From contig NZ_CAINTR010000140.1 in assembly GCF_903853455.1 (NCBI RefSeq), positions 1 to 33,636 on the forward strand: DNA of 33,636 nt, in the 5' to 3' direction. The translations under genes were made by a program, and so were the position numbers. Shown here piece after piece: positions 1 to 33,636 of this stretch. Each line of letters begins with the position of its first letter. Positions within the stretch are counted from its first letter, which is position 1. Origin of the DNA: an uncultured Magnetospirillum sp. (lineage in GTDB: Bacteria; Pseudomonadota; Alphaproteobacteria; Rhodospirillales; Magnetospirillaceae). The notes below the pieces were generated by a model. That model worked only from the letters and a program-made list of their open reading frames with translations. It made no database searches and was not told the DNA's origin.

Positions 1-2
1 CC

Positions 3-119
3 CGGTTCCGATCCTTCGCCATCAACATCATGCGGGCCAACGGCACCGTCAACATCAGCCGGGAACTCTACATCAATGCCCTGAACCCGCTTCACGCGAT
101 GGGCTACAGGGCAGCATGA
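3..119 (+). CDS. C-terminal fragment of a probable transposase
   Basis: An open frame enters from the left edge and ends at TGA 117-119, giving 38 residues that include SFAINIMRANG and NISRELYINAL. The pattern of a hydrophobic FAIN stretch, RANG and then a short amphipathic helix resembles, from memory, the C-terminus of DDE transposases of insertion sequences. The rest of the gene lies outside the window, so the catalytic residues cannot be checked. The gene abuts a lower-GC frame that seems to lack its 5' end, which fits an insertion-sequence edge here. I could not define a terminal inverted repeat. It could be another kind of protein; the family call is tentative. Confidence 0.5.
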   Translation, partial: RFRSFAINIMRANGTVNISRELYINALNPLHAMGYRAA

Positions 120-186
120 GGAGAACTGAACAACCCTGGGGGTATCAAGCGGCATCCTGGGGGGGTGTCTGGCAATATTCGTCGCG

Positions 187-522
187 ATGTTCCTGAGAGG
201 CGCATCCGTGCTGACTGTTTCGCTGATGTGCCGGATCCCTGTTGGAGCCATAGTTGGGCTTGTGGTTCTTTATGGCCTGAAGGGAATAAAATCAGCATTT
301 TTGGGGCCAGTCACTGATGCCGTCGATGTGAACACTCCTTATGGCATCGCCTTGTTCTGTGTAGCCGGTGGACTGTGTTCGGATAGAGTTATCAGTCTGG
401 TCGATGGCGCAATGGAGGGCTCCATCGGATTTCTGAGAAAAAAGATATTCGGGCTTAACGGTCCGTCCCAGGGTGAACATACTCCCCCGGCCCCAGTTCC
501 CGGGAAGCCCCCTGGTTCTTAA
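187..522 (+). CDS. Hypothetical membrane protein, probably 5'-truncated
   Basis: This encodes 111 residues from ATG 187, of no family I recognise. A hydrophobic segment covers about residues 11-32 and a weaker one about 53-65, and the tail is rich in Pro, Gly and Ser. The frame stays open upstream to a stop at 127-129, and codons 154-186 would encode another hydrophobic stretch (ILGGCLAIFVA). ATG 187 therefore cuts through a likely membrane helix, and no Shine-Dalgarno sequence precedes it. The base composition is visibly less GC-rich than the flanking genes. I infer the 3' remnant of a membrane protein gene broken by the element on its left. It may not be expressed. Confidence 0.4.
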   Translation: MFLRGASVLTVSLMCRIPVGAIVGLVVLYGLKGIKSAFLGPVTDAVDVNTPYGIALFCVAGGLCSDRVISLVDGAMEGSIGFLRKKIFGLNGPSQGEHTPPAPVPGKPPGS

Positions 523-551
523 CCCGAGATGTCGGGCGTCGTCGTTGGGGT

Positions 552-1829
552 CTACAGCCCCCGCGCCACCGCCCGCCAGGCGATGTCGCGGCGGCAGAAG
601 CCCTGCGGCCAGTCCAGACGGTCCACCGCCTTGTAGGCGCGCGTCCGCGCCTCGCTGACGGTGGCGCCGATGGCGGTGACGCCCAGCACCCGCCCGCCGG
701 TGGCGACCACATGGCCGTCCTTCAGCGCCGTGCCGGCATGCAGCACGGTGACGCCATCGACCGCGCCGGCGGCGTCGAGACCGCCGATGACGGTGTTCTT
801 GTCGTAGGCCCCCGGATAGCCCTTGGCGGCCATCACCACCACCAGCGCCGGCTCGTCGCGCCAGTCCAGGGTGATGCCGGCCAGCCTGCCCTCGGCGCCG
901 GCCAGCAGCACCGGCAGCAGGTCGGATTTCAGCCGCGCCATCAGCACCTGGCATTCGGGGTCGCCGAAGCGGACATTGTATTCCAGCAGTTTGGGACCGG
1001 AATCGGTGACCATGATGCCGGCGAACAGCACTCCGGTGTAGGGCTTGCCCTCCGCCGCCATGGTGCGGACCAGCGGCAGGATGCTGGTGGCCATGATCCG
1101 GTCCTGGATCTCGGGCGTCACCACCGGGGTGGGGGAATAGGCCCCCATGCCGCCGGTATTGGGGCCGGTATCGCCGTCGCCAACCCGCTTGTGGTCCTGG
1201 GCGGCGGCCAGCGGCAGGGCGGTGGTGCCGTCGCATAGCGCGAAGAAGCTGCACTCCTCGCCGTCGAGGAACTCCTCGATCACCAATTCGTCGCCGGCAT
1301 CGCCGAACACCTTGTCGCCCATCATGCTGTCCACGGCGGCCAGGGCCTCGTCCAGGTCCATGGCCACCACCACCCCCTTGCCGGCGGCCAGACCGTCGGT
1401 CTTGACCACGATGGGAGCGCCCTTGGCGCGAATGAAGGCCTTGGCCTTTTCCAGGTCGGTGAAGCGGCCGTACCAGGCGGTGGGAATGCCGGCCTTGGCC
1501 GCCATGTCCTTCATGAAGCCCTTGGAGCCTTCCAACTCGGCGGCGGCGGCCGAGGGGCCGAACACCTTGATACCCTCGGCGCGGCAGCGGTCGGCGAGGC
1601 CAAGCACCAGCGGCGCCTCGGGGCCGACCACCACCAGATCGACGGCATGGGTCCGGGCGAAGGCCACCAGCTCGTCCACCTTCTCGGCGGCGATGGCGAC
1701 GTTTTCCGCCACGGCGGCGATGCCGGCATTGCCGGGCGCGCACCACAGCTTGGTCAGCAGGGGAGACTGCGCCAGCTTCCAGCACAGCGCATGTTCGCGA
1801 CCGCCCGACCCGACCACCAAGACTTTCAT
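552..1829 (-). CDS. purD: Phosphoribosylamine-glycine ligase (GARS)
   Basis: PurD joins 5-phosphoribosylamine and glycine using ATP to make glycinamide ribonucleotide, the second step of cytosolic de novo purine synthesis. The 425-residue protein is of normal family length. It opens with [15 protein letters not shown] (the N-terminal PurD signature), has [13 protein letters not shown] near residues 69-80, an ATP-grasp core, and the C-terminal signature [12 protein letters not shown]. The start at 1829 is preceded by GAGGTG. The frame runs further upstream, but that part reads through a repeat element and is not family-like. The gene is divergent from xseA. A weak hairpin (CCCGA/TCGGG, 523-536) follows the stop and might end transcription. 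Confidence 0.97.
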
Positions 1830-1847
1830 CGTCGCACCTCGTTCTGC

Positions 1848-1968
1848 TCCCTCTCTCTGAGGGAGAGGGCTGGGGTGAGGGGGCAATGCGTCGGCGGGCA
1901 CTGCGGTGGGGCGGAGGCAATTCCCCCTCACCCGGCCTCCGGCCACCCTCTCCCTCGAGGGAGAGGGA
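1848..1968. repeat. Large inverted intergenic repeat (REP/MITE-like)
   Basis: Two copies of a short palindromic unit lie in opposite orientation between purD and xseA. The left unit (about 1848-1883) contains GAGGGAGAGGG, then GGGGTGAGGGGG. The right unit (about 1923-1968) carries the complement, CCCCCTCACCC, then CCCTCTCCCTC. Each unit is itself a small hairpin, and together they can form one long stem around a loop of about 40 bases. Similar GAGGGAGAGGG/GGGTGAGGGG intergenic repeats occur in many proteobacteria (recollection). It lies outside both genes and could shape the ends of both divergent transcripts. Confidence 0.75.
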
Positions 1969-2053
1969 AAATGCGCCAATCCCTCGGTGCCGGGTTTTAG
2001 CACTTCCGTCCCCGTTTGCAAATCGGGCCGTCCCAGGCCATCATCGCCCGACC

Positions 2054-3496
2054 ATGACCGACGAACCCGCTCCCAAATCCAACATCCCGGAATATTCCGT
2101 CAGCGAGCTGTCCGGCTCGCTGCGCAAGACCGTGGAGGAGACCTTCTCCTTCGTGCGGGTGCGGGGCGAGGTGTCGGGGTTCAAGCGCCACACCTCCGGC
2201 CATCTCTACTTCGCCCTCAAGGATGCCGAGGCGGTACTGGACGCGGTGTGCTGGCGCGGTCAGGCGGTCAAGCTGGGGATCGGTCCCGAGGACGGCATGG
2301 AGGTGGTGGCGACCGGCCGGTTGACCACCTATCCCGGGCGCTCCAAGTACCAGATGGTGGTCGAGCGCATGGAGCTGGCCGGCCAGGGCGCCCTGCTCAA
2401 GCTGCTGGAGGACCGCAAGAAGCGGCTGATGGCCGAGGGACTGTTCGCGCCGGAGCGCAAGCGGCCCATTCCCTTCCTGCCCGAGGTGATTGGCGTCGTC
2501 ACGTCGCCCACCGGCGCGGTGATCCGCGACATCCTGCATCGACTGGCCGAGCGCTTTCCCCGCCACGTGCTGCTGTGGCCGGTGGCGGTGCAGGGCGACG
2601 GCGCGGCGGCGCAGGTGGCGGCGGCCATTCGCGGCTTTAACGCCCTTCCCGTCGGAGGGCCGGTGCCGCGTCCCGACGTGCTGATCGTGGCGCGCGGTGG
2701 CGGTTCGCTGGAAGACCTGATGGCCTTCAACGAGGAGGAGGTGGTGCGCGCCGCCGCCGAATCGGTGATCCCGCTGATCTCGGCGGTGGGGCACGAGACC
2801 GACACCACCCTGATCGATTTCGCCGCCGATCTGCGCGCCCCCACCCCCACCGCCGCCGCCGAGAAGGCGGTGCCGGTGCGGGCCGAACTGGTGGCCGGAC
2901 TGGCGGAGCAGGGAGCGCGGCTGGTGGGCGCCATGATGCGGGCGCTGGAAGACCGCCGACGCCATCTGGACCAGACCTTCCGGGCGCTGCCCAATCCCCG
3001 CCGGGTGATCGAGGATTGCGCGCGGCGCCTCGACGAGCGGGCCGAGCGGCTGGACAATGCCCTGCCCAATCTGGTGGAGCGCCGCCGCATCGACCTGGAC
3101 CGGCTTGCGACCCGGCTCGATCACGCCGTCAGGACGGTGCGCGCCGCCGAGCAGGCGGGGCAGGAGCGCGGCCGGCTGCAACTGGATCAGGCCGGCCGGC
3201 GGCTGGCGGCGGCCATGCCGCGCCTGCTGAGCGATCGCGCCATCCATCTCGACGGCGCCGGCAAGCTGCTGGAAAGCTTTTCCTATCGCAAGGTGCTGGA
3301 GCGCGGCTACGCCGTCATCCGCGACGGCCACGGCCATCCGGTGGTGTCGGCCGCCGCCGCCAAGCCGGGGGCCGGGCTCGGGGTGGAATTCGGCGACGGT
3401 ACTATCCAGGTGGTGGTGCAGGCCGGTTCAGCCCCGGCCGCCAAGCCGCGCAAGCCTCCGCCTCCGCCCGATGGGCGGCAGGGGAGTCTGCTGTAG
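2054..3496 (+). CDS. xseA: Exodeoxyribonuclease VII large subunit
   Basis: This is the catalytic large subunit of ExoVII, which with the small subunit XseB degrades single-stranded DNA from both ends during repair. The 480-residue product has the N-terminal OB fold (about 12-108, including [14 protein letters not shown]), then the conserved nuclease region with [13 protein letters not shown] (148-160), [16 protein letters not shown] (213-228) and GHETD (246-250). A long helical, Arg-rich segment (about 280-400) and a C-terminal domain containing ERGYAVI follow. The start at 2054 (MTDEP) is chosen because upstream codons lie in the repeat element. The Shine-Dalgarno sequence is weak. xseB is not in the window. 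The gene converges with cheR, only nine bases away. Confidence 0.96.
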
Positions 3497-3505
3497 CGGG
3501 AAGAC

Positions 3506-4327
3506 CTACTTCCCCGGCATGCGGGTGGTGGCGTAGACGCCGCGCTGATCCGGGACCGGCTTGAACTTGTCGGAAATGCCCAGCACGGTCTCGGCCCCAC
3601 CCAGGTAGAGGAAACCGTCGTCGGGCATCACCCGGCTCATGTTGTCGAGTACCCGGGTCTTGGTCGGCTGGTCGAAATAGATCAGGACGTTGCGACAGAA
3701 CACCACGTCGAACTGGCCCAGCGGCTTGAGGTCGTGCAGCAGGTTGTATTCGCGGAACTGCACCATGGCCCGGATGGCCGGGTCGATCTGCCACATCTCG
3801 GAGGTCTTCTTGAAGTACTTGACCAGCAGCTGGATCGGCAGGCCGCGTTGGACCTCGAACTGGGAGTAGAGGCCGGCCTTGGCCTTCTCCAGCATCTCGG
3901 TGGAGATGTCGGTGCCCAGGATCTCGATCTTCCAACCGGCCAGCTTGGCGCCTTCTTCCTTCAGCACCATGGCCAGGGTGTAGGCCTCCTGGCCCGACGA
4001 ACTGGCCGCCGACCAGATGCGCAACGTCTTTCGGGAACCGCGCGCCGCCAGCATGGCCGGCAGGACCATGGCCTTGAACTGCTCGAACGGCTTGATGTCG
4101 CGGAAGAAGAACGACTCGTTGGTCGTCATGGCTTCCGTGACCTCGCGCAGCAGGTCTTCGCCCGCCGTGCGAAGGCCGCCGACCAAGTCCTCCAGGCCCT
4201 TCAGGCCACGCTTGCGCGCCACCGGAGTCAGCCTGCTTTCCAGCAGATAGGCCTTGTCGCGCGTGATGACCAGACCGGAGCGGTCCTTGAGCAACTTGGC
4301 GGCGAAATCGAAATCTTCGGGCCGCAT
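3506..4327 (-). CDS. cheR: Chemotaxis protein methyltransferase CheR
   Basis: CheR transfers methyl groups from S-adenosylmethionine to glutamates of chemoreceptors, the adaptation step opposed by CheB. The 273-residue protein has a helical N-terminal domain (about 1-75) ending in TTNESFFFRD, and a Rossmann methyltransferase domain with IWSAASSSGQEAYT (104-117), ILGTDIS (136-142) and CRNVLIYF (211-218), all CheR hallmarks. No C-terminal TPR extension is present. It is the last gene of the cheAWYBR operon, four bases after the cheB stop, so the two are probably translationally coupled. No terminator is evident in the nine bases before the convergent xseA. Confidence 0.96.
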   Translation of the reverse strand: MRPEDFDFAAKLLKDRSGLVITRDKAYLLESRLTPVARKRGLKGLEDLVGGLRTAGEDLLREVTEAMTTNESFFFRDIKPFEQFKAMVLPAMLAARGSRKTLRIWSAASSSGQEAYTLAMVLKEEGAKLAGWKIEILGTDISTEMLEKAKAGLYSQFEVQRGLPIQLLVKYFKKTSEMWQIDPAIRAMVQFREYNLLHDLKPLGQFDVVFCRNVLIYFDQPTKTRVLDNMSRVMPDDGFLYLGGAETVLGISDKFKPVPDQRGVYATTRMPGK

Positions 4328-4331
4328 GGGT

Positions 4332-5489
4332 TTAGCGCCTCGCCGCCAGCTTCATGATCCACGGAGCAACTTCAGGCAAAGGAAGAACCGCCGAGCATAC
4401 GCCCGCCGATGCCACCGCCCCCGGCATGCCCCACACAACCGATGTGGCCTCGTCCTGGGCGATCACCGTGCCCCCGGACGCCACCACCGCCTGCCCGCCT
4501 TTAAGTCCGTCGGACCCCATCCCGGTCAGGATACACGCCAGAACACGCTTGCCGTAGGCCGCCGCGATGCTGCGAAGCATCGGATCGACAGCCGGCCGAC
4601 AGAAGTTTTCCGGCGGGTTCTTATTCAACCTCAGTATCTTATCAGCACCCTTGGTTTCGATCACCATGTGAAAGTCACCGGGCGCGATATAGACGCGGCC
4701 GCCGCGAACCACTTCGCCGTCCTGGCCCTCGCGCGCCTCCCAGCCGGAGACGCGGCTGATATGTTCGCCCAGGATGGTGGTGAAGGTCGCCGGCATGTGC
4801 TGGGTGATGACGATGGGCTGCGACACCGTTCCGGCGCGCATGGTTCCCAGCAGCGAGAACAGCGCCTGCGGTCCGCCGGTGCTTGATCCGATGGCGATGA
4901 TGTCGGGCGGCTCGGCCGCCTGGGTGCGCAATTGCACCGGGCCGGCATGGATGGCCACCCGGGGCATGGGCGTGATGGCGGTGGTGGCGCGCGGAGTGGG
5001 CGGCCCCCCCGGACGAGCCGGGCGCTTGGGATCGCGGCGCCGGGCCATGCCCAGGGCGCGAATCTTGCCGACCAGCTCGGCCTTGAAATCGACTCCGCCG
5101 GCCAGGTCGCGGGTGGCGGTCGGCTTGGGGATGTAGTCGGCGGCCCCCATCTCCATCGCCCGCATGGAAATGTCGGCGCCCTTGAGGGTCAGCGTCGATT
5201 GCATGATGACCTTGAGGCCGGGATCGATTTGCAGCAGCTTGGGCAGCGCCGTCATGCCGTCCATGACCGGCATTTCGATGTCGAGGATGACGACGTCGAT
5301 TTCGTTGCGCTCCAGCGCCGCCAGGGCCATCTGGCCGTTGCCCACCGACGCCGCGATCTTGATGCCCGCTTCCGCCTCCAGAATCCGGGTGACCAGCCCG
5401 CGAACGACGGCGGAGTCGTCCACGAGCATGACCCGAATCGAGTCGTCGGCGGGGCTGTTGGCAGCCGGCATGGGCGTTTCGTTGACCAT
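4332..5489 (-). CDS. cheB: Protein-glutamate methylesterase/deamidase CheB
   Basis: CheB is a response regulator that removes receptor methyl groups (and deamidates receptor glutamines) once phosphorylated by CheA. The 385-residue protein has an N-terminal receiver (about 18-135) with phospho-acceptor Asp70 in VVILDIEMPVMDG. A Pro/Arg-rich linker (about 150-190) leads to the methylesterase domain (about 193-383). The catalytic triad appears intact: Ser203 in GSSTGG, His231 in TQHMP and Asp327 in GMGSDG. The start at 5489 precedes a short extra N-terminal segment of about 17 residues; a later start is possible but none is obviously better. It lies 11 bases after cheY. Confidence 0.97.
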   Translation of the reverse strand: MVNETPMPAANSPADDSIRVMLVDDSAVVRGLVTRILEAEAGIKIAASVGNGQMALAALERNEIDVVILDIEMPVMDGMTALPKLLQIDPGLKVIMQSTLTLKGADISMRAMEMGAADYIPKPTATRDLAGGVDFKAELVGKIRALGMARRRDPKRPARPGGPPTPRATTAITPMPRVAIHAGPVQLRTQAAEPPDIIAIGSSTGGPQALFSLLGTMRAGTVSQPIVITQHMPATFTTILGEHISRVSGWEAREGQDGEVVRGGRVYIAPGDFHMVIETKGADKILRLNKNPPENFCRPAVDPMLRSIAAAYGKRVLACILTGMGSDGLKGGQAVVASGGTVIAQDEATSVVWGMPGAVASAGVCSAVLPLPEVAPWIMKLAARR

Positions 5490-5500
5490 CTGTGCGCTGC

Positions 5501-5866
5501 CTAGAGCAGGCCGACCTGCGAGAATTTCGCCTGCAGGATTTCGCTGTCGAACGGCTTCATGATGTATTCGTTGGCGCCAGCGGTAATGGCTTCCTGGATG
5601 TGCTCGATGTCGTTTTCCGTGGTGCAGAAAACGACGATGGGATGGTCGCCCCCCGGCAGGGCGCGCATGGCGCGCAGGAAGTCGATCCCGTTCATGACCG
5701 GCATGTTCCAGTCGAGCAGAACCGCGTCGGGCATGGAGCGCTTGCAGGCCTCAAGCGCCTGGGCGCCGTCCTCGGCCTCCTCGGTCTTGAAGCTCAACTC
5801 GTGCAGGATCTTCTTGGCCACCATCCGGATGACCTTGGAATCGTCGACGATTAGACAGGACTTCAT
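5501..5866 (-). CDS. cheY: Chemotaxis response regulator CheY
   Basis: This is a stand-alone receiver domain of 121 residues with no output domain, presumably phosphorylated by CheA and acting on the flagellar motor switch. The acidic pocket is Asp8-Asp9 (LIVDDS), the phospho-acceptor is Asp52 (LLDWNMPVMNG), the switch Thr is in FCTTEND (80-86), and Lys104 is in YIMKPF. The start is ambiguous: ATG 5866 gives MKSCLIVDD, whereas a TTG two codons upstream (5872) sits only five bases after GGAGG. I use ATG because receiver domains usually begin this close to beta-1. It lies between cheW (85-base gap) and cheB (11-base gap). Confidence 0.93.
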   Translation of the reverse strand: MKSCLIVDDSKVIRMVAKKILHELSFKTEEAEDGAQALEACKRSMPDAVLLDWNMPVMNGIDFLRAMRALPGGDHPIVVFCTTENDIEHIQEAITAGANEYIMKPFDSEILQAKFSQVGLL

Positions 5867-5951
5867 GTCCAAGCTTGCCTCCGGTGGAGAGGTATCAGCC
5901 GCGCCGATCGGCGGCCTACCACTTCGATGGTCTCGTTAACCAAAGCCTATA

Positions 5952-6437
5952 CTATTCGTTCCGCGTAAAATCCAGCAGCTTGCCCACATCAAGCACGACC
6001 AGCAGCTTATCTTCAAGCCGATAGATGCCGATGGAGAATTCCCGCCAGTGGAGATCAAGCGTCGGGGGATTGCGTTCGAACTTGGCCGCCGGCAGCGACA
6101 GCACCTCGCCCACCGAATCGACCATCAACGAATAGAGTTCGCCGCCCATATCGACGACGACGCTCATCCCCTTCTTCTCCTCGGCCCGCTTGGGCAGGCC
6201 GAGACGCAGCCGCACGTCGATGGCGGTGACGATGCGGCCGCGCAGATTGAGACTGCCGGCCACCTCGCGGGGCGCCAACGGGATGCGGGTGATCTTCTGG
6301 GGCCCCAGGACGTCCTGGACCGTCAGCACGGGAATGCCGAACAGCTGCCCCTCGATGAACATGGTGACGAAGTCCTGGGTCTCGGGAGCGGCGAGCTCCG
6401 TCGACGGACGCTTGCCGGCGGGGACGATCTGATTCAT
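5952..6437 (-). CDS. cheW: Chemotaxis coupling protein CheW
   Basis: CheW is the adaptor that links the kinase CheA to chemoreceptor arrays at the membrane. The 161-residue protein begins with about 18 polar residues and then a single CheW domain. Typical strands are seen: FVTMFIEGQLFGIPVLTVQDVL (about 23-44), the NLRGRIVTAIDVRLRLGL segment, VDSVGEVLSL and a C-terminal KLLVVLDVGKLL. The start ATG (6437) overlaps the cheA stop as ATGA, and AAAGGTG lies just upstream inside cheA, so translation is probably coupled and the kinase and adaptor made in step. The 85 bases after it, before cheY, contain no gene. Confidence 0.96.
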   Translation of the reverse strand: MNQIVPAGKRPSTELAAPETQDFVTMFIEGQLFGIPVLTVQDVLGPQKITRIPLAPREVAGSLNLRGRIVTAIDVRLRLGLPKRAEEKKGMSVVVDMGGELYSLMVDSVGEVLSLPAAKFERNPPTLDLHWREFSIGIYRLEDKLLVVLDVGKLLDFTRNE

Positions 6438-9112
6438 GCGGCACCTTTGGAGGCTGCGATGGTCGAGGCCAGGGTCTGCAACAAGGCATCACGGTCGAAT
6501 TTGGCGATGTAATCGTTGAAGCCGACCTGACGTCCGCGTTCGAAATCCTTTTCGGTGGCATGCGAGGACAGCGCCACCATGGGGATCTGGGCCCAGCGGG
6601 CGTCGCCCCGTACGGCGACGGCGAACTCGAAGCCGCTCATGCCGGGCATCTCGATGTCGCTGATGATGGCGTCAAACTCGTTGCCCTGCTCGCGCAGCGC
6701 CAGCGCCTTGTCGACGCTTTCCACCGAGATCACCTCATAGCCCGCCACCGACAGCAGCGGCGTCAGCAGGTTGCGGAAGAACGGCGAGTCGTCCACCAGC
6801 AGGACGCGGGGCGCATGGAAATCGGCGTTGCCGAATTCCTTGTCGTTGCGGCCGAACCAGTCGCCGAACGCCTGCGGCAGGTAGTAGCCGGCGTCGATGA
6901 TGGTGGTGGCCTTGCCGGCGATGACGGCGGTGCCGATGATGCCGGGGTTGCCGGCGGAGAGTTCGACCCGCAGGCGATCCTCGACGATGTCGACGATCTC
7001 ATCGACCACCAGGCCCATGGTGTGCTCCTGGTCGGAGAACACCAGCACCGGCTGGCGGCCCTCCTCGCGGAAGCTCATGGAGCCGTCGATGGCGATCAAC
7101 GGCATCAGATGGCCGCGATACTGGACCATGGGCTTGCCGTGGCTGTGTTCGATGTCGGTGACCTCGATTTCCTCGAGACGGGCGACCAGGGCCAGCGGAA
7201 CCGCCTTGAGGTCCTCGCCACCGGCGCGGAACACCAGCAAAGAGGTCTTGGCGTCGGCGTGGCTTTCGCGGACGGTCTGGGTATCGGCCGCCTGAGCTCC
7301 GCCCAACAGGCCGGATTCGCCGGTGGCGCCCGCGATGCCGTTGGGGTCGAGGATCATGATGACCGAGCCGTCGCCCAGGATGGTATTGCCCGAGAACATG
7401 GCGATGTGGCGCAGGATGGGGGCCACCGGCTTGACCACGATTTCCTCGGTGTCGAATACGCGGTCGACGATGATGCCGAAGGTGTAGGTGCCTACCTGGG
7501 TGACGACGATGAAGGTCTCCTGCCGCTCCTCGGTGTCCTCGGACAGCAGCAGCTGACGCTTCAAAGACACCAGCGGCAGTAGCCGGTCGCGCAGGCGAAG
7601 CACCGGGGCGTTGTTGATCATCTCGATGCCGTGTTCGGAATTGGCGGTGACGCGCACCAGTTCCAGAACGCTGATCTGCGGGATGGCGAAGCGCTCGTTG
7701 GCGCATTCGACGATCAGGGCCGAGACGATGGCCAGGGTCAGCGGGATCTTGATGACGAAGCTCGACCCCTTGCCGGGGAAGCTCTTCAATTCGACGGTGC
7801 CGCCGATCTTTTCGATGTTGGTGCGCACCACGTCCATGCCGACGCCGCGGCCCGACACGCTGGTGACCTTTTCGGCGGTGGAAAAGCCGGCCTTGAAGAT
7901 GAACTGGTAGATCTGCTGCGGCGTCAGGGTCTCCAGCTCGGACTCGGTGGCGATGCCGTTCTGGACCGCCTTCTGCTTGATGCGGTCCAGGTTGAGGCCG
8001 CGACCGTCGTCGGAGATCTCGATGATGATGTGGCCGCCTTCATGGAAGGCGTTCAGCACCACCTTGCCGACCTCGGGCTTGCCGATGCGCTTGCGTTCCT
8101 CGGTGGGCTCCAGGCCGTGGTCGGCCGAGTTGCGCACCATGTGGGTCAGCGGGTCCTTGATCAGCTCCAGCACCTGGCGGTCGAGTTCGGTCTCGGCGCC
8201 CAGCATCTGAAGGTCGATCTTCTTGTTCATTTCGACCGAGAGGTCGCGGACGATACGCGGCAGCTTGGCCCAGGCGTTGCCGATGGGCTGCATGCGGGTC
8301 TTCATCACCCCTTCCTGAAGGTCGGTGGTGATGTGGGACAGGCGCTGCAGCGGGGTGGCGAATTCGCTGTCGTCCTTGCCGCGGACCATCTGGAGCAACT
8401 GGTTGCGGGTCAGCACCAGCTCGGACACCAGGGTCATCAGGTTTTCCAGCAGCTCCACGTTGACGCGGATGGTCTGGGCGGCGACCGCCGATTCCTTGGC
8501 CTCCAGCGGGGCGCCGGTCACGACCTGGGCGGCGACATGGGCGGGCACGCCGGCCTTGGGCGCGGGCTCGTCTTCCACTTCGGGTTCCGGGTCGTGAGCG
8601 ACCGGTGCCGGCGGCGGCGGGGGAGGAGGGGGAGGCGGCGGCGCGGCGGCGGCCGGCGCGGGTTCCGGGATGGAGGACAGCGACTCGAAGGTCGGCATGG
8701 GCGGCGGCGGCGGCGGCGGCGGCGAGCCGGCGGCACGACCGTCGGCCATGGCGTTGAGCTCGGCGATCAGGTCTTCGTCGCTGCCCTCGGGCTCACACTC
8801 GTTTTGCTCGAGATGGCCCAGGATCAACTTGATGCGGTCGATGGACTGGAGGATCAGGGTCACGGCGGTGGGGGTGACTTCCAGCTCGCCGTCGCGGAAC
8901 TTGCCCAGCACGTTCTCGCCGGCATGGGCGACATGTTCCAGCCGAGGCAAGCCGAGGAAGCCGCAAGTGCCCTTGATGGTATGGACCAGGCGGAAGATGT
9001 TGCCGAGGATCTGGGGATCGTTCGGATTCTGCTCCAGATTTACCAATGCCACGTCAAGCGTGGAAAGACTCTCCGACGTCTCTGTCAGAAATTCACTAAG
9101 GAGATCATCCAT
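6434..9112 (-). CDS. cheA: Hybrid chemotaxis histidine kinase CheA with receiver domain
   Basis: CheA autophosphorylates in response to receptor state and passes phosphate to CheY and CheB. At 892 residues it is longer than classical CheA (about 650). Domains in order: Hpt (1-105; phospho-His44 in RLVHTIKG), an Ala/Pro-rich linker with runs of 8 and 11 prolines (131-138, 158-168) and no recognisable P2 domain, dimerisation (about 213-275), ATPase (about 300-455; N-box 319-333, glycine box SVSGRGVGMD), a CheW domain (about 465-600), a second divergent CheW-like domain (about 632-765), and a C-terminal receiver (768-888; Asp819 in SDIEMPG). GGAG lies six bases before the ATG. It is the first gene of the che operon, with a palindrome (9140-9153) upstream. 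The receiver may act as a phosphate sink. Confidence 0.96.
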   Translation of the reverse strand: MDDLLSEFLTETSESLSTLDVALVNLEQNPNDPQILGNIFRLVHTIKGTCGFLGLPRLEHVAHAGENVLGKFRDGELEVTPTAVTLILQSIDRIKLILGHLEQNECEPEGSDEDLIAELNAMADGRAAGSPPPPPPPPMPTFESLSSIPEPAPAAAAPPPPPPPPPPPAPVAHDPEPEVEDEPAPKAGVPAHVAAQVVTGAPLEAKESAVAAQTIRVNVELLENLMTLVSELVLTRNQLLQMVRGKDDSEFATPLQRLSHITTDLQEGVMKTRMQPIGNAWAKLPRIVRDLSVEMNKKIDLQMLGAETELDRQVLELIKDPLTHMVRNSADHGLEPTEERKRIGKPEVGKVVLNAFHEGGHIIIEISDDGRGLNLDRIKQKAVQNGIATESELETLTPQQIYQFIFKAGFSTAEKVTSVSGRGVGMDVVRTNIEKIGGTVELKSFPGKGSSFVIKIPLTLAIVSALIVECANERFAIPQISVLELVRVTANSEHGIEMINNAPVLRLRDRLLPLVSLKRQLLLSEDTEERQETFIVVTQVGTYTFGIIVDRVFDTEEIVVKPVAPILRHIAMFSGNTILGDGSVIMILDPNGIAGATGESGLLGGAQAADTQTVRESHADAKTSLLVFRAGGEDLKAVPLALVARLEEIEVTDIEHSHGKPMVQYRGHLMPLIAIDGSMSFREEGRQPVLVFSDQEHTMGLVVDEIVDIVEDRLRVELSAGNPGIIGTAVIAGKATTIIDAGYYLPQAFGDWFGRNDKEFGNADFHAPRVLLVDDSPFFRNLLTPLLSVAGYEVISVESVDKALALREQGNEFDAIISDIEMPGMSGFEFAVAVRGDARWAQIPMVALSSHATEKDFERGRQVGFNDYIAKFDRDALLQTLASTIAASKGAA

Positions 9113-9139
9113 GGCCGACTCCAGTAGGACCCTTTATTA

Positions 9140-9153
9140 CCGTCGTCCGACGG
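9140..9153. promoter_or_regulatory. Perfect 6-2-6 palindrome in the cheA leader
   Basis: CCGTCGTCCGACGG forms two perfect 6-base arms around two bases, about 28 bases upstream of the cheA start. It lies in the 156-base gap between chpT-like and cheA, where both genes read leftward. It could be an operator for a dimeric regulator or a small RNA hairpin in the cheA leader. No specific regulator is recognised. Confidence 0.35.
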
Positions 9154-9268
9154 TTTCCATCCCAGCTTCCCCAACCGAAGTCGGGGGCGCGGTATCGACT
9201 AATAGCACGGCCCGGATGTCCTTAGAAGAACCCAAACCGAGATAAATCCGCTTCCGTAACGAATTTGT

Positions 9269-9892
9269 TCAGGCCACGATCCGGCCGCCGTCGTCCCGGC
9301 TCTCGAAGCGGAGTGTTACGCCGATTTTTTCGGCCAGACGCCGGGTGAACCAGGCCTGGGCGGCGCGGGGGCCGGCGGGGTCCGCTCCCGCCAGCAGGGC
9401 GGCTTCCGATTCGTCGCCCAGCCGGGCGCCCTTGCCGAGGAAGGCGACCGCGAGGCCGGCGGCACCGGGCGGGGCCACGGGCGTGACTTCGACCACGATC
9501 TCGCCGCCGTGCGGCAGGGAGTCGCGGGCCACCAGAATCAGGTTGAGCACCAGCCGCGCCACGTCGCCGGCCAGCCGGGGGCGGCCGCAGCTCCAGCGCA
9601 GGCTCAACCGGCCGGCGGCCCCCGCCTCGGTGGCGCGCAAGTAAGCCGCCGTCAGATCCTGCACCGCGTCGGCCGGCTGGTCGGAGCCCGCCGGCCCCAG
9701 GGCGGCGCGGAAGAATTTCAGCCGCGCCACCGCGCTGGCGGCGCTGGCCGCCACCAACTGCACCGTTTCGGCGTCGAATCCGTCCTCCAGCAGCTCCGCT
9801 CCGGCGGCGGCGGCTCCCACCGCTCCGGCCATGTCGTGGCACAGGCGGGCGCACAGCAACTCGGCATGGAGAATATCGTCGTCGTGGGTCAT
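9269..9892 (-). CDS. chpT: ChpT-like histidine phosphotransferase
   Basis: The 207-residue protein matches the alphaproteobacterial HPTransfase (PF10090) pattern, a pseudo-kinase with a DHp-like helical hairpin and a degenerate ATPase fold that relays phosphate between a hybrid kinase and response regulators. The N-terminal helix reads ELLCARLCHDMAGAVGA, with the candidate phospho-His at residue 19. A GAELLEDG segment follows, and the C-terminal part ends in a beta-rich segment with TLRFESRDDGG. No intact ATP-binding boxes are visible. In Caulobacter, ChpT links CckA to CtrA and CpdR. Its start overlaps the upstream RNA methyltransferase stop (ATGA), and cheA starts 156 bases downstream. Whether it is the true ChpT ortholog or a chemotaxis-linked paralog is unsettled. 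Confidence 0.75.
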   Translation of the reverse strand: MTHDDDILHAELLCARLCHDMAGAVGAAAAGAELLEDGFDAETVQLVAASAASAVARLKFFRAALGPAGSDQPADAVQDLTAAYLRATEAGAAGRLSLRWSCGRPRLAGDVARLVLNLILVARDSLPHGGEIVVEVTPVAPPGAAGLAVAFLGKGARLGDESEAALLAGADPAGPRAAQAWFTRRLAEKIGVTLRFESRDDGGRIVA

Positions 9893-11226
9893 CGTTTCAG
9901 CACCACCACCGCTTCCAGATGGGCCGACCAGGGGAACTGGTCGATGGGGGCGACGTCCTCGGGCCGCCAGCCGCCGTCGACCAGCAGCCGGAGGTCACGG
10001 GCCAGGGTCGCCGGATTGCACGACACCATCACCAGGGTGTGGGGGCCGCCCTTGGCGTTGGCCGGCTTGGCCAGCTCGGCGGCCTGCGGCGCGGCGCCTC
10101 CCCGTGGCGGGTCCATCACCACCGCCCGGTAGGGGATCAGCTCGTGCGCCCCCAGCGGCCGGCGGGCGAGGTCGCGGATTTCGGTGGTGACGGGAAGGCC
10201 GTCGCGGCGGATGGCGGCGTCCAGCGCCGCCAGCGGTCCCTGCTCGCCCTCGACGGCGTGGACGGCGCCGCGCCGCGACAGCGGAATGGTGAAACTGCCG
10301 CAGCCGGCATAGAGGTCGGCCATGGTCGCGGCCTCGCCCACCGCCGTCAGGACCCGCTCGACGATGGCCAGTTCGCCGCCCCGGGTCGGCTGCAGGAAGG
10401 CGCCCGGCGACGGCTCCACCATCACGCCGGCGAAGCCGACCTCGGCCGCCCGGCGGCGGGCGATGGGTTCGGCGAAGCCTCCTCCCGGCCGGCGCCAGGT
10501 CAGGCGGGCGAGGTCGGCGGTCTCGGCGAAGGCGGCCAGCTTCTCGCGGTCGAACAGGTCGAGGCGGGCCTCGGCCTCCACCAGCACGTCGAGGCCGCCT
10601 TCGGTCAGGGTGGCCACCACGTCGCCGGAGGTGCCCTCCGGCACGATCTCGGCCAGCATGACGCGCAAGGCCGGCAGCAGGGCGACCAGCGCCGGCTCCA
10701 GCAGCAGACAGCGCTCCACGTCGATCACGCTGTGGCTGGCCCGGCCGTTGAACCCGACCAGGGCGGCGCCCCGGCTGCGGGCGAAGGCGAAGGTGGCGCG
10801 GCGGCGGCTGGCCGGCGGCACCCGCACCAGCGGCAGGACGGGAATGTCGCCGAGACCCTGGCGGGCCAGTTGGGTGACCAGCAGGTCGCGTTTCCAGGTG
10901 GCATAGGACTCGTCGTCCAGATGCTGCAAGCTGCAGCCGCCGCAGCGGCCGTAATGGGGGCAGGGCGGCGCGACCCGGCCCGGTCCCGGCTCCAGCACTT
11001 CGATCAGGCTGGCGGCGAGGCCGTCGCCGCGCCGGCTCTCGATGCGGGCCAGCACCTTGTCGCCGGCCACGGTGAAGGGGACGAACACCGGCTCGCCGTC
11101 CAGGCGGGCCTGCCCGTCGCCCCGCGCTCCCACCGACTCGATGTCCAGTTCGACGGTGCGGGCGGGTGGCGGCGCGGCGCGGCCCTTGCGGGTCTGTCCG
11201 GCGGGACGGCGCGGCGGCTTCCTCAT
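9889..11226 (-). CDS. RlmD/RumA-type 23S rRNA (uracil-5-)methyltransferase
   Basis: This SAM-dependent RNA m5U methyltransferase of the TrmA/RumA family has 445 residues. A basic N-terminal tail is followed by a TRAM domain (about 22-80). Four cysteines fit a 4Fe-4S cluster: Cys89, Cys95, Cys98 (CPHYGRCGGC) and Cys173. The methyltransferase domain has FLQPT (278-282), DLYAGCGSFTIPL (304-316), MDPPRGG (371-377) and the nucleophile Cys403 in VSCNPATLARD. The iron-sulfur site and TRAM domain favour 23S rRNA (RlmD-like) over TrmA, but the exact uridine cannot be read from sequence. Its ends overlap both neighbours by four bases, placing it in the lipoprotein-methyltransferase-chpT string. Confidence 0.9.
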   Translation of the reverse strand: MRKPPRRPAGQTRKGRAAPPPARTVELDIESVGARGDGQARLDGEPVFVPFTVAGDKVLARIESRRGDGLAASLIEVLEPGPGRVAPPCPHYGRCGGCSLQHLDDESYATWKRDLLVTQLARQGLGDIPVLPLVRVPPASRRRATFAFARSRGAALVGFNGRASHSVIDVERCLLLEPALVALLPALRVMLAEIVPEGTSGDVVATLTEGGLDVLVEAEARLDLFDREKLAAFAETADLARLTWRRPGGGFAEPIARRRAAEVGFAGVMVEPSPGAFLQPTRGGELAIVERVLTAVGEAATMADLYAGCGSFTIPLSRRGAVHAVEGEQGPLAALDAAIRRDGLPVTTEIRDLARRPLGAHELIPYRAVVMDPPRGGAAPQAAELAKPANAKGGPHTLVMVSCNPATLARDLRLLVDGGWRPEDVAPIDQFPWSAHLEAVVVLKR

Positions 11227-11825
11227 TTCGGGGGGCCTCCGGCGCGGACCCGGCCGAGATCGGCGAGGAACCGGCCGAACACCTGGGAGACGCCCCGCTC
11301 CATGGCGGCGACCACGCCGTCGATCCCGCCGGAACCGACGGGGACGAGGGCGCTGTAATCCTCCAGCAGGACCAGGGTGCCGTCATGGGCGGAGACCACG
11401 CTCAACTCGATGTCCACCGCCACCTGGGAACTGTCGGCCAGATGTTCGAGGCGATGCAGCTTGCCGCGCAGGGTCCAGTCGGCAAGCACCCCCAATTCGG
11501 GCGACAGCACCCGGTCGGCGGCGCCGGCGGTGGTGAGGAAGCGGGCCAGCCGGTCCTGCAGCATCATCGCCGGCGGATCGCTCCACAGGTCGTATTTGTA
11601 GTGGGACAACGGCCCGCCATCCCGGGCGGCGACGGTGATCGCCCGTTCGTCCAGGACGCCGTCGGCGGTCAGGCGCTGGACCTCCAGCACGCCGGGCAGC
11701 GGCGGCTTGGCGAACCGGCTGGCCGCCGGTCCCGGCTCGATCCGATAGAACATGTCGGGCGGCGGCGCCGGCAAGGCGCAGGCGGCCAGCGCGAGGAGGA
11801 GGGCGATGCTTCCAAGACGTTTCAC
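11223..11825 (-). CDS. ABC-type transport auxiliary lipoprotein
   Basis: The 200-residue product belongs to the ABC auxiliary lipoprotein family (PF03886; PqiC/YmbA-like), periplasmic lipoproteins that work with MCE-type lipid transporters. A short signal peptide with lipobox LAAC (Cys16) is followed by ALPAPPPDMFYRIEPG, the typical start of the family, and later by DRLARFLTTAG and a DGTLVLLEDYSA segment. I chose GTG 11825 because it places the lipobox 16 residues in; the frame extends upstream to ATG 11924, but those codons lie in an intergenic repeat. No clear Shine-Dalgarno sequence is visible. It lies 270 bases downstream of the MlaD-type gene and overlaps the methyltransferase gene by four bases. 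Confidence 0.85.
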   Translation of the reverse strand: MKRLGSIALLLALAACALPAPPPDMFYRIEPGPAASRFAKPPLPGVLEVQRLTADGVLDERAITVAARDGGPLSHYKYDLWSDPPAMMLQDRLARFLTTAGAADRVLSPELGVLADWTLRGKLHRLEHLADSSQVAVDIELSVVSAHDGTLVLLEDYSALVPVGSGGIDGVVAAMERGVSQVFGRFLADLGRVRAGGPPK

Positions 11826-11829
11826 GAGA

Positions 11830-11877
11830 CACGGATGGATACGGAGGCCCGCGACGCGGGCCACGGATGGACACGGA
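11830..11877. repeat. Direct repeats flanking a perfect hairpin
   Basis: CACGGATGGATACGGA (11830-11845) and CACGGATGGACACGGA (11862-11877) differ at one base in 16. Between them lies a perfect 7-bp hairpin, GGCCCGC-GAC-GCGGGCC (11846-11862). The CACGGATG/ACACGGAT motif is, from memory, a widespread type of intergenic repeat in environmental proteobacteria. It directly precedes the lipoprotein start. Confidence 0.7.
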
Positions 11878-11962
11878 TCAAGCTCGGTCACGGCAATACC
11901 CTCCGTCTTCCATTTTCTCGCCATCGTTCAGTGCCAAAGGAAGAAGATTTCTGACACGAATG

Positions 11963-12070
11963 AACACGAATAAAATCGAATATCTTTCCGTGGTCATGGA
12001 GCGTCCTCACGGCTGCGCTGGTGAGCTTGCCGCATTGAGGCGCTTGTTTTTATTCGATCTTATTCGTGTC
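11963..12070. repeat. Inverted repeat with ACACGAATAA arms
   Basis: The left arm (11963-11982) and the right arm (12051-12070, TATTCGATCTTATTCGTGTC) pair at 18 of 20 positions around a 68-base loop. A further ACACGAATG copy sits at 11954-11962, next to the left arm. The arms are AT-rich against the GC-rich background. With the 11830-11877 repeat, this fills the only sizeable gap in the transport operon and looks like a small non-autonomous mobile or REP-type element. Confidence 0.7.
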
Positions 12071-12095
12071 CTAAGCCTTGTTCTTGTATCAATCC

Positions 12096-13058
12096 CTACT
12101 TCCGCGCCGGCCGATCTTCGCCGCCCTTGGTGCCGCCGATCAGCACGCCGGGATTGTCGCGGATCTGGCGGCTGAATTCATGCAGGTTGCGGGTGGTGCC
12201 GTCGAGATTGTAGGTGACCGAGTCGATGTTGCGCGACACCGCCTGGAGGGTGTGGCGCAGATCCTTCAGGCTCTGGTCGATGTTGTCCTTGTTGCCGGTC
12301 ACCGTGCTGTCGAGGCTGGCCAGCATGGAATCGATCTTGCGGCGGCTGTCCTGCAGCCCGGCCGACAACTGGGCCACGTTGGCGATGGACAGGCGGATCT
12401 GCTCGGCATTGGCCTCGGTGACCACCTTGGACGACAGCGTCCCGGTCATGCGCTCCACATCGGCGGTGATGCGCGGCGTCTTGGCCGCCAGGTCGGCGGT
12501 GACCGCCACCATGTTGCTGACCATTTCGGGGGCGTGCTTCTCCAGGATGGCTCCCAGGCTTCCCACCTGCTGGGTCAGGGAGGACAGCAGCGGCTTCAGG
12601 GCGTTCTGGTTGAGGTCGGAGACCTGCCCGGCGACGTCGTTCATGACCGCGAAGATGTTGGCGGCGGGGCCGGCGGTGATGTCGGTGCCCGGCTTCAGCA
12701 TGTCGGCGTTGGAGCCGCCCTTGATTTCCACCGCCACCGCCGCCAGGATTCCCGAGGCGGCGACATAGGCGATGGAATCCTTGGGGATCTGCCAGCCGCG
12801 CTGGACCGACAGTTCCAGGCGGAATACGGTCTTGCCGTCCCGGCGCAGCGGCTCGATGGCCTCCACCTGACCGATGTCGAAGCCCTCGTAGCTCACCTTG
12901 GTGCCGTATTTGATGCCGGCGACGTTGTCCATGCGGGTGAAGTAGGAATCGGTGGCGCCGCCGCGGCCGGTGAGCAGCGCCACCACCACCACCAGCGCCA
13001 CCAGCATGGCCAGCACGAAGCTGCCGACCACCACGTAGTTGATCCTGGAATCCTTCAT
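12096..13058 (-). CDS. MlaD-type MCE-domain lipid transport protein
   Basis: This is a periplasmic, membrane-anchored MCE protein of the MlaD family, which forms a ring that passes lipids between the ABC transporter and the outer membrane. The 320-residue product has one N-terminal membrane helix (about 8-30) and an MCE domain (about 38-115: VAGIKYGTKVSYEGFDIGQV, later YVAASGILAAVAVEIKGG). A long C-terminal helical region (about 150-300) of Asn/Gln/Leu-rich segments probably forms a coiled-coil extension. E. coli MlaD (183 residues) lacks such a long tail; this length is closer to other MCE subfamilies. The start overlaps the ATPase stop (ATGA). No mlaC gene is in the window. Confidence 0.9.
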   Translation of the reverse strand: MKDSRINYVVVGSFVLAMLVALVVVVALLTGRGGATDSYFTRMDNVAGIKYGTKVSYEGFDIGQVEAIEPLRRDGKTVFRLELSVQRGWQIPKDSIAYVAASGILAAVAVEIKGGSNADMLKPGTDITAGPAANIFAVMNDVAGQVSDLNQNALKPLLSSLTQQVGSLGAILEKHAPEMVSNMVAVTADLAAKTPRITADVERMTGTLSSKVVTEANAEQIRLSIANVAQLSAGLQDSRRKIDSMLASLDSTVTGNKDNIDQSLKDLRHTLQAVSRNIDSVTYNLDGTTRNLHEFSRQIRDNPGVLIGGTKGGEDRPARK

Positions 13059-13894
13059 GTGCGGGGCGTTCCGTCTGGCGGGGTGGAGGTGTCGCCCAAC
13101 AGCCGGCGCAGATAGGCGTCGGGATCGGGTTCGGCCTCCTCGGTGCGGCGGTTGAGCAGGTTCTGGATGCGGGTGTCGGTGCTGGCGCGGATGGCCTCGA
13201 CGGTGTCGAGCGCCAGGACCTTGCCCTTGTCCAGCACGCAGATGCGGTCGGCGATCTTGAAGGTGGAGTCGAGGTCATGGGTGACCACCACGATGCTCAT
13301 GCCCATGGCGTCGCGCAGCCGCAGGATCAGGTCGTCGATGGAGGACGCCACCACCGGGTCGAGACCGGCCGAGGGCTCGTCGCAGAACAGCACCTCGGGA
13401 TCCATGACGATGGCCCGCGCCAGGGCGGCGCGCTTGATCATGCCGCCCGACAGCTCCGCCGGCTTCAGGTTCTCGAAGCCGGCCAGGCTCACCACTTCCA
13501 GCTTCAGCCGGGTCATGATGCCGATGGTGGTGGGGTCGAGGTCGGTGTGCTCGCGCAGCGGCAGGGCGATGTTGTCGCCGATGCTCATGGAGCTGAACAG
13601 GGCGCCGGACTGGAAGGCGACGCCGGTGCGGGTGCGCAGCTTCTGCCGCTCCAACGGGGTCAGCCGGCCCAGGTCCTGGTCCAGGATGCGCACCGTCCCC
13701 GAGGTGGGCGGCATCAGCCCCAGCAGATGGTTGAGCAAGGTGGTCTTGCCCGAGCCCGACCCGCCCATGATCACCATGATCTCGCCCTGCTTCACCTCGA
13801 GGCTGACGTTATGCAGGATCTGGCGGTCGCCGTAATGGGTGTTGAGGTCGATCACCTCGACGCTGTGGGCGACGGATTGGGACGAGCGGCTCAT
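13055..13894 (-). CDS. MlaF-type lipid ABC transporter ATPase
   Basis: This is the cytoplasmic ATPase of an MlaEFD-type phospholipid transporter. The 279-residue protein has Walker A GGSGSGKTT (44-52), the Q-loop around Gln95, the signature LSGGM (148-152), Walker B VLFCDE (168-173) and switch His206 (VVVTHDLDS). A C-terminal tail of about 40 residues (QNLLNRRTEEAEPDPDAYLRRL region) is reminiscent of the MlaF tail that embraces its partner. The start at 13894 shares one base with the permease stop (TGATG); an upstream extension of the frame is a shadow of the permease gene. The stop overlaps the MCE gene start, so permease, ATPase and MCE protein are translationally coupled. Confidence 0.95.
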   Translation of the reverse strand: MSRSSQSVAHSVEVIDLNTHYGDRQILHNVSLEVKQGEIMVIMGGSGSGKTTLLNHLLGLMPPTSGTVRILDQDLGRLTPLERQKLRTRTGVAFQSGALFSSMSIGDNIALPLREHTDLDPTTIGIMTRLKLEVVSLAGFENLKPAELSGGMIKRAALARAIVMDPEVLFCDEPSAGLDPVVASSIDDLILRLRDAMGMSIVVVTHDLDSTFKIADRICVLDKGKVLALDTVEAIRASTDTRIQNLLNRRTEEAEPDPDAYLRRLLGDTSTPPDGTPRT

Positions 13895-14709
13895 CAGCGT
13901 GTCACCATGAAGACGAAGATCATGTCGGTGATGACGATGGCCGAGATGGCGTGCACCACCGAGCGGGTGGTCATGTGGCCGACGCCCTCGGCGCCGCCGC
14001 TGACCGAGGCGCCGTTGACCACGCCGACGATGGTGATCAGCACCGAGAAGATGACGCTTTTGGCCAGGCCGTGCAGCATGTCGTTCATCTGGACCAGCGA
14101 GGTGACCTCGTTGACATAGGCGCCCATGGTGCTGCCCAACTGCGGCGCGATGTAAAGGCCGGCGGTGAACAGGCCGACCAGATCGGCCCACAGGGTCAGG
14201 CAGGGCAGCATCACCATCATGGCCACCAGGGCCGGCACCACCAGGAACCGCACCGGCGACACTCCCATGACGGTGAGCGCGTCGATCTCCTGGTTGATGC
14301 GCATGGTGCCCAGCCGGGCCGCCAGCGCCGAGCCCGAACGGCCGGCGACCAGGATGCCGGTGATCAGCGGCGCGAATTCGCGCACGGTGGACATGGCGAC
14401 GCCCAGGGTCACCCGGGATTCGGCGCCGAACAGCTTCAGCGAATAGACTCCCTGGATGGCCAGCATGATGCCGATGGTGCCCGACAGCACGGTGACGATG
14501 GGCAGCGCCCCGATGCCGATCTCCATGGCCTGGGCGACCACGGGGCCAAGGCGGACCGGCTGGCGCCGCTTGCGTCCCATCGCCAGCCAGAACACGCTTT
14601 CGCCCACCAGCGCGGCGCCGAAACCGAACTCGGCGACGCCCGCCACCGCCCAGCGTCCCAGGCGATCAAGCATCTTGGTCAGTTTGTCGACGCCCAACCC
14701 CCCGGCCAC
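13894..14709 (-). CDS. MlaE-family lipid ABC transporter permease
   Basis: This integral inner-membrane permease of 271 residues belongs to the MlaE/YrbE family. It has an N-terminal amphipathic segment, about five membrane helices, and the family core AGRSGSALAARLGTMRINQEIDALTVMG (about 122-149) written here as AGRSGSALAARLG, then TMRINQEIDAL. The position after AA that is Glu in E. coli MlaE is Arg132 here. The start is GTG 14709, four bases after the STAS gene stop, with AAAGGG seven bases upstream. Unlike many relatives with a fused N-terminal STAS domain, the STAS part here is a separate, adjacent gene. The C-terminus (TTRSVVHAISAIVITDMIF) is typical. Confidence 0.93.
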   Translation of the reverse strand: MAGGLGVDKLTKMLDRLGRWAVAGVAEFGFGAALVGESVFWLAMGRKRRQPVRLGPVVAQAMEIGIGALPIVTVLSGTIGIMLAIQGVYSLKLFGAESRVTLGVAMSTVREFAPLITGILVAGRSGSALAARLGTMRINQEIDALTVMGVSPVRFLVVPALVAMMVMLPCLTLWADLVGLFTAGLYIAPQLGSTMGAYVNEVTSLVQMNDMLHGLAKSVIFSVLITIVGVVNGASVSGGAEGVGHMTTRSVVHAISAIVITDMIFVFMVTR

Positions 14710-14713
14710 CGCT

Positions 14714-15040
14714 TTACCCTTTCAAGGCCGCCTCGACGCTGTCGGCCAAGCTGAAGACCCGGTCGAGCCGCGCCAGTTGCAACACCCGGCGGACCGGGTC
14801 GCTGATCGCCGCCAGGACGAAACGTGTGCCATTCGTGCGGGCCATCTGGTAGGCCTCGACCAGACCGGCGACGCCCGAACTGTCCACATAGGTGACGGCG
14901 GACAGGTCCACCACCACCGCGCGGCGTTCGAACATCAACTCCATCAGCGCTTTGCGCAGGGCGGGACTGTGGCTGAGATCCACCTCGCCCGCCAGCGCCA
15001 TCACCATGGTTCCGTCGATTTCACTGGTGTTCAGGTTCAT
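14714..15040 (-). CDS. STAS-domain protein (anti-sigma antagonist or MlaB-like)
   Basis: The 108-residue protein is a single STAS domain. It resembles anti-sigma-factor antagonists: GEVDLSHSPALRKAL (18-32), VVVDLSAVTYVDSSGVAGL (42-60) with candidate phospho-Ser54 in DSSG, and a C-terminal helix. Two jobs fit. It could be the substrate of the upstream kinase/phosphatase protein in a partner switch, since its start overlaps that gene's stop (ATGA). Or it could be the MlaB-like partner of the downstream MlaF-type ATPase, since the permease starts four bases later. In E. coli MlaB, a Thr occupies the equivalent of Ser54 (recollection). Both roles together would make it a phosphorylation-controlled transporter subunit. 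Confidence 0.9.
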   Translation of the reverse strand: MNLNTSEIDGTMVMALAGEVDLSHSPALRKALMELMFERRAVVVDLSAVTYVDSSGVAGLVEAYQMARTNGTRFVLAAISDPVRRVLQLARLDRVFSLADSVEAALKG

Positions 15041-16704
15041 GGGCTGATCCGTTTGACCATCTGCAACAGGTTTCCGATCCCGGCCGGCGGGGCCAGGAAG
15101 TCCACCTGATCCATCACCGACCGCATCAGGTGGGTTCCCAGACCGCCCGGCCGCACCTCGTCCAGCGACCGGGGCTTGATCTTAGCCACTTCCACCGGTG
15201 GCGCGAAGTCCATAAGTCGGATGACCAGCAGATCGTCCTCGCGGTCCAGATGCAGGACGATGTCGCCTTCGCCGCCCTTATAGGCGTGGCGGATGATGTT
15301 CTGGCAGGCCTCGTCCACCGCCAGCACCATGTCCTGGGCCATGTCCGCGGGGCAGCCCAGCTCGCCCGCCACCCGCGCCACGGTGGCGCGGATCTCGCCC
15401 AGGGTCTCCGGGCGGGCGGCGTAGCTGCGCTCGAAGGCGCCCTTGGCGGCGAGGCGGCGGTCCTCGACCACCAGCAGGGTGACGTCGTCGCGCAAGGACC
15501 CGACTCCGTCCAGCGAACGCACCACCGCCGCCAGCCGCTCGGCTGCCGGCATGGCGGCGAAGGCGTCCAGCAGCGACTTGGCCCCGTCGCTGCCCAGCAT
15601 GGCGCCGTCCTTGGTGCGCACCTCGGTCAGTCCGTCGGTGAACAGGTACAGCGCGCCGCCGTCGAGTTCGACCACGCTTTCGGGGCAGCCGTCGGCGAAC
15701 AGGTCGGGAGCGATGCCCAGCGGCGGCATGCCGTCCTCGATGGCGCGGAACCCGTCGCGGCCGCGCACCAGCGGCGGCTCGTGCCCGGCATTGGCCAGCA
15801 CCACCCGGCCGGTTTTGGGGTCGAGGATGCCGGCCACCATGGTGACGAACATGCCGGCCAGCCCGGTCTCCTGCAATTCGGAATCGATGGCGGCGAGGAT
15901 GCGGCCGGGACCGTCCTCGCGCTTGGCCAGACAGCGGAAAAGGCTGGCGGTCTTGGTCATCAGCAGCGAGGCGTTCATCCCCTTGCCCGACACGTCGCCG
16001 ATGGCGAAGGCGATGCTGCCGTCGGCCAGCGGCAGAATCTCGTAGAAGTCGCCCGACACTCCGCGTGCCGGCAGATTGATGCCGTGGATCGGCGAGGCCG
16101 GAGCCTGGGGCGGCGGCAGCATGGCGCGCTGGATTTCCGAGGCCAGCACCAGTTCGCGCTTCAACCCCTCCTGCTCGGCGGCGGCGGTGACCAGACGGGT
16201 GTTGATCAGGGCCAGCGCCGACGACATGGACAGCGCCCGCAGCAATTGGGCGTCGGCCTGGGTGAAGGCGGCGCCGCCCTGCTTGTTGAACAGCTCGATG
16301 GCGCCCAGCTTCTGGCCGCGAAACGACATGGGGGCGCACAGGATCGAGCGGGTGACGAAGCCGGTGGCGGCATCGATGGCGCCGGTGAAGTCGGGGTCGT
16401 GGCGGGTGTCGCGGACCAGTTGCGGCATGTCGAGATCGACGGTGCGCCAGACGATGCCCCGGCCGGGCGCGAGGCGCAGCCCCACCACCTCGGTCGGTCC
16501 GATGCAGGCGTGGCAGACCAGTTCGCCGCTGTCGGGTTCCAGCAGGAACAGCGAGGCCGCCTCGGCTCCCAGCCGGCTGGCGACCCGCTCCAGCCCCAGG
16601 CGCAAGGTCGCCTCCACATCCTGGGATTGAGCGAAATCGCTGGTCATCTCGATCATCAGGTCGAGATGGCTGGAGGCTTCGGCGTCGGCTTTGGACTTGG
16701 GCAT
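15037..16704 (-). CDS. GAF / PP2C (SpoIIE-type) phosphatase / RsbW-like ATPase
   Basis: The 555-residue cytosolic signalling protein has three domains. GAF (about 28-175) is a likely small-molecule or redox sensor. PP2C/SpoIIE phosphatase (about 200-415) has metal ligands Asp219 (SGDFYE), Asp237 (GDVSGKG), Asp357 (FTDGLTE) and Asp406-Asp407. An RsbW-like GHKL ATPase (about 425-555) has an N-box with Glu465 and Asn469 (DEACQNIIRHA), Asp499 (MDFAPP) and GGLGTHLM. Such proteins phosphorylate and dephosphorylate a STAS partner, here presumably the next gene, which overlaps by four bases. The start at 16704 is a choice; the frame continues upstream to 16809, but that stretch is not family-like and the Shine-Dalgarno sequence is weak. 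Confidence 0.93.
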   Translation of the reverse strand: MPKSKADAEASSHLDLMIEMTSDFAQSQDVEATLRLGLERVASRLGAEAASLFLLEPDSGELVCHACIGPTEVVGLRLAPGRGIVWRTVDLDMPQLVRDTRHDPDFTGAIDAATGFVTRSILCAPMSFRGQKLGAIELFNKQGGAAFTQADAQLLRALSMSSALALINTRLVTAAAEQEGLKRELVLASEIQRAMLPPPQAPASPIHGINLPARGVSGDFYEILPLADGSIAFAIGDVSGKGMNASLLMTKTASLFRCLAKREDGPGRILAAIDSELQETGLAGMFVTMVAGILDPKTGRVVLANAGHEPPLVRGRDGFRAIEDGMPPLGIAPDLFADGCPESVVELDGGALYLFTDGLTEVRTKDGAMLGSDGAKSLLDAFAAMPAAERLAAVVRSLDGVGSLRDDVTLLVVEDRRLAAKGAFERSYAARPETLGEIRATVARVAGELGCPADMAQDMVLAVDEACQNIIRHAYKGGEGDIVLHLDREDDLLVIRLMDFAPPVEVAKIKPRSLDEVRPGGLGTHLMRSVMDQVDFLAPPAGIGNLLQMVKRISP

Positions 16705-16750
16705 GGCGCTATCATGCCTCGGCGGGCGGTCGAAATCTAACGGATACTGC

Positions 16751-16816
16751 CGGCGGCAGGGGCGCCGCCGCCCATGCGTCTGAGTAGTTTCCGAAGGGGG
16801 CGGAATCACCCCTCGG
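16751..16816. promoter_or_regulatory. Two inverted repeats in a divergent intergenic region
   Basis: The 203-base gap between the phosphatase/ATPase gene (-) and the hybrid kinase gene (+) holds a perfect 7-bp hairpin, CGGCGGC-AGGGGC-GCCGCCG (16751-16770), and an imperfect repeat with arms CCGAAGGGG (16791-16799) and CCCCTCGG (16809-16816). Divergent promoters must lie here. No clear -35/-10 pair was identified, and either repeat could be an operator. Confidence 0.35.
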
Positions 16817-16907
16817 CGGCTAATATCGTCGCGCCCGCATCCGCCATGATTCGTACGGGAATTCAGGACGAATCTCCATCCCCCATGCCCTTCGCTCGCG
16901 AGATCCG

Positions 16908-19658
16908 ATGAAAGCGCAACGCGCCCTGGTGGTTGAGGACGACGACATGATCGGCATGCTGTTGGCCGGCATGCTCGAGGAGATGGGCCATGTGGTTTGC
17001 GCCATCGAGGCCACCGAGGCCGGAGCGGTGATCGCCGCCGCCCAGCACAGGCCGGATCTGATGATCGTCGATGCGCGGCTGGGCGACGGCAGCGGCATCG
17101 CCGCCGTCGATGACATCCTGCGCGGCGGCTTCGTTCCGCATCTGTTCATAAGCGGCAACATCGCACGGGTGAAGGCGCTTCGGCCGGATGCGGTGATGCT
17201 GGAGAAGCCGTTTCGCGAAGCGGAGCTGACCGCCGCCATTCAACGCGCCCTCGGCCACGGGGCCACCAAGGCTCCAGCGGCCCGGAAGCACGCCGCCGGA
17301 GTGGCCAATGGAGCGGAGACGACCTCGCGCAAGCAGATGCAGCAGAGGCTGCTCAAGGCGGGAGCCCTGCAACGCGCCATCTTCAACAGCGCCAATTTCT
17401 CCAGCATCGCCACCGATGCCAGCGGCGTCATCCAGATCTTCAATGTGGGCGCCGAGCGCATGCTGGGCTACACCGCCGCCGAGGTGATCAACAAGATCAC
17501 GCCGGCCGACATTTCCGATCCGCAGGAGGTGATCACGCGCGCCAAGACGCTCAGCGTCGAACTCGGCACCACGATCACGCCGGGCTTCGAGGCGCTGGTG
17601 TTCAAGGCCTCGCGCGGGATCGAGGACATCTACGAGCTGACCTATATCCGCAAGGACGGCACCCGTTTCCCGGCGGTGGTGTCGGTGACGGCATTGCGCG
17701 ACGCCCAGGATTTCATCATCGGCTATCTGCTGATCGGCACCGACAACACCGCCCGCAAGCAGGTCGAGGCCGAGCAGAAGAAGCTCGACCAGCGCCTGCG
17801 CGACCTCCAATTCTATACGCGCTCCCTGTTCGAAGCCAATATCGACGCGCTGATGACCACCGATCCCTCCGGCATCATCACCGACGTCAACACCCAGATG
17901 GAGGCGTTGACCGGCTGCACCCGCGACGAGTTGATCGGCGCGCCGGTCAAGAGCTACTTCACCAATCCGGAGCGGGCCGAAGCGGCGATCAAGCTTGTGC
18001 TGAGCGAAAAGAAGATCACCGACTACGAGCTGACGGCCTGCGCCCGCGACGGCAAGCAGACCGTGGTGTCCTACAACGCCACCACCTTCTACGACCGGGG
18101 CCGCACCTTGCAGGGCGTCTTCGCCGCCGCGCGCGACATCACCGAGAGCAAGCGGGTGGAGGTGGAGTTGCAGCAGGCCAAGGCGGCGGCCGAGAGCGCC
18201 AGCCAGACCAAGTCCGATTTCCTGGCCAGCATGAGCCACGAGATCCGAACCCCGATGAATGCGATCATCGGCATCGCCGACCTGCTGGCCAAGACGCCGC
18301 TCTCGCCGCAACAAGACAAGTATGTGGAAATCTTCCGCCGCGCCAGCGACAACCTGCTGCATCTGATCGACGACATCCTCGACCTTTCCAAGGTCGAGGC
18401 CTCGCAACTGGACCTGGAGCAGACCGAGTTCTCGCTGACCGACCTGCTGGACAAGGTGACGGAGATGGTGGCGGTCCCGGCCCACCAGAAAGGGCTGGCC
18501 CTGGTGTGCGAGATCGCGCCGGACGTGCCCACCGACCTGGTCGGCGACCCGACCCGGTTGCGGCAGGTGCTGCTCAATCTGCTGGGCAACGCCATCAAGT
18601 TCACCGAATCCGGTGAAGTGGCCCTGCGGGTCATGCCGGATGGAGATTGCGCCGTTGCGGGCGCCCTGCGGTTCACGGTCTCGGATACCGGCATCGGCAT
18701 TCCGGGCGAGAAATTGGCGGCGGTGTTCGAGCGCTTTATCCAGGCCGACTCGTCCACCACCCGCCGGTTCGGGGGCTCAGGGCTGGGCCTCACCATTTCC
18801 AAGCGTCTGGTGGAACTGATGGGCGGGCGCATCTGGGTCGAAAGCGGAGTCGGCGAGGGCAGCGTGTTTTCCTTCGCCGTGCCGTTCGAGATCTGCGCCG
18901 GGGTCTGTCGGCCGGCGGCCGTGCCGGGCGGGGTGGGGCCCGAACTGCCGCTGGCGGCGCTGCATATCCTGCTGGTGGAGGATTCCCCCGACAATCGCAC
19001 CATCACCCTGGCCTATCTCCAGGACACGCCGTACCAGATCGACATCGCCGAGAACGGGGCCATGGCCTGCGAGAAGTTCCGGGCCGGACACTACGACCTC
19101 GTCCTGATGGACCGGCAAATGCCGGTCATGGACGGCTTGACCGCCACACGGGCGATTCGAGCCTGGGAGCAGGCGAACCACCGGCCGCCGGTGCCGATCA
19201 TCGCCCTGACGGCGGCGGCCCTGAAGGGCGACCGGGAAAAGTGCGTGGCGGCCGGGTGCACGGCCTATTTGACCAAGCCGATCAAGCAGGAGGTCCTGCT
19301 GCAAGCGATCCGGGACCATTCCGTCGCCGCGCCGTCCTCGGGCCAGGACAGCCGCCGGACCAACATGATCCTGGTCCGGGCCAATGCCAAATTCGCCAAC
19401 CGGATTCCGGTGTTTCTGCGGAACCGCCGGCAAGACGTCGTCGCCATGGGCGACGCCTTGGATCACGGCGACTTCGAGACCGTGGAGTTCTTGGGGCACG
19501 GCATGCGGGGGGCCGGCGGCATGTTCGGCTTCCAGGCCATCACCGATATCGGCGCCGCCCTCGAACTGGCCGCCGAAACCACCGACATCGCCGCGTCGCG
19601 CAAATGGGTGGGCGAGTTGTCCCAATACCTGGACCGGGTCGAGGTTGTCGCCGGGTAG
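16908..19658 (+). CDS. Hybrid sensor histidine kinase with full phosphorelay domains
   Basis: The 916-residue protein has no membrane segments and carries receiver 1 (1-115; Asp55, Lys100), PAS (about 153-285), PAS (about 303-420), a coiled linker, HisKA with His444 in SMSHEIRTPM, HATPase (about 535-660; N-box LLNLLGNAIKFT, DTGIGIP, GGSGLGL), receiver 2 (about 686-803; Asp735 in LMDRQMPVMDG) and a C-terminal Hpt (about 820-910; His864 in FLGHGMRGAGGMFG). All relay residues look intact, so phosphate could pass His444-Asp735-His864. No response regulator with an output domain lies beside it, so its target is unknown. The divergent phosphatase/STAS/transport operon is a possible functional partner. 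The Shine-Dalgarno sequence is weak. Confidence 0.95.
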   Translation: MKAQRALVVEDDDMIGMLLAGMLEEMGHVVCAIEATEAGAVIAAAQHRPDLMIVDARLGDGSGIAAVDDILRGGFVPHLFISGNIARVKALRPDAVMLEKPFREAELTAAIQRALGHGATKAPAARKHAAGVANGAETTSRKQMQQRLLKAGALQRAIFNSANFSSIATDASGVIQIFNVGAERMLGYTAAEVINKITPADISDPQEVITRAKTLSVELGTTITPGFEALVFKASRGIEDIYELTYIRKDGTRFPAVVSVTALRDAQDFIIGYLLIGTDNTARKQVEAEQKKLDQRLRDLQFYTRSLFEANIDALMTTDPSGIITDVNTQMEALTGCTRDELIGAPVKSYFTNPERAEAAIKLVLSEKKITDYELTACARDGKQTVVSYNATTFYDRGRTLQGVFAAARDITESKRVEVELQQAKAAAESASQTKSDFLASMSHEIRTPMNAIIGIADLLAKTPLSPQQDKYVEIFRRASDNLLHLIDDILDLSKVEASQLDLEQTEFSLTDLLDKVTEMVAVPAHQKGLALVCEIAPDVPTDLVGDPTRLRQVLLNLLGNAIKFTESGEVALRVMPDGDCAVAGALRFTVSDTGIGIPGEKLAAVFERFIQADSSTTRRFGGSGLGLTISKRLVELMGGRIWVESGVGEGSVFSFAVPFEICAGVCRPAAVPGGVGPELPLAALHILLVEDSPDNRTITLAYLQDTPYQIDIAENGAMACEKFRAGHYDLVLMDRQMPVMDGLTATRAIRAWEQANHRPPVPIIALTAAALKGDREKCVAAGCTAYLTKPIKQEVLLQAIRDHSVAAPSSGQDSRRTNMILVRANAKFANRIPVFLRNRRQDVVAMGDALDHGDFETVEFLGHGMRGAGGMFGFQAITDIGAALELAAETTDIAASRKWVGELSQYLDRVEVVAG

Positions 19659-19686
19659 GGTGGGTTGCCGCGTGATCCCCAACAAA

Positions 19687-19716
19687 AAGCCCCGCATCCT
19701 TTCAGATGCGGGGCTT
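19687..19716 (-). terminator. Intrinsic terminator of rpsA
   Basis: An 11-bp perfect stem, AAGCCCCGCAT/ATGCGGGGCTT, encloses an 8-base loop 26 bases after the rpsA stop. Read on the - strand the stem runs into TTTTTG, giving a classical rho-independent terminator. On the + strand no T-run of length follows, so it would at best slow transcripts of the convergent hybrid kinase gene. Confidence 0.9.
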
Positions 19717-19742
19717 CGTCGTAACACCAGACGTCAGCGCGA

Positions 19743-21443
19743 CTACTTGTCGTCCTGAGCCTGAGCCTTGCGCATGGCGGCGCCCAGGATGTCGCCCAGG
19801 CTGGCGCCCGAATCCGACGACCCGTAATCGGCCATGGCCTGCTTCTCTTCCTCGACTTCGCGCGCCTTCACCGACAGGGTGACCTTGCGGGAAGCCTTCT
19901 CGACGGCGGTGACCTTGGCGTCCAGCTTCTCGCCGACCGCGAAGCGCTCGGGGCGCTGCTCGGACCGCTCGCGGGACAGCTCACCCTTGCGGATGAAGCC
20001 GGTCAGGCCTTCCACTGCGACTTCCAGACCGTTCTCGGTGACCTGAGTGACGGTGCAGGTGACCACATCGCCCTTCTTGATCGCCGCGACGGCGTTCTGG
20101 AAGGGGTCCTCGGACAGCTGCTTGATGCCGAGACTGATGCGTTCCTTCTCGATGTCGACGTCGAGGACCTTCGCCTTGACCACGTCGCCCTTCTTGAAGT
20201 CTTGAATGGCGGCTTCGCCCGACTTCTCCCAGTCGAGATCGGACATGTGGACCATGCCGTCGATATCGCCGGGCAGGCCGATGAACAGGCCGAACTCGGT
20301 GATGTTCTTGATCTCGCCTTCGACCAGGGTGCCCTGGGGGAAGCGCTCCAGGAAGCCCTCCCACGGGTTGTTCATGGTCTGCTTGAGGCCCAGGCTGATA
20401 CGGCGCTTCTGGGGGTCCACGTCCAGCACCATGACCTCAACCTCTTGCGAGGTGGAGACGATCTTGCCGGGATGGACGTTCTTCTTGGTCCACGACATTT
20501 CGGAGACGTGCACCAGACCCTCGACACCGGGCTCCAGTTCGACGAAGGCGCCGTAGTCGGTGATGTTGGTGACGCGGCCGGTGAACTTGGCGTTGACCGG
20601 ATACTTGGCCTCCACACCCTCCCACGGATCGGCGTCCAGCTGCTTGATGCCGAGCGAGATGCGCTGGGTTTCCGGGTTGAAGCGGATGACCTGGACCTTG
20701 ACGGTCTGGCCGATATGCAGCGCCTCGGACGGGTGGTTGATGCGCTTCCAGGCGATGTCGGTGACATGCAGCAGGCCATCGACGCCGCCGAGGTCAACGA
20801 ACGCACCGTAATCGGTGATGTTCTTGACCACGCCTTCGAGGATCTGGCCTTCCTTGAGGTTCTCGATCAGCTCGGAACGCTGCTCGGCGCGGGTCTCTTC
20901 CAGCACGGCACGGCGGGAGACCACGATGTTGCCGCGCGAACGGTCCATCTTGAGGATCTGGAACGGCTGGGGGGTGCCCAGCAGCGGGGTGATGTCGCGC
21001 ACCGGGCGGATATCGACCTGGCTGCCCGGCAGGAACGCCACGGCGCCCGACAGATCGACGGTGAAGCCGCCCTTGACGCGGCCGAAGATGATGCCGGTGA
21101 CGCGCTGCTGCGCCTCGAACGACTTCTCCAGCAGGGTCCAGGCTTCCTCGCGCTTGGCCTTCTCGCGCGAGAGGACAACCTCGCCGTTGCGGTCTTCATA
21201 GCGCTCGACGAAGACGTCGACATTGTCGCCGGCCTTGATTTCGGCGGCGCGACCAGCGGTCGCGAATTCCTTCAGGGGGACACGGCCTTCGGACTTGAGG
21301 CCGACGTCGATCACGGCGAAGTCGCCATCGATCTCGACGATCAGGCCGGTGATCACCTGGCCTTCGAACGAGCCGCTAACACCCAGGGTCTCGTCCAGCA
21401 GGGCGGCGAAATCGTCGACCTGTGCAAGTGCGGAATTGGTCAT
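19743..21443 (-). CDS. rpsA: 30S ribosomal protein S1
   Basis: S1 binds mRNA leaders on the 30S subunit and is essential for starting translation of most mRNAs. The 566-residue product has six S1 (OB-fold) repeats at roughly 28-95, 112-180, 198-267, 284-354, 371-441 and 458-527. Repeats 3-5 show the classical ITDYGAFV / ITEFGLFI and DGLLHVTD, EGLVHVSE, DGMVHMSD signatures, each ending in RISLG(I/L)KQ. The tail (AMADYGSSDSGASLGDILG) is typical of alphaproteobacterial S1. AAGGAA precedes the ATG. cmk lies 126 bases upstream, the common cmk-rpsA order, but a hairpin between them suggests rpsA may also have its own promoter. A strong terminator follows. Confidence 0.98.
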   Translation of the reverse strand: MTNSALAQVDDFAALLDETLGVSGSFEGQVITGLIVEIDGDFAVIDVGLKSEGRVPLKEFATAGRAAEIKAGDNVDVFVERYEDRNGEVVLSREKAKREEAWTLLEKSFEAQQRVTGIIFGRVKGGFTVDLSGAVAFLPGSQVDIRPVRDITPLLGTPQPFQILKMDRSRGNIVVSRRAVLEETRAEQRSELIENLKEGQILEGVVKNITDYGAFVDLGGVDGLLHVTDIAWKRINHPSEALHIGQTVKVQVIRFNPETQRISLGIKQLDADPWEGVEAKYPVNAKFTGRVTNITDYGAFVELEPGVEGLVHVSEMSWTKKNVHPGKIVSTSQEVEVMVLDVDPQKRRISLGLKQTMNNPWEGFLERFPQGTLVEGEIKNITEFGLFIGLPGDIDGMVHMSDLDWEKSGEAAIQDFKKGDVVKAKVLDVDIEKERISLGIKQLSEDPFQNAVAAIKKGDVVTCTVTQVTENGLEVAVEGLTGFIRKGELSRERSEQRPERFAVGEKLDAKVTAVEKASRKVTLSVKAREVEEEKQAMADYGSSDSGASLGDILGAAMRKAQAQDDK

Positions 21444-21504
21444 AAGAGAGAGTTCCTTTCGAATCGTATCTTTCCGGCCAGCCGGTTGAATCCGGCGGTC
21501 TTTG

Positions 21505-21542
21505 CCAAAAACAAACCACCGCCCAGGACAGCCCCAGGCGGC
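21505..21542 (-). terminator. Putative terminator or attenuator between cmk and rpsA
   Basis: Read on the - strand, CCGCC (21542-21538) pairs with GGCGG (21524-21520), with further G-C and wobble pairs inside leaving a loop of about three bases. TGGTTTGTTTTTGG follows. It lies 28 bases after the cmk stop and could end the cmk transcript or partly uncouple it from rpsA. Confidence 0.5.
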
Positions 21543-21569
21543 GCAAACACCTCGATACTCACTCTACCG

Positions 21570-22211
21570 CTAGGCCGGGACCTTGGTCCGAACCAGCCTC
21601 AATGCCACGGCGAAAGCCTGATCGGCGTCGAGGTCGGACGTGTCCAACTCGGTAGCGCCCTCGGCGGGGACGAGAGGGGCGACGGATCGGTTGCGATCAC
21701 GATCATCCCGCTCCCGCATATCCGCGAGGACGGTCTCCTGTATAGCCTCCAGGCCCTTTTCCTGCAACTCTTTCAGCCGCCGCTCGGCCCTTTTCTCCAG
21801 CGAGGCCGTCACGAACAGCTTCACGTCGGCATCGGGACAGACCACGGTGCCGATGTCGCGGCCGTCCAGCACGGCGCCCTGGCCGCCCGGCGGGTGGCTG
21901 GCGAACTGGCGCTGGAAGTCCAGCAGGGCGGCGCGCACGCCGGGGATGACGGCGACCTTGGAGGCCGCCTGTGCCGCCGCGTCCAGCCGCAGATCGGGGG
22001 CGTCGAGGTCGGCGGGCGCCAGGGCGCGGGCGGTCCGTTCCGCCGGCTCCACCGCCGAGGGGTCGAGGCCGGTGCGGGCCAGCTTCATGCCGACGGCGCG
22101 GTAGATCAGGCCGGTGTCGAGATAGTCGAAGCCCAGTTCGGCGGCCAGACGCCGCGCCAGGGTCCCCTTGCCGGCCGCTGCCGGGCCGTCGATGGCGATA
22201 ATGATGGTCAT
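21570..22211 (-). CDS. cmk: Cytidylate kinase
   Basis: Cmk phosphorylates CMP and dCMP to the diphosphates using ATP, feeding nucleotide recycling in the cytosol. The 213-residue product has the P-loop GPAAAGKGT (9-17), FDYLDTGLIYRAVG (28-41, the family signature after the P-loop) and VLDGRDIGTVVCPDADVKLFV, which binds the CMP side. A RERDDRDRNRSVAPL segment forms the lid. It is slightly short for the family (about 220-230). AAGGA lies six bases before ATG 22211. It is divergent from the FMN-barrel gene with 75 bases between, and upstream of rpsA on the same strand. Confidence 0.97.
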   Translation of the reverse strand: MTIIIAIDGPAAAGKGTLARRLAAELGFDYLDTGLIYRAVGMKLARTGLDPSAVEPAERTARALAPADLDAPDLRLDAAAQAASKVAVIPGVRAALLDFQRQFASHPPGGQGAVLDGRDIGTVVCPDADVKLFVTASLEKRAERRLKELQEKGLEAIQETVLADMRERDDRDRNRSVAPLVPAEGATELDTSDLDADQAFAVALRLVRTKVPA

Positions 22212-22286
22212 GGAAGTCCTTGGGAACGATGATACCGACGGGCGATATATCCCCTCCATACCAAACCAAGCCGGATGAGGAAAGCA

Positions 22287-23033
22287 ATGAACGATCAACC
22301 GGACTCCGGTGAAGGTGGGGCCGAGCTTCCCACCAACAATCGCCATGCGCTGCGCCGGGTGGCGCGCGGTCCGCGCAAGGCGGCGCTGGCCACCAGCATG
22401 GATGGGCGGCCCTATGTGTCGCTGGTGACGGTGGCCTTGGATCAGGACCTGTCGCCGATCCTGCTGCTGTCGCGGCTGTCCGAGCACACCCGCCATCTGC
22501 TGGCCGATCCGAGGGCGTCGCTGCTGCTGGACGGCACCGAGGGCCACGCCAACCCCCAGACCGGCCCGCGCGTCACCCTGGTGGGAACCGCCGCCGAGGC
22601 CCCCGGGCCCCGGTTGAAGGCCCGGTTTCTCGCCTTGCATCCCGGTGCGGCGCTTTATGCCGATTTCGCCGATTTCGCCATTTGGCGGCTGCGGCTGGAA
22701 CGGGCGCATTTCGTCGGCGGTTTCGGCCGCGCCGTGTGGTTCGACGCGCCGCTGGTGCCGGAAGCCGAGGCCCTGGCGGCCTGTGAGGACACCCTGGTGG
22801 CGGAGGTGAATGCCGGCGGGGCCGAGGCGCTGACCGCCCTGGCGGTGGCAGCCGGGAAAGCGGCCGAGGCCGGCGGCTGGCGGCTGGTGGCGGTCGATGC
22901 CGATGGCTGCGACCTTGCCGCCGCCGCCGAGTCCGTGCGCATCGCCTTTCCCCAACCGGCGGAGGATGGCGACGTGGCACGGCGGATTCTGGCCGATCTC
23001 ATGGCTGCGGTTCTCTCCGGCTCTACCCGTTAG
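22287..23033 (+). CDS. HugZ-type FMN-binding split-barrel protein (DUF2470)
   Basis: The 248-residue cytosolic protein belongs to the pyridoxamine-5'-phosphate-oxidase-like split-barrel family of the HugZ type. The barrel (about 18-155) shows ALATSMDGRPYVSLVTVALD (34-53), an LLSRLSEHTRHL segment, GPRVTLVGTA and the hallmark LYADFADFAIWRLRLERAHFVGGFGRA (123-149, here split as LYADFADF and HFVGGFGRA). The C-terminal part (about 165-245, ending FPQPAEDGDVARRIL) is the DUF2470-like extension. Members of this family have been tied to haem use or FMN/F420 chemistry, but the substrate cannot be inferred. I chose ATG 22287 because GAGGAAA precedes it; an ATG four codons earlier (22275) has no such site. 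Confidence 0.88.
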   Translation: MNDQPDSGEGGAELPTNNRHALRRVARGPRKAALATSMDGRPYVSLVTVALDQDLSPILLLSRLSEHTRHLLADPRASLLLDGTEGHANPQTGPRVTLVGTAAEAPGPRLKARFLALHPGAALYADFADFAIWRLRLERAHFVGGFGRAVWFDAPLVPEAEALAACEDTLVAEVNAGGAEALTALAVAAGKAAEAGGWRLVAVDADGCDLAAAAESVRIAFPQPAEDGDVARRILADLMAAVLSGSTR

Positions 23034-23057
23034 GATCGTGCGGCCCTGGCGGCCGGA

Positions 23058-23390
23058 TTACGCGTGGGGCTCGGAAGGGGCGGTTTCACGGCGCCTGATG
23101 GGGCGGGCTCTGGCGATCCGGGCGGCCCGCTGCGGGTCGTTCAGAGCCCCCCAGCGGTCGCTCATGGCCTGAAGATTAAGCCAAAATCCCTCGCTCGTGC
23201 CAAAGGCCTCCGCCAGGATAAAGGCTGTATCGACGGTGACGGCCCTGCGGTCGTTGCAAAGCTCGTTGATGTGCTTGCGCGGAAGGCCGGTTGCATCGGC
23301 CAGATCGCCCTGGGTCAATCCGAGCGGACCGAGAAACTCCTCCTTGAGGATCTGGCCGACGGAATCGGGTTTGCGAGCGGTGGTGAACAT
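23058..23390 (-). CDS. higA: HigA-family antitoxin (HTH)
   Basis: The 110-residue antitoxin neutralises the HigB toxin encoded just upstream and usually represses its own promoter. A helix-turn-helix of the Xre/HigA type spans about 25-60: LTQGDLADATGLPRKHINEL, then NDRRAVTVDTAFILAEAFGTSEGFWLNLQ (in shorter pieces NDRRAVT, AEAFGTS, FWLNLQ), a very typical HigA pattern. The C-terminal 30 residues are Arg/Ala-rich. The start at 23390 gives the family-standard N-terminus; a longer frame runs back into the toxin gene and is not meaningful. It lies 17 bases after higB, in the toxin-first order characteristic of higBA, and converges with the FMN-barrel gene. Confidence 0.93.
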   Translation of the reverse strand: MFTTARKPDSVGQILKEEFLGPLGLTQGDLADATGLPRKHINELCNDRRAVTVDTAFILAEAFGTSEGFWLNLQAMSDRWGALNDPQRAARIARARPIRRRETAPSEPHA

Positions 23391-23407
23391 GGTGTGTTTT
23401 CTGTCCT

Positions 23408-23701
23408 CTACTTCTTGTAGGCATGGGGGTCCAGATAGACGTCCGACGCCTCTCCCGCAACTGGATCGAACACGAATATCAACCGCCATTTCTTCGTCAC
23501 CCTGATGGAGCATTTGCCCTTCAGCTTGCCGCTGAGACGTTCGAAGCGGTTGCCTGGCGGCACCATCAAGTCGTTTTCGCATGTCGTGACGGAAAGCATC
23601 TGCAACCGTCGGAACAGGCTGTCCTTGGCATCGCCTGGAATATTCTTCCCGATGATATTTCTAACGAAATAGTCCTCGAGCCACTTGTCGCGGAAATTCA
23701 T
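23408..23701 (-). CDS. higB: HigB-family toxin (RelE-like mRNA endonuclease)
   Basis: The 97-residue protein matches the HigB/RelE-like toxin family, ribosome-dependent mRNA interferases. Typical features are the N-terminal FRDKWLEDYF, the middle RRLQML, PPGNRFERLSGKLKGKCSIRVTKKWRLIF and the end DVYLDPHAYKK (the longest quoted in parts: PPGNRFERL, CSIRVTKKWRLIF). Basic residues in the KLKGK/RVTKKWR region fit RNA contact. Two starts are possible: ATG 23701 with GAGGG about 11 bases upstream, or ATG 23719 adding six residues (MRACRI). The gene is less GC-rich than its neighbours, as is common for mobile toxin-antitoxin modules. higA follows after 17 bases. Confidence 0.9.
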   Translation of the reverse strand: MNFRDKWLEDYFVRNIIGKNIPGDAKDSLFRRLQMLSVTTCENDLMVPPGNRFERLSGKLKGKCSIRVTKKWRLIFVFDPVAGEASDVYLDPHAYKK

Positions 23702-23734
23702 GATTCTGCATGCCCTCATTTTTACATGGTTCTG

Positions 23735-23770
23735 CGTATCTTTGGTTTTGAACGTATTTTCAAAAAATAC
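23735..23770 (-). promoter_or_regulatory. Candidate higBA promoter with overlapping palindromic operator
   Basis: GTATTTTCAAAAAATAC (23754-23770) has perfect 7-base arms around three bases. On the - strand, TTGAAA (23763-23758) lies within it and is followed, 17 bases on, by GATACG (23740-23735), a fair -35 and a weak -10. A start near 23728 would lie about 27 bases before the higB ATG. A palindrome over the -35 fits autorepression by HigA, which is inference. Confidence 0.45.
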
Positions 23771-23923
23771 CACCGACTGAATGACCCAATGTACCGCATA
23801 GCGGGACACGCTGCAATAATTATGTGCGGAAAGCGGCGGCTCATTTCCTCGCGGGCCGAGGTCGCGTCGGCGAGAGCGGAGGCGGCTCCACCCGTTAGTG
23901 TTAATTTTTCCCTGCCAAAGGCA

Positions 23924-23952
23924 TTGCCCGCGCGCCTGCGGGGGTCTATCTT
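23924..23952 (+). promoter_or_regulatory. Candidate pckG promoter
   Basis: TTGCCC (23924-23929) and TATCTT (23947-23952) are separated by 17 bases; each matches the housekeeping consensus at four of six positions. Transcription would start near 23959, giving a leader of about 75 bases before pckG. Confidence 0.35.
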
Positions 23953-24033
23953 CGCGTCCTCTTTTGCGGCGGGGGCGCGGCATTCGTGTCGGTTCAGCGG
24001 CCGGCGGGGTTTTCTGGAGGGAGAACTTAGGAC

Positions 24034-25881
24034 ATGAGTAAGCTCGGTATTCCCGGCGGGACGACCATGAATTCGAAACTGCTGGCTTGGGTCGATGAGA
24101 TGGCGCGCCTGTGCCGTCCGGCCAGCATCCATATCTGCGACGGCTCCCAGAAGGAATATGACGCGTTGTGCGAGATGATGGTCGCCGGCGGCACCATGAT
24201 CAAGCTGGACCCCACCCTGCGCCCGGGCAGCTTTCTCTGCCGTTCCGATCCCCGCGACGTGGCTCGCGTCGAGGACCGCACCTTCATCTGCTCCCACAAC
24301 AAGAACGACGCCGGCCCGACCAACAACTGGGTCGAGCCGAAAGAGATGAAGGCCCGCATGGGCAAGCTGTACGACGGCTGCATGAAGGGCCGCACCATGT
24401 ACGTGGTGCCGTTCTCCATGGGACCGCTGGGCTCGAACATCGCCCATATCGGCGTGCAGATCACCGATTCGGCCTATGCCACCGCCAATATGCGGATCAT
24501 GACCCGCATGGGTCAGCCGGTGCTGGACATCCTGGGCAATGACGCCGACTTCGTCCGCTGCCTGCACTCGGTCGGCCACCCGCTGGCCGAGGGCGAGAAG
24601 GACGTGGTCTGGCCGTGCAATCCCGACAACATCACCATCTCGCATTTCCCCGAGGACCGGCAGATCTGGTCGTACGGTTCGGGCTACGGCGGCAACGCCC
24701 TGCTGGGCAAGAAGTGTTTCGCGCTGCGCATCGCCTCGGCCATGGCCCGCGACGAGGGCTGGCTGGCCGAGCACATGCTGATCGTCGGCGTCGAAAGCCC
24801 CGAGGGCGAGAAGACCTATGTGGCCGCCGCCTTCCCGTCGGCCTGCGGCAAGACCAACTTCGCCATGTTGGTTCCGCCCAAGGGCTTTGACGGCTGGAAG
24901 ATCTTCACCGTCGGCGACGACATCGCCTGGATCAAGCCGGGCGCCGACGGCAAGTTTTACGCCATCAACCCGGAAGCCGGCTTCTTCGGCGTGGCGCCCG
25001 GCACCGGTGCCACCACCAATCCCAGCGCCATCGCCGCCTGCTCCAAGAACGCCATCTTCACCAATGTGGCGCTCACCGATGACGGCGACGTGTGGTGGGA
25101 AGGTCTGACCGACACGCCCCCGGCCCATCTGATCGACTGGAAGGGCAAGGATTGGACGCCGGCCTCCGAGACCCCGGCGGCCCATCCCAATTCCCGCTTC
25201 ACCGCGCCGGTCAGCCAGTGCCCCAGCGTCGATCCCGATTGGGAGAACCCGGCCGGCGTGCCGATCTCGGCCTTCATCGTCGGCGGGCGGCTGTCCAAGA
25301 ACGCGCCGCTGGTGGTGCAGTCGTTCAACTGGGCCCACGGCGTCTATCTCGCCGCCACCATGGGGTCCGAGGCCACCGCCGCCGCCGTCGGCCAGGCCGG
25401 CATCCGCCGCGATCCCTTCGCCATGCTGCCGTTCTGCGGCTACAACATGGCGGACTACTTCAACCATTGGCTCAACATGGGCCGCGCGGTCAACAATCCG
25501 CCGCCGATCTTCCGGGTCAACTGGTTCCGCCGCGACGAAAACAACAAGTTCATGTGGCCGGGCTATGGCCAGAACATGCGGGTTCTGAAGTGGATCGTCG
25601 ACCGCGTCGCCGGCAAGGCCAAGGGCGTCGAGTCGCCCATCGGCCTGGTGCCGCAATACGAGGACATCGAGTGGTCCGGCCTCGACTTTACGCGCGAGAA
25701 GTTCCAGGAGCTGATGCGCATCGACCGCGAGGCCGGTGTCGCCGACGCCCGCAGCCAGGAAGAACTGTTCGACAAGTTCTTCGACCGGGTGCCCAAGGAG
25801 ATGCTGTTCGAGCGCGAACTGCTGAAGTCGCGCCTGTGGCGCTCTCCGGCGGTCTGGGAACTGGCCCTCGAGCGGGTCTAG
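24034..25881 (+). CDS. pckG: Phosphoenolpyruvate carboxykinase (GTP)
   Basis: PckG converts oxaloacetate and GTP to phosphoenolpyruvate, CO2 and GDP at the entry to gluconeogenesis. The 615-residue length and motifs identify the GTP type rather than the ATP type: the P-loop [13 protein letters not shown] (267-279) with reactive Cys271, the metal/nucleotide motif VGDDIAW (293-299), [11 protein letters not shown] (70-80) for substrate binding, and the C-terminal nucleotide-site region [14 protein letters not shown] with FRVNWFRR. The ATG at 24034 has AGGAC adjacent and GGAGGG 12 bases up; a second ATG at residue 12 is possible. Most alphaproteobacteria I can recall use the ATP enzyme. The stop overlaps the convergent lipoprotein stop by three bases (CTAG). 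Confidence 0.97.
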
Positions 25882-26339
25882 TCCGCCGAGTGGTTATGGG
25901 ATGACGGCGAGGCCCCCTTCTCGGAAACGGGAGGGGGGTCTTGCATTGCCGGCCCCGGCTCGGGCGGTCTGGGGGCGACGATGTCCTGGCCCACCACCTT
26001 GATGGGGGTCTGCTGGTTGGACGACCAGGAATAGAACCGCAGGATGCCGTCGGGGGCGAACATCAGCCCCGCCTCGTCGGTGGTGGCCTCCCAGCCGCCC
26101 CAGACATAGACCAGGCCGGGGGCAAAGCTGGCCGGCTTCATATGGGTGCGGGAGCCGACATAGGTCAGCATGCGCGAGCCGTCAGCCAGGGTCTCGTCCC
26201 GATCAGGACGCCCCAGGGCGCGGATGGCCTCGGCCGCCGTCGTCTGGCCGGCGCGCAGCCGCGCCAGCGCCGCGTCGTCCACATGGGTGCAGGCCGCCAC
26301 CATCGCCACGGCGGCCATCGCCAAGAGCCCACGCTTCAT
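25878..26339 (-). CDS. Small lipoprotein, SmpA/BamE-like N-terminal pattern
   Basis: The 153-residue product has a signal peptide with lipobox VAAC (Cys17), so it is probably anchored in a membrane facing the periplasm. The segment [35 protein letters not shown] (about 29-63) follows the BamE/SmpA logic of a GxT helix, a GxP turn and a strand ending in Y; key pieces are [16 protein letters not shown] and LTYVG. The C-terminal 35 residues are Pro/Ser-rich. The start at 26339 is chosen because GGGGAG lies six bases upstream; ATG 26345 directly abuts it. It is divergent from the GST-like gene and convergent with pckG. The function is unknown; outer-membrane assembly is only a fold-based hint. 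Confidence 0.75.
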
Positions 26340-26471
26340 CGCCATCTCCCCGGACTATTCGCCGCAATCATGGCCGAACCCGCTCGCCGGGGCAATCTCC
26401 AGGAAACCATTGACTCCGTCTCCTCCCGGCTCAAGCATATCCGTTTCCGCCGCCGTGCGAAGGATATCCCC

Positions 26472-27077
26472 ATGAAGTTGCGCTTCTCCGCCACCTCGCC
26501 CTATGTCCGCAAATGCATGATCGTCGCGCTGGAGACCGGTCTGGCCGAGCGGATCGAGATGGTGCCGACCAATGCCTGGGCCCCCGACACCGACCTGCCC
26601 CGGGACAATCCGCTGAGCAAGGTGCCGGCCCTGATCACCACTGGCGGCGAGGCGCTGTTCGATTCGCCGGTGATCTGCGAATACCTGGACTCGCTGCATG
26701 ACGGCCACCGGCTGGTGCCGGAATCGGGCGGCGCCCGTTGGACCCAGATGCGGCTGGAGGCCCTGGCCGACGGCATTCTCGACGCGGCGCTGGCCAAGCG
26801 GGTGGAGACGACCATGCGGCCCGAGGACAAGCGCTGGCCCTATTGGATCGAGCGTCAGGACAGCGCCATCGCCCGTGGCCTGGACGCGCTGGAGGAGGAA
26901 TGCGCCGGCTGGGGCGACGACTTCCTGATCGGGCAGATCACCGTGGTGGCGGCGCTGGGCTATCTCGACTTCCGCTTCGCCGCCGAGGACTGGCGCAACA
27001 GCCGCCCCCGGCTGACGGCGTGGCAGGCCAAGACCGCCAAGCGGCCGTCGGTGGCCCAGACCGAACCCAAGGGATGA
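26472..27077 (+). CDS. Glutathione S-transferase family protein
   Basis: The 201-residue cytosolic protein has the GST layout: a thioredoxin-like N-terminal domain (1-80) with MKLRFSATSPYVRKCMIVALE and the glutathione-contact region SKVPALITTGGEALFDSPVICEYLD (in pieces KVPALI, LFDSPVICEYL), and a helical C-terminal domain with LGYLDFRF. It resembles bacterial YibF-like members. AAGGA lies eight bases before ATG 26472. The stop overlaps the next start as ATGA, so it leads a chain of coupled genes. The substrate is unknown. Confidence 0.88.
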   Translation: MKLRFSATSPYVRKCMIVALETGLAERIEMVPTNAWAPDTDLPRDNPLSKVPALITTGGEALFDSPVICEYLDSLHDGHRLVPESGGARWTQMRLEALADGILDAALAKRVETTMRPEDKRWPYWIERQDSAIARGLDALEEECAGWGDDFLIGQITVVAALGYLDFRFAAEDWRNSRPRLTAWQAKTAKRPSVAQTEPKG

Positions 27078-27499
27078 ACGCCCCCGACCAGATCATCGCC
27101 CGCTTGGGGCTGAAGCCCCATCCCGAAGGCGGCCACTATGCCGAGACCTGGCGCGATCAGCCCGAGGGCGGCGGTCGCGGCGCCGGCACCGCCATCTATT
27201 ACCTGCTGCGGGCCGGCGAGCGGTCCCACTGGCACCGCGTCGATGCGACCGAGATCTGGCATTTCCATGCCGGCGAGCCGCTGGTGCTGCGCCTGTCCGA
27301 CACCGGGCGCGGCGAGCGGGCGGTGATCCTGGGACCCGATATCGCCGCCGGCCAGGTGGCGCAAGTGGTGGTGCCACCCCATGTCTGGCAGGCGGCCGAA
27401 CCGGTGGGCGAGTGGACCCTGGTGGGCTGCACCGTCTCGCCGGCCTTCGAGTTCGACGGTTTCGAGATGGCTCCCGTCGGTTGGACCCCAGGAGAATGA
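27074..27499 (+). CDS. DUF985-type cupin protein
   Basis: The 141-residue protein is a small single-domain cupin of the DUF985 (RmlC-like) family. LKPHPEGGHYAETW (about 13-26) is the family's N-terminal signature. SHWHRVDATEIWHFHAGEPL (about 55-74, in pieces SHWHRVD and EIWHFHAG) carries the cupin metal-site histidines, and PPHVWQAA is the second cupin motif. Its enzymatic role is not established to my knowledge. The start overlaps the GST stop (ATGA), and the stop lies two bases before the cupredoxin start I chose. Confidence 0.87.
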   Translation: MNAPDQIIARLGLKPHPEGGHYAETWRDQPEGGGRGAGTAIYYLLRAGERSHWHRVDATEIWHFHAGEPLVLRLSDTGRGERAVILGPDIAAGQVAQVVVPPHVWQAAEPVGEWTLVGCTVSPAFEFDGFEMAPVGWTPGE

Positions 27500-27501
27500 C
27501 G

Positions 27502-27975
27502 ATGCGCCGTTTACTGTTCATCCTGCCCGTTGTCCTCGGCCTGTCCGCCTGCGCCGGCGAGGACGTCGTCAACACTGCCTTGCCGCCCGGTTATCTGAGC
27601 GCCGCCCCCGAGATCGTGGCGGCGGCCGATTGGAGCGACCCCGACACCATCACCGTGACCCTGTCCAATTACGAGTTCACCCCCTCGGAGCTGACTCTGC
27701 ACCGCGACCGGGCCACCCGGTTGGTGCTGGTCAATTCCACCACCAAGGACCATACCATGGTGGCGGCGCAGTTCTTCAAGGAGGTCGCGGTCCGGCAGTT
27801 GGTCGGCCCCACCGGGGCGGTTCCGGCGCCTTGGGTCAGCAAGGTGGTGGTGCCCGCCGGCCAGACCAAGGAGATCTGGCTGGTGCCGGCCCATTACGGC
27901 GCCTTCCGGTTCGAATGCGACGTCACCGGCCATTCCGCCTTCGGCATGAATGGCCTGATCAATGTGATTCCATGA
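27502..27975 (+). CDS. Cupredoxin-like lipoprotein with type-1 copper site
   Basis: The 157-residue protein starts with a lipoprotein signal peptide (LSAC, Cys17), so it is probably membrane-anchored on the periplasmic side. The mature part is a cupredoxin fold. The candidate copper ligands are complete: His84 (TKDHTM) and the C-x4-H-x4-M loop Cys139, His144, Met149 (FECDVTGHSAFGMNG). The strand TITVTLSNYEFTPSEL matches the usual first cupredoxin strand. It probably carries electrons or handles copper; the partner is unknown. The start at 27502 has AGGAG seven bases upstream; ATG 27496, overlapping the cupin stop, would leave almost no spacing. The stop overlaps the HAD gene (ATGA). Confidence 0.87.
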   Translation: MRRLLFILPVVLGLSACAGEDVVNTALPPGYLSAAPEIVAAADWSDPDTITVTLSNYEFTPSELTLHRDRATRLVLVNSTTKDHTMVAAQFFKEVAVRQLVGPTGAVPAPWVSKVVVPAGQTKEIWLVPAHYGAFRFECDVTGHSAFGMNGLINVIP

Positions 27976-28631
27976 CCCTGTCCGCCCTGATCTTCGACGT
28001 GGACGGAACCTTGGCCGAGACCGAGGAGGCCCACCGTCACGCCTTCATCCTGGCCTTCAGCCAAGTGGGGCTGAACTGGAACTGGCCGCCGTCGTTGTAC
28101 CGCAAGCTGCTCAAGGTCTCGGGCGGGCGCGAGCGCATCCTGGCCTATGATCCCGACGCCTCGCCGGAACTGGTGGCGGCGCTGCATCGGCGCAAGACCG
28201 AGATCTACACCGACATGGTGGACAGCGGGCGGGTGACCCTGCGCCCCGGCGTCGAGGCGCTGATCGCCGAGGCGAGGGCGGCGGGGGTTCGGCTGGCCAT
28301 CGCCTCCACCACCAGCCGCGCCAACGTGGTCGCCCTGCTGGGCCATCGCGGCGCGTGGTTCGAGGTCATCGCCTGCGGCGAGGACACCACCCGCAAGAAG
28401 CCCGATCCCCAGGTCTATTCCCTGGTGCTGGGCAAGTTGGGGCTACCGGCGGCGGATTGCCTGGCGCTGGAGGATTCCTCCAACGGCGTTCGCGCCGCCT
28501 GTGCCGCCGGAGTGGCGGTGGTGGTGAGCGAGAGCATGTATACCACCGGCGACGATTTCAGCGGCGCCCTGGCGGTGTTCCCCAATTTCAACGGGGTGAG
28601 CCTGGAGCGGCTGCGGCAGCTGCATCCGTGA
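27972..28631 (+). CDS. HAD-family phosphatase, CbbY-like
   Basis: The 219-residue cytosolic hydrolase of the haloacid dehalogenase superfamily, subfamily I, has DVDGTLAETEEAHRHAF with Asp9 and Asp11 (nucleophile and acid), an alpha-helical cap (about 17-85), the motif II region ASTTS (111-115), motif III Lys in RKKPDPQVY (141-149) and motif IV LEDSSNGVRAA (166-176). This pattern is that of CbbY, which in rubisco organisms removes the inhibitor xylulose-1,5-bisphosphate. Here no cbb genes are nearby, so a general sugar-phosphate phosphatase or phosphomutase is equally possible. Its start overlaps the cupredoxin stop as ATGA. Confidence 0.9.
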   Translation: MTLSALIFDVDGTLAETEEAHRHAFILAFSQVGLNWNWPPSLYRKLLKVSGGRERILAYDPDASPELVAALHRRKTEIYTDMVDSGRVTLRPGVEALIAEARAAGVRLAIASTTSRANVVALLGHRGAWFEVIACGEDTTRKKPDPQVYSLVLGKLGLPAADCLALEDSSNGVRAACAAGVAVVVSESMYTTGDDFSGALAVFPNFNGVSLERLRQLHP

Positions 28632-28652
28632 GCGAGACCGACGAGCCAATGG

Positions 28653-29306
28653 ATGAGTTCATTGGCGAGGAGTTGCGGGCGATTGACGGACAACTCAGCA
28701 ACCGAGACTCTCGACCAGTTGGTCGAGCGTGTCCGCGCCTGCCGGCTGTGCGAGGCGCATTTGCCGCTGGGGCCGCGCCCGGTGCTGCGGGTGGCGGCGA
28801 CGGCGCGGTTGTTGATCATCGGTCAAGCGCCGGGCACCAAGGTGCACGCGACCGGCATTCCCTGGAACGACCGCTCCGGCGACCGTCTGCGCCAATGGCT
28901 GGGGCTGGACCGGGAGGTCTTCTACGACGCCGCCCGCGTCGCCATCCTGCCCACCGGCCTGTGCTATCCCGGTCGCGATCCCAGGGGCGGTGACCGGCCG
29001 CCGCGTCCCGAATGCGCGCCGCTGTGGCATCCCCCCGTCCGCGCCCTGTTGCCCGACATCCGGCTGACACTGCTGGTGGGCTCCTACGCCCAGGCTTTTG
29101 TCCTGGGCGAGCGGCGGCGGCCGACCATGACCGCGACGGTGGCGGCTTGGCGGGCGTTCCTGCCGGACATCCTGGTGTTGCCGCATCCATCGTGGCGCAC
29201 GACCGCATGGCAGGCCAAAACGCCCTGGTTCGACGCCGAACTGCTGCCCGAGGCCCGGCGTCTGGTCCGCGACGCAGTGGTGGCAGCGGGCGTGACTTCC
29301 AGTTGA
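28653..29306 (+). CDS. Uracil-DNA glycosylase family protein, probable 4Fe-4S
   Basis: The 217-residue protein belongs to the UDG superfamily (PF03167), enzymes that excise uracil or damaged bases from DNA. Active-site motif 1 is GQAPGTKVHATGIPWND (57-73), and motif 2 near the C-terminus is LPHPSW (176-181). Cysteines at 30 and 33 (ACRLC), 104 (GLCYPG) and 121 (PECAPLW) have the order and spacing of the iron-sulfur ligands in family 4 enzymes. In motif 1 Gln replaces the Glu of family 4 (GEAPG). The start is uncertain: ATG 28653 has no good ribosome site, while TTG 28683 lies ten bases after GAGGAG. It follows the HAD gene by 21 bases. Confidence 0.85.
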   Translation: MSSLARSCGRLTDNSATETLDQLVERVRACRLCEAHLPLGPRPVLRVAATARLLIIGQAPGTKVHATGIPWNDRSGDRLRQWLGLDREVFYDAARVAILPTGLCYPGRDPRGGDRPPRPECAPLWHPPVRALLPDIRLTLLVGSYAQAFVLGERRRPTMTATVAAWRAFLPDILVLPHPSWRTTAWQAKTPWFDAELLPEARRLVRDAVVAAGVTSS

Positions 29307-29401
29307 AATGATCCACCTACGGGATTACGTAGCATCGAAAAAGGGAGGCTGTGAGATACGGTGCACTCCAACGACGACCCGTAGCCGGATGGGAGGGACA
29401 C

Positions 29402-29578
29402 ATGGCCGAAGGAAGCATCGTTGAACTATTCGAGCGCGTGGCGGAACTGCGCGACGCCGCCGAGCGGAACGGCTTTACCGAACTGGCCCATTTTCTCGAG
29501 GCGGCTGCCAATGTCGCCCAGGACCTGGCGTTCCAGGGACACGCAGTCGCTTCCGAGCGGATGGGGATGGTCCACTGA
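29402..29578 (+). CDS. Small uncharacterised helical protein (58 aa)
   Basis: ATG 29402 is preceded by a strong GGGAGG five bases upstream and opens a 58-residue frame (begins MAEGSIVELFERVAEL). It is acidic, mostly helical with heptad-like hydrophobics, and has no cysteines or membrane segment. I do not recognise a family. A small inverted repeat, CTACG-GGATTA-CGTAG (29317-29332), lies upstream in the 95-base gap after the glycosylase gene and may be regulatory. It converges with the phosphatase gene 28 bases away. The good ribosome site and family-independent amino-acid balance suggest a real gene. Confidence 0.65.
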   Translation: MAEGSIVELFERVAELRDAAERNGFTELAHFLEAAANVAQDLAFQGHAVASERMGMVH

Positions 29579-29606
29579 CGGCGGATCGTCTGGGTAAGGC
29601 GGTGGC

Positions 29607-30917
29607 CTAACCGGCGCTTCGGGACAGCGCCAAACAGGTGATGTCGTCCGACTGCTCGCAGCCGGCGGCAAAGGCCACCACCGCCGCGTCCACCGCCGCC
29701 AGCGCCTCGGTCGCGTCCGGCCGCGACAGCCCGGCCAGCAGTTCGCTCAGCCGCGCCTCGCCGAACATGGCGCCGTCGGCGGCGAAGGCTTCGGTGACTC
29801 CGTCCGAGGGGACGAACATCAGCTCGCCCGGCTCCAGCCGAATTTCCACGGCCGCGAATGTCTTCCCGGCGATCATGGCCACCGCCGGCCCGGTCGGGCT
29901 CAGCACCTGAACCCCGCCGTCGGCGCGCAGCACATAGCCGTCGCAATGGCCGGCGTTGACGTAGCGCAGGACGCCGGTGGCCATGTGCAGTTCGGCGACG
30001 AAGACGGTGACGAATAGCCCTTCCTCATTCTCCGCCTCCAACTGGGCGTTGGCGCGGGCCAGGGCGTCTTCCAGCGGGGTGACCGACTGCACCATGGCGC
30101 GCACCAGGGTCCGGCTGACCGCCATGAACAGCGAGGCGGGAATGCCTTTGCCCGACACGTCGGCCACCACCATGATGGCGCGGCCGTCGGCGGTGAGGAA
30201 AAAGTCGTAGAAATCGCCGCCCACGTCGCGGGCCGGCCGCATGAAGGCCGCCGCGTGGAACGGCGATCCGGGGCCGAAATCCAGGGTGCGCGGCAGGATG
30301 GATTGCTGGAGCCGCGCCGCGAATTCCATTTCATGGCGGCGGGCGTTCTTCTCCTGCATCTCGTGCACGATCTTCTGGAACGAGCGGGTGAAGGGGCTTT
30401 CGTCGCCGACCGAATCCAGCATCCGCCCCAGGGCCGCCGCGTCCATGTCCTCGCGCTCCAGGGCCTGGGCCGCCAGGGTCAGCAGCGCCAGCGGCGTGTT
30501 CAGCGCGTTGATGCGCCGGCCGAGCGCCCCGATGACGCTGAAGGCGGTGTCGGGATGCTGGACGATCACCTCGGCCAGGGCCTGGCGGCCGAGGCTGAGC
30601 ACGGTGGTGTCCTCGGTGGCGCGGACGGTGGCGGTGCGCGGCAGATCGGTGAACACGGCGATCTCGCCGACGATCTGCTGGGCGCCCAGTTGGGCCATGG
30701 AGACCTCGCCCAGCGCGGTCTCCACCACCACGTCCAGGCGGCCGGCCAGGATCACGAAGGCGCTGTCGCCGGCTTGCCCCTGGCGGATCAGGGTGGTGCC
30801 GGCGGGAACGTCGAGGATGTCGGCGCATTCCAGCAGCTTGTCCAGGATCTCCGGGGCGAGTCCTCCCAGCAAGGCGCTGTGGCGGATGGCCTCGATGGTT
30901 TCGATCTGTGTTTCCAT
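29607..30917 (-). CDS. Cyclic-nucleotide-binding PP2C (SpoIIE-type) phosphatase
   Basis: The 436-residue cytosolic protein joins a Crp-type cyclic-nucleotide domain (about 14-130) to a SpoIIE/PP2C serine phosphatase (about 215-432) through a helical linker. The phosphate-binding loop GEIAVFTDLPRTATVRA (84-100) keeps the Glu and Arg typical of true cNMP binders. Phosphatase metal ligands are Asp235 (GGDFYD), Asp253 (ADVSGKG), Asp372 (PSDGVTE) and Asp424-Asp425. Unlike the other phosphatase in this window there is no GHKL kinase domain. I chose ATG 30917 (AGGAG nine bases upstream); ATG 30923 or 30962 are alternatives. The GGDEF-EAL gene ends 75 bases upstream on the same strand. Its STAS-type substrate is not next to it. 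Confidence 0.9.
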   Translation of the reverse strand: METQIETIEAIRHSALLGGLAPEILDKLLECADILDVPAGTTLIRQGQAGDSAFVILAGRLDVVVETALGEVSMAQLGAQQIVGEIAVFTDLPRTATVRATEDTTVLSLGRQALAEVIVQHPDTAFSVIGALGRRINALNTPLALLTLAAQALEREDMDAAALGRMLDSVGDESPFTRSFQKIVHEMQEKNARRHEMEFAARLQQSILPRTLDFGPGSPFHAAAFMRPARDVGGDFYDFFLTADGRAIMVVADVSGKGIPASLFMAVSRTLVRAMVQSVTPLEDALARANAQLEAENEEGLFVTVFVAELHMATGVLRYVNAGHCDGYVLRADGGVQVLSPTGPAVAMIAGKTFAAVEIRLEPGELMFVPSDGVTEAFAADGAMFGEARLSELLAGLSRPDATEALAAVDAAVVAFAAGCEQSDDITCLALSRSAG

Positions 30918-30992
30918 GCCCATCGGCTCCTGCCATTCACCCAGCGGTATCATAGCGTCCATCCGGAGGCGAGCAATCCGGTGAGCGCCCGA

Positions 30993-33332
30993 TCACGGCT
31001 TCGGCGCGGCGGCGTTCCGGCGAAGGGTGGTGACGTAATCGGCGAAGGCCTCGGCCGGCAGCGGCTTGGCGAAGTGGTACCCTTGAGCCTCGTCGCAGCG
31101 CAGGTGGCGCAGTTGGTCCAGGGTGCCGAGGTCCTCGACGCCCTCGGCGATGGTTCTCAGGTTGAGGCTGGCGGCCATCTGGATGATGGTCCGGACGATG
31201 GCGGCGTCCTCGGGATCGGAGGTCAGGTCCCGGATGAACGACTGGTCGATCTTCAGCTTGTCCACCTTGAAGCGCTTCAGGTAGGCGAGGCTGGAATAGC
31301 CGGTACCGAAATCGTCGATGGACAGCTTCAGCCCCAGCGCCTTCAGCCGCTTCACCGTCGCCAGCACGCTCTCCACGTCCCGGATCAGGATGGATTCGGT
31401 CAGTTCCAGTTCCAGGAAGGCGGGGTCGAGGCCGGCATCGTCAAGGGCGGCGGCGACGGTGCGTTCCAGATTGCCGCGTTTGAACTGGAGCGCCGACAGG
31501 TTGATCGCCACCACCATTCCGGCCAGCTCGGTCTGCTGCCAGATCGCCAATTGCCGACAGGCCTCGCGCATCACCCACTCGCCCATGGGAACGATCAGGC
31601 CGCTTTCCTCGGCGGCGGCGATGAAGTGGCCCGGCGGCACCATGCCGAATTGCGGGTGATTCCAGCGGATCAGCGCCTCGGCGCCGACGACGTCGCCGCT
31701 GCTCAGGTCGATCTGGGGCTGGTAGTGCAGGACGAACTCGCTTTGGTCCAGGGCGCGGCGCAGGCCGTGGCGCAGCCGCAACTGCTCTTCGGTGTCCGAG
31801 TTCATGCCCAGGTCGAAGAAGCGGCAGGCGTTCCGCCCGATCTCCTTGGCGTGGTACATGGCCGTGTTGGCCTTCTTCATCAACGTCTCGAAATCGCGGC
31901 CGTCGTCGGGATACATGGCGATGCCGACCGAGGCCGACATGGAGATGCTGATGCCTTGAATCTCGAAGGGTTCGGCCACGAGCTGCAGAATTTTCTCGGC
32001 CACGCTACCCACGGCGTCGGGGCCGTGGGCGTCGGCGATGACGGCGACGAATTCATCGCCGCCGTGCCGGCTGACGGTGTCGGTGTCGCGCACGCAGCCG
32101 CCCAGGCGGTCGGCGACCGCCTTCAGCAGCTCGTCGGCGAGCTGGTGCCCGATGGTGTCGTTGACGGTCTTGAAGTTGTCGAGGTCGATGAACAGCAGGG
32201 CCGCGTTGGCACTGGAGCGCTCTGCATATGCGATCGCCACCTTCATGCGGTCTTCGGCCAGCAGCCGGTTGGGCAGGGCGGTCAGCGCGTCGTGATAGGC
32301 TAGGAATTCGACGCGCTCCTGCGCCTGCTTGCGTTCGGTGATGTTGTCGAACATGACCGCGAAATGGCTGTGATCGGTGCTGAAGACCGAGATGGAAAAC
32401 CACAGGCCCAGGGCCTTGAGATGCCACTCGAAGCGCTCCGGGACACCTGTCGCCGCCACGCGGAAATAGATCTCGAACAGTTCGGGGTCGGAATCGTGCA
32501 GTCCGGGGATGACCTCGGACACGCGCCTGCCGACGACGTCCTTCAAACCGGTCAAGGCCTCGAAATTGGAGTTGACCGCCACATAGGCAAAGTCGACCGG
32601 TCGGCCGGCCTCGTCGGTGACCAGGGTGCAATAGGCGAAGCCGCCCAGGATGTTCTGGAACAGCAAGCGGTATTGCGCCTCGCTTTGCCGCAACGCCAAT
32701 TCGGCGTGTTTGCTGTCGGTGATGTCGCGGGCGATACCAAACAGACCGGCCAGTCTATGATCTTGGTCGTAGAAGGGGCCCTTGGTGGTGAGGAAGGTGC
32801 GCACGCCCAGCGGGGTGGTCAGGACCTCCTCGAAGGTGCGGATCTCGCCCTGTTCCATGATCGTGCGGTCGGCCGTCATCAGCGCCTCCGCCTCGGCGGG
32901 CGGGAAGAGGGCGCGGTCGTCGAGGCCGATCACCGTGGTGTGGTCCTCGCCGACGAAGCGGCCGGCTTCGCGGTTGAACATCAGATAGCGGCCGGCCGTG
33001 TTCTTGACATACATGGCGTCGGTGGATTTCTCGGCGATGACGTCGAGCAACCGCAGCGCCTGGAGCTTTTCCGCGTGCATGGCCGCCAGGTTGCGGACCA
33101 TGCGGGTCATCAGGCCGTAGAGGAGGATGGTGGTCAGCGCGACGAAGGCCCATCCCTTGAGGGTGCTGACAACGGCCATTTGCGTCGGCTCGCCCACGAC
33201 CAGCCGGACGACGCTGTCGGAGGCCAGAATCCAGACCGCCGCCACCGCCGCGTAAATCAGCGCGATTCGGATCGGGCCGCTGGTCGGCGGTTCTGGGGCA
33301 GTCTGTCCTTCGGTAATCGGTTCCTGGTCCAT
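30993..33332 (-). CDS. Membrane GGDEF-EAL cyclic-di-GMP protein with two PAS domains
   Basis: The 779-residue protein makes and/or degrades cyclic-di-GMP at the inner membrane. Two membrane helices (about 21-38 and 58-76) are followed by PAS (about 92-208), PAS (about 215-338), GGDEF (about 340-505) and EAL (about 515-765). The cyclase motif GGDEF (424-428) is intact, with an RxxD inhibitory site at 415-418. The phosphodiesterase motif EAL (552-554) and DDFGTGYSS (673-681) are also intact, so both activities are possible. ATG 33332 is chosen because the best promoter (33451-33478) overlaps the next candidate start upstream (33452), and codons above it run through a poly-G tract. The Shine-Dalgarno sequence is weak. 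Confidence 0.93.
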   Translation of the reverse strand: MDQEPITEGQTAPEPPTSGPIRIALIYAAVAAVWILASDSVVRLVVGEPTQMAVVSTLKGWAFVALTTILLYGLMTRMVRNLAAMHAEKLQALRLLDVIAEKSTDAMYVKNTAGRYLMFNREAGRFVGEDHTTVIGLDDRALFPPAEAEALMTADRTIMEQGEIRTFEEVLTTPLGVRTFLTTKGPFYDQDHRLAGLFGIARDITDSKHAELALRQSEAQYRLLFQNILGGFAYCTLVTDEAGRPVDFAYVAVNSNFEALTGLKDVVGRRVSEVIPGLHDSDPELFEIYFRVAATGVPERFEWHLKALGLWFSISVFSTDHSHFAVMFDNITERKQAQERVEFLAYHDALTALPNRLLAEDRMKVAIAYAERSSANAALLFIDLDNFKTVNDTIGHQLADELLKAVADRLGGCVRDTDTVSRHGGDEFVAVIADAHGPDAVGSVAEKILQLVAEPFEIQGISISMSASVGIAMYPDDGRDFETLMKKANTAMYHAKEIGRNACRFFDLGMNSDTEEQLRLRHGLRRALDQSEFVLHYQPQIDLSSGDVVGAEALIRWNHPQFGMVPPGHFIAAAEESGLIVPMGEWVMREACRQLAIWQQTELAGMVVAINLSALQFKRGNLERTVAAALDDAGLDPAFLELELTESILIRDVESVLATVKRLKALGLKLSIDDFGTGYSSLAYLKRFKVDKLKIDQSFIRDLTSDPEDAAIVRTIIQMAASLNLRTIAEGVEDLGTLDQLRHLRCDEAQGYHFAKPLPAEAFADYVTTLRRNAAAPKP

Positions 33333-33450
33333 GCGATGGCTTCGTTCGCTATCCAAGGGGGCGGCCGGTTGCGGGTCAGGGGCGGATCTGTTTTGCTGCC
33401 AAAGGACGAATGTGGCGAATGGGACGCTTCGCCCATTCGAGAGGCCGCTC

Positions 33451-33478
33451 ATGATAGGCTGATTTTCAGTATGGTCAA
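33451..33478 (-). promoter_or_regulatory. Promoter for the GGDEF-EAL gene
   Basis: On the - strand TTGACC (33478-33473) and TATCAT (33456-33451) are 16 bases apart, each matching the housekeeping consensus at five of six positions. Transcription would start near 33443 and give a leader of about 110 bases. The -35 lies four bases from a run of 12 G on the + strand. Confidence 0.6.
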
Positions 33479-33481
33479 TCA

Positions 33482-33493
33482 GGGGGGGGGGGG
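33482..33493. repeat. Homopolymer run of 12 G
   Basis: Twelve consecutive G (C on the - strand) lie just upstream of the GGDEF-EAL promoter -35. Runs this long are prone to slipped-strand length change and also to sequencing error. Confidence 0.9.
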
Positions 33494-33582
33494 CGTCCTC
33501 ACCATCCCTCAGTTTCCGCTTGCCTGAAAGAATCGGTGTGTGATTCAAGGATTCCGCCCTTTGATCGAGCGGAGGCGGCAGG

Positions 33583-33636
33583 ATGGGTGGGATCGAGCAC
33601 GTTGCGGCAGGGATCATTGCGGACCTTGAGGCGAAG
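33583..33636 (+). CDS. Start of an unidentified gene, cut by the window edge
   Basis: ATG 33583 follows GGAGG by seven bases and opens a frame of 18 codons (MGGIEHVAAGIIADLEAK) that leaves the window. The ribosome site is one of the best here, which supports a real start. The family cannot be named from 18 residues. It is divergent from the GGDEF-EAL gene. Confidence 0.5.
   Translation, partial: MGGIEHVAAGIIADLEAK

Follow-up and report, generated by a model that had tools for sequence, protein, structure and literature searches.

Could one STAS protein place a lipid transporter of the bacterial envelope under the control of a partner-switching module? The question is raised by a 33,636-nucleotide stretch of DNA from an uncultured Magnetospirillum sp. 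(the window), in which genes for a GAF-PP2C-kinase protein and a STAS protein precede those for an MlaE-type permease and an MlaF-type ATPase. Phosphorylation switching of the Mla STAS subunit was already hypothesised in 2016 and 2020, with no enzyme named in the available parts of the two papers (PMC5016091, PMC7367683), and the available part of the 2020 paper treats the control of MlaB-type subunits as an open question (PMC7367683). The preliminary description, which knew of no MCE transporter with such control, thus has to be narrowed: the idea of phosphocontrol is older, and what is new here is a conserved candidate kinase/phosphatase gene inside the transporter's own cluster. Among the matches listed in a search of the open-access literature, no paper links an Mla/MCE transporter with a partner-switching kinase/phosphatase. 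Since a conserved candidate enzyme pair is now available, in spirilla not known to be pathogenic, the control of MlaB-type subunits becomes directly testable.

A conserved gene cluster

As originally described, the GAF-PP2C-HATPase, STAS, MlaE and MlaF genes are consecutive on the minus strand (Table 1), and their junctions consist of a 4-base ATGA overlap, a 4-base gap and a 1-base overlap. The span first assigned to the unit, 13055-16704, does hold these four genes but is too short, as an MlaD gene, joined to MlaF by a further ATGA overlap, and a lipoprotein gene come next. The lipoprotein matches PF03886, which we take to be the PqiC/MpcA family. Since 4-base overlaps continue downstream into RlmD-like (11226) and ChpT-like (9892) genes of unrelated function, overlap by itself is weak evidence for a functional link, and conservation of gene order is the stronger argument. 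The promoter scan found no promoter pattern; the terminator scan returned 3 patterns against 2.0 expected.

Table 1. Genes, domains and motifs of the cluster, in window coordinates
Feature	Position	Strand	Basis or remark
GAF-PP2C(SpoIIE)-HATPase_c_2 protein	15037..16704	minus	555 aa from ATG; Pfam
GAF domain, residues 28-166	16207..16623	minus	Pfam GAF_2 5.1e-14
PP2C/SpoIIE phosphatase domain, residues 228-414	15463..16023	minus	Pfam SpoIIE 3.9e-40
RsbW/SpoIIAB-type kinase domain, residues 429-551	15052..15420	minus	HATPase_c_2 4e-26
STAS protein, 108 aa	14714..15040	minus	Pfam STAS 4.7e-23
Ser54 codon, predicted phospho-acceptor	14879..14881	minus	codon verified; aligns with E. coli MlaB Thr52
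MlaE-type permease, GTG start	13894..14709	minus	Pfam 2.7e-66
MlaF-type ATPase	13055..13894	minus	Pfam and NCBIfam model scores
MlaF C-terminal motif Y-L-R-R-L-L, residues 261-266	13097..13114	minus	alignment with E. coli MlaF
MlaD/MCE protein, 320 aa, long stretch past MCE domain	12096..13058	minus	Pfam
ABC_trans_aux lipoprotein, PF03886	11223..11924	minus	Pfam 6.6e-17

Gene order in relatives, chosen beforehand as one of the observations that could overturn the proposal, strongly upholds it. In 92 of 97 loci, distinct by their MlaE and pooled from two overlapping sets, a STAS gene and an RsbW-type kinase lie upstream of this type of MlaE, accompanied in 88 by PP2C; taken separately, the sets give STAS and HATPase in 54 of 58 and 77 of 80 loci. 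Within the class, this MlaE is carried by 11 of 289 genomes (E up to 1e-50), and all 11 have the GAF-PP2C protein as well (E up to 1e-45), while 4 other genomes have the GAF-PP2C protein without this MlaE (Fisher p 6e-17, uncorrected for relatedness). The GAF-PP2C-HATPase/STAS/MlaE/MlaF layout is a conserved unit.

The departures from this layout are few and varied. One genome (G001) has lost the linkage, yet HATPase and STAS genes (49% and 60% identical, respectively) lie about 8 kb off and a GAF-PP2C gene (63% identical) sits on a different contig; this genome has relocated its regulatory genes but retained them. In another (G265), a more diverged STAS-PP2C-HATPase set is convergent with the transporter genes. 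Kinase and STAS form one ORF in two metagenome-assembled genomes (MAGs; L100 and L101), and in two further loci (L035, L116) no PP2C was found within 5.5 kb upstream. In a Zetaproteobacteria MAG (L063/L154) the transporter is present and its MlaF tail retained, with no STAS found within the contig. Finally, in an 81% complete genome (G165) a close GAF-PP2C-HATPase/STAS pair adjoins ccmA, and no MlaE of this type was found.

The STAS protein and its candidate partners

By its family matches, the first protein of the cluster would combine in a single chain a sensor, a STAS phosphatase and an RsbW-type STAS kinase. Its PP2C domain reads SGDF, DVSGKG, FTDG and DDVT, and a script found the four metal-site motif patterns intact in 86 of 87 complete domains (one fragment was dropped), the 87th (L066) reading DDTT by eye. 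The kinase domain, the top HATPase_c_2 match of the genome, shows an N-box EACQN and GGLG; the N-box Glu/Asn and the G2 box are intact in 92 of 92 loci.

The DSSG motif first noted in the STAS protein is confirmed as D53-S54-S55-G56, and all 92 loci keep the acceptor serine (DSSG in 90, DSSC in 1 and ESSG in 1); a Ser or Thr at this site is widely conserved among STAS proteins, according to the available part of one paper (PMC7367683). With 79.5 bits against the NCBIfam anti-sigma antagonist model TIGR00377 (cut-off 53.45) and 33.7 bits against the MlaB model (cut-off 90), the protein classifies by sequence as an anti-sigma antagonist and not as MlaB. Nor does it have the minimal STAS form of MlaB, judging from models of relatives, which have an additional short strand and a C-terminal helix; its fold neighbours are TM1442, RsbV and SpoIIAA. 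A separate MlaB homolog serving this ATPase, a possibility raised at the outset, has no better candidate among the STAS proteins scored. There are 15 STAS matches by PF01740 and 17 by STAS_2 (overlapping sets) and two MlaE genes (on contigs C140 and C216), and among these matches only the window's STAS shares a contig with an MlaE gene; seven other STAS proteins of the genome score at most 28.0 bits with the MlaB model. The STAS proteins of this cluster type form a joint clade apart from seven paralogues of the genome, with a clade support of 0.32.

On the side of the ATPase, a Y-x3-L-L pattern in the MlaF tail aligns with Tyr261, Leu265 and Leu266 of E. coli MlaF. This motif, which docks on MlaB in E. 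coli, occurs in 86 of 88 complete MlaF proteins of this type and in none of 19 sister MlaF proteins without a free STAS alongside (5 from loci without a match to the STAS model, 14 whose neighbouring permease carries a fused STAS-like domain). According to the available parts of the E. coli studies, MlaF deprived of its tail still binds MlaB (PMC5016091, PMC7367683). The same sources place Thr52, the residue with which Ser54 is paired in the alignment, close to the middle of the interface between MlaF and MlaB and report that T52E weakens MlaF binding (PMC7367683), whereas T52A retains MlaF binding and abolishes ATPase activity (PMC5016091, PMC7367683). Since T52A binds and yet kills the activity, it is at odds with simple phosphocontrol.

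The suggestion that one STAS protein serves both roles is favoured by prediction on the kinase side, where motifs are intact and AlphaFold places kinase and STAS confidently in a read-through chain from a related locus (L145, 58 rows; pTM 0.86, pLDDT 90.4), a prediction made without a negative control. For the STAS-MlaF contact no such backing was obtained: the STAS-MlaE-MlaF chain, a monomer modelled in place of the dimeric complex, reached a pTM of 0.51 and neither supports nor refutes it. In a co-variation analysis over 86 loci (effective number 52), the share of high-scoring pairs was largest, among the pairings with STAS, for STAS-MlaF (0.0023) and STAS-PP2C (0.0022), against 0.0005 for kinase-STAS. 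As STAS-PP2C scores as high as STAS-MlaF and kinase-STAS gives little signal, the analysis has no power; STAS columns 28, 33 and 36 recur in both pairings and look like clade markers, and co-variation was rejected as contact evidence.

How the switch might work

We consider it probable that the cluster encodes an Mpc-type MCE transporter whose free STAS subunit is switched by the transporter's own partner-switching module through phosphorylation of Ser54. Like MlaB in E. coli, unphosphorylated STAS would bind MlaF, so that the ATPase assembles and runs. The RsbW-like domain would bind STAS and phosphorylate Ser54; since this residue would lie within the face also needed by MlaF, phosphorylated STAS is proposed to leave MlaF and transport to stop, until the PP2C domain, under the influence of the GAF domain, strips the phosphate and transport restarts. 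The STAS-MlaF contact, the phosphorylation, the polarity of the switch and the signal for the GAF domain are all inferred.

The same parts could be wired differently. If STAS were a substrate of the module that never touches MlaF, the cluster would merely co-express switch and transporter. The anti-sigma antagonist class of the protein and its RsbV-like fold neighbours suit this reading, as do the low confidence of the STAS-MlaE-MlaF chain, the genome with a module and no transporter detected (81% complete) and the overlaps that also join unrelated genes. It is nevertheless unlikely, as the position of STAS between kinase and permease is kept in 92 of the 97 loci, MlaF retains the MlaB-docking tail, no other STAS of the genome is near an MlaE gene, and Mpc-type permeases carry a STAS domain themselves, according to the available part of the Brucella study (PMC12436622). 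Conversely, STAS could be a constitutive MlaB-like subunit while the kinase/phosphatase mainly targets another STAS protein of the genome, which has roughly 15 STAS matches. This is very improbable given the overlap of the kinase and STAS genes, their fusion into one ORF in two MAGs, the confident kinase-STAS model and, with its support of 0.32, the joint clade.

The flow of information might also be reversed, the transporter acting as the sensor: MlaF would hold STAS when assembled or working, and free STAS would report to the kinase/phosphatase, which has another target. STAS can remain a shared subunit here, genomic evidence is silent on direction, and the available part of one paper describes a partner-switching set of another alphaproteobacterium without a known sigma target (PMC3999984). 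Against this reading, which we regard as rather improbable, stands the location of the GAF domain: it accompanies the phosphatase, the part through which such modules usually receive their input. No conserved output gene was seen beside the loci, which is a weak argument as eight domain models only were scored.

Relation to known systems

The RsbU-RsbV-RsbW and SpoIIE-SpoIIAA-SpoIIAB systems are among the closest known parallels, sharing a PP2C phosphatase, a GHKL kinase and a STAS protein with an acceptor serine, with matching folds. Their output is a sigma factor, whereas the linked candidate output of the cluster is an ABC ATPase. The chances seem about even that this is the first ABC transporter under partner switching, in which MlaF takes the sigma/anti-sigma place and a bifunctional phosphatase/kinase with a GAF sensor assembles or takes apart a lipid conduit across the envelope, depending on the state of one serine. 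If true, partner switching extends from transcription to envelope lipid traffic. Phosphatase and kinase also share one chain in Mycobacterium tuberculosis Rv1364c and Vibrio fischeri SypE/SypA; in Rv1364c the chain also includes the STAS domain and, unlike in the cluster, there is a PAS domain, and for neither system do the available parts of the sources state a link to a lipid transporter (PMC12143880, PMC3999984).

E. coli MlaFEDB shares with the cluster STAS, MlaE, MlaF and MlaD, as well as the aligned Thr52/Ser54 and MlaF C-terminal motif, but has the gene order F-E-D-C-B with MlaC. Its MlaB is a minimal STAS, for which the available part of the source names no kinase or phosphatase (PMC7367683).

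The transporter layout is nearer to Brucella abortus Mpc (MpcE-MpcF-MpcD-MpcA). In the available part of its description, Mpc likewise has MlaE- and MlaF-type subunits, a STAS domain, a PqiC-like lipoprotein last and no MlaC, and its single-MCE protein is similarly long (MpcD 331 aa, cluster MlaD 320 aa); in Mpc permease and STAS domain form one protein, whereas in the cluster STAS is free and preceded by the kinase/phosphatase gene (PMC12436622). The cluster shows the long MlaD and the PqiC-like lipoprotein of the Mpc type, with STAS as a separate gene. Fused-type permeases also occur in the window's family, beside or in place of the free-STAS kind. Their N-terminus may be STAS-like, a weak assignment: Pfam STAS_2 stays below its cut-off in 3 of 4 tested, one permease (L061) has no STAS_2 match, and a profile comparison gave E 3.1e-5 and a probability of 73% (8 of 14 sequences, six being dropped by a motif filter). 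A fused STAS in the second MlaE of the genome, on C216, is not supported: inspected by eye, its long open frame seems to be non-coding in the upstream part, and the contig has no STAS match. If the proposed switch is real, two lineages of one kind of transporter would embody two designs, unswitched with STAS fused to the permease and switched with a free STAS and a kinase/phosphatase.

Gene order around the transporter

The GAF/PP2C/GHKL, STAS, MlaE and MlaF genes lie on the minus strand at the places and with the junctions reported in the preliminary description, whose ATG at 16704 was adopted as the start of the first gene in place of the GTG at 16809 with which the automatic ORF begins. The cluster extends past MlaF to an MCE protein (320 aa) and an ABC_trans_aux lipoprotein. 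Since further 4-base overlaps join the lipoprotein gene to an RlmD-like gene and the latter to a ChpT-like gene, tight packing alone says little about function here.

A close relative of the window's MlaE (E <1e-80) is present in 44 of the 55 family genomes, the source genome counted, and the remaining 11 have more distant MlaE proteins only. A class sample of 289 genomes gave 11 with the same probe at E up to 1e-50, of which 10 lie outside the family; a phylum sample of 398 gave 6, of which 4 were new. All 58 loci from these searches were retrieved; 54 have STAS and an RsbW-type HATPase (the putative kinase) upstream in the same orientation, and 52 have PP2C there as well. A scan of named genomes, from which 80 loci were kept out of 411 confirmed matches, gave 77 and 74, respectively. 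The two sets overlap and comprise 97 loci distinct by MlaE. The gene order proposed as a functional unit is kept among these relatives, with STAS and HATPase upstream of MlaE in 92/97 distinct loci and also PP2C in 88/97, counts that come from many related MAGs and do not represent independent events.

The five loci lacking an upstream STAS are L032, where it is relocated, L052, where the module is convergent on the other side, L063, whose contig contains no STAS anywhere, and L064 and L140, whose contigs end close upstream. STAS is present and PP2C absent in four more: no PP2C occurs within 5.5 kb upstream in L035 and L116, and the contig ends in L065 and L144. In L064 the end of the contig carries a lone MlaE of the window's type, with neighbours that by eye resemble pyrC and pyrB, and its best MlaF match is on another contig.

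Features with coordinates in the window and in retrieved loci
Source	Positions	Strand	Feature
Window	3506-11226	-	CheR, CheB, CheW and CheA with receiver domain, downstream of the ChpT-like histidine phosphotransferase and RlmD-like methyltransferase genes
Window	29607-30962	-	Second PP2C/SpoIIE protein, N-terminal cyclic-nucleotide-binding domain
Window	30993-33617		PAS-GGDEF-EAL protein adjoining the second PP2C/SpoIIE protein
L045	1279-2096		Two tandem STAS genes between kinase and MlaE, DSSG in both
L052	421-2870		PP2C, HATPase and a STAS protein with a long C-terminal extension; convergent with, not upstream of, the transporter genes
L158 (genome G165)	89-3197		Complete GAF-PP2C-HATPase/STAS pair adjoining ccmA, of the window's clade

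Relocated, fused and unlinked modules

In genome G001 (locus L032) the transporter genes are separated from their module neighbours. An HATPase (49% identical to the window's) and a STAS protein (60%) are found about 8 kb off on the same contig, and a GAF-PP2C protein (63%) on a different one. The relocated protein groups within the transporter-linked STAS clade, which has weak support (0.32). HATPase and STAS share one open frame, with no stop between them, in L100 and L101, which come from the MAGs also represented by L033 and L034, and the HATPase occupies a separate ORF in several loci.

A GAF-PP2C protein (E up to 1e-45) occurs in 11/11 class-sample genomes with the window-type MlaE and in 4/278 without it. 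Of these four genomes, G165 (81% complete) yielded no MlaE of the window's type but has a complete GAF-PP2C-HATPase/STAS pair, and domain models detected neither STAS nor HATPase in the stretches retrieved from the other three, G061 (contig end), G208 and G201. Within the tandem pair of L045, the STAS nearer the kinase differs in helix 2; the two may perhaps have divided a kinase-facing and a transporter-facing role between them.

Possible contacts of the STAS protein

The predicted acceptor serine is conserved in 92/92 STAS proteins, and the N-box Glu/Asn and GGLG in 92/92 kinases. Four PP2C motif patterns match 86 of 87 complete domains, the 87th being recognised by eye. In alignments, Ser54 of the window STAS occupies the position of E. 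coli MlaB Thr52, and Tyr261, Leu265 and Leu266 of the window MlaF those of the three E. coli MlaF residues that, in the available text of PMC7367683, dock in the MlaF-MlaB groove. Of the 88 complete MlaF proteins of the window's type, 86 have a Y/F-x3-hydrophobic tail pattern (exceptions L051 and L052), against 0/19 sister MlaF proteins, 5 of them from loci without a STAS-model match and 14 encoded next to a permease that carries a fused STAS-like domain. The L063 MlaF keeps the motif though it has no local STAS, and deletion of the E. coli tail is described as leaving some MlaF-MlaB binding (PMC7367683, available text).

Structure prediction used loci in which the neighbouring genes share one frame, with stop codons read as glycine. 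The HATPase-STAS chain was predicted with a mean pLDDT of 90.4, a pTM of 0.86 and a disordered linker, which implies a confident relative placement in the model since, in our judgement, two independently floating domains of that size would not reach this pTM. Its Foldseek matches include TM1442, RsbV, SpoIIAA and SpoIIAB. The predicted STAS-MlaE-MlaF chain gave a pLDDT of 86.4 and a pTM of 0.51, not a confident placement.

A possible switch and its relation to known transporters

The SpoIIAA-SpoIIAB contact surrounds the acceptor serine. Likewise, RsbU-RsbV is modelled with this serine at the phosphatase catalytic centre (PMC11418112, available text). According to the available text of PMC5016091 and PMC7367683, stable MlaF and an active transporter require MlaB in E. 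coli, T52E in MlaB weakens MlaF binding, and T52A retains binding and abolishes ATPase activity; phosphorylation is suggested there, with no kinase named. Taken together, these data suggest competition between MlaF and the kinase for a single STAS face. Phosphorylation, which the preliminary description placed on Ser54, would then release STAS from MlaF and stop transport, and the GAF-tuned phosphatase would restore it. No such transporter control is described among the open-access literature matches listed, and the words Mla, ABC transporter and lipid are absent from a review of STAS-only proteins (PMC8256260). The concept of MlaB phosphoregulation is already published; the present analysis adds a candidate enzyme pair, the conservation of that pair and its occurrence with an Mpc-type transporter.

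The window's transporter resembles Brucella Mpc in its layout of permease, ATPase, long MCE protein and PqiC-like lipoprotein (PMC12436622, available text). According to the same text, however, STAS and permease form one fused protein in Mpc, whereas the window's kind has a free STAS with its own putative kinase/phosphatase. In the window's family, too, some genomes encode a permease whose N-terminus is STAS-like (Pfam support below cut-off). L061 and L167-L179 represent another MlaE type, in which the N-terminal part is STAS-like and carries a W-D-S/C motif; domain models detected no kinase or phosphatase in the stretches retrieved there. STAS-type domains thus form part of the permease chain in one lineage and of the kinase chain in another, an argument for the free STAS acting together with both.
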